Source: Tubiluchus corallicola (lineage: Eukaryota > Priapulida > Priapulimorpha > Priapulimorphida > Tubiluchidae). Taken from it: DNA of 64,000 nt. The notes under the pieces were generated by a model. That model ran no database searches. It was not told the DNA's origin and was given only the letters and a program-made list of their open reading frames with translations. The stretch lies in contig JAQGDQ010000692.1 of the NCBI GenBank assembly GCA_030141605.1, positions 1-64,000 on the forward strand, given 5' to 3'. Positions 1-64,000 of the stretch are shown piece after piece. How positions within the stretch are numbered: position 1 is the first letter of the stretch; each line of letters starts with the position of its first letter. A program made the position numbers and the translations under genes.

Positions 1-106
1 TCTGCCTCATGTAGCAATACGTAGCAAAAGAAATATTGTACTCGGTTCAGTTGCAATGACTTCTCCATCGCCTAAAGCATCTTAACGGGTTCTTAAGAAA
101 GAAACT

Positions 107-330
107 GTCAATAACTCAGGAGACATAGTGAAATCAAAGAACAAGTTATCAAGTAGGAACCTGTCAATAACTAAGGAGACATAGTGAAATCAAAGAACAA
201 GTTATCAAGAAAGAAGCTGTCAATAACTAAGGAGACATAGTGAAATCAAAGAACAAGTTATCAAGAAAGAAGCTGTCAATAACTAAGGAGACATAGTGAA
301 ATCAAAGAACAAGTTATCAAGAAAGAAAGA
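107..330. repeat. Tandem repeat, 56-bp unit, four copies
   Basis: Four head-to-tail copies of a 56-bp unit start at 107, 163, 219 and 275, each beginning GTCAATAACT and containing GGAGACATAGTGAAATC. Copies two to four are nearly identical. The array lies upstream of the first visible chitinase exon, probably in an intron of that gene. No coding potential is evident. Confidence 0.9.
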
Positions 331-345
331 GAGAGAAAGAGAGAT

Positions 346-393
<48 letters not shown>

Positions 394-475
394 AGAGATA
401 GAGAGCTATCAATACCATGATAGAGAGTTTTTCATAGAACGACCGATGTTTTTGTTTTTGTTTTTGTTTTTGATG
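322..475. repeat. AG-rich microsatellite followed by GTTTTT repeats
   Basis: Positions 322-405 are an impure (AG)n tract with AAAG and AGAT interruptions, growing directly out of the last unit of the 56-bp array. Positions about 447-475 are a (GTTTTT)n run. The apparent open frame across the AG tract (alternating Arg/Glu) is a product of the repeat and not a gene. Confidence 0.9.
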
Positions 476-638
476 AAATAGGTGCGTCTAGGAGAGAAGA
501 GAGAAAAACTTACACAATTTGTTCCACCTTTCCTTTATAATCATATTTATTTCTTATCAGAATGTACATAGAACATACAATTTATGTCTATTAACCAGCT
601 GTTTTTGTTAAAATGCTATTAATCATATTTGTTAACAG

Positions 639-2468
639 GAGTGGGGAGTAGAGAAATGGCTAAGAGATGGCGCACCAGCTTCGAAGCTAAATCTTGGAAT
701 GCCCATGTACGGACGCTGCGTGTTGCTAGCAAACCCTAGCCAACATGATTTGGGGGATCCGATCAACCGACAGGCATGTCCAGCCGGACCGTACACCAGA
801 CAAAATGGCTTCTTTTCTTACTATGAGGTAAAAATTACTCAAACTATTGTCAAGGATGTGATCGATTCTATGAAAAGAAATACTTGATTAAGAATAGAAT
901 GAGGAAGGTATTAATAGCATCAGATCAATTTCAGATGTGCAGTAATTTGCAAGATGGCTTCACGAAATACTGGGACCAAGATTCAGCAGTACCGTATGCA
1001 GTGAAGGGCAACCAATGGGCTGCTTATGACGACAGAGAGAGCATTGGTTTAAAAGTAAGTATAATTCTTGCCCCACTTAAAGGTTAAAATGTCTTCTTCC
1101 TAGGTGACAGAATTTGTTCACGTTCTTTGAAAACAAAAAACATGACAAACCAAACTTTGAGTCACGGTAACCTCGTAAAGTGCAAACGTATGCATGAAAA
1201 TTCAAGTCCTGTCTGTACAATAAGCCTTTTCACAGTTCCAGCAATTGACGATAATCGTGAAAAGGTCAAAGGTTAAGTGTACCAGGCAACGCATTTACGT
1301 GCACTTGACAACGCCTCGCAGCCCATGCTATGTAATAGTAACAGTTTTAGCATCTAGCTAGAACCTTACCTAGTTCATTTCTTCTTCTTCCCAAGCATTA
1401 TCCTGCTAGTAAATCACTCTACACACTCTATAGACTAATGCATAGTTAAGTAAAGTCCGCGTAAACCAACTGAAGTTACTGAATGGATGCGCCAGATGGC
1501 TTTGCTTTACGTGTATGGTGTAGTTAAGACGCATTGCTGTGGTACACTTAACCTTTGACCTGCAGTAACTGGCGCATGCGCACAAAGAAACTGTGAAAAG
1601 GCTTCTTCTATCTTAAAATGCAAGACTTAAACTTTGATTCTGTCAAAACCATTTTAAGCCACTTGTGCAAATTATCAAAAATTATTTAATTTGAACAATC
1701 AAAATTTAAACGGTTTATGCTAAATTTGTTACAATGTACAAATGCATCATGCCTAGCAATTAGGAACAGATTTGAGTGATCAATTTTGCTGTTTTTGACT
1801 ACAGATTATAAGAATAAATCAAATGGCATTCTATTTTATAGGCCGCTTTTGCAAAGGAGAAGGGTCTTGGTGGAGCAATGATATGGGCTTTGGACTTTGA
1901 TGATTTCACAGGTTCTCACTGCAATCAAGGCAAATACCCGCTTTTGACAAAGATTAATGAAGTGTTAGGCGGTAACACCCCTATAACAACAACAACAACA
2001 ACAACAACAAGACCCACAACAACAAGGTCAACAGCACAACCCAGCACCACTAGAAGAACAACAACAAGGCGACCCACAACCCGACCCACGACCCGGTCAA
2101 CAACCCAGTCAACAACTGCACCCACAACTGCCTCAACTTCGCCGCCAACCGGAGGTAAATGCGAGCCGTTCGTGTGCACCGAAGACGGCAATTTTCCAGA
2201 TCCGCTCAACTGCCAAGTCTACCATCAATGCGTCTACACGCACACGAACTTTCCACTTCATGTAACGCACCAATGTCTGGGAGACACCATCTACTTCCCA
2301 GAGCTAGGACAGTGTGTATTTGAACACCAAATAGTAAATGCAGTCGACTACTGTGCCCAGTGCACGGCCATGAGCCGGCTGGAAGTAGCCAGTATTAGGA
2401 TTGAACCTACGTACAGGCCGGCACCTGTAACATTTGAATATTCCAACTTCCATGGAAGACAGAGTTAA
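639..2468 (+). CDS. Chitinase (GH18) with peritrophin-A domain, 3' part only
   Basis: Three exons are visible: 639-827, 935-1054 and 1842-2468, all joined in phase 0 with AG/GT borders. Exon one encodes the GH18 segment with GMPMYGR and NGFFSYYE. Exon two carries VPYAVKGNQWAAYDDRES. Exon three starts with the last barrel strand (GGAMIWALDFDDFTG) and then a Thr-rich linker of about 60 residues, typical of O-glycosylated chitinases. A CBM14/peritrophin-A domain with six cysteines (about CEPFVC to VDYC) and a 35-residue tail end at the stop, 2466-2468. The enzyme hydrolyses beta-1,4 linkages of chitin outside the cell; the CBM14 domain anchors it to chitin. The catalytic DxxDxDxE strand and signal peptide would be in exons before position 639 or left of the window, so activity cannot be judged. 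Which paralogue it is cannot be told. Confidence 0.93.
1223..1603 (+). mobile_element. TA-flanked MITE, copy 1
   Basis: A 381-bp element with terminal inverted repeats AGCCTTTTCACAGTT and AACTGTGAAAAGGCT, in the last chitinase intron. A longer inner inverted segment (AAAGGTTAAGTGTACCA and its complement) is also present. The left flank is TA; the right flank is TC, read as a mutated TA duplication because two other family copies (14220-14598, 57859-58240) are flanked by TA on both sides. A TA target suggests the Tc1/mariner group, by inference. There is no coding capacity. Confidence 0.8.
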
Positions 2469-2708
2469 GCAAAATCTTAAAGAAGAGTCAGTGTTCTGCT
2501 ATCAGTATATGGCTTAGATAGTCATTGTCATGGAGTACTGCATTTAAACTGTTACAAATATAAAAAAAGCATTGTACATTAGCGCAGAAATGAAGCCTGC
2601 TGATTTGCAAGGCCAACTAATGTTGTCAGTGGTAATTTTAAATGTAGAAAACGGTTTTCTAAAGCGCCAAAGAATTGCGGGAGCAACTTTTTTCAAATTA
2701 GCTGGCAA

Positions 2709-3166
2709 TTAACAGTATCATTAATTAGAATACGACTGTGGATGCCGGAATGTTCATAAACCATTAGTGTTTATTTCACGACAAATACTGCCCATTGCGG
2801 GTCGCGAGTTGAAGAAAGAAAGGAGACACTGAAAAATTGCAACCAGTCAGGAATTGAACCAGAGACCTGGGATTACTACTCCCATTGCGGGTCGTGAGTT
2901 GAAGAAAGAAAAGAGACAGGTGCTGCTGGATTGTATGCTACAAGGAGAAAATCTCAGGGCATCCTTATTATGTTGGAGAGCTGGCAGAGCACGGGAGTAG
3001 TAATCCCAGATCTCTGGTTCAATTCCCAACTGGTTCACAATTTTTCAGTGTCTCATTTCTTTCTTCAACTTACGACCAGCAATGGGTAATAATTGAGAAA
3101 TAAACTGCAATGGTTTATAAACATTCTGACAGTCACAATCATAATCTAATTAATGAAATGTAGGAG
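2709..3166. mobile_element. Foldback element with tRNA-like sequence
   Basis: The left arm (about 2709-2880) is repeated as an imperfect reverse complement in the right arm (about 2993-3166), beginning and ending in ATTAATTAGA-like sequence. Between about 2974 and 3038 on the + strand is a tRNA-like stretch. It has an A-box-like AGCTGGCAGAGC, an anticodon-arm-like CGGGA-GTAGTAA-TCCCA that would place AGT at the anticodon, and a B-box-like GGTTCAATTCC. The acceptor stem is not convincing, so this is not a functional tRNA. A tRNA-derived SINE pair in inverted orientation, or a foldback transposon that captured tRNA sequence, would fit. Confidence 0.6.
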
Positions 3167-3806
3167 CATTAAGAAACTCAAATTACTGTATTGCAATTGA
3201 TGAAATGTATCTTTACGAATTTACTTTGTCTTACATTGTAATTGTGCTAGTTACCTGGTATAAAAATGCTATAGTAAGAAATTTTTTATTAACTAAAGTG
3301 TCATTCTATAAGCACTTATATAGAAACTGCAGGTAAAATGTCAGTAATGTCTGCGTGAAATAAGGTAATCTTAGGAAATCAGATGTAGCAAAAATACAAA
3401 GTGTTTTGTTGTGGGAAGAGACTTGCCAGTATCGATGACTCGTACATTTTAACAGGAAAATGATGTAGCCAGTTCGTTTCATTCAATTAGTGTTGCGTAC
3501 ATAACGAATTACACTTACACTATGGTGTTACTTTGGCTAACCTTCAAAATAAAAATTGCAACCAGAATTTGTTGCTCCCAAAATCTGGTGCCCTAGGGTA
3601 CTGCCTAGTTTCCCTAGTGGTGGAGCCATTCCTGGAAACTAATTATGATGTTCGCTATTTTGTGTTTACTTCACTAACTGTCTTACATTAACTCTTTTAT
3701 TCATACTGTAACTCGGTTGTTAGGTAAAATAGCTATAAGGGGGCCGTACATTGTTGATATCTCTCAAAATACTATAGGTTTTATATGTCAAATGTAGACC
3801 TGCGTT

Positions 3807-3970
3807 AACTCAAATGTAGATTTAGGTAATTCAAATATGTCTTGGTAACTCAAATGTAGATTTAGGTAATTCAAATGTGTCTTGGTAACTCAAATGTAGA
3901 CTTAGGTAAGTCAAATGTGTCTTGGTAACTCAAATGTAGACTTGGGTAGTTCAAATGTAGTTCAAATGTG
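3807..3970. repeat. Tandem repeat, about 40-bp unit, four copies
   Basis: Units begin AACTCAAATGTAGA and continue TTAGGTAATTCAAATGTGTC; each contains two diverged halves of about 20 bp, so the array looks like an amplified 20-mer. About four full units are present, with a decayed right edge. Confidence 0.85.
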
Positions 3971-4616
3971 TTAACAATGGTTTTCAATGTGTTAATTTGA
4001 CGTGTAAAACCTATATATTGTTGAAAAATTATTATCTAGGTGTGCATATATTGTTAGGTAAAATAGCTATATTGTTGAAAAATTATTATCTATGTAATGC
4101 ATTTATATCAATTCTACATGGAAAAGTGCAAGCCATGCACTTGGCTATGTTGGTAAACAGTATCTGTTGTTGTAAAAAGTTAAATATAACATGCAAGACT
4201 TATATTTTTAAATAATTATAATGTTAATCTTTTTTATTATACTTCGTTTTTATATATGATATACAAAAATATAAATTTAATACAAGCACCAAATCTATTA
4301 AAATACTTGTAAAATTAAGGAAAAACAGGCCAAATTATTAGTTCATAATATCACAGCAAGCAATTTGCTTTAGCAGAAAGTCATGACTCAATAATATAAA
4401 AATTTCATGACATAGTATTATCTCAAAACATCTGGGAAACCGTGGCAATGAGCACATCATTTTATGACCACAGAATTGAAGTTTCGCATTTTCATACCGT
4501 CATGATCAGCAAAATCACACAATTATAAAAAAATGCGATTACAATACATTGATAAAACTAACCATTTTATGATCAGCTTGCTAACAAGAGAACGTCAATA
4601 TACCAATACTAATTCA

Positions 4617-4800
4617 GTTCAATTTCAATTTATTTATCTCTTTATAATGTTACAATAAAACATGATTAATAAAAGAATCTCTAATAAGTTTTGAAAAATG
4701 GTTAAAATGTATACATGTAGATAGATTTAGAACTAGAGAAAGGATAGCGAAAAGACTATAAAGTCACGTAGTCTGCTATCCTTTACTGAATATAGATAAA
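4617..4800 (-). mobile_element. Non-LTR retrotransposon 3' tail with hairpin
   Basis: Read on the - strand, the segment ends in a GATAAATAAA motif followed by short TTGAAA-type repeats, as LINE 3' ends do. About 120 bp before that end lies a hairpin at 4739-4784: outer stem AAAGGATAGC / GCTATCCTTT and inner stem GACT / AGTC. The same architecture with co-varied bases occurs in the tails at 7320-7364, 22850-22894, 23393-23434 and 23871-23920. No reverse transcriptase remains here. Confidence 0.6.
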
Positions 4801-5464
4801 AAGATTTTTTAGACATTGGTGGACATTAATGTTGTCAGTTTAATTTAGGCAACTCAGGTAAAGAAAGTATTTGCAGAGCATGGGCAGCAGGCATAGAGCC
4901 TCCCACATCTTAGTTATGTGCAGCCCCATAGGCAGGGGCATAGTCAAGTTCTATAGTCAGGGGGAGTAACCAAGCAAGGAAGAAAGGCACCATGACACAT
5001 ACCAAACAATTTCCAATGCATTGATTAAACATTTTAATTCTGTGTTTAACATCAAAACACGAGGAAGATACAGTTTTAAACGAAGTACATAACTGTTGCT
5101 TTGTATTTAAAATTAAAATACGATAAAAAAATTTACAGCAAGTTCATAAATGTCAAAACATAATAAAAACATGTATTATTTAACTATTTAGGTTTTAAAT
5201 GTAAACCGAAAACAAAATGAATGAATTTTGGCACTTTTGAAAAGCCGCCAATTTGGAAAAAGTGCCCAGGAGAGCAGTTGCTCCTCTATTAGCTATGCCA
5301 CTGCCCATTGGCCAATTTTGCAAATTGAATAGCTCACTCACCAGATGGACACAACCAAAAACTGCTGTCTACAGCTGCATTAATGTGACATGTTCAAAAG
5401 AAAAAATGTTCAAAAGAAAAAATTTTAAAAATTAACTGATGATAATTAAAAAAATTCTAACTTA

Positions 5465-5900
5465 CACGGATGAGAATGACAAATTGCAAAAAACTCTGAA
5501 ATAGGCCATAGAGAGCCTCTAAGTGGACTTAAAATATCAATTACCTTGTTTCATGCATAATTTAAAATACCCAACTATCAAGGATACATGATACCTAATT
5601 GTCTCAAAAATGCCTAAGTACTGGCCGCTCCTATGCAAAAGTATATAAAAACTGTCTGCAATTGACTCTAATAACTCCGCACAATTGATTCTATATTTTT
5701 ATACATAGAGATGTACACGTGGTTACACTGATGTACGTGATGCAAACAAAGTGACGGCCTGCCATCTAGTGGTCAGCCTGCGAAATAATGTACTGGGTCC
5801 GTAAAAATTTTCTCAGCAAATTCCTCGATTTACAAAAATGACACTACTGGTCTTCCAAAAACTCGGAATTCCACGTATCCGCGGAAAATTCTCATCCCTG
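5465..5900 (+). mobile_element. MITE with CAGGGATGAGAAT ends and 6-bp TSD, copy 1
   Basis: This 436-bp element starts CACGGATGAGAAT and ends ATTCTCATCCCTG. It is flanked on both sides by the perfect 6-bp direct repeat AACTTA (5459-5464 and 5901-5906). Copies at 10564-10977 and 17052-17511 share the whole internal sequence and each has its own perfect 6-bp duplication. A 6-bp TSD argues against hAT (8 bp), Tc1/mariner (TA) and piggyBac (TTAA). IS3EU-like or Dada-like elements are possible, by inference. Non-coding. Confidence 0.88.
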
Positions 5901-6066
5901 AACTTAACATCAAAAACTCAGATATTTAAAAATACTGTTACCGTCTTTACTATCACAATTTACCTTCAACTGTCATCACTCTTTACTCACAATTTTAGCA
6001 CGTTTCAATGGTCTATCAACCATTCAGCCTATTGTTACAAATGGCTGAACAAACATATGCAATTTT

Positions 6067-6370
6067 AATGTTGTAATTGTAATTTTAAACAAACAAACAT
6101 ATGAAAGTTTATACATAAACTTGATCAAATCCTAAACAAAAAAATATTTTTTGCTTACGAATAGCCTAAATTGTCGCAGTTCAAGCTTGCTCCATTCACG
6201 GTAATCACGTGACAACTGACAAAAAACTGTGTGAGCGACAGTGCTTTCTCTACCTGGGCTCAGACATGTGCACATGGCTGTGTGCGCACAACACCATGTT
6301 GCTGGAGCGCACTGCGCTGGGCTGTGAAGCAAACAGTACTAACCTCACGTGCTCTGGACTGTACAAGTAT
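6067..6370. repeat. Dispersed repeat, copy 1
   Basis: About 220 bp from 6067 match 35277-35490 at high identity in the same orientation, including AATCCTAAACAAAAAAATATT and TTTCTCTACCTGGGCTCAGA. The ends are not defined and no terminal repeats or coding sequence are visible. Confidence 0.7.
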
Positions 6371-7280
6371 AAAGAAAGAACTAAAGAAAAAAAGACTTAT
6401 TATATTGAATATTATCGATAATATTGAGTGAAAATAGGGGGTGCTGCAGCCCCACAGCCGCCATTGAGCAAGCATAAAATCAATATTAGAAGTAGTGTCA
6501 GTATACTCAGTCCAATGCCATCATAGTACAGCAAATAATCATTTGGATTACACAGGAATGAACACCTTTTCACAAATTTGACGACGAAGCCATTTTGATC
6601 TCGAGTGATTTCTTCTTTAGAGTTTTGCCAAGAACTAAGATAGGCAACCCAGCCCAATACAGTTGAAAACTCACAGAAATAATTATCAAGCCATGTTTAC
6701 ATTGCATGAATGCATTGGAAAAAATGATTGTTAATACTTTTGGGCAAGTTTGTTCATGAGGTAGCTAGCTTGTTTGGAAAAAAAGGAAAGATCCTTAAAG
6801 TTTATAAGTAAAGTAATACAGTGATCTACGTATAACTGGAACACCTCTGAACCGGAAAACTTGTTCGAGTTATGCGAGTTTACGAGTTAGACAATATTCG
6901 TAAGAAAAGAAGATGAAGTCACTCATCAACGTCAGGCAACACATTAGTAACACTACAGCATGTGAAAATGACAAATTGAGTGTTTAATCAAATATCAAAC
7001 AACAGTTTTTTTATGAATAATCAAAAATAAAATGACTGGTCCACCTCTACTGTAGTCTGAGTAGCAATGTTAATAGAATTCGGCAGTAATAATATTGTGA
7101 TCTACATTAAACCACGTTCGTTAAGCCGTGTTGTGTTCAGCATTCTGCTAAGGTCATACAAGAAATCTTAGCACTTTTGCTGAAAACTAGCAGTTAAAAT
7201 CATAATGTGGTGCACACTTTTGAGAGGGATTTCTCATGTGGGAGATCGTTCGAGATAAGCAGGGTAATTTCAGTTACGCA

Positions 7281-7760
7281 AAGTTATAATACAATTAATT
7301 TGGAAACAAAAATGTGAAGAAAGGGCAGCGAAAGACCAATTGGTCATCTAGTCAGCTGCCCTTTGGTTAGTCATGAACATTTTTATAAGCGCTATGCTAC
7401 AGTGTATTAGTGTTAGTACTACTTATAATAAAAACTAAATTGTTACGAATGACATTAAATTGATATGCTTATAACGTGTTAGTACAATTCATGCACAGTA
7501 ATAATAAGTGCATAATAAAAAAAATCAAACTGAAAATAACTGAAATAAAACTGAACTGAAACAAGAACTGAAATAAAAATCTGACAACAGAAACATAATA
7601 ACAATGGAAGTTAAATTTACTTTATAACACAAGCATAATTCTTGGACATAAGCAAGCGAATGTATAATGGAGTCATAATATATCATAATAATGTCAAAAA
7701 TTACAGAGCGATTTTTGATGATCTGAGGTAAAATAAACACACAGATAGTTAAAGCACATA
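7281..7760 (-). mobile_element. Non-LTR retrotransposon 3' region with hairpin, inverted relative to 22480-22970
   Basis: About 480 bp here are the reverse complement of 22480-22970 with scattered differences, so this is a dispersed element in opposite orientation. On the - strand it contains the hairpin at 7320-7364: outer stem AAAGGGCAGC / GCTGCCCTTT around GACCAATTGGTC. Apparent hydrophobic frames are chance translations of AT-rich sequence. It ends about 30 bp from the PRCP stop codon and could supply part of that gene's 3' UTR. Confidence 0.7.
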
Positions 7761-7791
7761 CAAAAGCTCAATTAAACATCATGTACTTATC

Positions 7792-10700
7792 TTACAAAAT
7801 CACAAACTTTCTGCGATCGGAATGCATTTGAAATCCGGTCGGCTTCGTTTGAGCAATCCAGTGCCGGATCGTGGCGACTTCCTGCTTCCTGGCCTCAATG
7901 ACAGATTGAGGATCTAGCTTATTGCTGCTCCGAAGATCCAGATGATGTGCTCCGTCTTCGATGCTAATTGCGACTAGAGTTGGAGACAAAGAGTGGAGTA
8001 TGCCTCCACCTGACCATGGATCTAGTTTTCCATTACTGAAAGTAAAGATTATAAACATGGAGCAAAACGAATAATTTACATGTTAGACGTGACGAGTGAT
8101 TAACTGATTAACAAGTTGGGTTAATTTATGCGCCGGTTAACTGAAACTTCTTGAAAGTAAATCACAAGTTGGGTTTAATTTATGCGCCAGTTAACTGAAA
8201 CTTCTTGAAAGTAAATCACAATTTGGGTTAATTAATGCGCCGGTTAACTGAAACTTCTTGAAAGTAAATCACAATTTGGGTTTAATTTATGCGCCAGTTA
8301 ACTGAAACTTCTTGAAAGTAAATCACAATTTGGGTTCATTTATGCGCCGGTTAACTGAAACTTCTTGAAAGTAAATCACAATTTGGGTTAATTTATGCAC
8401 CGGTTAACTGAAACTTCTTGAAAGTAAATCACAATTTGGGTTTAATTTATGCGCCAGTTAACTGAAACTTCTTGAAAGTAAATCACAATTTGGGTTAATT
8501 TATGCGCCGGTTAACTGAAACTTCTTGAAAGTAAATCACAATTTGGGTTAATTTATGCACCGGTTAACTGAAACTTCTTGAAAGTAAATCACAATTTGGG
8601 TTAATTTATGCGCCGGTTAACTGAAACTTCTTGAAAGTAAATCACAATTTGGGTTAATTTATGCGCCGGTTAACTGAAACTTCTTGAAAGTAAATCACGA
8701 TTTGGGTTAATTTATGCGCCGGTTAACTGAAACTTCTAGATAAGTAACAAGTCAATGACCGAGAAAGTTTTGCTTTTTCTAACACATTTTGACATGTCAA
8801 ATTAAATTTTGACTTTATTAAATTCACAGTTTTAATAAATGTGAATAACTGGAATCACCCCCAATAACTGGAATAAAATAAGTGCCCAAGTAAAAATGCA
8901 CAAAACTATTTATAGTTTCAAAAAGTACTTGAAAAGGACCATTTTTGATTCATACTTATAATACAATTTTACTGGTTCCATGTCTCATGCAGTTGCAATA
9001 TATGGCCTCCAATCAATTATAATGCTATTTTAACATACCTCTATGTAAATTAAACATACACTGTGGTCGTTTCTTCTCCTCTTTTCCTTCTTCCTATCCC
9101 TAATCTTACTATTTTTTCCATTCTATCATGTCTATTAACCCTAACCATTCTTTCATTCACTCATCCTCCCCTCCCTTCCTTCTTCCTATCCCCAATCTTA
9201 CTATTTTTTCCATTCCATCATGTCTACTAACCTTAACCGTTCTTTCATTCACTCATTTGTGCCACCTTAACAAGCCAAGCTTTCAAGGTGTCATACAGCA
9301 ACTCTTTTATTTGGTTATTTTGACTTCATCAACATTTTTTTACCTATACTGTTTCTTTTTGTTTCAATAATATTGTATTTTGATGTATTGTATATGTATT
9401 GCTGGAGTGAAATAAACTGATTGATTGATTGTTAACCTGCATTTAAACTTACATGCACAGCCACAGTAACCATTCAATTAAAAGTTTAATGTCACTTTCA
9501 CACTAGCGAGTTTTCTTGCCAAGTAACTCGCCAAGTAACTCGAAGGATGTTTAGACTAGACAGCAAAACCTGCTGTGAACCGTCGGACAGTTTGCAATAA
9601 CTTTCCGCCAGTAACTCGCACTTGCGATTGAAACTCATGATAGAAAACTCGCGAGTCTGAATGTGCCATGACAGACCTGTGAATTGCTCTGCTAACGTTG
9701 ATTACAAATTTTACCAAGTGGAAGCCAAGCAAATTCACCTTTACTACATATAGACCGGGATGCCCAAGGAAGTTCGATCCCCAAAATTCGAGCCCCAAAA
9801 GGTTCGAGTAGCTAAACGGGATGAACAAAGGCCAAGTTTCAAAAATATGTTTGCCTTCTGTTGTGCTACCAGTCAATTGAGGTCAAAGGTCACGTAAATG
9901 TTTGGGTGTCTTTCAGAAAATTGGCCACAGAAAATGTAGCGCACGGCGAAAGAATAAAAACCAGCTAAGATTTCAATTTTCAAAATGACGCATTTACTTT
10001 TAAAATCTTAGGTTAAACTTGGCAATATTCTATTTTTTATTTTCAGATAAACTGTAACAAAGCCATTAAAATCTAACTCAGAACATTTGACCACATCTTG
10101 ACATTAAAAGAGGCACAACATTGTTTAAAGAAAATTAAAGCAAATGTTTAATTTAAACTTAATTTATTTAAGTTTTCAATCTATAATTTAATTATCAGAA
10201 ACACATTTTCAGTATTAATTTTGTTAAAATGTAAACGTTTTGTTGCATTTGAAAATGAGGTAGCGTATGAAAAAGTCATCAGTTTTCCATTAAGCTTAGA
10301 TTACCTGAAAATAATATTACTAGAAGCAGTAATGTTAGCAGCGCCGTAGTACACAGGTACCCAGTCAGGACGAGGACGAACGCTCCATTTCATATAACAA
10401 CCGTCCGAAAATGCTTGAAAGTTCCACTCGAACGGTTCGAACATGTCGTGAACTCCATCAGCACAGAATGGCATAACCATTTCTGTACATGCCTGGTAAC
10501 ACAACAAGGTAAAATACAGATTTAGAAATGCTTAAACGATTGAGAAATTATTATTATATTCTGCAGGGATGAGAATGACAAATTGCAAAATACTCTGAAA
10601 CAGGCCGGCCTCTAAGTGGACTTAAAATATCAATTACCTTGTTTCATGCATAATTTAAAATACCCAACTATCAAGGATACATGATACCTAATTGTCTCAA

Positions 10701-13700
10701 AAATGTCTAAGCACTGGCCGCTCCTATGCAAAAGTATATAAAAACTGTTTGCAATTGACTCAAATAACTCCGCACAATTGATTCTATATTTTTATACATA
10801 GAGATATACACGTGGTTACACTGATGTACGTGATGTAAACAAAGTGACGGCCGCTTGTGAAATAATGTACTAGGTCCGTAAAAAATTTTTCAACGAATTT
10901 ACGCGATTTACAAAATGACACTACTGGTTTTCCAGAAACTCGGAATTACGCGTATCCGCGGAAAATTCTCATCCCTGATTCTGTTAGTTCTGCGGCAACA
11001 TGCAGATTAGTACAGTGAAAATACATCTTGCATCTTAAGAGGAAAATTAACACCCTCATATCTCGGTTTGCTGGACTACGCTTTTATGGATATCGGAAGA
11101 ATCGGAGAAAATCTGGACCGTTAAAAAGTCACGCATACTACGGACACAGACTGTTGTTTCGCAAGCTCACCGCTAGATGGCGAACCGTCACTTTGTTTTC
11201 ATCATCACATCAGTGCAACCAGGCAGCGTATAAGGTCACGGTCACGTGTGTAGCTTGTATGTCAGGAGCGGCCTGTACCAGACGTTTTTGATTTGGTGAT
11301 TGATTCTACATTACCGTGAGTCTAATACAAGGCACCAGTAAACCGAGATATGTGCGCACATCTTTAAAAAATCAATTACAAATACTGCGATTAATAAATA
11401 AGGTGTTAGTTTCACGTTTTTGCCAGTGAAAGAATTCAATGTCAAAATTAAGAGAACTAGAAAAAGTCAACTAAAACTATTTCAAAACGACAAATTACAG
11501 GTTATATAATGCCGGAATGGCCCAGTAGAAAGGAGAAACATTTTTCTTAAAACAAATTTCAGTAAAACAAACAAAGTCTCACCATACCTGTAGAAAATTG
11601 CAATCATTTTTTATTGTAAAACTTAAACAATGTTACAGATGATGGTGGAATGTAGAATAACTGTATAACTTGTTTCATTGCCATAAAAATTCTCTCCACA
11701 CTCAGTGGCATAAAAGCAACAAACAATTTATTGAGAAAACCTTGCACTCAAAAACATATCCTTTAACATTGTTGTCTTTTGATCAACTGGAACTTGCATG
11801 CCTGAGAGAATAAAGCTGTAATCACATGACCAGACATACAAGTTCCTATTGGAAGGTACATCACATTCATGCATACAGACCATAAATGGAAAGGTCACCT
11901 CTACAGACTACTAGTTAAACTAAAATCAAAGTCTACTTGACTTCTTTGATAGCAGAATAAAGATTATTGGTTTACAGAAAGCTGTGTTATAATGTTATAA
12001 TTTTTCTCTATTTAAATTTGAATAAGAGAGTTATAACCAGAATTAAAGCATGAAATTAACAATCTAATTACTCTAATTAATGAAAATCTGTCAAAGCAAA
12101 AGGAAACAATATTTAGAAACAAAAAATCACTCTCTGACAAACTTTGTACAATAGAGTGTAGTTGGCAGCATAGACCAAATCAGTACTTTAGTGTAGTAGA
12201 CTGACAATTAAATGGATCAGATAATACCACAATCGCGTACTCGGTACAATATGCGACAATACCTGGTAGCTCCATCCTTGATCGCTGAGGGCACTGGATG
12301 ATTCCTGGGATAGATTCAAGCACTGCGCCTGACCTGTGTAATTAAAGTAGACAGAGACACCTTTGAACAGAGACTGAATCAGCTGCTTATCAGGTAAATG
12401 AGGGTCCTGCAAATGTGAACACACCTCCTAAAAAATAAAAATCAATATAAATTTACATAGGCACTTCAGAGTATCTATTACTAAAACGACACGACACTTA
12501 ATAAAAACTTTGATTTACGATTGTTTAAAAAACATGTCCAAACGTTTCGATAAACAATCAGTTGTCATCACCAGTGGTTCAATACAACAAAACAACCACT
12601 GGTTTATTTAGGCAGAGCCTACGGTATAGAAAATTATGCCCTAATTATATTAGCCAAAGTAAGCCAAAAAAAGCCAAAGTAATGAATAAACAGACCTGTG
12701 GAAAAGAAATGTGGAAATGTGGAATGGATAGATTGTGGAAGTTGGAATTGTACATTGTAGTTAGGTGCTGCCATCTATGTGCTAATCTTGTTACATTCTA
12801 CCAGCTGACTTACCTTCAGTATAATTGTATGGTCCAGTGACTACATACACACTGGTCCTCTCCCTATCTAAAATTAATGGTTGTTGTGAAGCCTGTGCAA
12901 CTCTGCATAGGTCAAGTTCTATACCTGTATACTGGCTGTGAAACAGGTTTTACTGACTGTTTTTTGCTTTCTAGTTTTTGCTCAATGTTCAGTGCAGCAG
13001 TTTTGCTACTCATGTTTTCTGTAGTTCAATAAACACTTTTCTATTGTGTGCAGTGCAAATATTTATTATAGATTTTTGGTTTCTATCCATACTTCTCTGT
13101 GCCTAAACTCAATCATAACAAAGTGACTGAACAACAACTTCAAACATGACTTTCACATAGATACAATAAAAGATCTATAGCTAAGTGTTTGGATCCATTA
13201 ACTTTCAGTATTTGAATCCAATTCTATTATCTGTTACTGTCTTTTCAGGCAAGTAAGCATAATGCTAAGTGGGAATAACTTTGTACGGAAAGTTTTTTTT
13301 TGGACATACTTTAAAACTCCCTTTTCCCCCTTGAATGTTCTTGTGTTTTCAACACGTCACTTCTTGTTAAACGGCTCCATTGTCGTCACTGTCAAAGCAC
13401 AACTCAACTTACATTGGGTAATAGTTACTCAGCTTAGACAAAAACTTGCATGAACCGTAAACCAGCAGGGCCTGATTATGATGTTTTGTGGCGCTCAGAT
13501 GGAGCCACCGTCTAACTCTCCTGCGCCCATCTTGAATATTTTTACTCGTGAAATATTTTAGCGACATTTGCACAGCTGGGGGCCTCATATTTCCAATAAA
13601 GGGCTTCAAGTAGGGGCCCTTACATCAAATAACGGGCCTCAAACAAGGACCCCCTATCTCAAATAAAAGGTCACAAACAGAAATCATTTATCTCAAATGA

Positions 13701-16700
13701 GGAGCTACTTTAAAATTGGATTTTCAGGCTTCCCAGCCTCCTAATACAAAGTATAAACCCTCCATGCTTGAAGGACCCTAGGCTACAGCCTATACTAGCC
13801 TATAGGATAAACCAGCACTGCAAACCGGGCCCCAGAAAGTGCAGTTATGCCACAACTGATAACAGTGATTTTGAACCAACAACTAAGTAAGAAATAGGTT
13901 GATTTTATACCTTAATTGGCCAAGCAGGAAGTGGCATTAGAAAGTTAGTCGAGTATGGATAATTTGCCATCGCTAGGTTCCCGTATATGCCGCTCAGCCA
14001 GGACTTTAATGTGGCTGCATCTACTTTTGATTCTAGTGGTTTACAAGTGCGCATGGCTTCCGACAAGAACTGCAAACCAGCTTCTGAAACAGGTATTGAA
14101 AAATGTAATTAACTCATTTATCTTTGAAGTATTATTTTTACATAGCTCGACATTTTGTAAAGTGGCCTAGTTAGCTTACCCTAATACCAAGGATAATTTC
14201 CAAGATAAGACAGTGAATAAACTTTTTCACAGTTTCAGGGATTAATGATGACCGTGAAAAGGTCAAAGGTTAAGTGTAATACACAACGCATTTGTGTACA
14301 CTTGACAACACCTTGCAGCCCCTGCTGTTGTAATAGTAACAGTTTTAACAGCTAGCTAGAACCTTACCTAGTTTATTTTTTCTTGTTCCCAAGCAAGATC
14401 CGGCTAGGAAAACACTCTGCGCACTCACTAATGCATAATTGAGTAAAGTCCAGGTAAATCAACTGAAGTTACTGAACTGACGTGGCAGGCGGCCTCACTT
14501 TACCCACGTAACGGTTGTAAGTGAGATGCATTGCTGTGGTACACTTAGCCTTTGACCTACAGTAACTGCGCATGCGCACAGCGAAACTGCGAAAGGCTTA
14601 TTACCAGAGGTGTCCCAGCCATATTTGGACACACGTATATCTCTGTCTCAAAGAAAAAAAGCTAGGGCCACTATGGAAGATGAAGCTACCCAGAAACAGT
14701 TTTCTTGGTGGTCATATTACTGAGCAGATTTAGCATTGCTTAACTTTGGTTGCTAAGTATACACAGCTATCGCTTGACTGTTGCTCTAATTTCAAATGTT
14801 ACCAACACCCATTTTTCTTTCCCTCTCTTTCCCTCTTCCCCCTTCCCTTTCCCTTTTCATAAGATAACTAAAAAATGTGGGAAAACAAAAGATAAACAAA
14901 CTAAAATCAATTTTAAAAGCTTAAAGGACAAGTACGCACTAGATTCTGCGAGGTTATTTATCGCCGTCCACGAGTTACGAACGCTGTCGGCACAATTTTT
15001 GCCAGAGCTTGCAAAATCGTTGGTGACTATGCGGTTGAACACATAACATGGAGTGTAGCCAGGAAACTGTATGACTGGCGCCGATGCAGCCAACGCACTG
15101 AAGTACCAACATAAAAACAACCAGCCATTAACATCTGACGTGACATTTTGAAACAATTTTTAGAAAAGAGGCTAGCAATATTAAAAGAAAAACAGAACAC
15201 AAATTCAGAGCAAAAGTCAATGTACGATTTAAAATAAAATATAAAATATTGTTTCCTTTTTAGGAGTGACTTACAATGGAAAATTATCATTTCAGAAGTT
15301 AATATATGTTTAGTCCAGGGGTGTACAAATTATCTGACTAGCCGGGCCACATGAAACTTTCCCGCAATTCCTGCGGGCCACAGGCAGTTTGATCAAGGAG
15401 CCAAGTAGAGAAAGGCCTAATAACGATTTTTTTGCATCCGACCTGCGTACATCATTACTACTACACTCAAGAAACTATTTTAGAAGTTATTAAAATTTAT
15501 ATTACAAACCATATATTTCTACTTTCACGACAGATAGTGGTAATTTCATTACAATGCATATTAGTAATGTGTATCACACAGTCTGTGTAGTACAGTGACA
15601 TTAAGCTACAACCGTCTTGTAAGGGTTAATGGCATCCGATCTAGTAGAAAAAACTACCTGCACTATCTTTGGGATCGTGGCACAGACTTCAGCTGGATAC
15701 GCTCAATTAATCGCCCGAGCCGCACTTTCATTAGGTTGACAAATCTTTTCGCGGGCCGCACAAATTCTCTCGGCGGGCTGCAAGTGGCCCGCGGGCCGCA
15801 ATTTGCACACCCCTGGTTTAGTCCTTAAGTCTTTGCAAGTGAAAAACAAAATCAGTGATTTAACTGAAGCAAAACCGGACTTAATCTAAAACTGCAGATA
15901 AAAACAATCTACTCTTTAAACTATTGAAAGAATTATTACCACACAAACACTATTTCGCGTTCGCGCCAACAGTTCTTCACTACTGTTACATGCATTTCGC
16001 CATTCGCTAGTAGACGGGCACTAGTGCCTGCATTTCGGAAAAGGTTACACAAAAAACAGGTGCTGTACCTCTCAGTTCAGAGGTGTTTGACAACTCATCT
16101 GTGACACAGCGGTAAATTTGAAATTTGAATTTTTATCTTAAAACATGCCTTAAAACACTTTTAGAACAACACACTGAATGTCTTACAGTAGCATTGTACT
16201 TCTCTGTGCCTAAACTCAATCATAACGAAGTGACTGAACAACAACTTCAAAAATGATTTTCACACAGTCCCCATGTACAGCTAAACTACAACTAGCTTTA
16301 CCATAAGTATGAAATCAACATGAAATAACAAAACAAAGTTAAAATAATGTTTTTTGCACTACCATGAGAAGCAGGCAACAAATAATAGATCACAAAAATT
16401 AAGATTATCAATAGTCATACCCTACTACCACATGTGGATATTTAATTCTCAGCCAAGCGGCCAGCATTCCACCGTAAGAGCCGCCGAATGCGACTACGGG
16501 GCTGTTCTGTGCACCGGGGGTTGACGATTTGATGTGCTCCACCAAAACTGCATAATCTGCGAGCGCTTGCTCCGACGTGAACGGACCCAAATGCTTCGGA
16601 TCCTACGGAATAAAAAGACACTCGTCGAATTAAATCGAGTTTCTCTTCATACACTTAGGCAATCTACGCAAACGGGTGTAGTGAGACCAGAACTTATATT

Positions 16701-19700
16701 GCTACCATTTCGTCTAAATGGGACACTGGAGCAGGTGAAGTAGTTTGGTCACATATGGTTGCATATACATCTTCCCTCTACGAGGTAAATAACCATGAGC
16801 AATGAAATCCGCTGCTCACCTTTCTATTCACTGGCCGGGCCTGGCACAGCTTAACTTTGCAGAGGCAGATGCAGGATTTTCGAAAGGGATGTGACCTAGC
16901 TTAAAGCCCAGGAAACCAGGTTCACCGGCCGCTCAACTACGGTGTCTGGGAAAAATGCATTTTACTGAACCTTGTGAAGCATATCTGTTGATAGAACTTT
17001 AGAAGTGAATAGTAAATTTTTTTGAACATTTGTGTTTGAGTTTGTAAGTTACACGGATGAGAATGACAAATTGCAAAAAATTCTGAAACAGGCCGGGGTT
17101 TTGGGGCCGCGTAGACCATAGAGAACCTCCAAGTGGACTTAAAATATCAATTACCTTGTTTCATGCATAATTTAAAATACCCAACTATCAAGGATACATT
17201 ATAACCTAATTGTCTCAAAAACGCCTAAGTACTGGCCGCTCCTATGCAAAATTATATAAAAATGTCTGCAATTGACTCAAATAACTCCGCACAATTGATT
17301 CTATATTTTTATACATAGAGATATACACGTGGTTACACTGATGTACGTGATATAAACAAAGTGACGACCTGCCAACTAGCGGTCAGCTTGTGAAATAATG
17401 TACTGGGTCCGTAAAAATTTTCTCAACGAATTTACCTGATTTACAAAAATGGCACTACTGGTCTTCCAAAAACTCGGAATTCCGCGTATCCGCGCAAAAT
17501 TCTCATTCCTGAAGTTATTATTATTATTTTATTATCATTATTTATGGATCATTGCAGCTCGAATATAACCAAAAATCACAACAAAATACAATTATTTAAA
17601 TTACGCAAATTAGTTCCAATACTAAAGGGACAACATAGTGCAGCATATCATACAGTACAATAATGTAAGTGTAAACATTAGTACTAAACTTTACGTACTT
17701 ATAACAATAACAATAAACAGAATGTTCAAAATTATAAAAAAACATTACGAGTTTTGGTAGGGATGGAAGCAAGTTTTAAAAGTAGTTAAGTGCTCACCAT
17801 GCAGCATCTATTTCTTGTTGACAAACTATTATGTAGTTTAGTAACTATGTTAGTACACTTCTGTTAAATTTTTGTAATTATATATGGAATTTTTTCCCTA
17901 ACTATATCATGCTATAGTATACTAATGTAGTTCTGTTACAATTATTGCAACTATATTTCATTTTCTAGTTATAGGGCATAATAGTTAAAGATAATAATGC
18001 AAATTGTAATGTAAAAATACATGCTGAAGTGATAATAAATTACAATTACAATAAATTACAATTACAATAAGTTAAGGTGCATTTTCAACTTCAAATGTCA
18101 TAGGGGCAACTTTATTACTCGACACGTAATTTGGGCCGCAATTTGCACACCCCTGCTTTAGAACAAAGTCTCTGCCACTAAACGAAGGCACGATATTCAG
18201 TCTTAATTCAACATTGAATATTTTATAACTTCACACTGGCCCTCATAATTGCAGAAGAGTTATTTACAAAATTATTTACCTCGTACGACGCGTTTCCGTA
18301 CGGCATCGAGTTCCCGTAATAACGATGTTCGGCAAAAACAAGCATGGCTTTAAACTGTGGTGCAATGTCAAACATGAAACCCTATAACAAATTTGAAATG
18401 ATAAAGGTTCGCTCGTTGTTGAAATGTTCGCTCGTAAAAATTGTTTAAATTGTACATCTAATTCACTTTGTGTCATTTTTTTCCTCTCACTTACATCTTT
18501 ATATCATATTTCAGTTACTGTACTTTCTTGAACTTTGTCTAAAAACCATTGAGTGCTTTTTCTGCACATGTGCTTCAACTTAGTTGCTTCTGTACTCAGC
18601 CCTCATATTCTGGAAACACTGTCACAAATTCACTCAAGTTAAAGAACATTGAGTGCTTTTTCTGCATGTGTGCTTCAACTTAGTTACATCTGTACTCAGC
18701 CCTCATATTCTGGAAACACTTTCACAAATTCACTCAAGTTTAAAAACATTGAGTGCTTTTTCTGCATGTGTGCTTCAACTTAGTTACATCTGTACTTAGC
18801 CCTCATATTCTGGAAACACTGTCACAAATTCACTCAAGTTAAAGAACATTGAGTGCTTTTTCTGCATGTGTGCTTCAACTTAGTTACATCTGTACTCAGC
18901 CCTCATATTCTGGAAACACTTTCACAAATTCACTCAAGTTTAAAAACATTGAGTGCTTTTTCTGCATGTGTGCTTCAACTTAGTTACATCTGTACTTAGC
19001 CCTCATATTCTGGAAACACTGTCACAAATTCACTCAAGTTAAAGAACATTGAGTGCTTTTTCTGCACGTGTGCTTCAACTTAGTTGCTTCTGTACTCAGC
19101 CCTCATATTCTGGAAACACTTTCACAAATTCACTCAAGTTTAAAAACATTGAGTGCTTTTTCTGCATGTGTGCTTCAACTTAGTTACATCTGTACTTAGC
19201 CCTCATATTCTGGAAACACTTTCACAAATTCACTCAAGTTAAAGAACATCGAGTGCTTTTTCTGCACGCGTGCTTCAACTTAGTTACATCTGTACTTAGT
19301 CCTCATATTCTAGAAACACTTTCACAAATTCACTCAAGTTGAAAAAACAGGAATTGTGAATCATATTATATTACTAGACAGTGTGAGGTCATTCGTTCAA
19401 AATGTACATTACAATAATTAATGCAGTGCCAAAACATGAAATCATGCATTTGAAATATATAATGCATTACTTTAAAATGTCATATATCACTGTAGGAAAT
19501 ACAAAATCTGATTATCTATGTAAGATTCTTGTTCATAAATAGTACAACATATATTATGAAGTAAAAGTTATTTATAAGAAATCTTTAGTTTCAAAGACTT
19601 TTATAAATTTGTATCTTTTATTAATTGAAAACAGTTAATACTGCCTCCTTTCACATGGTCATACAACCGCTACAAATTCATTAATCTTTAAATAAGAGCA

Positions 19701-22700
19701 AACGCGTAAAAGACACCATGGTCGTACGTTGCCCTCACATTTGGCTCACTTCCATTACTTCTTTTATCTTATTACTGTGTTCACCCATGTGTGCGAAATA
19801 AATGATCTATTTATCTATCTAAAAAAAAGGAAAGTCAATCTTTTTAAGTAAGACGAATAAATGTCCATTTTCATAACTTTCAAGCAATAAAGGCAAGAGA
19901 AGAGTGTTAAAAATAATAAAACACCTGCCTGCAGTTTTCCTTGGTCTTCCTTTTTAAAATTCGTCACAAGACGTTTCATACTGCAAAGGCATTTGGCATA
20001 TGGAAAGTTGATTGTTTTATACCCAGACAAGCGAATACCAAAATGCTAAGTTTGTGATTCAAGATATCACAGTGCTGCTCAAACTTTAGCTTGCTTTTTA
20101 CCTATCCTACGTCCACTGTCACCTTAATTGCAACTAGAAAATTTAACAAAGCTATATAAGTTAAGTTACTGTGTTTTCCATGAAGAGCACAATGTCGCCT
20201 TCATTGCCGGTGTAAAGAAAAATGGGTCCACCTTCATGGTCCCAATGGTCATCATTGACTAAGTATCGAAGCTGGAAAACATCATCATTGGCAAAGCTAA
20301 AATGATCCACCTAAACAAAATATGATATATAATTAGAAGCTGAAGCTGAGTCAGTTGCTACTACATCAGTTGACTCACACAGTAAATCAGCTAGCTCGGC
20401 TGAAGCTGAGTCAGTTGCTACTACATCAGTTGACTCACACAGTAAATAAGCTAGCATGGCTGAAGCTGAGTCAGTTGCTACTACATCAGTTGACTCACAC
20501 AGTAAATTACCTAGCTCGTCTGAAACTGAGTCAGTTGCTACTACATCAGCTGACTCACACAGTAAATCAGCTAGCTCGGCTGAAGCTGAGTCAGTTGCTA
20601 CTACATCAGTTGACTCACACAGTAAGTAAACTAGCATGGCTGAAGCTGAGTCAGTTGCTACTACATCAGTTGACTCACACAGTAAATCAGCTAGCTCGGC
20701 TGAAGCTGAGTCAGTTGCTACTACATCAGTTGACTCACACAGTAAATCAGCTAGCTCGGCTGAAGCTGAGTCAGTTGCTACTACATCAGGTGACTCACAC
20801 AATAAATCAGCTAGCTCGGCTGAAGCTGAGTCAGTTGCTACTACATCAGTTGACTCACACAGTAAATCAGCTAGCTCGTCTGAAACTAAGTCAGTTGCTA
20901 CTACATCAGCTGACTCACACAATAAATCAGCTAGCTCGGCTGAAGCTGAGTCAGTTGCTACTACATCAGTTGACTCACACAGTAAGTAAGCTAGCATGGC
21001 TGAAGCTGAGTCAGTTGCTACTACATCAGTTGACTCACACAGTAAAAATCAGCTAGCTCGACTGAAGCTGAGTCAGTTACTACTACACCAACTGACTCAC
21101 ACAGTAAATCAGCTAGCTTGGCTGAAACTAAGTCAGTTGCTACTACATCAGCTGATTCACACAGTAAATCTTGTCTTGATTACAGACGAATTAATACCAA
21201 AACAACAAAATAATCACCATACGTGAGACTAACGTTGCCCATTTGTGTACTTAATTTTGAATTGACCAGCTTTCTCGTTCAAAAATTTCTAAAATTTAAT
21301 GGCTCTGCCAGCACACGCACAATCTGACCGCGAATCCACAATGCGTTAGCCATATTTCAACAAGTGATTTGCAGTGTCAAGTGATTATTGCAAAAGCGAA
21401 AATCTTCGCAGCCGGCAAAAATGTCGGCCAGCTCGACTCCCAATCACTGAGTGGCCGGCGCGACTAAAGCTGGGTTCCTTAACCTAGGTCGCCTGTAGAA
21501 ACAAACCGGCTGGCGCTCAGCTGAAACGACGCGGCTCTGGGCTCTATATATAAATAACCAAAAAATACCATTGTTTCGTGTGAATTTTTAAAGGGCTATA
21601 CCTGAAAAGGGGTACCTGGAATAGGTTTCAGAAAAATCACCTTAAAAATTATGTTACTTTATAGTAATTTTATGCATGTATCGTACTCGCGTTGAAAGAA
21701 TTTTTTGTTTTCATTTTAAATCTCCCGTAATACTGTTCCAACCGCACCATTACATGACGTCATATACGCACAACGTAAATCAGGGGAAGAAAACGAAATG
21801 TTAAACTATGTCCTAGAAAACTTTCCATGCAAAGTTATGTTGCTTAACATTTCGCTTACCTGTTTGAAAGACTTACGTAACTAGAAAAGAAAATTATTAA
21901 TTATTTAAAATGCTTTAACCAATTGGTAAAATGTCATTGACTTACCTTCAAGATACATCACTCACTAACAAAAAACACATTTTTATCTTATTGAGCAGAT
22001 GCAGTAATTAAAATTTTACTTACTTAGTGACATGTGCGCTACGAATGCTCTGATTATTTTTTCAAACTTTAAACAATGTTTCTAAACTTGTTTCAAATAA
22101 CTTATCGTCGAAATGGCAGCATCTAACAGTCATCGCGGGAGTTTAAATTTACATGTTTTATACAGCGTTACTGCCGACGCAAGCCCTGCATGCAAAAAGA
22201 CAGTATGTTATTGGTATAAAATTTCAAGACAAATTTTTTAAGCTTTATTACACTCAAGCCGTAAGTAGAGATTTATCTTAAATAAAGCTGCATGTACACT
22301 CTAATTAAGAAGAGCAATGCAAAAGCATAAATTTCAGTAATACTGTATAAACTACTGTATCATATAATTCAGGTAGCATACTAGCTACACTAGACTTTCG
22401 TCAAATTTCCACTTTATTTTGTTTATTCTGAGTTTTCTTTATCTGTCAATCTCCTCATGCAGTCATACAGGTAATTTTTTGTGCTTTAACTATCTGCCTA
22501 TTTATTTTACCTCAGATCATCAAAAATCGCTCTGTAATTTTTTACATTATTATGATATATTATGACTCCATTATGCATTCGCTTGCTTATGTCTAAGAAT
22601 TATGCTTGTGTTATAAAGTCTATTTCAGTTGCCATTGTTATTATGTTTCTGTTGTCAGATTTTTATTTCAGTTATTTTCAGTTTGATTTTTTTTTTATTA

Positions 22701-24505
22701 TGCACTTATTATTACTGTGTATGAATTGTACTAAAACGTTATAAGCATATCAATTTAATGTCATTCGTAACAATTTAATTTTTATATATAAGCAGTACTA
22801 ACACTAATACACTGTAGCATAGAGCTTATAAAAATGTTCATGACTAACCAAAGGGCAGCTGACTAGATGACGAATTGGTCTTTCGCTGCCCTTTCTTCAC
22901 ATTTTTGTTTCCAAATTAATTGTATTATAACTGTGCGTGTGTTACAAGATAAATAAAAAGACTATTATTATTATTTATATTGTGCAGAATATGAACGCAT
23001 CCTTCAAACAACAAGGTATGAAGCGAAGTAAATGAGCTTTCTGTTTCTGGAATATGTGAGTCTTTTAGGTTGTGTAAGTACTCCACATGTAAGAATGTAA
23101 GAATGCCACATGCTTGCTTCACTTTACGCCTATTATTTTTGCTAGAAGGCTGTGTTATATTTATGTTAAACTTTTGTTAGCAATTTATGTTTATATATGT
23201 AGCTTTGATTCAAGCTGTTTTCTTGTTTGCGTTTTGTTTTGCTTAGCTTTGAGCTGATTTTTTGGTTTGCTTTGCTTTGAGCTGATTTATGACTTTTGTT
23301 CGTCTTTGGATCGTTCGATATAAGATATTTACGCTTTGATATTTTTTATTTGCTTTTTCGTTTGCTCCTATAAAAAATTCTATTGCTAAAAAAGGAGCAG
23401 CTGAGTTAGTGACCAATTGGTCTTTTGCTGCACCTACTCAAATATTATTGAAATTTTCTACTTCTAGTCTACATATAGTCTATTTAGTCACATACTCAAA
23501 TTTCACTACATATTTTGTTTGCTCCATTTTTCTGCACTAGTTCTTGCGTTGCATAGTATTTTATCATTACGCTTAATTTGACACGATTGCACATCTTTGC
23601 TTCATTATATTTTGTTTGAGTTTATTATACATATTTTGTTTCTTTCACTGATTTCTGATTTATTATTTTTTTGGTTTGACTTTTTTCTAGTTTTTTGTTT
23701 TAATCGGTTAGTTAAATGTTTACATATTTTGTTAATATTCATTTCATATTTTTCATTTTATTTCTTTGTTGCATAGCTTACTTAGTTATTTTGCTTTCAT
23801 GTTTAATGTATCCCTCCAAAAATTCATGTTAACAGCAGCACCACAAATTTTTTACAATTTTCACTAACCTGAGAAGGGTAGCTGACTCGATGACCAACTG
23901 GTCTTTCGCTACCCTTTCTCCTGCACCCCCTTAACTCTTTCCTTTATGCTTAATTTATCCTTTTTAATCAATAACTAAAAAAATAATAATCAATTTGTAT
24001 GCAGGTGTAAATGAGGAGATAAATAAAAATGTCTATGTCTATGTTCTATAATATAATGCGAAATGAAAGTTCAGGAAATAAAATTAATTGCATTGACTAC
24101 TGATTGAAAATGAACTATTTTTACTACACACAGTCCCAGTTTTAACAACTATATTAGTAGTGGCTAAGAAATCAGGAAGAACTTAATTATGCAGCTGATA
24201 ATTAGTTTTTCTGAAGTACTAAGAAGGGACAATAAATTAATGCGAAGAAATTTATTAAACTGCAAACTTTTCTGAACATTAGTTGCTCATTTATTGTGTA
24301 CAGTAAAAAGAATGAAGAAAATCCCAAGTATTTTCGATAATACAGCCATTTGTACCTGCATCGATATGTATTTCGTAGCATAGTTATACGGTTTGTTATC
24401 CTCAGAAACACCCACATTCAAGTCTTCTATCGCTGAAGCAGGCAGTACCACGAGAAGAAACGTAAATGTAACTATAAAAAATGTGTAAAATTCGCGCAAA
24501 ACCAT
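7792..24505 (-). CDS. PRCP: Lysosomal Pro-X carboxypeptidase (peptidase S28)
   Basis: Nine exons on the - strand: 24356-24505, 20170-20310, 18280-18381, 16421-16602, 14940-15097, 13911-14083, 12263-12427, 10305-10492 and 7792-8035. All splice phases agree and give 500 residues (human PRCP has 496). The start ATG at 24503-24505 opens a hydrophobic signal peptide ending near ALPASA-type residues. Seen features: mature start YISMQVDHFSF, YTGNEGDI, VFAEHRYYG, nucleophile Ser173 in GGSYGG, NYTGQ, Asp425 in NGKLDPWSGGG and His450 in DGAHHLDL; the Asp-His spacing of 25 equals the human one. The enzyme removes residues C-terminal to proline in lysosomes or after secretion. The introns carry several MITEs and three minisatellites, two of them close to exons. 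DPP7 is the alternative in this family, but the sequence reads closer to PRCP. One weak donor (GTGCGT after exon 5) is used. Confidence 0.96.
8112..8740. repeat. Intronic minisatellite, 53-54-bp unit, about 12 copies
   Basis: Units contain TTATGCGCCGGTTAACTGAA and ACTTCTTGAAAGTAAATCAC. They vary at a few positions (CCGG or CCAG, one extra T). The array starts about 75 bp upstream of the last PRCP exon, within intron 8. Confidence 0.95.
9060..9435 (+). mobile_element. Probable non-LTR retrotransposon 3' tail with local duplication
   Basis: A segment of about 106 bp (pyrimidine-rich, with TTACTATTTTTTCCATTC) is present twice in tandem at about 9070-9280. It is followed by a unique stretch that ends GAAATAAACTGATTGATTGATTG, broken here as GAAATAAAC plus (TGAT)n. 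That short terminal repeat is typical of LINE 3' ends. No coding sequence remains. It sits in PRCP intron 8. Confidence 0.5.
9491..9671. mobile_element. Short MITE-like element with inverted ends
   Basis: The left end TTCACACTAGCGAGTTTTC is mirrored by GAAAACTCGCGAGTCTGAA at the right, about 180 bp apart. CTCGC motifs recur inside. No clear target-site duplication was identified. Located in PRCP intron 8. Confidence 0.55.
10564..10977 (+). mobile_element. MITE with CAGGGATGAGAAT ends and 6-bp TSD, copy 2
   Basis: The best-preserved copy: 414 bp, exact ends CAGGGATGAGAAT and ATTCTCATCCCTG, flanked by ATTCTG at 10558-10563 and 10978-10983. It lies in PRCP intron 7, about 70 bp upstream of exon 8. 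Confidence 0.9.
11050..11362 (-). mobile_element. MITE with CATATCTCGGTTT ends, related to 50100-50460
   Basis: The ends CATATCTCGGTTTGCTGG and its near-complement at 11325-11352 define an element of about 310 bp. Read on the - strand, its inside carries AAACAAAGTGACGG, CATCTAGCGGTGAGC and GCGAAACAAC. This is the same core found in the 6-bp-TSD MITE family and in the element at 50100-50460. The target-site duplication is unclear. The open frame across it is not a gene. Confidence 0.65.
14220..14598 (+). mobile_element. TA-flanked MITE, copy 2
   Basis: This 379-bp copy of the family first seen at 1223-1603 starts AACTTTTTCACAGTT and ends CGAAAGGCT, flanked by TA on both sides (14218-14219, 14599-14600). 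It lies in PRCP intron 5. Confidence 0.8.
15316..15815 (+). mobile_element. hAT-type MITE with 8-bp TSD, copy 1
   Basis: A 500-bp element bounded by CAGGGGTGTACAAATT and AATTTGCACACCCCTG, with the perfect 8-bp duplication GTTTAGTC at 15308-15315 and 15816-15823. GGCCGC-rich subterminal repeats and CAGGGG ends are hallmarks of hAT elements. No transposase is encoded. Copies lie at 29064-29532 and 56842-57286. Located in PRCP intron 4. Confidence 0.92.
15868..16215 (+). repeat. Dispersed repeat family (AAAACCGGAC type), copy 1
   Basis: This stretch matches 49263-49660 in the same orientation and 30980-31390 in the opposite one. Shared landmarks are AAAACCGGAC, GACGGGCACTAG, ACAGGTGCTGTACC and TTGAATTTTTATCTTAAAAC. 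A fragment of the family's right part also appears at about 10140-10270. No coding sequence or clear termini were seen. Confidence 0.75.
17052..17511 (+). mobile_element. MITE with CAGGGATGAGAAT ends and 6-bp TSD, copy 3
   Basis: A 460-bp copy starting CACGGATGAGAAT and ending ATTCTCATTCCTG, flanked by AAGTTA at 17046-17051 and 17512-17517. Compared with copy 2 it contains extra sequence near the left end (GGTTTTGGGGCCGCGTAGAC). Located in PRCP intron 3. Confidence 0.88.
18133..18155 (+). mobile_element. Solo right end of the hAT-type MITE
   Basis: The 23 bp ending in GCAATTTGCACACCCCTG match the right terminus of the 15316-15815 element. No left end is found nearby, so this is a deletion remnant. 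Located in PRCP intron 3. Confidence 0.7.
18541..19345. repeat. Intronic satellite, 100-bp unit, eight copies
   Basis: Eight units of 100 bp start near 18546, each with CATTGAGTGCTTTTTCTGCA, TGTGCTTCAACTTAGTT and CATATTCTGGAAACACT. Two sub-variants (AAAGAAC or TTTAAAAAC at the joint; TTTCAC or TGTCAC) alternate, which suggests growth by a 200-bp dimer. It fills much of PRCP intron 2, starting about 165 bp upstream of exon 3. Confidence 0.95.
20335..21175. repeat. Intronic satellite, 60-bp unit, about 14 copies, with paired AP-1-like sites
   Basis: About fourteen 60-bp units, each containing GCTGAGTCAGTTGCTACTAC and TTGACTCACACAGTAAAT. Because 60 is a multiple of three, long open frames exist on both strands (up to about 230 codons). 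They are low-complexity, overlap each other and lack start context, so they are artefacts. Every unit carries TGAGTCA and TGACTCA, the two orientations of the AP-1 consensus, about 25 bp apart. The array begins only about 25 bp upstream of PRCP exon 2 (in the gene's sense), so it may influence splicing or transcription; this is inference. Confidence 0.95.
21640..22100. repeat. Dispersed repeat, inverted relative to 36880-37200
   Basis: Segments around TTTGAAAGACTTACGTAACT and TTTCAAACTTTAAACAATG recur in reverse complement at 36880-37200, with related flanks such as AACAAGTTTAGA. The ends are not resolved. Located in PRCP intron 1. The neighbouring 21176-21640 shows nothing recognisable. Confidence 0.5.
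22480..24055 (+). mobile_element. Non-LTR retrotransposon 3' regions carrying three hairpins
   Basis: 22480-22970 is the + strand counterpart of 7281-7760 and ends in GATAAATAAAAAGACTATT plus (ATT)n. Two further tails follow, the last ending GATAAATAAAAATGTCTATG-type repeats near 24045. Hairpins lie at 22850-22894 (AAAGGGCAGC/GCTGCCCTTT), 23393-23434 (GCAGC/GCTGC) and 23871-23920 (AAGGGTAGC/GCTACCCTT), each enclosing GACCAA..TGGTC-like inner stems. No reverse transcriptase is left, so these are 5'-truncated copies. They sit in PRCP intron 1. Confidence 0.65.
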
Positions 24506-27115
24506 TTTTCTAGAAAACAATGCTCGATTTACCAGAAAAAATTACGAAAGACACAACGATTAGTAAGTACAAAACTCTAAAAATAGACCTAACAACAAAT
24601 CTGAAAGCCATAAACTCTATGAACACACGTGAGACTCGAGGGTCAGCTTCCAGGATCAACTAACCGCCTAGATAAACTATAATAATATTATCGTTGGACA
24701 GGGGAGGTCAGCCACAGTTATTATCACTGGTCCCCAATCACTCCTCAAACTCGACGAACACATCTTGAAGGACCGTGGAGGCTGAATGACCCAAGACAGG
24801 CTTTTGAGACGTCTGCAAGTTGTGTTGTAGGATCTTCAGATTAGGGCCAGTTACTTGATTAATTAATGAAGAACAGTTCATATTCAAAAGTTTCTTCCAT
24901 GTGCAAGTTGTTAGGCTTATAGTGATGGCATAACGATTTATCTTAATATATAACATGATGTAATGAAGCAGTGACAACGTAAAACACAGAATTAAAAAAA
25001 TGTGCAATGAAACCAGCAGGAGCTAACCCCAAAATTTCTCTGATGGGTGTTTATAATATACCTGTCCAGTTTTTATTTTTGGCATTCTTTGTCCTGAATC
25101 AATAAATGAATCAAATAACCAACCAACCGACTAACATAGCTACCAACCATATAATCAGAGTCAATCAGTCAATTAATACTCAATTAGTAACTTAATTAGT
25201 CAGTTAGTCGACCAGTCCGACAGTCAATCAGTCAGCTGCCCACCTGTCAGCCAGCCAGACGATTGGTTGATCAATCAATCATTCAGTCAATTAATATGTC
25301 AATTAACAAATAAACCAAACAGCCAATCACCAACAAATCAATACTGTACGAATTAACAATAATACATCATTTTACTCATCTTTAAGTTGTTCATAAATCA
25401 TAATTAAATTTTACTATGCAGTAAAATACAATAAAACTATGACGACACGCTAAGCAGAACCAAAGTTGCAAAACAAACAAAGCAAAAACTGCCTATAAAG
25501 CGAATTATTATAATGTGCAGCTATATTAAAAGCATAATTATTATTGCACATATAGGCAGGTATTTAGTTGTAAAGTGAAAATGTAAATGTAAACGTGTAA
25601 TGTAATGTTGTAACTTAGTAGATATTGTTAGCTATAAAAACGCTCTGTTTCAGGCAAAACAACCTTTAATCACGCATGGGTGAAAGTTACACCAATGGAA
25701 GCTAATTAATTACATTGCTGTGACAGCAACAGAAATAGGAAAGGTGAACGACAGCTGCTGCAGCCGCTACAGGCTATAATAGAACTGCCACATGTCTGCG
25801 ATTCCAAGCTCGCCACGTCGTGTAGTGTTGCCATTATCGTAGGTAACCAAAATTAACCAAAATTGGCGAGCAGCAGAAGCGAAATGTAACTGAAGTACTA
25901 AAGCGGATTGCCAGGATAGCGAAACGTATGGCAACTTGACAAACAAAAAAATTTATAAATGGCCAGCAAAAATACTGATAATTTCTTTAAAAAATTGTTC
26001 GCAGAAATTGCAGCTAAACTGTGCTTATATATTGCATGATGTTTCAAAGGTTTCCAGTGGCGGATTTAGGGGGTGGGCCCACCCTTTCATAGTAGCAGTT
26101 ACAGCACACCAAGTGAATATTTTCCCTGGATTATAAGCTTTACAAAGTTTAGTTGTAGCTTTTAATCACTTATATCGAGTAAAAAGTTCTGCATTAATGA
26201 TTTCAGTGTAAAAACGTTTGTGCCCTTTAAGCGATAATCGAAGTTTTTGGCAAAGATATCGCTGTGCGCAATTATATGCCATACTAGGGTGTATACTAAT
26301 ATACTGGTGTGTAATTAAGAGTCAAAAGTTTGAGGTGACATAATGGGTCTTAAACTATTGAATTTGCTTATGAAAATGGTAAGAAAAATGGTCTAAAGTG
26401 CTGCAAAATGCATTGGTAGCCGGGATTGCCCAGACTCGCTAGCTGCTTTTTCGTTTGGCCCACCCTTTTTCTAAAGCCTGTATCCGCCGCTGGTTTTAAT
26501 ATTGTAGAACGTATGTAGTTTAAGAGGTGAATTATTCGAATCTATAATTTTAGGTATGAATCAAATTTTGGCATTTGTAATAATTCCGTTGCTTAATTTG
26601 GTTCTATTTATTTTTCATTGTTTGCACGTATTATTACAATTGGGTTTTCATTAATTTTGCTTCTTTATGTTGGGGATTGTTGCTGTTGTTTTGATTTTGT
26701 TTGCTAAAATTTGTATTGTTTGCTAAATACCTTTAAGTATGCAACCGTTATGATTTTTTGTGTGGAATTGTTCTTTATAAATAAGCTTAGTAATATTGCA
26801 AATTAACCATCATAACATAGGATGACAGCATATGGTCTTTCTGCCATTCCGTCTCGCAAATTATGTTTGGAAGTTGGAAGTTGTTGTTATATTTGAGCAG
26901 GTCGTTTGCAAAGAGATATTAAATAACTGTGTTTGGCCACTTCAGTGGCCAAAACAACTCGGTTTTTGGCGATAACTGAATATTGCATTATAATATCTGA
27001 AACGTTAAAGCGGCAACACTGTGCTGAACGTCGGATCACATACAAACGCCACGTGTTTTCGGTGTTTGGTTGTTTTACTGGAATTTTGGAGTTGTAAAAT
27101 TGTACTAATCTAGAA
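24506..27115. other. Divergent intergenic region between PRCP and PDIA3
   Basis: The two genes are transcribed away from each other, so both promoters should lie here. No TATA box or other core element can be assigned with confidence. 25090-25330 is a degenerate tract of AATCAGTCAATT- and CCAACC-like words, and a hAT-like MITE occupies 26055-26492. The rest (24700-25080, 25330-26050, 26500-27110) is AT-rich with no recognisable gene. Confidence 0.6.
26055..26492. mobile_element. hAT-like MITE with CAGTGGCGGAT ends
   Basis: A 438-bp element with left end CAGTGGCGGATTTAG and right end whose complement reads CAGCGGCGGATACAG; both subterminal regions contain GGGTGGGCC. CAGTGGCGGAT-type ends are common in hAT transposons. 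A clean 8-bp duplication was not found (AAGGTTTC left, GTTTTAAT right). Confidence 0.7.
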
Positions 27116-28579
27116 ATGGAGAAGATTTTTGTTCTCTTTTGCTTATTCTTTGCCAGCGCGTTAAGTAGCGACGTACTGGAATTTGGTGACTCCGATTTTA
27201 GTGACAAAATAGGAGATCATGAAATAATTTTAGTGGAATTTTTTGCTCCTTGGTGTGGTCACTGCAAGAAGTTGGCTCCAGAGTATGAAAAAGCAGCAAA
27301 AACCCTTGTAAATAATGATCCACCTGTGCCTTTAGCTAAAGTTGACTGTATCGCTAATCCTGACACTTGCAAAAAGTTTGGTGTAAGCGGCTATCCAACT
27401 TTGAAGATTTTCAGAGATGGGGAATTTTCTGCAGAATACCAAGGTCCGAGGGAAGCTGACGGTATAGTAAAATACATGAAGAGCCAAGTTGGTACAGCAA
27501 CAAAAGAACTGAAGACCACGGAAGATTTTAACAAATTCATCGATGATTTTGATGCTAGTATCGTAGGATTTTTCGACTCTGAAAGTTCAAAAATGTTCAC
27601 TACTTTTAAAAAAGTTTCGGAAGCGATGCGGGAAGACTACCGTTTTGCCCATACATTCTCATCTGACGTCGCCAAAGATGCCGGGGATTATTCAGAAAAC
27701 ATTGTATTATATCGACCAAAAAGGCTTGCAAACAAATTTGAAGATGACAAAGTTAAGTATACAGATGATGATACAGTTTATAAAATAAAGCAATTTATTA
27801 AGAATAACATACATGGCCTCGTTGGACATAGGACGGTCAGTAATCAAAAGGAGTTTTCGGCACCAATTCTCACTGCCTTTTACGAAGTAGACTATGTAAA
27901 AAATTTGAAAGGCTCAAATTACTGGAGGAACAGAGTAATGAAAGTTGCAAGCCAATATACAGACAAGGATTTGAATTTTGCTGTCTGCAGTAATGCTGAA
28001 TTTGTTGAAGAACTACACGAATTTGGACTGAAATTTATTGAAAAGCCAGTAGTGGCCATCAGAAATGCGGATGGCGAAAAATTCGCAATGAAAGAAGAAT
28101 TTAGCTTGCAAAATCTGCAGTCGTTTGTGAAGCAGTACTTTGATGGCAAATTACAGCCGTACCTGAAGTCAGAAGATGTTCCAACAAGTCAAGATCAGCC
28201 TGTCAAGGTCGTCGTAGCAAAGAATTTTGAAGAAATTGTGAATGATGAGAGTAAAGATGTTTTAGTCGAGTTCTACGCCCCTTGGTGTGGTCACTGTAAA
28301 AACCTTGCTCCAAAATATGATGAATTAGCTGAGAAACTAAAGGACGAAACAGACGTGGTTATCGCCAAAATGGATGCAACTGCAAACGATGTGCCTTCTA
28401 CCTATAAAGTATCCGGCTTTCCGACGTTGTACTGGGCCCCAAAAGATGGCAAGAAAAACCCTACAAAATACGACTCCGGTAGAGAAGTGGACGATTTTAT
28501 TCAATTTATTGCCAAGCACAGCACAGACGAATTGAAGGGTTGGGATAGAAAGGGAAAGACAAAGAAGACAGAGTTATAG
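27116..28579 (+). CDS. PDIA3: Protein disulfide isomerase A3 (ERp57-like), intronless
   Basis: One uninterrupted frame of 487 residues starts at ATG 27116 with purine at -3 and a signal peptide (cut near residue 17). Domain order is a-b-b'-a'. The first thioredoxin domain has CGHC at residues 47-50 (EFFAPWCGHCK). The middle domains include FDASIVGFF, YRFAHTF and GSNYWRNRVM, all ERp57 hallmarks. The second active site is C391-GH-C394 (EFYAPWCGHCK), followed by AKMDATANDVPS. The protein ends KTEL, a KDEL-like ER-retrieval signal, where vertebrate ERp57 ends QEDL. It catalyses disulfide formation and exchange in the ER, in vertebrates mainly on glycoproteins with calnexin/calreticulin. The full length and intact sites indicate an active gene. 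Lack of introns, unlike its neighbours, could mean retroposition or intron loss; no poly(A) tract or flanking repeat marking retroposition was seen. Confidence 0.97.
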   Translation: MEKIFVLFCLFFASALSSDVLEFGDSDFSDKIGDHEIILVEFFAPWCGHCKKLAPEYEKAAKTLVNNDPPVPLAKVDCIANPDTCKKFGVSGYPTLKIFRDGEFSAEYQGPREADGIVKYMKSQVGTATKELKTTEDFNKFIDDFDASIVGFFDSESSKMFTTFKKVSEAMREDYRFAHTFSSDVAKDAGDYSENIVLYRPKRLANKFEDDKVKYTDDDTVYKIKQFIKNNIHGLVGHRTVSNQKEFSAPILTAFYEVDYVKNLKGSNYWRNRVMKVASQYTDKDLNFAVCSNAEFVEELHEFGLKFIEKPVVAIRNADGEKFAMKEEFSLQNLQSFVKQYFDGKLQPYLKSEDVPTSQDQPVKVVVAKNFEEIVNDESKDVLVEFYAPWCGHCKNLAPKYDELAEKLKDETDVVIAKMDATANDVPSTYKVSGFPTLYWAPKDGKKNPTKYDSGREVDDFIQFIAKHSTDELKGWDRKGKTKKTEL

Positions 28580-28592
28580 GTTAGCTGTTGAT

Positions 28593-28608
28593 AATAAACC
28601 ACAATAAA
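28593..28608 (+). terminator. Polyadenylation signals of PDIA3
   Basis: Two AATAAA hexamers, at 28593-28598 and 28603-28608, begin 14 bp after the stop codon, implying a very short 3' UTR. Confidence 0.75.
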
Positions 28609-28756
28609 ATGTCACATAGCAAAAATTGATTTGTATTAAGAGGAAGCCATGCATTCCATACTGTTACGCTAAGTACTAAAATTTTGCATATAATTTATAA
28701 AAGACCCTTACTTACCTGGTGAAATTTTCTTCAATGAATATCAGAATATGTTGTTG

Positions 28757-30050
28757 TTGGCAATACGTTTTTATGGCAGCGAGATTTTCGGTACTGCAAT
28801 GTTGTTCTAGACGTGATATATGTACATACACGTATAAGTCTATTAGTAGAATGTTGCTGTAACTAATCTGCCTGGACAATTTCCGTAATTTATGTTTAAA
28901 TTTAGTATTGTGTTACGTAGTGATGGGCGATTTTGAAATTGTGTAATTTGATTATAATCTTGTTCTTGCAATTCGATTCGATGCCACAATTAATCTTTTG
29001 TAGTAATTGTTTAGTGTTTTAGCCATATTTTCAAACATTGCAGCACTGAAATATAGCTTATAACAGGGGTGTGCAAATTATCTGACTAGCTACATTAAAC
29101 TTTCCCGCAATTCCTGCAGGCCACGGGCAGTTTGATCAAGGAGCAAAGTACAGAAAGGCCTAATAATGAGTTTTTTGCATACGACCTGCGTACATCATTA
29201 CTACTACACTCAAGAAACTATTTTAGAAGTTATTAAAATTTATATTACAAACCATATATTTCTACTTTCAGGACAGATAGTGGTAATTTCATTACAATGC
29301 ATATTAGTAATGTGTATCACACAGTCTGTGTAGTACAGTGACATTAAGCTCTTGTAAGGGTTAATCGCATCCGATCTAGTAGAAAAAACTACCCGCACTA
29401 TCTTTGGGATGGTGGCACAGACTTCAGCTGGATACACTCAATTAATTGCCCGGGCCGCACTTTCATTAGGTTGACAAATCTCCTCGCGGGCCGCACAAAT
29501 TCTCTCGGCGGGCCGCAATTTGCACACCCCCGGCTTATAAACTTCTTCATGGCTTTCGTCGCTGTCTGCCATTTTTTGTACCTGCAAACTATCTTTACAG
29601 AGCACATACATTCATTAACTACTCTATCACTATGTCAACTACACATACAACCACACATCACTACATCTCAACCACGTGAAAGCGAATAAGAAGCCCCAGT
29701 TTGCAACACTGTTGTTTGCAATTGTGTGCATCGTGTAAGGTGAGAAAAACGAAGAAAAAATGTAAGGGTTTTGTCAGTATGCACATATTTTCTCATTTAA
29801 CTGAATTACTGTTTAATGGCCGATTATATTTGAGTTATACATGGTTGTAATCTCGATTAATTGATTAATCGCCCATCTCTATTGCTGGCAATACGTTTTT
29901 ATGACAGTGAGATTTTTGGTACTGCAATGTTGTTCTAGACGTGATATATGTACATACACGTATAAGTCTATTAGTAGAATGTTGCTGTAACTAATCTGCC
30001 TGGACAATTTCCGTAATTTATGTTTGAATTTATTATTGTGTTATGTAGCA
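28757..30050. mobile_element. hAT-like element between 165-bp direct repeats
   Basis: 28757-28920 and 29885-30050 are direct copies (about 5 percent different), sharing GCAATACGTTTTTATG and TGCCTGGACAATTTCCG. Between them lies a segment starting TAGTGATGGGCGATTTTG and ending GATTAATCGCCCATCTCTA, i.e. GATGGGCGATT-type inverted ends as in hAT elements. It is itself interrupted by the hAT MITE at 29064-29532. No 8-bp duplication flanks the outer element. Confidence 0.6.
29064..29532 (+). mobile_element. hAT-type MITE with 8-bp TSD, copy 2
   Basis: A 469-bp copy from CAGGGGTGTGCAAATT to AATTTGCACACCCCCG, with perfect duplication GCTTATAA at 29056-29063 and 29533-29540. It is nested in the older hAT-like element. 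Confidence 0.92.
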
Positions 30051-30829
30051 AAATGTATGAAATATTAGCCTATTACATTTCCATTTCCAGAACTTGCGTT
30101 AATATGAACAGTTTTACAAACTTTGGCATGCCAGCGTACAAGTATGCGTGAAATCTGCATCATTGAAGAAGCAAAAAAAATCTACAGAGATCTCGGTCTT
30201 TTGCTTATGCAGAATTATGAACGTTAGCTCATAAAGATTGGCAATTTGTCTTTTTAATGTTGTCTACAGCGTGCTGTCATTACATCGTACACTTAATTGA
30301 CTTTGCATATTTTACCGGTTGAGTTTGTTTATGTAAAAAAAATAAGATGGGACATAAACTAGGCCTAGAATCGTAAGTTGGTTTTTCAATCTAGTGCGAA
30401 GTTCTCGTTTTGCTGGCCTACACACATGCAAGAAATTTAGACATAATAAGACAACACAGGCTTTATTTGTTATATTCTATTTACTTTAATTCTTGTTTTT
30501 CTTTGAAAATGGTGTTGTAATGTTATATCAGCAGTAATAGCAAGGGGATGATTATGGTTTCTTTATACTAGTTTTACTACTTGATAGTCGTGGATAACTT
30601 ACTGCAGAAAGGTGCAATAAATTTAACATATTTTCAAATGATTTTTTTTACCTAAGTATGTGTAGACTTAACTCAACATAACTCATGTTATTTACCTTCT
30701 GAAGCTACTTAATTTTTCGCTTTTCTGTACGAACAAAATGTGGAACAACGGAGGAAAAATTTTACTAGAAATGTTTGTCGTTATTGTTTTATTTTTAAAC
30801 ATCATAGACTTTAAATACGATGGTGAAAG

Positions 30830-31390
30830 CACTTAAAGAAAGACTGGATGACTGGACTTTCACCCACCCCATTTTCAAATACGGTAAAAGTATAAATTTT
30901 AACATCAGTAATACCAAAAAAGCATTTCTGATAATTAAATAATAGATTAAAATAAGCTCAACTATTGATGACATCACAAACGAACATAATTTTCAGCAGG
31001 AAAAACATTCCATAAAGCAAAAGAGAAGATCGAAGTACAATGTTACGTGACTGTAACATATCCAGTGTGTTGTACTAAAACTAGGCAAACTAAGATGAAA
31101 TTTCAAATTTGCTGTGCTCATGCAATACCTTACAAACGAACACTTCTTAACCGAGAGGTACAACACCTGCTTTTTGTGCAACTTGTTTCCGAAATGCAGG
31201 CCCATGTAACTAGTGAATGTTGAAATGCATGTAACAGCAAAGAACTAGTGGCACGAATGTGACATTGTGTTTGTGTGGTAATAGTTCTTTCATGTAAGTC
31301 ATTCTGTTTCCTTTCAATACTTTAAATGGCCGACTGTTGTGACCTACAGTTTAAGATTGGGTCCGGTTTTATTTTAACATTTGGTCATTT
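30830..31390 (-). repeat. Dispersed repeat family (AAAACCGGAC type), inverted copy
   Basis: Reverse complement of the sequence at 49263-49860, with landmarks CCATTTTCAAATACG, TGATGACATCAC, GGTACAACACCTGC and GGGTCCGGTTTTATT. Several indels separate the copies. Confidence 0.75.
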
Positions 31391-31589
31391 GGAGTTTATG
31401 TCACCATCACGAATGAGTGTAATTGCATACACGTGAATAGTACTCCAGGCTGTTTCCAGTTGCAGTAACATCCAACGAAGCACCAATCAATTGAAGAACA
31501 GGCATCTGTACATTGGGTGTGGTCAATGAACTACATTTGATAAAATAAGGTTACCTGAACTGTTTATACATACAGAGAAGCCCATTATT

Positions 31590-32220
31590 ACTGAGATCTC
31601 ACTTGAATTAACAGAAAATCAGAGCTGAACTGATTCGTCTTAAGCAGTTTTGAATGAGATCTCACTTGAATTAACAGAAAATCAGAGCTAAACTGATTCA
31701 TCTTAAGCAGTTTTGACTGAGATCTCACTTGAATTAACAGAAAATCAGAGCTAAACTGATTCGTCTTAAGCAGTTTTGAATGAGATCTCACTTGAATTAA
31801 CAGAAAATCAGAGTTGAACTGATTCGTCTTAAGCAGTTCTGACTGGGATCTCACTTGAATTAACAGAAAATCAGAGTTAAACTGATTCGTCTTAATCAGT
31901 TCTGACTGAGATCTCACTTGACTTAACAGAAAATCAGAGCTGAACTGATTCATCTTAAGCAGTTCTTACTGAGATCTCACTTGAATTAACAGAAAATCAG
32001 AGTTTAACTGATTCATCTTAAGCAGTTTTGACTGAGATCTCACTTGAATTTACAGAAAATCAGAGCTGAACTGATTCGTCTTAAGCAGTTCTGACTGAGA
32101 TCTCACTTGAATTAACAGAAAATCAGAGCTGAACTGATTCGTCTTAATCAGTTCTGACTGAGATCTCACTTGAATTAACAGAAAATCAGAATTAAACAGA
32201 TTCGTTTTGAACAGTTTTTA
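31590..32220. repeat. Tandem repeat, 63-bp unit, ten copies
   Basis: Ten units of 63 bp with GAGATCTCACTTGAATTAAC and AGAAAATCAGAGCTGAACTG, differing at a few sites. The unit length is a multiple of three, so a 121-codon frame is open on the - strand; it is a repeat artefact. It lies about 300 bp downstream of the FANCF stop. Confidence 0.95.
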
Positions 32221-32526
32221 ACTACAATGTACATGCAGATAACTTCGACTAACATCCTAGAAAATCCAAATAATTAGAAACGCTTGATGGCTGACTTATG
32301 GACGATTTTGTTATGCGAGCACACACATGAAGTTTCATAGGATTGAATACTTTTGTCTATTTTACAAATGCGTGCCTTGTTGTTTGCTTCATCAAATGCT
32401 CTTCACACCTGCTATATCTTTTCTGGATGATCTTTTACTGCAAGCGATTTTTGGCAATTTCACACCAATGTTCGCAAAAACTGAATAACAGAAAAGCATA
32501 GTAAACTCAGCTTGGACAACAACACG

Positions 32527-35500
32527 TCATGAATTAACAGAACTGATGACTGTCCTCACATCTTTCCACAAAGTGAAATTTTCCTTTGAGCAAAGACGAT
32601 CTAATGTTTCTTTGGTTTCTCCAGAAATGGAAGTGGCTTCGTTGACAGTAAGTGATTCAACATGTTTACACAACATCTTGAACGTACAAGCATCACTAAA
32701 TGTTGCCTTGTCCAGTTGCTTAAGCCTAACCAAAAAAAAGAAGGAATATCAATAAGCCTTTCCACAGTTCCAGGGATTGCTGATGATCATGAAAAGGTCA
32801 AAGGTTAAGTGTACCAGACAACGCCTTTGTGTACACTTGACAACACCTCGCAGCCCAAGCTGTTGTAACAGTAACAGTTTTAGCAGCCAGCTAGAACCTT
32901 AACCTAGTTCATTGTTTCTTGTTCAAAAGCAAGATCCTGCTAGTAAATCACTTTATACACAGACTAAAGCATAATTAAGTAAAGTCCACATAAAACAACT
33001 GAGGTTATTGAACTGATGAGGGACACAGCTTTGCTTTATCCACATGACACATGACGGTTGTAGTTAAGACGCATTGCTGTGGTACACTTAACCTTTGATC
33101 TATAGCAACTGCACGTGCGCACAACGAAACTGTGAAAAAACAACTTCAGATTTACACATCAATCAAAAGTTAGCGAAGCATTATAGTTTTGAGTTTAGTA
33201 ATTTACAGAAAAATATAATTATTGTTACTAAAATTTTGTTGAAAACTGAAAATACCGAGTCTCTCGTTTGTAGAGTTTTCATTTTTTTAACTGTATGTTA
33301 TTGTCACAGTGTTTGAGCAGGTAAATATTATCAGCTATAGTAACTATGCAAAATTTGAGTGCACCAATTAAGGCTCATCCACTAGCAACTTGCTATAGCA
33401 AATTACAATCAATATGATGGATGGTGCTGCCATCTACTGTCAGAATGACTAGTTACATAACGAATGCAGAACAACAGGCTCATCCACTAGCAACCTGCTA
33501 TAACAAATTACAATCAATATGATGTATGGTGCTGCCATCTACTATCAGAATGACTAGTTACATAACGAATGCAGAACAACAAGTGTAAAAGGCCCACGAA
33601 AGTAAAAATCATGCAATCCATTTGTTTCCAAAGTGATTTATGAAAAATTCTACAAGCAGTTAGTCTTACAGACACTCCCAAAAACAGACGACCATATAAC
33701 TCAATTGGAAAGAAGTCAAAAGTTTTTATAGTTTCATCATGAATTGTGTGCATGCTCTGCAAATGTCCATAAGTCGGCAATTAAGCTTTTCTAGTTATTC
33801 GCATATCCTGAATCTCCATTTCATGAGGGTCATTTTGATACCAAGCTCATCACTCTATGTTATTTCTAAGCTGAGATAATCAATGTTGAAGTTGAGGTGC
33901 ACGCTACGTAAGGGCATTGAAAAACATAATCTCCAGAAAATCGCTGCAAAAGTTAGCCATTGTTTTTCGTCGCGTTCCTACAAAACACTTAGCAACCGTA
34001 AAAATGTTGGTTGCCACGGGCTTTGCAAGAACACGTGTTTAAATCCAGGAGATGGCTCTTCCTGACGAAGGTCTGGGCTTCGCAACAGAAAAAAATCCGA
34101 AGCAAAATGACTGCTTCTACGAGCTGCTATCAGAGTTTGAAATTAGGAGTTTCTTTACAATTGCAGTACCAGTTTCTAGTCAGAAAACTGGGGTACGGAG
34201 TTATAAAATTAGATTTTTGTATTTATTGAACATTTTCTTGATAATTTGATGCTACAATATAAAAGTTCAATAGCATTTGTTTTTATAAAAAAAACAACAA
34301 CAAAAAATTGACATTAGACCAAATTTTTTGTGCATTCTGCAATGTTAGAAAATTTTCTATTAAATACAATGGCCCTTACATATGGAATTCAATTGCTCCA
34401 GCTATTAAAAATGCCAACTCGCTTTCCATATTTAAAAAAAATATAAATTAAACTTACTTGAAACATATAACTGATGACTCAATCATGATTTGTTGTTTTT
34501 CATTTTCAAAAACTTGTATAGTATAATAATATTTTTATTACTTCCCACCCGTATTTACATTTGTATATATTGTAATATTGTATCTGTATATATTATAATT
34601 TTTTTCGTAACTAATTCTAGTGGCCTACCATACGCTAGCTTCTTAGGTCTCTAGCGCAATATTCATGAATTGTATCATATTTTTGTATTAACAAAACCTG
34701 ATTATCGTGCACATGTAATGTATATGTATATGTATATGTTTATTGCGAAATAAATCTATTAAAAAAAAGAAGCATCATGGCGTAATTTTAACTGTTCCGA
34801 CTTGTGGATGGTTCTGATTTGCAAACACACAATTATAGAAATAATCCGTAATTATGTACAACTTTCTTGTGCTGATGATTTGAAAACATCATTCTTGAAT
34901 TGAGTAAAGTTTTTTGAGAGTAAACCAATGTCCTCACCGCCACGTCATCTGAGGTGTGCTATAATCAGGGTACATACAATCAGCCATTTCCACTAAAGTT
35001 TTCATATACAAAACATAAAACTCGTGCCACTTAGAAGCCACCGTAGCCAAAGTCTCAAGCGGAACACACCAGAGCCATCTAGAGGAAAAAGGAAATATAA
35101 TTGTACACACATCTCACTTTTTATGGCAAGCAAAAATTTCTGTGCAATTATTAGATGAGTCACGTCATCAGCGATAGCATCAAGAATAGTAGGTAAAATT
35201 AGTGGGGGTGCTCCTTCAGAAAATATTTAGACCTCTTTTTCAATATTGTGTGAAACGAAACAAGACATATGTAATTTTAATGTTGCAAGTTGCAATTGTA
35301 GTTTTAAATGGTGGGAATTATGGAAGTTTATACATAAATTTGATAAAATCCTAAACAAAAAAATATTTTTTGCTTACTAATAGCCAGTTCAAGCTTGATC
35401 CATTCACGGTAAGCATGTGAGAACTGACAACAAACTGTGCAAAGGACAGTACTTTCTCTACCTGGGCTCAGACATGCCATGCGCACAACAGTCAAACACC

Positions 35501-38500
35501 GCATCGCTTTTAAAAGATAATCAGTAATGAGTAATCAGTAACGGATTACACTTACTAAAAGTAATCAGTATGAGTAATCAGTAACAGAGTAATGCTTACA
35601 ATTACTAAAAGTAATCAGTAACTGATTACACTTACTAGAAGTAATTGGTATGAGTAATCAGTAATGGATTACACTTACTAAAAGTAATCAGTATGAGTAA
35701 TCAGTAACGGAGTAACGGTTACCCTTACTAAAAGTAATCAGTAATGAGTAATCTGTAACTGATTACTCTTACTAAAAGTAATCAATAATGAGCAATCAGT
35801 GACGGATTACCCTTACTAAAAGTAATCAGTAATGAGTAATCAGTGACGGATTACTCTTACTAAAAGTAATCAGTAATGAGTAATCAGTAACAGAGTAACG
35901 GTTACCCATACTAAAAGTAATCAGTAACGGATTACACTTACTAAAGGTAATGAGTAATCAGTGACGGATTACACTTACTAAAAGCAATCAGTATGAGTAA
36001 TCAGTAACGGAGTAACGGTTACCCTTACTAAAAGTAATCAGTAACGGATTACACTTACTAAAAGTAATGAGTAATCAGTGACGGATTACACTTACTAAAA
36101 GCAATCAGTATGAGTAATCAGTAACGGAGTAACGGTTACCCTTACTAAAAGTAATCAGTAACGGATTACACTTACTAAAAGTAATGAGTAATCAGTGACG
36201 GATTACACTTACTAAAAGCAATCAGTATGAGTAATCAGTAACGGAGTAACGGTTACCCTTACTAAAAGTAATCAGTAACGGATTACACTTACTAAAAGTA
36301 ATGAGTAATCAGTAACGGATTACACTTACTAAAAGCAATCAGTATGAGTAATCAGTAACGGAGTAACGGTTACCCTTACTAAAAGTAATCAGCAATGAGT
36401 TATCACGACAAATTACTTTACAAAAGTAACGAACCCATCACTGTTAAAGAATAAAGCCTTTACCTGTAAGATTTTGAGCTGCAGTAATCCAGTAACCAAG
36501 TCTTGAGAAAAGTTTCTTTTGAAAGTTTAACATTATCAGTATCAGTGGTATCCATAATGAGATGCAAGACGTTAAAAATAACTTCCTGAAAAGAGTAGAT
36601 ATAAGAATAGTTTTAATAATTTAAGAACGAAAAATAAAATCAAAATGTTAAATGCAAAAATATTGCAAGATTGTATGAAAATGGACAATAGACTTCCTAG
36701 CATTTATTGAACTATGGTGCAATTTATGGCAACTAATCATTAAAGGACAAGAAAGCCATTTATTTACATGAAGCAAAAAAAAATTATTTGAAATTTCGCA
36801 TTACCTACAGATTGTCTTATTGCATACAGGGTTTGCAGTAGTAGAATTCTGTATAAAACTTTAAAATAAAAAAAACAACCATTAGGCACAGCCAATTTGA
36901 TGGCAAGTTGTTTGAAACAAGTTTAGATAAAATTGCGCGAAGTTTGAAAAAATAATCAGAGCTTCCGTAACGCACACGTTACTAACAACGTAAAAGTTTA
37001 AATTACTTTACGTTGTCAATAAGATTAATAATATGTTTTTGGTGAGTCGGTCACACACACTGGAAAGACGAGTCATTGACGTTTTACCAGTCGGTGCGAA
37101 CGTTTTAAATTACTAAGAATTTTCTTTTCTCTTATATAAGTCTTTCAAACGGATAAGTGTAAACCTAAGTAATATAACTTCGTATAGAAAACTTTTTGGA
37201 GTATGCTTCGGTACTCCCTTATCGTCCCTTTAGGAATGAAATATACTAGAAACAAGCATGTTAAAAATACAGAAATATCCTAAAATGTATGAAAACGGAT
37301 ATCAGAATTCTTACCATTTAGTGAACTAGGGTAATTTATGGCGTGCAATAATTAACAATCATAATCATCCACATTGTACAATAATTAACAATCATAATCA
37401 TCCACATTGTACAATAATTAACAATCATAATCATCCACATTGTACAATAATTAACAATCATAATCATCCACATTGTACAATAATTAACAATCATAATCAT
37501 CCACATTGTACAATAATTAACAATCATAATCATCCACATCAATAATTAACAATCATAATCATCCACATTGTACAATAATTAACAATCATGATCATCCACA
37601 TTGTACAATAATTAACAATCATAATCATCCACATTGTACAATAATTAACAATCATAATCATCCACATTGTACAATAATTAACAATCATAATCATCCACAT
37701 TGTACAATAATTAACAATCATAATCATCCACATTGTACAATAATTAACAATCATAATCATCAACATTGTACAATAATTAACAATCATAATCATCCACATT
37801 GTACAATAATTAACAATCATAATCATCAACATTGTACAATAATTAACAATCATAATCATCCACATTGTACAATAATTAACAATCATAATCATCCACATTG
37901 TACAAAAACAATCTCACAAAAATTGAGATATTGTCTTAAAAATGCTGTTAATGTAAGTAAAAGTTTCTTACTAGTCCCCGGGTTTCATTTGCAATGCGCT
38001 CAAGTTTATTCATCAAATATATACGCACCCTGAAAAAAGTATTTAATGAAAATAAGTATTACGGCATTGGCAACATAGTTTATGTAACCTACATTTCATA
38101 CTACGTTGAGATGCATTCATACTATCACTGCTTTCTCTTATAATACTAGATTTTTGCATGAAAATTGTTCATTGTAAATTTTTTAAGAAGTCTGCGAAGA
38201 CAAATCAATTACTATTATTATTGTTAATTCTTTATTAAATGTGGATAACAACAAAATAAACAAATTTAAAATTGTTTCCAAAGTGATACACAAAATAAAA
38301 TAAAGGCAAATAACATTACAGAAACTTTGTACACTGGAAGCTTTAAAACCACAAAAACACAAAATCCAAAGCTTTAGAAATTACACAGTTAAAAAAACAA
38401 TTATAAATACCGAGTCATAAAATCTGTTTTAGAAATTACACAGTTAAAAAAACAATTAAAAATACCGAGTCATAAAATCTGTTTTAGAAATTACACAGTT

Positions 38501-39878
38501 AAAAAAACAATTATAAATACCGAGTCATAAAATCTGTTTAAGAAATTACACAGTTTAAAAACAATTTAAAATACCGAGTCATAAAATCTGTTTTAGAAAT
38601 TACACAGTTTAAAAAAACAATTAAAAATACTGAGTCATAAAATCTGTTTTAGAAATGACACAGTTCAAAAAAACAATTAAAAATACCAAGTCATAAAATC
38701 TGTTTTAGAAATGACACAGTTAAAAAAACAATTAAAAATACCGAGTCATAAAATCTGTTTTAGAAATTACACAGTTTAAAAAAACAATTAAAAATACCGA
38801 GTCATAAAATCTGTTTTAGAAATTACACAGTTCAAAAAAACAATTAAAAATGCCGAGTCATAAAATCTGTTTTAGAAATTACACAGTTTAAAAAAATAAT
38901 TAAAAATATCGTGTCATAAAATCTGTTTAAGAGATTACACAGTTAAAAAAACAATTAAAAATACTGAGTCATAAAATCTGTTTAAGAAATTACACAGTTC
39001 AAAAAAACAATTAAAAATACCGAGTCATAAAATCTGTTTAAGAAATTACACAGTTTAAAAAAGCAATTTAAAATACCAAGTCATAAAATCTGTTTTAGAA
39101 ATCACACAATTTAAAAAACAATTAAAAATACCGAGTCATAAAATTTGTTTTAGAAATAACACAGTTTAAAAAAGCAATTAAAAATACAGAGCCATAAAAT
39201 CTGTTTAAGAAATGACACAGTTTAAAAAAACAATTAAAAATACTGAGTCATAAAAAGCACTCACTGGCAGGGACTACTTGCAGTGGAATGATATGTGGCA
39301 TGCCCAGACCGCCGTCCCGTTATCAAGGAAAACTGAACGGCACAGATAAACTATAATCAGATTTGCAGACAGAAATACCCATTCTAGGCAACCACCCAGC
39401 CATTTAGCAGGTTCGACACTACCTAGCTTTGTTTTTTCAGTGCATGCCATAACCACTCAGCTATTTAGCACATCTGAGCAAATTTTGCATATCATGTAAA
39501 ACAAAACACCCAATTAGCAACTGGTTTTAACTAAAAGTACGCACCTCTCGGTCGTGATGAACTCGAGCAAGTTCTCAATATGTTTGTCCAATAATCGAGC
39601 TTGAGCCTTCATTGCTGATGCCAGCATAGTCGCTTGCAACAATTCATTTCCCGATTCACTGAGCTGGTCGAGTACTTTATGAAGATCACTTGTTGGCTGG
39701 TTGGCAGTCTGGATTAATTCCTACAGTAGAAAACCACATAGACCAAATTACCTGTACTTCCCTTTCATTTAAACTTCTGCTCCCTGTTTGCTTTATGCGA
39801 ACATACTGCCTCCTCTCTCTCTCTCTCTCTCTCTCTCCCTCTCACTTGCTTTCTCTCTCTCTCTCCTTCACTCTCTCT

Positions 39879-39955
<77 letters not shown>

Positions 39956-42900
39956 CTTTCTCTCTCTCTCTCTCTCTCTCTTTCGTATTTAATTTTTATT
40001 TTTCTATTTCATTTGGGGCCACCAAATTCACTTCGCCTAGGGCCTCCAATTACCTAAGGCCGGCCCGGCATTCAAATATATATAGAAACTGTCGATAATA
40101 AAGTCGATAAGCACTTTTGTATGGCCAATGAGCTTTTGCTAGTTTTATGTCATCTTAGTTCGCGTTTAAGCACTACAAAATACGTAGAAACAAGGTACCT
40201 ATTTGTTTGTAAGCAGGTACGTTTGTGATGCGTTAATACGCTAGCATAGCAATTTTGCTTTGAATCTGTTACCCGCTCCCCCATGCAATAAATCTGATTA
40301 TAAAAGAATTTCAAGAAGCTAAACATTTAATCACTTGTCTAGAGGTATGCTTTGAGTATATTTAGGCATTACTTCGATTCTAAAATTCATTAAAACCCTT
40401 TGCAGTGCATATTTATCAGATGATTCATACTGCTGAACCAGTAATACCACACCCATCGGTTAACAGATTCAGTCCGTTAATTTGGTCAAAACACTTCAGT
40501 CCTAAAGTTAGTCTATTAAACGGCACCTACTGTACTAGCAAAACTCCAACAATAGCAAATTTATTAGTTTTGTTAGACACTGGCTATTCAAATAAAACGT
40601 CCCTCATAACAAATCAAACCTCTGCAACAGAATTAAGAACAATGTTTAAAATCCCAATTTTGCAAGCACATAAAGACTTCTACACAATCTTGTTTTTATA
40701 TAAATACATCAACAATATTAACACGCCCTTCATCAAAAATAAGCTTCCACTCCTCTTGGAGCCAACATTAAATCCAAGAACACACAATATTAAACAAATA
40801 CGCACTAATAACAAATACGGCAACAATTCTATCACTAAACAAGGAGTTCAACTTTGGAATACCCTGCCATCAAATTTAAAACAAATCAAGTCTTTCGACG
40901 AATTCAAATCAAAATTAAAAACACATACATTAAATCGTTTTGAAAACCCAACATACGTAAACGATAATATATATTCATCCACAAATTTCATTTACCCGCG
41001 TCCATTTTAAATTATATGTATATATTGTATATAGTCTATTATAATTTCCGTGTAATATTATAATGTATATTTTGTTTTAAATTTTTGGCACAGTAGTTTT
41101 TAGTTTGCACTGGACGCATTTGCCTTTAACAGTTGTGTGAATTTTATTCTCATGCTGCGATGTTCTTTTATGCTTTTATAGTTGTGAATATCGATTTTTT
41201 ATGGCAAATAAAGATTATTATATATATAAATGAGACATTCTTCCAAATACCTGAGCATTTTCAATCTTCACTTCATATCCTCGTCGTAGCACCAAATCAA
41301 GAAGCTTAGCATGATCCAGATGAGGATTCCGAAGCAGTGCCTGAAAAGGGCAAGTAAAGAATGAGCGAATTAAAAAACTTGGAATTTTGAGATAAAAGAA
41401 AAACTTTAGCCTTCGTGATTACATTAAGAATTCATAACAAAATTCAATGTTATATGCATTATATGAAAAGAAATATTTCAAAAGCATTGAGAGTAACACA
41501 ATTTGATAATGGTAATCACCTGCATTCTTTTTCCACAGTAATCTTAATAAAACGTGACTATGCTCAACAGGTTACTGAACACTTTATAATCATGATCACA
41601 GTTTTTCTTAGTTCTCGCTCCATTTCATCTTTCATTCACTACTACCCCAACTTTTATGTATATATTATCATTATTTCAATTATTAATCACTTCTTTAAGA
41701 TTTCCACGTACAGTTTGGCCTGTCAAGCTATACTTTTAGGCTCAAACTATAGGCATCAAAATTATTCTGTAATGTAATTTGCACATGTATATGCTGCATA
41801 AGAATCTCTTTTGTAATTTCTGGATAATATTTCATTTACATTTATATTTATTCAGTGAAATTATCTGTATTTTTATTACAACTGTTAGATGCAGAGTGGA
41901 AATGAATAAACTTATAACTTCAGTTTTGACCTTTGCATTACAAATACAGAATAGCAAATTATTTTTCATGCCGAATTTCAAATGATTAAAATTTACCCTA
42001 CGTATCGGAACCTTAAACAAAACATAACAGAAAATGATGACGATGATGACTATCATGTCTGTAAACACTTAACATACAAAAAAACCTGCTTGTGTAGTTA
42101 TTACCAGAGTTTGATGGAGTAAAGTTTGATGTCATCTAAACATGAGTCAGTTTTTACACTGACAGTTTTTGTTTGTCAGTTTTAGTATGACAGTTTAAAA
42201 ACTGATGGTGTAAAAGGTACAGAAATGCATACTGGGGTTTGAATCCCGACTTTATAGTTTTCATAAAATAAACTGTTAAGCTAATTGTTGTCTAAGCTGA
42301 TAGGTTTATTCACTTACAACAGTCACTACCTGTTGAATTTTCACAATTTCACAGTTCAAGCAAGGAATCATAACTATTCAAGTGCTATACAAACTACCAT
42401 GTTTACTAAAAGTTTTCAAAAATGAAAAAAACATGCTCCCTCCACTATAGGTTTAAACTTTTAAAAGATTACTATAGCATACTGCATTAATACCAAAATG
42501 CTATTATATCTATCCATTGCTGGATATCGTAAATTGCCCCACAATAGCAAGGTATCTTAACTATCAATAATGTGATTTTTCATCAAATTAAAAAATATTT
42601 CAAAGCTGTACCTGTTGCAGCAGATCCACAGACCTTCCAAGGAGCTCCAAATCAATTTTTTCCGTACCAATTGCAACTGGCACTTTTGCAAGGGCTCTTA
42701 CCTGCCTGTCCAAATCTTGATAGTAAGAACGGTGCTTTGCTTGCTTATAAATCTGAGGAAAATAATTTTACAATGTGCCAGGTGACTATGACAGTAAACA
42801 GAAGCATGGATTGAAAGAAGCCAATAAAGTTACCAAGAAATTTAACTCCTTCAGGACAATAATCATTTGCTGCATTTTGCATGCGTTCATGAAAAACTGC

Positions 42901-45900
42901 TCTCACTAAGTAGCGATTACATTACATTTGATCATTTTTGTAGGTTTCTACTCCTCACATAGATTTTCATGCAAAATTATAGGGTGTATAAGAAATGCAT
43001 TTACTTATTTTATACAAATTAAAATCGATTTTTGATAGAAAAATTGAAAAAAGCTTCCACTAACTGCAGCGTTTGCACTGTAACAATGTACAGTATCGCT
43101 CATGTGAAATCTGCTAATGAAGAAAATTGCAACTATCCAGACACAACACTCTGATAAACTTTGGCCTCAACTCTTCACTATTTTTAAGGAGAAATTCCTG
43201 ATAAAAGGTAACACCACCTTAATTTGTTCTTGACTGATCGTTTGATTTTTCCTGGAACTCTGTTCAGCAAACAGCTCTCTTGGGCTGTAGTAACAATGTA
43301 GTGTGTACGATCTTGCAAGTGTAAGCCAGACTAAGCTTTTCAATAGGCTAGGTTAAAGTGCCTGAAGAGGGCGTGTTTTACTCAGTTTTATCGAATTAAA
43401 TTACTTATAACTGTTTAAACAAATGGCATGATTGGATAGCCAAGATTCTTGTGAACAGAACAATACCTAATTTGTAATCATTTTGTTATATCTGTGCTCA
43501 TACAGTAACAGAAAAGTCATAGGTCTTATAAGACCTATTTTCAATGATACGTTCTTACCCAATTTTATCTAATTAAATTACTTATAAATGTTTAAACAAA
43601 TGGCATGATTGGATACCAAGATTCTCGTGAACAGAACAATACCTAATTTGTAATCATTTAGTTATGTCTGTGCTCATACAGTAACAGAGAAATCAAAGGT
43701 CTTATAAGACCTATTTTCAATGATACGTTCTTACTCAATTTTATCGAATTAAATTACTTATCAATGTTTAAACAAATGGCATGATTGGATACCAAGATTC
43801 TCGTGAACAGAACAATACCTAATTTGTAATCATTTAGTCATGTCTGTACTCATACAGTAACAGAAAAGTCATAGGTCTTATAAGACCTATTTTCAATGAT
43901 GCGTTCCTGAAGGAGTTAAGAAAATTTGAGGTGCCGCACAATGCTTAATTTTAATTTAGCAAATCAGTAGATGACTTCACCATTAACTATACAGATGCAA
44001 ACATGATTATATTAATAGGTCGTAGTTGCCTAACTGAAGTTCAGCAATAATATTAACAAATAGCTCTGCCAATTTTACTCTTGTATTGTGCATAATTTTA
44101 TCACAGAAATCAGTTACAGACATGGCATACAGTTATGAGACTGAACTTTGTAAAATCACAATGTGGTAGATCAATAATTTTTGCAAACATACATGAGCAG
44201 ATTTTTAAAATACTATTACTAATCTTATGTCACCTAAATTAGTGACAGACAGCACATCAAATATACAAAACATTATCTAGCAATCAAGTCCAACTTTCAA
44301 AAATCAGAAAAGTTTGTGCCAATCACTTATATTGATCGAGCCACCAAATCTGGCACATAACAGATAAAAAATCAGTGAGCATCATTTAAATTTTGTAACG
44401 TAAGTCTGCTAGCTTTGGTACTTCCAAGTTTGTGAAACAAAATGTGCATCATTCAGTTCTGCTTTTGATCTTGATAGCCCTGATGACAGAGATTAGCAAG
44501 TACACAAACAACACGGTGCCTGTTGCAATGTACGTCCATATCACAGTGTTCTCTTCGGGCATGAAACATTTGCTGACAACAACGTTACGAGGCGTGAACC
44601 TCACTAGCAGGTAAGCAGGATTGTTGCGATTTCTCCAGCTAAACGAGGGAACTGTCCATTCGGGAGTTCCGTCTGGATGAATCACGTAACATCCATGGTG
44701 GGTGTGTCCCGTAAAAATGGCTCGAGGCTTCAACAAAGAAAAAATTTTTTCCGTTGCTTCTTTCGACAGGCATTCCCACTTTTCTCGAAAGTTTTCAGAT
44801 TTTTCTTCCACCGATGCAGCATCTGGGCCAGTGCAGACTTCGTCGGAAGGTCGATACATGGGAAAATGCTGCATAACAACGGGATTCGAGTAGGAAGCAT
44901 TTAGCATGCCAGTGCACAGGGATTCTCCATTTTTGGCACAGTTTAGCACCTTTGACAATGATTCCAATAATTTCACAGCTTCAGAACACATGTCGCATTT
45001 GTCTCCCTCCATTGCCATACTATTTATCAGCACGAATACATTTTCTTTGATGGTAACATATTTAACAGACGGAGTGGCAAAAGTTTTCTTAAACCGTTTA
45101 TACAACTGACTATTGACAGCATAATAATGAAAGCCAATATCATGATTGCCCATCACAACATAGAGTGGTACTTCCTTGGGCAGATAAAACATGCTGTAGA
45201 ACCGGTCTACAGTTTTCTGAAACTCCTGCGCACTCGCCCACTGCCCTTCGTCGAAGAGATCGCCCAGGACAAAAACTACCTCCGGCCGATGAAGCACAAC
45301 TGCCGTTTGGAAGGATCGCCACATTTGCCACTCACGGCGTAACTTGTCCCACCAATGTCCACGTCGTGAGCCAAGAAGATGCGGATCGGCAAGAATTAGA
45401 CCATCAAGAGATGAGACATTTGTTTCAATCAAGGGCCATGAACACTGGATCAAAACGAGGTAATAGATGAACCACTCATTGCACAGAAAGACAGCAAACG
45501 CTCCAAAAGTTAGACGAAATACAAGTTTCTTTACGTATGTTTTTTGGAGACGCATTTTGAGAACTGTCACTCTCCAAAATAATCTTTGCCCGATTAAATT
45601 TTAAACTTTGCAGCAATAAGAAGTCATCTTGGCCTATCATCAGGTGTTATGATACATTTCCTGCAGAGAAATTAGTGTTACTATACTTCAGTTTTGCGCT
45701 CTTTATTCTCTCGGTAAATATTAAATATTCATCTAACCTTCAATAACAATTCTCAATACAGGGTTTATGTCCAAATTATTCTGATTAATTCCACTTCTAT
45801 TAATTTTCAGGTAACATGCCTAAGCTTAATTTTGCACATAAATTGTTTTAAGGAGATAAAATTAAAGTGTAAATTGTACATACAATTACTATAAGATATA

Positions 45901-47656
45901 GTCTTACACTCCAACTTTGCAAACCAGTTAACAAAAGAATTTTAATAGTTATATTAATATGACACACAAACAATAGACGGTGTAGAAAGACCTCGCGTAA
46001 TGCAATCACATTTAGCGATTAATCATTTTAAAGTTTAAATAATGACTGCTTAAATTTAACAGTGATGTAGTATTCGTAATACACACTGATATATATATAT
46101 ATCATATAATGAGTTCATGAAACTGTGGGTTTTTTTAAAAATGGCAAGGATCCAGTAGTGTGCACTGTGTAAAGTTCAGTGCCATCTTTTGGTGGACAAG
46201 TGAAGCATAGCATATACTTGTTTTTTATACAGTAAAATGGCGTTTACCTGGCTTCCCGGATGCGTATACGTTATGCGGAATAGATTTATATACTGGTTTC
46301 AAATCTATCCGTTTATCAGCATTATTTTTTTCTGCAGCTATTTCACACCTATTATATGTAGCTATTCTGTAAGAGCGCAGCACATCACGCATATACAGTC
46401 TGGATAACAAGTAAATGCCATTTGCTAATTCATTTCTTTGTTTCTGTCATTGATTCATGGAATTTTCGTCCTCTCTAAATTCATAAACGTGTGTCCTTAT
46501 CGTCACTTAAATCACATCTAAAAAACACTTGGGTTTCAACAAGCACCCCAAATATTATTCTTGAAGTGACCGTAGACTAACTGTTCTTTAAACGTGAATG
46601 TGGGTTGGCTCTTCTCAACTAAAATGTGAACTAGTCACACAGAATGTAAAAACTAGGATGGAACCCCCTTTTAACTACCCATAGATGCGGTGCCCCTTTT
46701 GAAACAATTAGCCATTTTCTAATTATCTGCCTGCTATATCACCAGACTCGAGATATATTACTAAGCAAACTCTGTACTTTGTTAATTCCTCACAATATTA
46801 GAATTTATAATCTGTCAACAAATGAACTCGTTTATCTGCTTCTTCATGATAATCAACACTTAAATACAACTGCTAACATCCAAGTATTTAAACTTGTACA
46901 GAACTTTATATTTCTAACTAAGTGCTTCTAACCATTGTATTAGTTTATAATGTTTATATAATAATATTAATGTCATCTCAACATTATGCTATGTATGTAT
47001 ATATACTGCTAGTAGTCGTATTTACATGCTTCAACTGTTTGTTTATTGTCTGCACTCTTCTAAGTATACGTAAAACATATTGTAATCTTTGTTATTCAAC
47101 AAACCTATATTTAAATTAAACTAACTAAACTCCATTTTACACCGAATTACAAAAAATAATGAAAAATTATCTATTTGCTGCTGTCATTTAGCGACTTATG
47201 GCCTTGTGGATTTAAGCACACATCTGTTAACAGTGATATGGGTACATTCATGTTCATTTATGCACCCCAAGCGCATTATAAAGCATCCGATTTGTTTGAC
47301 TTTGGAATAATTCAAAGTGACATTTGAGTAAAAAGCAGAACTCTTTGAGTTAAGCACGCTCAACAGCACAAATTCCACACAAGCAAAAACTTCTAAAAAG
47401 CTGAATTTACATTAGCCATATACTACTGACTGATCAACTAGGTGTGAAAGGATCCTAACATATTGGAATTATTAATAGTAACTATTAATCCGAGTATTAC
47501 TAGTAAAAGACTAGTAAGTACCTGCTCACAATAAGTAGCCCACTGGAAGGCATTCCTCACACTATTTTCATCATACGTGATTACTGCATTAGTCCGTGAC
47601 GCCTGCAAAATTTCTAGAAAAGTGTAAACATTTTTGAGGATATCTGCCAGTGACAT
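32527..47656 (-). CDS. FANCF: Fanconi anaemia group F-like protein, eight exons
   Basis: Exons on the - strand: 47522-47656, 42612-42752, 41251-41340, 39545-39720, 37972-38029, 36464-36585, 34938-35078 and 32527-32725. Every junction has AG/GT borders and matching phase, giving 353 residues (human FANCF has 374). The N-terminus (ADILKNVYTFLEIL, then SVRNAFQWATYCEQ) parallels the vertebrate start, which has a helix followed by a VRRALQWARYL-type motif. The C-terminal half has the FLKTWLLDYC and LATVASKWHEFY helices, TPQMTWRLKQL, and a final LWKDVRTVISS where vertebrates have an IWTDLLLAL-type end. FANCF is an adaptor of the Fanconi core complex that supports FANCD2/FANCI ubiquitination in interstrand crosslink repair. 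The assignment rests on recalled motif alignment and matching length; a search would settle it. Human FANCF has no introns, so the structure differs. Introns are packed with minisatellites, LINE pieces and the nested MPPE1 gene. Confidence 0.82.
32755..33141 (+). mobile_element. TA-flanked MITE, copy 3, decayed right end
   Basis: Starts AGCCTTTCCACAGTT after TA (32753-32754) and ends near GAAACTGTGAAAAAACAAC, where the GGCT terminus is lost. The internal AAAGGTTAAGTGTACCA pair is intact. It sits in FANCF intron 7, about 30 bp from the last exon. Confidence 0.7.
33371..33581. repeat. Direct duplication of about 105 bp
   Basis: Two adjacent near-identical copies of a segment with GGCTCATCCACTAGCAACYT, GGTGCTGCCATCTACT and AACGAATGCAGAACAAC. 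In FANCF intron 7. Confidence 0.9.
33775..34850 (+). repeat. Dispersed repeat interrupted by a LINE tail, inverted copy at 50780-51430
   Basis: 33775-34250 matches the reverse complement of 50930-51430 (shared: GAAGTTGAGGTGCA, CCAAGCTCATCACTC-like and GATGGCTCTTCCTGAC-like stretches). Its continuation resumes at about 34775-34850, matching 50790-50890. The gap is filled by the LINE 3' fragment at 34318-34775, which therefore inserted into this repeat. Confidence 0.65.
34318..34775 (+). pseudogene. LINE reverse transcriptase C-terminal remnant with 3' UTR
   Basis: The + strand encodes RKFSIKYNGPYIWNSIAPA followed by a KNANSLSIFKKNI-like end and a stop. This matches the conserved LWNxLPxxL...S.xxFKxxL end of non-LTR retrotransposon ORF2. 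It is followed by about 300 bp of AT-rich 3' UTR, a (TATATG)n stretch, AATAAATC and an A-rich end near 34770. Strongly 5'-truncated and not functional. Confidence 0.7.
35277..35490. repeat. Dispersed repeat, copy 2
   Basis: Second copy of the sequence at 6067-6370, same orientation, with two short deletions. In FANCF intron 6. Confidence 0.7.
35515..36443. repeat. Satellite with 117-bp higher-order unit inside a hAT-like end
   Basis: The array is built from short words GTAATCAGTAACGGATTAC and CTTACTAAAAGTAATCAG. From about 35865 the words form 117-bp higher-order repeats, e.g. AAAGCAATCAGTATGAG at 35981, 36098, 36215 and 36332. The right edge reads GTAACGAACCCATCACTG, ending at 36443. Its complement CAGTGATGGGTTCGTTAC looks like a hAT terminus, so the satellite probably expanded inside a hAT-type element. 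It stops 20 bp before FANCF exon 6. Confidence 0.85.
36880..37200. repeat. Dispersed repeat, inverted copy of 21640-22100
   Basis: Contains AGTTTGAAAAAATAATCAGAGC and TAAGTCTTTCAAACG, in parts the complement of 21850-22090. Edges uncertain. In FANCF intron 5. Confidence 0.5.
37347..37905. repeat. Intronic minisatellite, 33-bp unit, about 17 copies
   Basis: Nearly identical units of AATAATTAACAATCATAATC plus ATCCACATTGTAC. One unit near 37540 lacks TTGTA, which splits an otherwise continuous - strand frame (repeat of MWMIMIVNYCT). Such homogeneity implies recent expansion. It lies about 70 bp from FANCF exon 5. Confidence 0.97.
38362..39257. repeat. Intronic minisatellite, about 55-bp unit, about 16 copies
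   Basis: Units contain TTAGAAATTACACAGTT, an A-run with CAATTAAAAATACC, and GAGTCATAAAATCTG. Length varies by one or two bases in the A-run. In FANCF intron 4. Confidence 0.95.
39811..39983. repeat. CT microsatellite
   Basis: About 170 bp of impure (CT)n with TTGCTTT and CCCCCC interruptions, in FANCF intron 3. The long Ser/Leu frames are artefacts. Confidence 0.97.
40400..41225 (+). pseudogene. LINE reverse transcriptase C-terminal fragment with 3' UTR
   Basis: A + strand frame of about 200 codons ends at 41010 and includes RTNNKYGNNSITKQGVQLWN followed by TLPSNLK and FDEFKSKLKTH. This is the conserved carboxy end of non-LTR retrotransposon ORF2 proteins. The 3' UTR is AT-rich and ends in GCAAATAAAGATTATT plus (TA)n near 41215. 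No catalytic core of the reverse transcriptase is present. It inserted in FANCF intron 3, antisense to the gene, about 25 bp from the splice donor of exon 3. Confidence 0.75.
42846..43915. mobile_element. piggyBac-like non-autonomous element flanked by TTAA
   Basis: TTAA at 42842-42845 and 43916-43919 flank inverted ends CTCCTTCAGGA; similarity continues weakly into ATCATT. The 1070-bp interior has no transposase. Its right half contains three direct repeats of about 173 bp (starting near 43400, 43575 and 43750), each with GCATGATTGGATA and the perfect palindrome AGGTCTTATAAGACCT. It sits in FANCF intron 1, between exon 2 and MPPE1. Confidence 0.75.
44449..45555 (-). CDS. MPPE1: Metallophosphoesterase 1 (PGAP5), nested in FANCF intron 1
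   Basis: A single exon of 368 residues from the ATG at 45555. Calcineurin-type metal ligands are all visible: Asp57/His59 in LADPHLLG, Asp99 in GDLFDEG, Asn137/His138 in GNHDIGFHYY, His230 in MQHFPMYR, and His284/His286 in GHTHHG. Hydrophobic segments at about 13-37 and 338-358 give the two-membrane-span layout of MPPE1. DKLRREWQM and VPSFSWRNRNNPAY are family hallmarks. MPPE1 removes an ethanolamine-phosphate side chain from GPI anchors in the early secretory pathway, aiding export of GPI proteins. The gene is intronless, on the same strand as the surrounding gene and entirely within its first intron (42753-47521), so it must use its own promoter. Confidence 0.96.
   Translation of the reverse strand: MRLQKTYVKKLVFRLTFGAFAVFLCNEWFIYYLVLIQCSWPLIETNVSSLDGLILADPHLLGSRRGHWWDKLRREWQMWRSFQTAVVLHRPEVVFVLGDLFDEGQWASAQEFQKTVDRFYSMFYLPKEVPLYVVMGNHDIGFHYYAVNSQLYKRFKKTFATPSVKYVTIKENVFVLINSMAMEGDKCDMCSEAVKLLESLSKVLNCAKNGESLCTGMLNASYSNPVVMQHFPMYRPSDEVCTGPDAASVEEKSENFREKWECLSKEATEKIFSLLKPRAIFTGHTHHGCYVIHPDGTPEWTVPSFSWRNRNNPAYLLVRFTPRNVVVSKCFMPEENTVIWTYIATGTVLFVYLLISVIRAIKIKSRTE
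46232..46425. mobile_element. Short MITE-like inverted-repeat element
   Basis: The left end AAATGGCGTTTACCTGGCTT and the complement of the right end (AAATGGCATTTACTTGTTAT) match, as do sub-terminal GCGTATACG and CATATACAG-like parts. Length is about 190 bp; no convincing duplication. In FANCF intron 1. Confidence 0.55.
46600..47119 (+). pseudogene. LINE reverse transcriptase C-terminal remnant
   Basis: The + strand frame reads SQLKCELVTQNVK, then after an in-frame stop MRCGAPFETISHFLIIC and LLYHQTRDILLSK, ending with a stop near 46929. This resembles the cysteine/histidine segment near the end of LINE ORF2 (CG..ET..HFL..C..Y...R). The stop codon and missing upstream region make it a dead fragment. 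In FANCF intron 1. Confidence 0.65.
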
Positions 47657-48828
47657 ATTTTAGACAGCAGTAACAGCCATAATAAAAATCACTTTCAAGT
47701 CTTTTCCTTGCTTCAGCTGGTTCACATCAAGACATTAATCAGCTTAAACACCGTAAAGATTACGGACACATCACGATTTCAGTTTCAATTTCAAAAATCA
47801 ACGATTTACTCAGCAGGTATTTTCATAATGTCATTACCCATTACGCACTGCGGGCAACAACCGAAACTTTTCTGTACATGCAAGCTCGGTTTGCTCGCAA
47901 AAGATTACCGTACGTGCCGTTACCCATAGAAACCTGGTTTGTTTTAGAAGCTTTGATGATCATCTGAATGTTACTGACTTTTTGCATCGTGTCTTTGGTA
48001 ATTATAATCGCCATTTTTGTTCCTTGGTAATAATTTGCCTGTATTTTATGTTAGTGGTTTATTCAGTATTTGTTCATTTATTAAAATTTTCATTTACACA
48101 TGGCCCAAACTAGTACAAATGATATCGCATATGTTGCGTACTTTGGCAATGGACGTGTTGTTCTTTGTACAATTGAAAAGTGAATGAAATTGTACGGTTT
48201 TCTTGCTGCCATTAAAGCAAGAATGAGAATGGGTCCATATATATGAAAATCTCTAATGTTCACGTGGCATCATTTAAACATATGCACTGATACTATTGTT
48301 TAATTCATTGTGATGGCAGTTTATTCAACATATCACTATTGTTAATAATCGGTTATGAGTAAGAAAAAACGGTTTAGCTTGATTTACATTCCAAAAGTGT
48401 TCTTTCCACGATACAACTTGGAAATATAGTTAGATGTTTCTTGATATGATATTCCTGCTTTACCAATTACAATCTTTATGCAGAGCCCTAGCTGAAGTTG
48501 TGCATCTACCTAGATGTAATTTTCTCGAGCAGAGTTTGGGTTTCTGGGCGTTTTGGAGATTTAAAAAACCAAGAATCGTGAAGATTTTTTTCTTTTTTTA
48601 GAATTTAATGACACTTCTGCAAAATCTTCCTTATATGCAAGGTTATCATTATATGAATGAAATAATTTTGCCCATAGATATATTTTTTCAACTTTTTTCG
48701 TTTCTTGAGTTCCTGATAATTCTTGACTGCAGACGGTGAGATGCTTAACGCAAAACAATACCGTGTTATTTTTTTAATCTAAATTATTGTTGTGAATTGT
48801 TACGAATGAAGATACTTTATGTTATTAG
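47657..48828. other. Divergent region between FANCF and NUDCD3
   Basis: The start of FANCF (-) faces the first recognised NUDCD3 exon (+), so a shared or adjacent promoter is expected here. No core promoter element is clear. A + strand stretch near 47950-48030 encodes NVTDFLHRVFG, faintly like the NUDCD3 N-terminal helix, but it lacks a start codon and a phase-compatible donor and is not annotated as an exon. Confidence 0.45.
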
Positions 48829-51800
48829 TGATTCTACTATGCCTGATACAGAGTGTTACAATGGAGCAGTGCGTAAGAACTATTCTTGGTCTCAGTCAAT
48901 AGCAGATGTCGATGTCCGTATTCCCGTACCTGAATGTGTTAGAAGAGGGGAAGATGTACAGGTGGGTGTACATATGGAAACACGTCTACACGTTTGTATA
49001 TGCATTACGGATCACGCCTTACACATGGAGTCGTACCTTTACCATTAAACTTTCTTATAAATTTGTGAAAATTTTAAATGCTTTGTGACTAGTTCTAGTT
49101 TTAGTTCTTTAATAAAAAACAAAAAAGGGAGTAACTATCTACTGAGAAACTACTTTAGTAGTTCAATGCAGTATTTAACTATTGAGGGCCGAATATGAGT
49201 CCTTCATCGGTGCAAAAATAAAAAAGCTTAAATTCACGAGCGACCTAGGCCAAGTTTTGATTTCTTATGTTAAAGCAAAACCGGACCCAATCTTAAACTG
49301 TCGATCAAAACAATCTGCGCTTTAGAATATTGAAAGGAAACATACTATTTTTTCAAAAATCACTTGCGTGAAATAATTACCACAGAATTCACGTTTGCGC
49401 CACTAGTTCTTCGCTGGTACATGCATTTTGCCATTTGCTACTTAGACGGGCACTAGCACCTACATTTCGGAAATACAATGCACAAAAACAGGTGCTGTAC
49501 CACGCAGTTCAGATGTGTTACTTTGTGATGCACTACACATGTTCAACAATTCATGTGTGAGAACAGCGGTAAATTTAAAATTTGAATTTTTATCTTAAAA
49601 CTTGCCTAATTTTAGCACAACACACTGAATCTGTTACAGTAGCACTGTACTTTAATTTTCGCTTTTGCAAATATGTGCAACACGCTCGTGGAATATTTTT
49701 GTGTTTGAAAATTATGCTAATTTGTGATGTCATCAATAGTTGGGCTTGCCCACTGTTAATTAAGATTTTAATCTATTATTTAATTATCAGAAACGCTTTT
49801 GCAGTATTAATTGTGTTAAAATGTAGATTTTTTTACTGGACTTGAAAATGGGCCAGTATATGAAAAGTGTCTTCTTTTAGAATACATAAATTACAGTTCA
49901 ATTTCCGAGCTCAGTTTTACTTTTCTTTACAATCATTGTTACTGCAGGTTTCTATACAAGCGCAGTCACTAGATGTACATGTGAAACACGACATCAATTT
50001 TGATGACGTTGTTTGCGGGAAACTGTGCTGGAAAATAAACAAGGAAGAATCCATGTGGACTCTACTGCCTGGAGAATGCATTCAAGTTAGTATTTGAAAT
50101 ACCCTCATATCTCCGTTTGCCAGACAAAAGCGGGAAGATGTCGGTCCGAATTGCCAATTGTCCATATTTACTGATACCAAGCTAATATTATACGTGCCGT
50201 GTATAGACTCTTGGTAATGTAGAATCAATCGCCTAATTGTCTCAAAACCGTCTAGAGCTGGCCCTGACATACAAGCTGCATGCGTGTCATTACACGCTGC
50301 TTGATTGCTCTGATGTAAACAATGTGACGACCTGCCAACTAGCGGTCAGCTCGTGAAACAACGGTCTGTGTCCATAGTATGCAGGACTACTAACGGACCA
50401 GATTTTGTCCGATTTTTCCGATATCCGCAAATGCGAGGTCCGGTCAGATATGAGTGTGTTCTGTTTTCTAAATCCTTTTGCCTTTCATTTACTAATAGTT
50501 CAGACCTTTGAATGAAAGAAAAATCCTTATCTGTGAGTGCTGATAGCTCATTATCATTGTCTACACATGAGGCCTGTTTTTGTTTGAATAAATAGCTTTA
50601 CACTCTGTTTAATATTACTTTTGCTATAGGGATTTTAAGACAGTAAAGTACAGATTGTAACATGCACTCTTGGCAAATGCAGTCAAATATGCAGAAATAA
50701 ACAGTATTTTGAATCATTGACTCACTGTCTCCTGCACTTAAATTCTTGTTTCATACACGTGCTTTTAGTATGAAATCTTACCTTATAAGCGTGTGACCAT
50801 ATTTTCGTTGCCTATGTGTGTGCTTCCAAACCAAAACCGTCCACAAGTCAGCATAGTAAAAACTTAGTAAAAACAGCAACGTGTTATGATGGTTCAAAGT
50901 AGAATACACCAAAAAAAATTTCAAATGTCAATTTTTTGTTTTTTATAAAATCTAATTTTATGACCCCAAACCCACTTTTATGGCTAGAAACCAGTAATGC
51001 AATTGTAAAAAAAAATTGTACTTCATCCTCCAATAGTAACTAACGGAAACAGTCATTTTGCTTCGGGTTTTTTTACATTGCCAAGCCCAGATCTTTGTCA
51101 GTAAGAGCCATCTACTAGATTTAAACATAACATTAATGTGTTCTTGCAAAGTCCGAGCAACTGACCTTTTGCACGGTTGTTTAATGTTTTGTAGAAACAT
51201 GACAAAAAACAATGGCTGACTTTAGCAGTGATTTACTCAAGGTTACATTTCTCAGTGCATAGCCTGCACCTCAACTTCAACGTGGATTATCTCAGCTTAG
51301 AAATAACATAGAGCGATGAGCTCGGTATCAAAATGATCCTCATAAAATGGAGATTCGGGATGCGTGAATAACTAGAAAGCTTAATTGCCGACTTATTGAC
51401 GATTTTGCCATGCAAGCGCACATATACGAATTCGTTGAACAAGGTACGAATTCCGAAGTTGCATGAATGGGACATTTATGTTGCAGATAAATTTGGCAAA
51501 GAGCGATGAACGATGGTGGGATGCTTTGTTGGAAGGAGAAGAAAAGATTGACTTAAGTGAAATCGATGCATGCAGGGAAAAGGACACACTTTCAGCAGAA
51601 GAACAAGCAACTGTAGATAAAATGTTGTACGATCATCACCAGAAATTAAGAGGAAAACCTACAACAGAGGAACAGGTGAGTAGTAGGGCTATAACGATAC
51701 ACCTAAGTCACGATACAATACATATTGCGATATTAACCTCACGATAAGATACATATCGCGATACTAACCTCACGATACGATACATATCGCGATACTAACC

Positions 51801-52741
51801 TCACGATACGATACATATCGCGATACTAACCTCACGATAAGATACATATCGCGATACTAACCTCACGATAAGATACGTATCATGCTACACATTGAGTTAA
51901 CGTCTGCAGGTTTTAATAAAAAGAACTAGATTATGTTGTTGATATATTATATGTATATATTAGATTCACCAAGCAATTTTAATTTTGGTAAGTGCTAAAA
52001 TAATTCAGCGAATTGTTTGATTTCTGTTTATGCTCTTGTATTATTTGCATTGTAAGCCACCAGAAATGCAAAACATTTCAATACTTTTTGATTTAAAATA
52101 TGCAGGCACATTTTCTAGTTCACATTTGCTGCAAGCCACTTCAGAAACTTATAAACAGCAACGTAATTAGCCTATGATACATTATTATAACACATTGCCT
52201 TCCTTTGGCTGGTTGCTAGCAGCAGGTCTGTCTGTGTCTGTGGCAAATTTTTTTAACTTTCATACAAGTGGAGGGTTTTCTTGTACTTTAAGTCCTTGTA
52301 CTAAACTCCATCTTCAGGGAATCAATGTACATGTTAGCGCAATCTCTTACAGTTTGGCTTGGTTCTGGTTTCAGTTACAGCAGGCTGTTGCTAATATTAT
52401 ATACAATAAACTCTGTTTTATTCAGTTTAGTGTAGACCCACTAAGTGTAAAACTGCAGTTTCATAACTAGCAGAAATCTTCATTCCAAAAAACTGCAGGT
52501 AATTCCTTGGCCTGAATTTGATGTATGAGCATGGAAAATATTAAATTAGGGATTTATATATTGTTCTTCAAAATTGAAAGCATTACTTAAAGTGTCAGCC
52601 ACTTCATGTTTGTTTCAGAAGCTTCACAATATTATGAAGGAAGCATGGGACAAGGAAGGGTCTCCTTTTAGAGGACAGCCATTTGACCCATCAAAGCTCA
52701 AGTTTAACTTGGGTGGTTCTCTAAACTTGGACACACATTAA
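48829..52741 (+). CDS. NUDCD3: NudC domain-containing protein 3-like, 3' exons
   Basis: Four exons, 48829-48961, 49948-50085, 51487-51675 and 52619-52741, encode 193 residues ending at TAA. Exon one begins with one base completing a split codon, so at least one upstream exon must exist. The fold starts CYNGAVRKNYSWSQ, followed by the CS/p23-like NudC domain (ADVDVRIPVPE, MWTLLPGECIQINLAK, WWDALLEGEEKIDL). The NUDCD3-specific tail follows: DHHQKLRGKPTTEEQK and WDKEGSPFRGQPFDPSK. NUDCD3 works with Hsp90 and stabilises dynein intermediate chain. The vertebrate protein is about 360 residues, so roughly 170 N-terminal residues are missing from this model. They may lie in 47657-48828 or inside the overlapping FANCF introns. 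Introns two and three carry a MITE, a dispersed repeat and a minisatellite. Confidence 0.9.
49263..49870 (+). repeat. Dispersed repeat family (AAAACCGGAC type), longest copy
   Basis: The longest copy of the family also seen at 15868-16215 (+) and 30830-31390 (-). From AAAACCGGACCCAATC through GACGGGCACTAG to TGGACTTGAAAATGGG. In NUDCD3 between its first two recognised exons. Confidence 0.75.
50100..50460 (+). mobile_element. MITE with ACCCTCATATCT ends, related to 11050-11362
   Basis: Left end ACCCTCATATCTCCG; complement of the right end ACACTCATATCTGACC. The interior contains GATGTAAACAATGTGACGAC and CTGCCAACTAGCGGTCAGC, nearly identical to the core of the 6-bp-TSD MITE at 17052-17511. It begins 15 bp after a NUDCD3 splice donor. 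Confidence 0.7.
50780..51430 (-). repeat. Dispersed repeat, inverted copy of 33775-34850
   Basis: Uninterrupted counterpart of the repeat split by a LINE at 33775-34850. It ends about 55 bp before the third NUDCD3 exon. A short related piece also occurs near 32290-32330. Confidence 0.65.
51709..51885. repeat. Intronic minisatellite, 31-bp unit, about six copies
   Basis: Units of CACGATAAGATACATATCGC plus GATACTAACCT. The left edge GGGCTATAACGATACACC, 20 bp after the splice donor, resembles transposon termini, so the array may have grown from a mobile element end. Confidence 0.9.
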
Positions 52742-54979
52742 TGCTACTAATGTTATTATTTTTCCAAGCACAAAGCAGTTTTTTTAAAGCGTGAATATAT
52801 ACCTCTTGCACTTTTCTATCTGTTTACATAGTTATAAAAATATTGAAACAATCAAAGTGCATTTTAAACAAAATTGATATTATTTTTGATACCTTTGATG
52901 CACTTATTAGTATCATTTTTGTCCTTGAAGTTGAAAGTTACTGACAATTTTGGTTGCTGTACATTATCAGTTTTTCATTTTACTCTTAAAATACTGAATA
53001 CTTCTCACAAGGTCGAAAAACTTTGTGTCTTACCAGCCTGCCTAACTTCGGGTATCACCGGATTATATCGACAGATTGAACATTCACTCCTCAAAACAGT
53101 GATCCGACTATTTGGCAAACTTCAGCAGGCATAGATTTGACCTGCTTATGACGTATTTAATGAAGGACTAGACGCTTACGTGAACTGTATATGACCTTTT
53201 TAAAAAAGTATGAATAGTCGTACGTAACAACTGGCAATCCTTGAGAAGACTCTGTCACAATATGGAGTGCAAAAAATATCAGATAAAGTGAATTTAAAAG
53301 TTAAAACAAGAATTTTTTATTAAAAATCAAACAGTGCTCGAATACAAAATTAAAATTTTAAGTCTTAACAGCTCAAACATTCACATACTAACATCGATAG
53401 GAGTAATACTTGAATACTAATTAAATCACTAATTAAATAACTAAGTATCTCAGGAATTTAATAATCAATACATTCCAGGAACAAAGAATAACACCACAAT
53501 ACTGGCAATAGTATCATTAATAAATGGCAGTGATAATTTCGCTTCACACTAACAGATGCCCTCATTATGAACACAAAAATTGGCCGGTCTCTGTCAGATC
53601 ACGGCAAGGTCCGCTAGACCTAGCAATATTGCAGTTGAAACTCCTAGGAGTGCATTACATATCTCGCAATTGGCATCCAGAATGAGGGGGGCACTAGATG
53701 CTAGCCATCCAGTGAGAGAGGGGCACTAGATGCCAGCCATCCAGTGTGAGAGGTACTAGACTCCAGCCATCCAGTATAAGGGGGGCACTAAATGCCAGGT
53801 CTCATGATTGGCATCTAATGTGAGAGGGGTACTAGACACCGAGCTTCCAGTGTGAAGGGGCACTAGACACCGAGCTTCCAGTGTGAGGGGACACTAGACA
53901 CCGAGCTTCCAGTGTGAGGGGGCACTAGACACCGAGCTTCCAGCGTGAGGGGGCACTAGACACCGAGCTTCCAGTGTGAGGGGGCACTAGACACTGAGCT
54001 TCCAGTGTGAGGGGGCACTAGACACCGAGCTTCCAGTGTGAGGGGGCACTAGATACCGAGCTTTCAGTGTGAGGGGACACTAGACACCGAGCTTCCAGTG
54101 TGAGGGGGCAATAGACACCGAGCTTCCAGTGTGAGGGGGCACTAGACACCGAGCTTTCAGTGTGAGGGGGCACTAGATACCGAGCTTTCAGTGTGAGGGG
54201 GCACTAGACACCGAGCTTCCAGTGTGAGGGGGCACTAGATACCGAGCTTCCAGTGTGAGGGGGCACTAGACACCGAGCTTCCAGTGTGAGGGGGCACTAG
54301 ATACCGAGCTTCCAGTGTGAGAGGTACTAGACTCCAGCCATCCAGTATAAGGGGGGCACTAAATGCCAGGTCTCATGATTGGCATCTAATGTGAGAGGGG
54401 TACTAGACACCGAGCTTCCAGTGTGAGGGGGCACTAGACACCGAGCTTCCAGTGTGAGGGGGCACTAGACACCGAGCTTCCAGCGTGATGGGGCACTAGA
54501 TACCGAGCTTTCAGTGTGAGGGGGCACTAGACGCGAGGCTTCCTGTTGCCTAAAGAGTTACAGTTACTGCCATTGTATACAATTATTATAAGATAATACT
54601 CAACACCCCGTTTTTTCTATCTCATGTAATAATTATGTGACTAGTCTAATTTCTCTGACACTGATGCCGCACATGAAGGATGCAATGCAAGGTTTGTCAG
54701 AGAAAGACTAAATTATACATATATATACCTAAAGCTAAAAATTAATACACTAAACTATTGAGTATGCTCTATTATGCAGTTTGACAAATATAATCTCAAG
54801 TCTCATTTAAAACAACTAATTAGATAAATTCTAATAACATAATTAATATCAAACTAATTTTAAAACTGAACTAACTTAGCAACGAAGACAGATATATTAA
54901 TAACGCTATAAACATAAAGAGTAAAACTTCTACTTTCCTGTATTACTTGGAAATGGACTAGAACTGACCGTGTTTCAAA
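52742..54979. other. Convergent intergenic region between NUDCD3 and the vanin homologue
   Basis: Contains the 31-bp G-rich minisatellite at 53690-54540. The flanking parts, 52742-53690 and 54540-54979, are AT-rich without a recognisable gene. Confidence 0.65.
53690..54540. repeat. G-rich minisatellite, 31-bp unit, about 27 copies
   Basis: Core unit GTGTGAGGGGGCACTAGACA plus CCGAGCTTCCA. The left edge and a block at about 54320-54410 carry a different variant (CACTAGATGCCAGCCATCCA and ATGCCAGGTCTCATGATTGG). That variant block recurs within the array, a sign of block duplication. The G-run strand stands out from the AT-rich surroundings. Confidence 0.95.
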
Positions 54980-57900
54980 TCAATAAAAGTAGCCAAACAA
55001 ACCGACACTGTGCACTCCGCCTTTAACGCCACGATTGCTGTACAGCGAAGCAGGTTTAGCGCTGTATCCCCACTGATCAACAGGAGTGACAAGCGCGCCG
55101 TTAGACAATACACTGGGAACGACGAAATCCGTGCTAAAATTTCCAGACAATTTGAAGCGTTCGAACGAGGTGTATGCATTGAAAACGGGTTCCACGCACG
55201 ACGTGTAGTTTGTATCCGCACATTTGGTCATCACGCACAGCTCAAAGTGGAGCGATTCACTCTGCCTCGTGAATACGCGATCGGCAACTAGCAAGGCATA
55301 CAGCTCAGACTTCATACCAGATTTGACTGCATACTCAAAAGTGCAGCACAAATTGTTATCACAGACGGTTACGGCATCTGACGATTTGAGCAAAAGTCCA
55401 ACCGAGAACTTCAGGCCTAATTTAGACAGCTTCTTAATCTCAACATTTCCGGTTGCCTGTGTCCCTTCCTCAGACGTTGATTGAGACTGTACGTGGTCTT
55501 CTACTGTATGCGTTGTTACCTTCTGGGGAAATGCCAACGATGAGTCTAACTTCTGCGGTTTGCACGGAAGCTCACTGACCACGAGTTTGCCTTTGCCAAT
55601 TACATGATTATATGTATGTGCTAACGGACCTTTTAATCCACTGTAAATTCCACTGCCGGAGAATGCAGGATAGACTGAGTGTTTTCCATAGTGTATGTTG
55701 GCAGATAACATGTTAACGCCGGTCCTAAGTGCCCATCCCGGATGAACTTGAGTTGCGGCAGATACTGGAAGGTAGTCGGGCCAAGCTGTCGAAAATACTA
55801 CATTATCAATGCCTTCTGTTTTGAGAATTTTCAACGAAGTATCAGGAAATAAAAGGTCGAAGCAGATGATCACAGCAAAACGACCAAATTTGGTTTCAAA
55901 CACGGGCAGTGGATCACTCAGGGGTCGCCGGTTTATGTGTGGCTCGTCATAAGGGTGACGTTTTCTCGATTTTCCCATCAGCCTCCCTTCCTCGTCTATC
56001 ACCAGATTTGCGTTATACAGCCAGAAACCATCATCAGGGCATCCCGCATCTTCATCGTTGTCGCATCTACTAATTTCCATTACATTAGCTACAACGGTGA
56101 TAGAGTTGTTCATTGCGGCACAGCTTAAGGTGTTGAGGAGAGCATTTTGTCCCGGGTTTGAGCAGAAGTTGTACGATTCCCCACGAGGGTCGGGTACGGT
56201 TGTTCCAAATGCGGCAAACGCTTCTCTAGTGGCATCTTTATGGTGTTCCGGTATGCCAACTAAACCGTATTCCGGGAAAACAATTATGTTAGCACCCTGT
56301 AATAAAATTTATAAAATTGAAATTAGCCTTTGTCGCAGATCACTGCCAAGCTTACTAGCGGTTGTTTTGTTACGCTCATGCAAGAACACATGTAACAAGG
56401 TGTAGCAGGGTGGATGTACACACACTATAACTTTAGAATAGTAGTATTCTGAGAGACAAAAGTCTAGAAGCAATTTGCATTCAGAGAAACATGGAATTAA
56501 AACTTCTGTAACTAATGATCATTCAGTTGTTGGTTTATCAATGTTATACATTGGTTGGTACAGTTTGAGTACTTTGCAAAATGTTCTGGGTTGGCTCACA
56601 AATTTTCAAGAAGGGTAGCGTTTTCGGCAGGTCAAATTAAGTCAATTCAAAATTTAGCAAAAAGCACGGAAGAAACATCCTCACCAGTGACCGCTAATTA
56701 CATACTAATTTCAGGCTCATCTGTTTTACTTTCAACAAATTATAATGAATATAGCAGTAATGTTACTCCAATATGGAAAAATGCATTTACTTTTTTAATC
56801 AAGAAATGGGCGCATTACCCATTAAGTTAATAACCTTAGGCCAGGGGTGTGCAAATTGCGGCCCGCTGAGAGAATTTGAGCGGCTCGGGTGATTAATTGA
56901 GTGTGTCCAGCTGAAGTCCGTGCCACGATCCCAAAGATAGTGCGGGTAGTTTTTTCTACTAGATCGGATGCCATTAACCCTTACAAGACGGTTGTAGCTT
57001 AATGTCACTGTAGTACACAAACTGTGTGATACACATTACTAATATGCATTGTAATGAAATTACCACTATCTGTCCTGAAAGTAGAAATATATGGTTTGTA
57101 ATATAAATTTTAATAACTTCTAAAATAGTTTCTTGAGTGTAGTAGTAATGATGTACGCAGGTCGGATGCAAAAAATCGTTATTAGGCCTTTCTGTACTTG
57201 GGTCCTTGATCAAACTGCCTGTGGCTCGCAGGAATTGCGGGAAAGTTTAATGTGGCCCGGCTAGTCAGATAATTTGCACACCCCTGCCTTAGGCCTCAGA
57301 ATCCTGAAACAAATAACCAATTAAACAGACAATATGTTATTTCAGTAGACACGATAACAAAATTATTTAAACTGAACACGTGAAATACGACCATATTTAT
57401 TTTTATTTTTCATACACTGCTAGTAAGCACTTGAGCGATTGAGCCTACGTTACACACAAAATAGACCCACGTTAGACCCACACATTTCAACGCAGAACCT
57501 AGGTCATTTGGCCACATATGCCATTTAGACACAAGAATTTGACCTTTATACAGTAGGACATGTACAGCATATTTTTTGTTTCCAACGTGCTCATCAGAAG
57601 CAACCTCGATGACAGACAAACAAAATCATTCCCATTTATCACGACTAATGACAAAAGCTCTTGATAAGTCTGTACACAATTTGAAGAAGAACTCCATAAC
57701 ATTTTTAACAGCTTCTGAGAAATTTGACAGCAATCTGACCAATCCGGGATAGTTCGATATTTATTAATTTTAAAGGTTAGATTTAACCAAATAGATGCAC
57801 ATTTGTGCTCATATTTTGCTGTGTGAATAAACTTCAGGATCAGCAGTTTCGCACAATAAACCTTTTCACAGTTTTGTTGTGTGCACGCACAGCTGCTGTA

Positions 57901-58596
57901 AGTCAAAGGTTAAGTGTACGCCGGCAACGCGTTTTTAATATAACCGTCATGTGACATGTGTGTAAAGTATCAGTCGTATCAGTTCAGCAACTTCACTTGT
58001 CTTACGTGTACTTTATTCAATTATGCATTAGTCTGTGCATAGAATGATTTACTAGCAGGACCTTACTTGAAAAGCAAGAAAAAATGAACTAGGTAAGGTT
58101 CGAACTAGTTGTTAAAACTGTTACTATTACAGTGGCTTGGGCTGCAAGCTGCTGTCAGGTGTAAACAAATGCGTTGTCTGGTACACTTAACCTTTGACCT
58201 TTTCACAATCATCATCAATTGCTGGAACGGTGAAAAGGCTTATAGGATGTAGAGTTGTGCATAGCTTATAAGTTTAGGTCCTTCGTTTATTTGACAGCCT
58301 TAGGCCCGCAAAGCCCTTAATGCACCCCTGTCGAGGAGTAAGATTCATCTTTACAAAGAAAGCCTTACCTCTGAAGCAGCCTGGCGAACTTGAGAGACAT
58401 AGACATCCAAGTTTTTCATCAGAGTTTTTTGAGGTGTTTGTTGTGCAGTAACCGGGGAATGCTCATAAACGGCAGCTTTGTAAGTGCACTGGTCGTTTTT
58501 GGATTCCTCCGATCTTGTGCAGTAGCTTGAAAGTAGCAGTACAAGACATACTAGACATGCCATATTGAAACGGGAAGTGGACCTTGAATACTCCAT
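54980..58596 (-). CDS. Vanin/biotinidase-family amidohydrolase, two exons
   Basis: Exon one 58369-58596 and exon two 54980-56296 join in phase 0 to give 514 residues (human vanin-1 has 513). The ATG at 58596 precedes a hydrophobic signal segment (MACLVCLVLLLSSYC, a second ATG at 58563). Mature start YKAAVYEHSPV. Nitrilase-type triad: Glu85 in VFPEYGL, Lys188 in GKSRKRHPY and Cys221 in VIICFDLLFP; the Lys-Cys spacing of 33 equals that recalled for vanin-1. HPGWALRTGVNMLSANIHY and FSGSGIYSGLKGP are typical of the family. Members hydrolyse amides such as pantetheine (to pantothenate and cysteamine) or biocytin, usually secreted or at the cell surface. No hydrophobic GPI-type tail is seen, which suggests a secreted enzyme. 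Pantetheinase and biotinidase cannot be told apart from sequence alone. The intron holds two MITEs. Confidence 0.94.
56842..57286 (-). mobile_element. hAT-type MITE with 8-bp TSD, copy 3
   Basis: A 445-bp copy, inverted relative to 15316-15815, from CAGGGGTGTGCAAATT to AATTTGCACACCCCTG, with perfect duplication CCTTAGGC at 56834-56841 and 57287-57294. In the intron of the vanin homologue. Confidence 0.92.
57859..58240 (-). mobile_element. TA-flanked MITE, copy 4
   Basis: A 382-bp copy, inverted relative to 1223-1603, starting AACCTTTTCACAGTT and ending GGTGAAAAGGCT, with TA on both sides (57857-57858 and 58241-58242). In the intron of the vanin homologue, about 125 bp from exon one. Confidence 0.82.
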
Positions 58597-58619
58597 TCCT
58601 GCAATATCACAATAACACC

Positions 58620-58705
58620 TGTGTGAGAGGGTACTAGACTTCAGGTAGCCAGCATAAGGGGGGCACTAAATGCCAGGCATCCAGTATGAGGGGGTACTAG
58701 ATGCC
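58620..58705. repeat. Detached units of the 31-bp minisatellite
   Basis: About three diverged units (GTGTGAGAGGGTACTAGAC, GGGGCACTAAATGCCAGGC) of the array at 53690-54540 lie just upstream of the vanin first exon. A 28-bp stretch including TTGAATACTCCATTCCTGC flanks them on both sides (58583 and 58709). This means that part of exon one and its 5' flank was duplicated together with, or by, the repeat. Confidence 0.75.
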
Positions 58706-58797
58706 ACTTGAATACTCCATTCCTGCAATATCACCTGTAGCAGACTTAGCCTTTTTTTGTTAAATTTGTTTGCAAATTCGTGCATGAGGCGCCATCT

Positions 58798-59041
58798 GTG
58801 GTGGGAATGTAAAGCTTTTGGTTTTGGTCAGTTTTTCAGTTTGTTACCTGCTAGTCACCTGTCTGTTTTACTCACCTGTGCTCTGAACAGTCAGGTTAAT
58901 CCACTTTATGGGATATGTAAGACTGTGGCGGGAATGTAAAGCTTTTGGTTTTGGTCAGTTTTTCAGTTTGTTACCGCTAGTCACCTGTCTGTTTTACTCA
59001 CCTGTGCTCTGAACAGTCAGGTTAATCCACTTTATGGGATC
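58798..59041. repeat. Direct duplication of about 120 bp
   Basis: Two copies (about 58798-58916 and 58925-59041) sharing GGGAATGTAAAGCTTTTGG and CTGTGCTCTGAACAGTCAGG, almost identical. Confidence 0.9.
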
Positions 59042-59589
59042 TGTTGGACATTTATGTACTGATTATGTTACAATAGAGCATTCAGTGGTATTAACCTCTG
59101 TTGACAGTGTTTCTGTGACTACATCACCAATGATTTAGGTTTCCTAACAAGTGACTGTATGAAAGTGAATGTTGAGGTTTTGAGCAAGAAGTATGCATTT
59201 TAAGACTGCAAGAGTTGCGTAACTAAGGTTCAGTACTAAACTGATGTGAATTTAACGGCTGTTAAAGCTGCTTGACTCAAGGTCAAGTTATAAGTGGCAG
59301 CCAATCATAGTCTAACTGTCCAGTAATATTAAGTGGGAAGCGTAGGTGGGCTGCGTGGGTGCATATTTCTCTTATCAACAGATATCTAATTAATCAGTAT
59401 TTCACAAGATTTCTTCTCCACGTTGTGTTACCCAAAAGTAAAAGTTTTGCAAGATACCTTCGTAGAACTACACCTGACGGCTAATGCAGCAAAAATAATA
59501 ATATTTTATCACTGATTAAAATCAACTAGGAAACAAAATAGAAGTTACACAGTAGAATGGGTTCCACGTTTCATATTAATGAACCTTGC

Positions 59590-59662
59590 CTTATTGCCAA
59601 CCTCGCTATAGCACCACCTTTAGTGGTGTCCCAGACCTGGCGTTGTAACGAGGTTTGACTGT
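59590..59662 (-). mobile_element. Possible pogo/Tigger-like transposon end
   Basis: On the - strand the segment starts CAGTCAAACCTCGTTACAAC directly after TA and contains a small hairpin (ACCACTAAAGGTGGT). The motif resembles pogo-like termini; no partner end was found. Confidence 0.35.
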
Positions 59663-61239
59663 AGTTGGCTGATCACTGTTAATACTTGGATTTGAATTCA
59701 CTTTCTGATAGAGAGTGCGCACCCATACTATCTGTAGAGGAGTTTTGCGTCCCGGGGCAACAAATTCTAAAGTAAAGATTTTACTTTTATTTCTGCCAAA
59801 CCCGGCGACAATGGCGAGCACCCGCGTATGTTTTCATTGTTTTGAAAAAACTTAGCAACTGTTGGGTATGAAAATTTTGAGATATTTGCCGAATGTCACG
59901 ATCCCTGTGAAATCCTGTCTTAACCTCAAGTACGTCCAACTTAAAAATATTGAAATTCGACATAAACGCGTGCATGGTGTATTCGTAGTTTCGTATTACG
60001 CCTTGAAATTGATGGTTTCAAGTTTAGGGTAACAAAAATACCTTTAAATTAAAAATGTAACGAAAAAAACCCAAATCAATTCTAATTACAGCAGCGTCAG
60101 CAATACAGTCGTTCTTTAGAATCTAATAAATTCTAGGTTGATTTCACTCTCCTCTGTTGCGCTACACCTACGACAAGCGACAAAAACAAGACAGTTCAAT
60201 ACGAAAACGATGTTATCGCTGCTGTCCTAAATTCAAAATGGCGGACAAAAAAACCTTCAGACGATGCATAATTAGCTGTTCCATATCCGTCTGAAGTTTC
60301 ATGATTGGCAGAGTCCTGTGTTGTTTTCAAAAGGTTAGTCGTTCGTGTATGAGAAATAAACTTAAATCAAACACCAACAATAACAACATCCAGAAAAGTC
60401 CCTTGACACTCGGTCCTCGACCAAAAAAATCCCACCTCGTAAGTTGTTGTTGCAAGATTAGGATAAAAGTTTAATGTGTCTGAATGTACAGGTTACCACT
60501 GACAGATGCCTCTTCATATAATTAAGGAGTCGTGCACAGGAAGAAAAATGCTGTTATTATTATTCCTTTTCTCTGTAGACCAAGGGTGACGCCATAATAA
60601 TTGGTGCAACTCCTTGTTATGCACTAATAATTATTCTCATTTCCAGTAGCTGGGCTCGGTTTTGACTGACTCACCACTAAAGTTTATCATTCTCAACAAT
60701 TTCCTCATCGCATGACACATTCACATATTATGATATGCTTTTCTTATTTATGCTGTGCATAGTTAATGGCAATTAGTATTCTTTATCAATTACTTTGAAA
60801 TCTATGCATTTAAGCATGCAGCATAATTAGTATTCTAACCATGCTGTACTTCCTTACAAGTATCAAATTACGATGCTATTATATTTCCGAAACACATGCA
60901 CAGCAAAATTTAACAAAAGTATTGCATTTACTTTAATACTAGTATAACATCCATATTCTATGTAGTTTAATAAAAGAAAGCTTATCTTCTGGAGTGACCG
61001 TTAATCATCAAAATTTGGTTTGCCGTCCATTGATAAAAGAATAGGTTATATATCTTTCTCATCCAACTTTTTGTAAAGCTTTAGAATTGCTGCAACCTTT
61101 GACTTTGAAACAAACATCAACAAGCCAGCTACTAACTGTCAGTAACTGCCACAGTAAATTTTTGCATCGTCAATTCCAGTCATTGCATGGTATTATGGTT
61201 TCGAAAACAATGTTAAGTAATGAACAGAAAAGGTAGTGA

Positions 61240-61665
61240 TGTCACTGTTGCCTTGACCTTTATGTTTTCATACCAAAAAGCAATGGTGTCCAGATGGGAC
61301 CAACACACCTGTTACATAAGCTTTTGTCTAACCTGATTCAAATGCAAAGAGTAACGTTGATGTCAGCTGAATTCCCCGGTCATTCTGTTTGGTTCTGCTC
61401 CCGACCATGCTCTTCAAGAGCTGCACCCCCCGGCAAAAGATTATTGCACAACCTGTAGCTTCATCTGTTTTACTGAGACCGTATTGGACCTTGTGATCTT
61501 AACCTGTGGGGCTATGACCTTTTGAACCTCAAATCAATGAATTTCCAGCCTTTGTGCAGGCCATCTGTCTGCTGATTATTGGTGGCTGATTATAACTCCA
61601 TCACGTTTGTTTTTATTACGCACGCAGCAAGTAAACAGACAGGCAGACAGGTAAATAAATGCCTC
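61240..61665 (+). mobile_element. Possible RTE-like 3' tail
   Basis: Stretches such as AATGGTGTCCAGATGGGACC and GACCTTTTGAACCTCAAATC, followed by a CAGACAGGCAGACAGG end, resemble the 3' domain of RTE-type LINEs. No coding sequence remains and the call is tentative. Confidence 0.3.
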
Positions 61666-62039
61666 TACTACTGTTTTCACTATCGTCATGGGTAATAACA
61701 TCGTGTGTGTTCGTAATCTGCCTTGGGAATTAAGGAGATTGTTGATCTTGATGAAATTTTTTAGCCACAGCTAGTTTGAACTTTGCAGAACACGGCCGTG
61801 TTTAGAGGCGGTATCACTAACTGAAAATCAAACTACAACTGCGTTACAAAATATTATTATAATTATAATCATTTATTAGGATTATGCAGATTCATTCAGA
61901 TAAGCACATAAATAAAATTATTATAGATTACCACAACAGTGTAGCAGTAATGTAAAATCGCTGTGTGGAGTTGTATTTTTTGTTTTATTATAAGGTAAAG
62001 CAAATTTCCATCTGGATCAATATATTTTAGTCAAATTTA

Positions 62040-62190
62040 ATCTGATGTTATCTGATCTAATCCCACCCGATCCAGTCCAATCTATTCTAGTCCGATTTAA
62101 TCTAATCTAATCTAACGTGATCTAATCTAGTCTTGTCTCGTCTCATCTCATCTCGTCTTAACTAATCTGATCTAGTCTAATCTAACAGTA
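62040..62190. repeat. Degenerate TCTAATC-type simple repeat
   Basis: A run of related 5-10-bp words (TGATCTAATC, TAGTCTAATC, CTCGTCTCATC) about 50 bp upstream of the first EGF exon. Confidence 0.8.
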
Positions 62191-62241
62191 ACAACCACAG
62201 TGCAATTCCTGCAATAATAATATAATATGTTGTTTTTTTAG

Positions 62242-63562
62242 AAAACTGCTTGTCCAATCCTTGTAAGAATGGTGCTACATGCTTAGCTAGTTTCAGCACA
62301 TACACTTGTTTCTGCGCTGTGGGGTATGCTGGATCTAACTGCCAAGGTGTTATAATACCACGGAGAGGTTAGCTTGATGGTGTTGACTTTTTTACTGAAT
62401 AAAGATAAACTGAAGACGAGCATGGCCAAATCCCCCAAAGCTGAGTGTAGCTCTGAATTACCAGGAAACCTGTTTGATATCTTTATTGAGAATTACCTAT
62501 TTTTTCTCTCAGTTATTTCCGAAAAGTGGTGTGAAAAATATATTGTTAATGATACAATACAATGAAACAAGTGGGCATTGATACAAAGCTGGGCATAAGA
62601 TGAGGTGATAGCAACAATTTCTTTGTAGTAATGTGAACATTTCCTTCTGATAACGTTCCAAAAAGTGTGGGATTTGGGCTGTATGTTACCCAGGTGTCAC
62701 GCTGTGCAAGATCATGCTTTATTAAGACAGACTAGAATCTTGTCCGAGCACTGTCAAAGTGGTTCGAATCTTATGTGTCCAATTGCTATGAAATAGTCAT
62801 CTTAGATCGCAGATACTCTGACTAAACCTCAACTGATGCTTGCTCTTCTTCATGGCCCCATTCTTGGCCCCGTTTTATTGCTAATGTTTATTTATGATAT
62901 AATTGACAATGTAAGTATAGTAGTGATCGATTCTCAGCCGGTGATACTTCATTAACTGAAATTACTGAAAGCATCTTCTGTACTTGTTTTCATTAAGCAG
63001 ATGTCAGTTTTTCAGATTTTCTTGCAAAAACTTATTCATTGCTGGTTTTTCAAAAACCAAATAATTTGTGAGTGGGTAAATTGTGTAAATATATCTGTGC
63101 AGGTTTGTATGCAGTTATGTAAGTGTGAGCTATAACTATATGTATGTGTTGCATACGGTAGTTTTTTTTACTTATTCGAATTGCCATCTGTCCATTGTGT
63201 GCCACTGGAAAGGTGAGTTAATTACAACTTCCTCACCAGACTTTGTACAGAATATTAGCTCCGAAGCCTGAAATTTTCTACCTGCATTTCATCCTGACGA
63301 CTAAGATTTCACCCTGGAGAATTTACGGTTGACATATTTCTCACGTTGACATATTTTATGCGGATGTACTATAAACCAATTTGGAGTGATTTGGTGGTTC
63401 TGACAACTTTTTGATGAGTATATTGTTTCTACTTAGGAAAGAAAGATTGCTCACCTAATCCTTGTAAGAACGGAGGTGTATGTACAGCAACGTGTAACAG
63501 AAGTATCCATAGTTACTCTTGTTTTTGTCCTGAAGGTTTTACAGGAGTTAATTGTGGAATAG
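62242..63562 (+). CDS. EGF-domain protein, two internal exons of a gene leaving the window
   Basis: Exon 62242-62346 encodes ENCLSNPCKNGATC, CFCAVGYAGSNC, a complete six-cysteine EGF domain. Exon 63437-63562 encodes a second EGF domain from KKDCSPNPCKNGGVC to CFCPEGFTGVNC, with one extra cysteine (TATC) in the third loop. Both exons start with two bases and end with one base of a codon, i.e. symmetric phase 1-1, the classic shuffled EGF module. Both have AG/GT borders (GTGTTA and GTAAAA donors). Neither domain shows an evident calcium-binding start. The parent could be any of many secreted or membrane EGF-repeat proteins; the start, the end and other domains are not in the window or not found. 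Confidence 0.85.
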
Positions 63563-64000
63563 GTAAAATTTTCTACTATATTAAAATATTGTTTTTAACA
63601 AATTTTAGAGTACGACAATTATCAGTTCTACAACATTTTGGACACGTCGTTTGGCTGTTCTGCACTAATGGTTAAATGCTTAACATTCGAAAAAGAAGCG
63701 TTCTAGAATTGAGCCTTTGTGTTGGTAACATAATCACAACACAAGTTTTATGAGGAATCATGATCATTCGTGGCCCAAGTCCTTTCATCTGCAGTCCCAT
63801 GACGTCGTTAGTGACGCCAAAGTAATTTACATGTCACCACATACACTTACAATTTTCACTTAGATCTATGCTTTAATATTACAACAACTCGTTCTATCAT
63901 AGAGATAGAACACATCAAATCAGTAACAGATGGATAGCACAGTTACTGTAGAACGTAGTTATTTGTCCCCGGTTTTCAAAATTGAATTGTATGAAATATT

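Follow-up and report, generated by a model that had tools for sequence, protein, structure and literature searches.

A bipartite hairpin shared by the 3' ends of related LINE families in Tubiluchus corallicola is probably a 3'-end recognition element

At least six LINE families (F1-F6) in the genome of Tubiluchus corallicola contained the same hairpin, which is a conserved 3' UTR RNA structure of related LINEs and most likely acts as a 3'-end recognition element of the stringent type. As read from the aligned bases, paired changes in its stems point to selection on the hairpin fold. We infer that the ORF2 protein binds the hairpin and that the hairpin plays a role in template choice. The protein would bind a bipartite hairpin made of an outer stem of about 10 bp, an asymmetric internal loop, a 4-bp inner stem, and a tetraloop; the bound hairpin would place the reverse transcriptase on terminal short repeats approximately 60-115 nt downstream, and target-primed reverse transcription would begin there.

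The original prediction described five hairpins on both strands of the window, i.e., the whole 64,000-nt stretch of DNA analyzed here (contig JAQGDQ010000692.1, positions 1 to 64,000). Matches of the covariance model R1 placed all five where they had been predicted, with one architecture common to all (Table 1); R1 was built from these same five hairpins, so they match it by construction. The variants quoted for the outer stem (GGGCAGC/GCTGCCC, GGGTAGC/GCTACCC, and GGATAGC/GCTATCC) and the inner stem (GACC/GGTC versus GACT/AGTC) were correct. The outer stem is lengthened by AAA/TTT to about 10 bp, and GA within the "9-nt bulge" is able to pair with TC of the linker. Two irregularities were missing from the original prediction, namely the broken inner pair of the 22848 hairpin and the outer-stem mismatch of the 23390 hairpin, which reads GCTGCACC where the F3 relatives L142 and L143 carry GCTGCTCC (outer stem GGAGCAGC/GCTGCTCC). 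Four of the five hairpins folded better than every one of 200 dinucleotide shuffles, including the F1 hairpin (-21.9 kcal/mol), and the 23390 hairpin was equaled by 3 of 200.

Table 1. Hairpins and associated LINE features in the window
Feature	Position	Strand	Remarks
F5 tail	4610-4735	-	End GAGATAAATAAATTGAAATTGAACTGAA; similar tails in most F5 copies L151-L170
F5 hairpin	4736-4786	-	AAAGGATAGC/GCTATCCTTT, inner stem GACT/AGTC, five-base linker; R1 65.1 bits
F2 LINE 3' UTR copy	7276-7763	-	3' end lost ahead of terminal signal
F2 hairpin	7317-7366	-	All pairs intact; R1 76.4 bits
F2 LINE 3' UTR copy	22480-22990	+	End GATAAATAAAAAG(ATT)n; other copies remain similar further 5'
F2 hairpin	22848-22897	+	GGGCAGC/GCTGCCC, inner pair broken (GACG/GGTC); R1 74.0 bits
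F3 hairpin	23390-23439	+	One outer-stem mismatch; R1 66.9 bits
Target-site duplication TTCTA, left copy	23462-23466	+	By eye against uninterrupted F3 copies
F1 LINE copy, 5'-truncated, 3' UTR only	23467-24043	+	Nested within F3 element; end GATAAATAAAAATG(TCTATG)n
F1 hairpin	23871-23920	+	Outer stem AAGGGTAGC/GCTACCCTT, inner stem GACC/GGTC; R1 74.1 bits
Target-site duplication TTCTA, right copy	24044-24048	+	By eye against uninterrupted F3 copies
Displaced F3 element tail (ttctataatataatg...ggaaataaaattaattgcattga)	~24044-24095	+	Resembles F3 tail in L142-L144

The five window hairpins belong to LINE 3' ends and fall into four families, F2 being represented twice (7317 and 22848) and F1 (23871), F3 (23390), and F5 (4736) once each. 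The two F2 copies were 90% identical (22480-22938 versus 7276-7758), and 40 candidates were scored genome-wide for the copy at 22480-22990, itself included. For positions 23860-24050, 40 genome places were scored, again including the window itself, with 93-100% identity. The predicted placement of the hairpin ahead of GATAAATAAA and a short terminal repeat held directly in three of the five cases; the exceptions were the 7317 copy, in which family similarity stops at 7276, short of the terminal signal, and the 23390 copy. By comparison with L142-L144, where F3 sequence runs unbroken across the insertion point, the 23390 hairpin belongs to an F3 copy that a nested F1 element, flanked by the duplication TTCTA, has interrupted, and the five tails are thus not equivalent. 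Among F5 copies, the terminal signal was recognized in 14 of 23.

Beyond the window, one core pattern with at most two mismatches matched 806 places in the genome (reversed-pattern control, 0), and the F5 core pattern at the same tolerance matched 340 (control, 0). The 5'-truncated copies end at a common 3' end in short tandem repeats, which were (TCTATG)n in F1, (ATT)n in F2, and (TTGAA)n-like in F3, F4, and F5, with the end signal about 60-115 nt from the hairpin. The longer internal loop varied (CTAGAT, CTCGAT, CCAAGT, or GTTAGT). An exact-pattern scan of IMG/VR with one core gave no match. Within the 64-kb window, a loose sequence pattern showed no excess (13 matches against a shuffle mean of 20.6), and a loose structural descriptor was dropped after returning hundreds of chance folds. 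The suggestion that a SINE may use the hairpin has found no support so far; no SINE was seen among the sequences scanned, and ARAGORN, applied to the window and to 24 loci, yielded no tRNA.

In all five families measured (F1-F5), an AATAAA-like signal lies downstream of the hairpin, and the internal-loop and linker letters TGAC and GTCTTT are nearly constant across families, as for a protein site. Both features would also suit a hairpin kept for another step in the life of the LINE RNA, such as export from the nucleus, stability, or formation of the 3' end by host factors, instead of reverse transcriptase recognition. We consider this rather unlikely, since signal-bearing copies carry family-specific short repeats and not poly(A), as in stringent LINEs, and since recognition has a direct precedent among the elements described in PMC4176376.

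The predicted linkage of the hairpin to LINE 3' ends was borne out by reverse transcriptase coding upstream of it. The longest F1 copy read, L012, contained an RVT_1 reverse transcriptase (E 7.5e-34), with coding that stops about 0.75 kb before the hairpin, and reverse transcriptase was also found upstream of the hairpin in the F1 copy L009. The hairpin is likewise carried by the F6 LINE L027, whose ORF2 pieces share 35-48% identity with F1, and by F2 in L031, with a C-terminal piece (39%). The frames of L012 and L027 were broken.

The hairpin-bearing LINEs are probably CR1/L2-like members of the Jockey superfamily. The F1 reverse transcriptase had 14 PDB matches, including the solved relatives LINE-1 ORF2p and R2, and the alignment to the LINE-1 ORF2p structure starts at residue 202 of the latter; on the F1 N-terminal piece, Exo_endo_phos was below the cut-off (E 0.24). 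L012 showed a Cys-rich N-terminal stretch, endonuclease-like coding, and reverse transcriptase coding in one direction, and the Cys-rich stretch is, by eye, a candidate PHD. This arrangement resembles the single-ORF elements with N-terminal PHD described for CR1 subgroup 6 and L2 subgroup 4 (PMC4120745), although the F1 copy is frameshifted and its PHD was judged by eye. Another LINE of the same genome, L025, to which window positions 40384-41007 also belong by their C-terminus, had no R1 match of its own. This LINE was 34.5% identical to the F1 reverse transcriptase, nearly as close as the lowest F6 piece (34.7%), and ORF2 distance alone is therefore no marker of the hairpin group.

Compensatory change across diverged copies, as originally claimed from the five window hairpins, was upheld in larger samples. 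Among nine representatives of the six families, 5 of 16 pairs showed two-sided changes (11 such cells), and 94.4% of cells paired, versus at most 2 pairs and 61.8% in slid structures. None of 500 shuffles reached 11 two-sided cells, nor did any of 500 reach the 19 cells of 30 distinct copies or the 29 cells of 47. The number of pairs with a two-sided change was matched more often, by 28 (nine representatives), 43 (30 rows), and 8 (47 rows) of 500 shuffles, and the "further pair types" measure gave no excess in any of the three sets (9, 30, and 47 rows). In the 47-row set, one slid structure scored 3 pairs, and a different one had 16 two-sided cells where the proposed structure had 29. A3 and A4 are biased towards the R1 structure, having been fitted to it, and the counts, with shuffles and slides as the null, are inflated by kinship, as related copies share single events; by our own count, there were only five or six independent changes.

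Within families, the seven outermost pairs were compared in 93 copies (19 were left out; F1 copies with a 5' arm running into the flank were excluded). A pair was broken by 30 of 42 one-sided changes, and only one of the 2 two-sided changes was paired. Changes within families mostly postdate insertion, and this breakage fits selection acting before insertion; the original claim of such selection on RNA structure is thus supported by pairing between families as opposed to breakage within them. The copies do look homologous, and their kinship raises covariation counts, as simple descent from one repeat without selection on structure would have it, but this explanation is extremely unlikely in view of the same contrast and of the poor pairing in slid structures.

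The two stems flanking an asymmetric internal loop also recall a self-cleaving ribozyme of the twister-sister-like or hammerhead type, motifs of a kind reported from LINE-1 (PMC11620745). Rfam at the gathering score found no family in the whole 64 kb, and a search of positions 22700-24100 at E up to 5 yielded three weak hits (E 0.75 to 4.6), all to families of an unrelated kind. Moreover, the longer internal loop is variable and lacks the conserved CA cleavage site described in PMC11620745. A ribozyme is scarcely credible on these grounds and was rejected.

The 5' ends of F1 copies showed a hot spot at the hairpin itself. In 11 of 36 F1 copies, the 5' end lay within the outer 5' arm, 2-6 nt from its start, and truncation inside this arm was found in 2 of 90 copies of F2, F4, and F5 (F2, 1 of 36; F4, 0 of 34 by script and 1 by eye; F5, 0 of 20; the F4 sample was partly picked for core variation). 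Of the original 37 rows of the F1 sample, L080 was dropped as an F2 copy carrying a single F1-like base, and the F4 copy counted by eye is L138, for which the script gave 10 nt. A leave-one-out measure placed 8 F1 ends, not 11, within 7 nt, because the short copies L051, L081, and L082 share a few additional bases by chance; the figure of 11 from the first measure was retained. Upstream sequence amounted to 23-29 nt for 8 of the 11 copies and 250-320 nt for L063, L081, and L082, and L117 and L118, with 350 nt upstream, agree with the F1 truncation site. In a tail-anchored sample, the hairpin contains the end of 9 of 41 rows, which amount to about 7 independent events; L050 and L082 were counted both there and among the 36 F1 copies, and the second piece of L119, given as 282 by the script after being joined to the tail of another copy, ends by eye in the inner stem. 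The numbers used in the hazard test and in a Fisher table were entered by hand.

Both samples agree with a hairpin that acts in DNA or nascent cDNA, snapping back to end reverse transcription and set 5' junctions. As a general explanation of the hairpin, this was rejected and is very unlikely: F2, F4, and F5 show little or no such hot spot, so snapping back is not why all families keep the fold, and early termination would harm the element. It is possible, if on balance doubtful, that the hairpin has two roles, recruiting the ORF2 protein in all families and, in F1, also stopping reverse transcription after the 5' arm is copied. The F1 stop would then come from nascent cDNA folding back or from ORF2 protein held on the stem; the F1 copy in the window folds with a longer outer stem. 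If so, about one third of the sampled F1 insertions would be tail-only pieces of about 180 nt, and a LINE would have a route to copy its own recognition signal in pieces the size of a SINE.

As for the preferred reading, recognition of the 3' end, UnaL2 tails are short, and the longer distance from the hairpin to the end signal here counts against it, as does the absence of a partner SINE from the sequences scanned. Unlike L2-clade stem-loops, the present hairpin is bipartite, with an asymmetric internal loop and about 60-115 nt to the end signal. A further point against is the region between endonuclease and reverse transcriptase: the L2-clade tail-binding region (cTBR) is described as having Pro-Trp, followed 16 and 19 residues past that Trp by a conserved Glu and a conserved Trp, respectively (PMC4176376), and F1 has the PW (KPWITPG) but Phe at both positions, counted by hand on the translation. 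The likeness to the L2-clade stem-loops of UnaL2, ZfL2-1, and ZfL2-2 as described there lies in a LINE 3' UTR hairpin ahead of terminal short repeats. According to the same source, ZfL2-1 and ZfL2-2 require their cognate 3' stem-loops, which are bound by the ORF2 protein and are not exchangeable; in the families studied here, by contrast, loop letters and linker are largely kept while stems vary. The one target duplication found is 5 bp, the length given for ZfL2-1 (PMC4245944). Compensatory stem changes with kept flanking and loop letters also characterize the 3' hairpins of plant L1-clade LINEs and SINEs (Ohshima 2012, as described in PMC3747384), but those belong to another clade, have other letters, and are shared with SINEs, none of which was seen here.

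Taken together, the hairpin is probably a familiar type of element in a new form, a 3' handle for the choice of RNA to be copied by a reverse transcriptase, a choice that has been worked out for few LINEs. In this one genome, at least six families bear the hairpin, with compensatory swaps in their stems provided by nature and with loop and linker letters that stay largely constant; the ORF2 proteins of the two families with reverse transcriptase coding in hand are about 40% identical. These families therefore form a natural mutant set for asking which letters and pairs the ORF2 protein reads, and the hot spot of F1 truncation makes it possible to test in the same system how LINE 5' junctions are set.

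R1, a covariance model built from the five hairpin copies of the window, matched at all five places where the original prediction had located this 3' UTR stem-loop, as expected by construction, with scores of 65.1-76.4 bits (opposite strands, 14.6-22.8 bits). In each copy, a ~10-bp stem is followed by a 1-nt bulge, by GA/TC that may add 2 bp, by an asymmetric internal loop, and by a 4-bp inner stem capped with a tetraloop. The fold energy was better than that of all 200 shuffles in four of the five copies and was equalled by 3/200 at 23390. In these five copies alone, two-sided changes, in which both letters of a pair are altered, were found in 4 of 16 pairs, a value reached by 4/500 shuffles.

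Six families carrying the hairpin (F1-F6) are known, and the five window copies fall into four of them. Genome searches returned 806 matches (412 + 394) to an F1/F2-like core pattern with up to 2 mismatches, 534 (269 + 265) to a GTGAC-type core pattern with up to 1 mismatch, and 340 (149 + 191) to the F5 pattern with up to 2 mismatches, sets that may overlap and are not summed; the reversed-pattern controls each gave 0.

Hairpins, hairpin families (signal distance: GCT of the 3' arm, 7 nt before the stem end, to the end of the AATAAA-like signal; median, copies with recognised signal) and other features
Feature	Position	Strand	Description
Hairpin	4736-4786	-	R1 match, F5
Hairpin	7317-7366	-	R1 match, F2
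Hairpin	22848-22897	+	R1 match, F2
Hairpin	23390-23439	+	R1 match, F3
Hairpin	23871-23920	+	R1 match, F1
F1	23871		GGGTAGC/GCTACCC; 119 nt, 17/32
F2	7317, 22848		GGGCAGC/GCTGCCC; 70 nt, 22/27
F3	23390 (one mate mutated); intact in L142, L143		GGAGCAGC/GCTGCTCC; 74.5 nt, 4/4
F4	L131 and others		GGGGCAGC/GCTGCTCC, one G-U pair; 69 nt, 24/30
F5	4736; L151-L170 with variants		GGATAGC/GCTATCC with GACT/AGTC; 111 nt, 14/23
F6	L027		GGGATAGC/GCCATCCC; one mismatch within these 8 pairs, two more unpaired positions further out
Cys-rich N-terminal and endonuclease-like coding	L012, -4086 to -3165
Endonuclease end and RT	L012, -3179 to -1193
C-terminal domain	L012, -1233 to -747
Tandem array	18442-19441		unit 100 bp
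Tandem array	20219-21178		unit 60 bp
Tandem array	31459-32325		unit 63 bp
Tandem array	35453-36460		unit 117 bp
Tandem array	37244-38012		unit 33 bp
Tandem array	38336-39302		unit ~56 bp
Tandem array	53658-54546		unit 31 bp
F5-derived array	L190 (G000:C649:8700-9500), 68-749		F5 hairpin + ~25 nt; period 75, 9.1 copies, 97% matches

Among nine representatives, 94.4% of 144 cells (pair positions x rows) paired, compared with at most 61.8% in slid structures. The compensatory stem change proposed for diverged copies was recovered at every sampling depth: two-sided cells numbered 11 in the nine representatives, 19 in 30 distinct rows, and 29 in 47 distinct rows, the latter two alignments being fitted to the R1 structure, and 0/500 shuffles were as high in each set. 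The number of pairs with two-sided changes was five in each of the three sets (reached by 28/500, 43/500, and 8/500 shuffles, respectively); slides gave up to 2 pairs in the nine representatives and, in the 47-row set, up to 3 pairs, with a different slide giving 16 cells. A measure of further pair types was without excess in the three sets. By eye, the third outer pair follows the classic path of G-C (F1/F2), G-U (F4), and A-U (F3). Within F1, F2, F4, and F5 (93 distinct copies, after excluding 19 whose pre-arm letters were not the family's), 30 of 42 one-sided changes in the seven outer pairs broke the pair, and one of the 2 two-sided changes was paired. The fold was therefore maintained between families, with no visible maintenance after insertion.

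In 20 F1 copies with long upstream flanks, the 5' limits of similarity were scattered and the 3' end was common, a pattern of 5'-truncated LINEs. Beyond the AATAAA-like signal we found family-specific repeats, (TCTATG)n, (ATT)n, or (TTGAA)n-like. The expected LINE with an intact ORF2, the protein with endonuclease (EN) and reverse transcriptase (RT), was found in part: L012, the longest F1 copy read, has RT coding upstream of the hairpin (coordinates from ~11 nt before it), but its coding pieces lie in shifted frames, indicating a broken copy. The RT piece matched RVT_1 (E 7.5e-34) and LINE-1 ORF2p and R2 proteins of solved structure. The Cys-rich N-terminal stretch, not called by Pfam, is PHD-like by eye, resembling the PHD reported for CR1- and L2-lineage elements with a single ORF (PMC4120745).

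In tblastn searches with the L012 pieces against the window and a set of collected loci, L027 proved to contain a second LINE, whose EN, RT, and C-terminal pieces share 35-48% identity with F1 in broken frames, its C-terminal match stopping ~940 nt before the F6 hairpin; L031 contained an F2 C-terminal piece (39% identical), and ORF2 of F3, F4, and F5 was not found. Another LINE, in L025, has an RT 34.5% identical to F1 and an open frame of 650 aa; its 3' end, which precedes an inserted F1 copy, has no R1 match, and this type of LINE provides an internal negative control. A C-terminal ORF2 segment of another LINE, one whose 3' end differs (AATAAAGATTATTAT...), is encoded at window 40384-41007 (+); by our reading it resembles the C-terminus of the L025 frame, and the R1 scan found no hairpin there.

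The five hairpins had been regarded as equivalent tails; all are in place, but the 23871 element is nested inside the 23390 element. Uninterrupted F3 copies (L142-L144) run from the hairpin through ctacttctata, attataatg, and ggaaataaaat, while the window F3 breaks off after ttcta at 23466, gives way to F1 at 23467-24043, and restarts with ttcta at 24044; these are therefore two elements, one within the other, with a 5-bp duplication, matching the 5-bp duplications reported for ZfL2-1 (PMC4245944). LINE tails were clustered at window 22480-24095 (this F1 in F3), L027 (F1 in F6, right after the hairpin), L025 (F1 in the (ACT)n end of the other LINE), L119 (two adjoining F1 tails), and L033 (three hairpins inside 1.3 kb). 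Insertion may favour LINE ends.

F1 copies were frequently truncated at the hairpin. Among 100 core-match places listed, 37 had F1-like cores, and 36 remained after L080, an F2 copy, was dropped. In 11/36 the 5' end fell within the outer 5' arm (2-6 nt upstream of AGC), in 6/36 it lay 8-107 nt upstream, and the rest reached further; the hazard of those 100 nt predicts 0.5 arm ends (P ~2e-12, a rough test on hand-entered numbers). The arm-truncated copies look like separate insertions, because their visible flanks differ. In a tail-anchored sample, which shares L050 and L082 with the first, 9 of 41 rows ended inside the hairpin, at the inner stem (four rows: L116, plus L120, L121, and L122, which share a flank), at the outer arm (L050, L117, L118, L082), or, by eye, in the tandem second piece of L119; three more (L129, L025, L014) ended within ~40 nt upstream. 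The truncation queries are blind to copies starting 3' of the hairpin. L120-L122, three F1 pieces, start at CCAATTGG, and their common upstream flank reflects either a spread chimeric repeat or a duplication. Hairpin truncation was found in 1/36 F2, 0/34 F4 by script (one by eye, L138), and 0/20 F5 copies; this therefore appears to be an F1 effect (11/36 vs 2/90 for F2+F4+F5; Fisher P 1.5e-5, hand-entered table). Candidate sources are cDNA snap-back, a bound protein, or an annealing pathway as proposed for 5' truncation (PMC4245944).

The array in L190 is a satellite that arose from the tail of a LINE. The window itself holds many tandem arrays of differing unit length within 64 kb, and a dispersed repeat in three copies on both strands (15316-15788, 29089-29523, 56880-57286; pieces 91-98% alike) without an R1 match.

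Judging from titles and abstract beginnings, none of the papers listed in literature searches had this hairpin as its topic; Repbase and subscription journals were outside those searches, so these LINEs may well already have a database entry. This kind of element is already known; we would call new the F1 truncation hot spot and the bipartite fold common to families whose ORF2, where known, is ~40% identical. In ZfL2-1 and ZfL2-2, deletion or swap of the stem-loop abolishes retrotransposition and the ORF2 EN-RT linker binds it (PMC4176376), and in plants a 3' hairpin with compensatory changes is common to L1-clade LINEs and SINEs (PMC3747384). The hairpin described here is structured, conserved, and linked to LINEs, in elements with a common 3' end, and, judging from these precedents, the LINE ORF2 protein most likely binds it.
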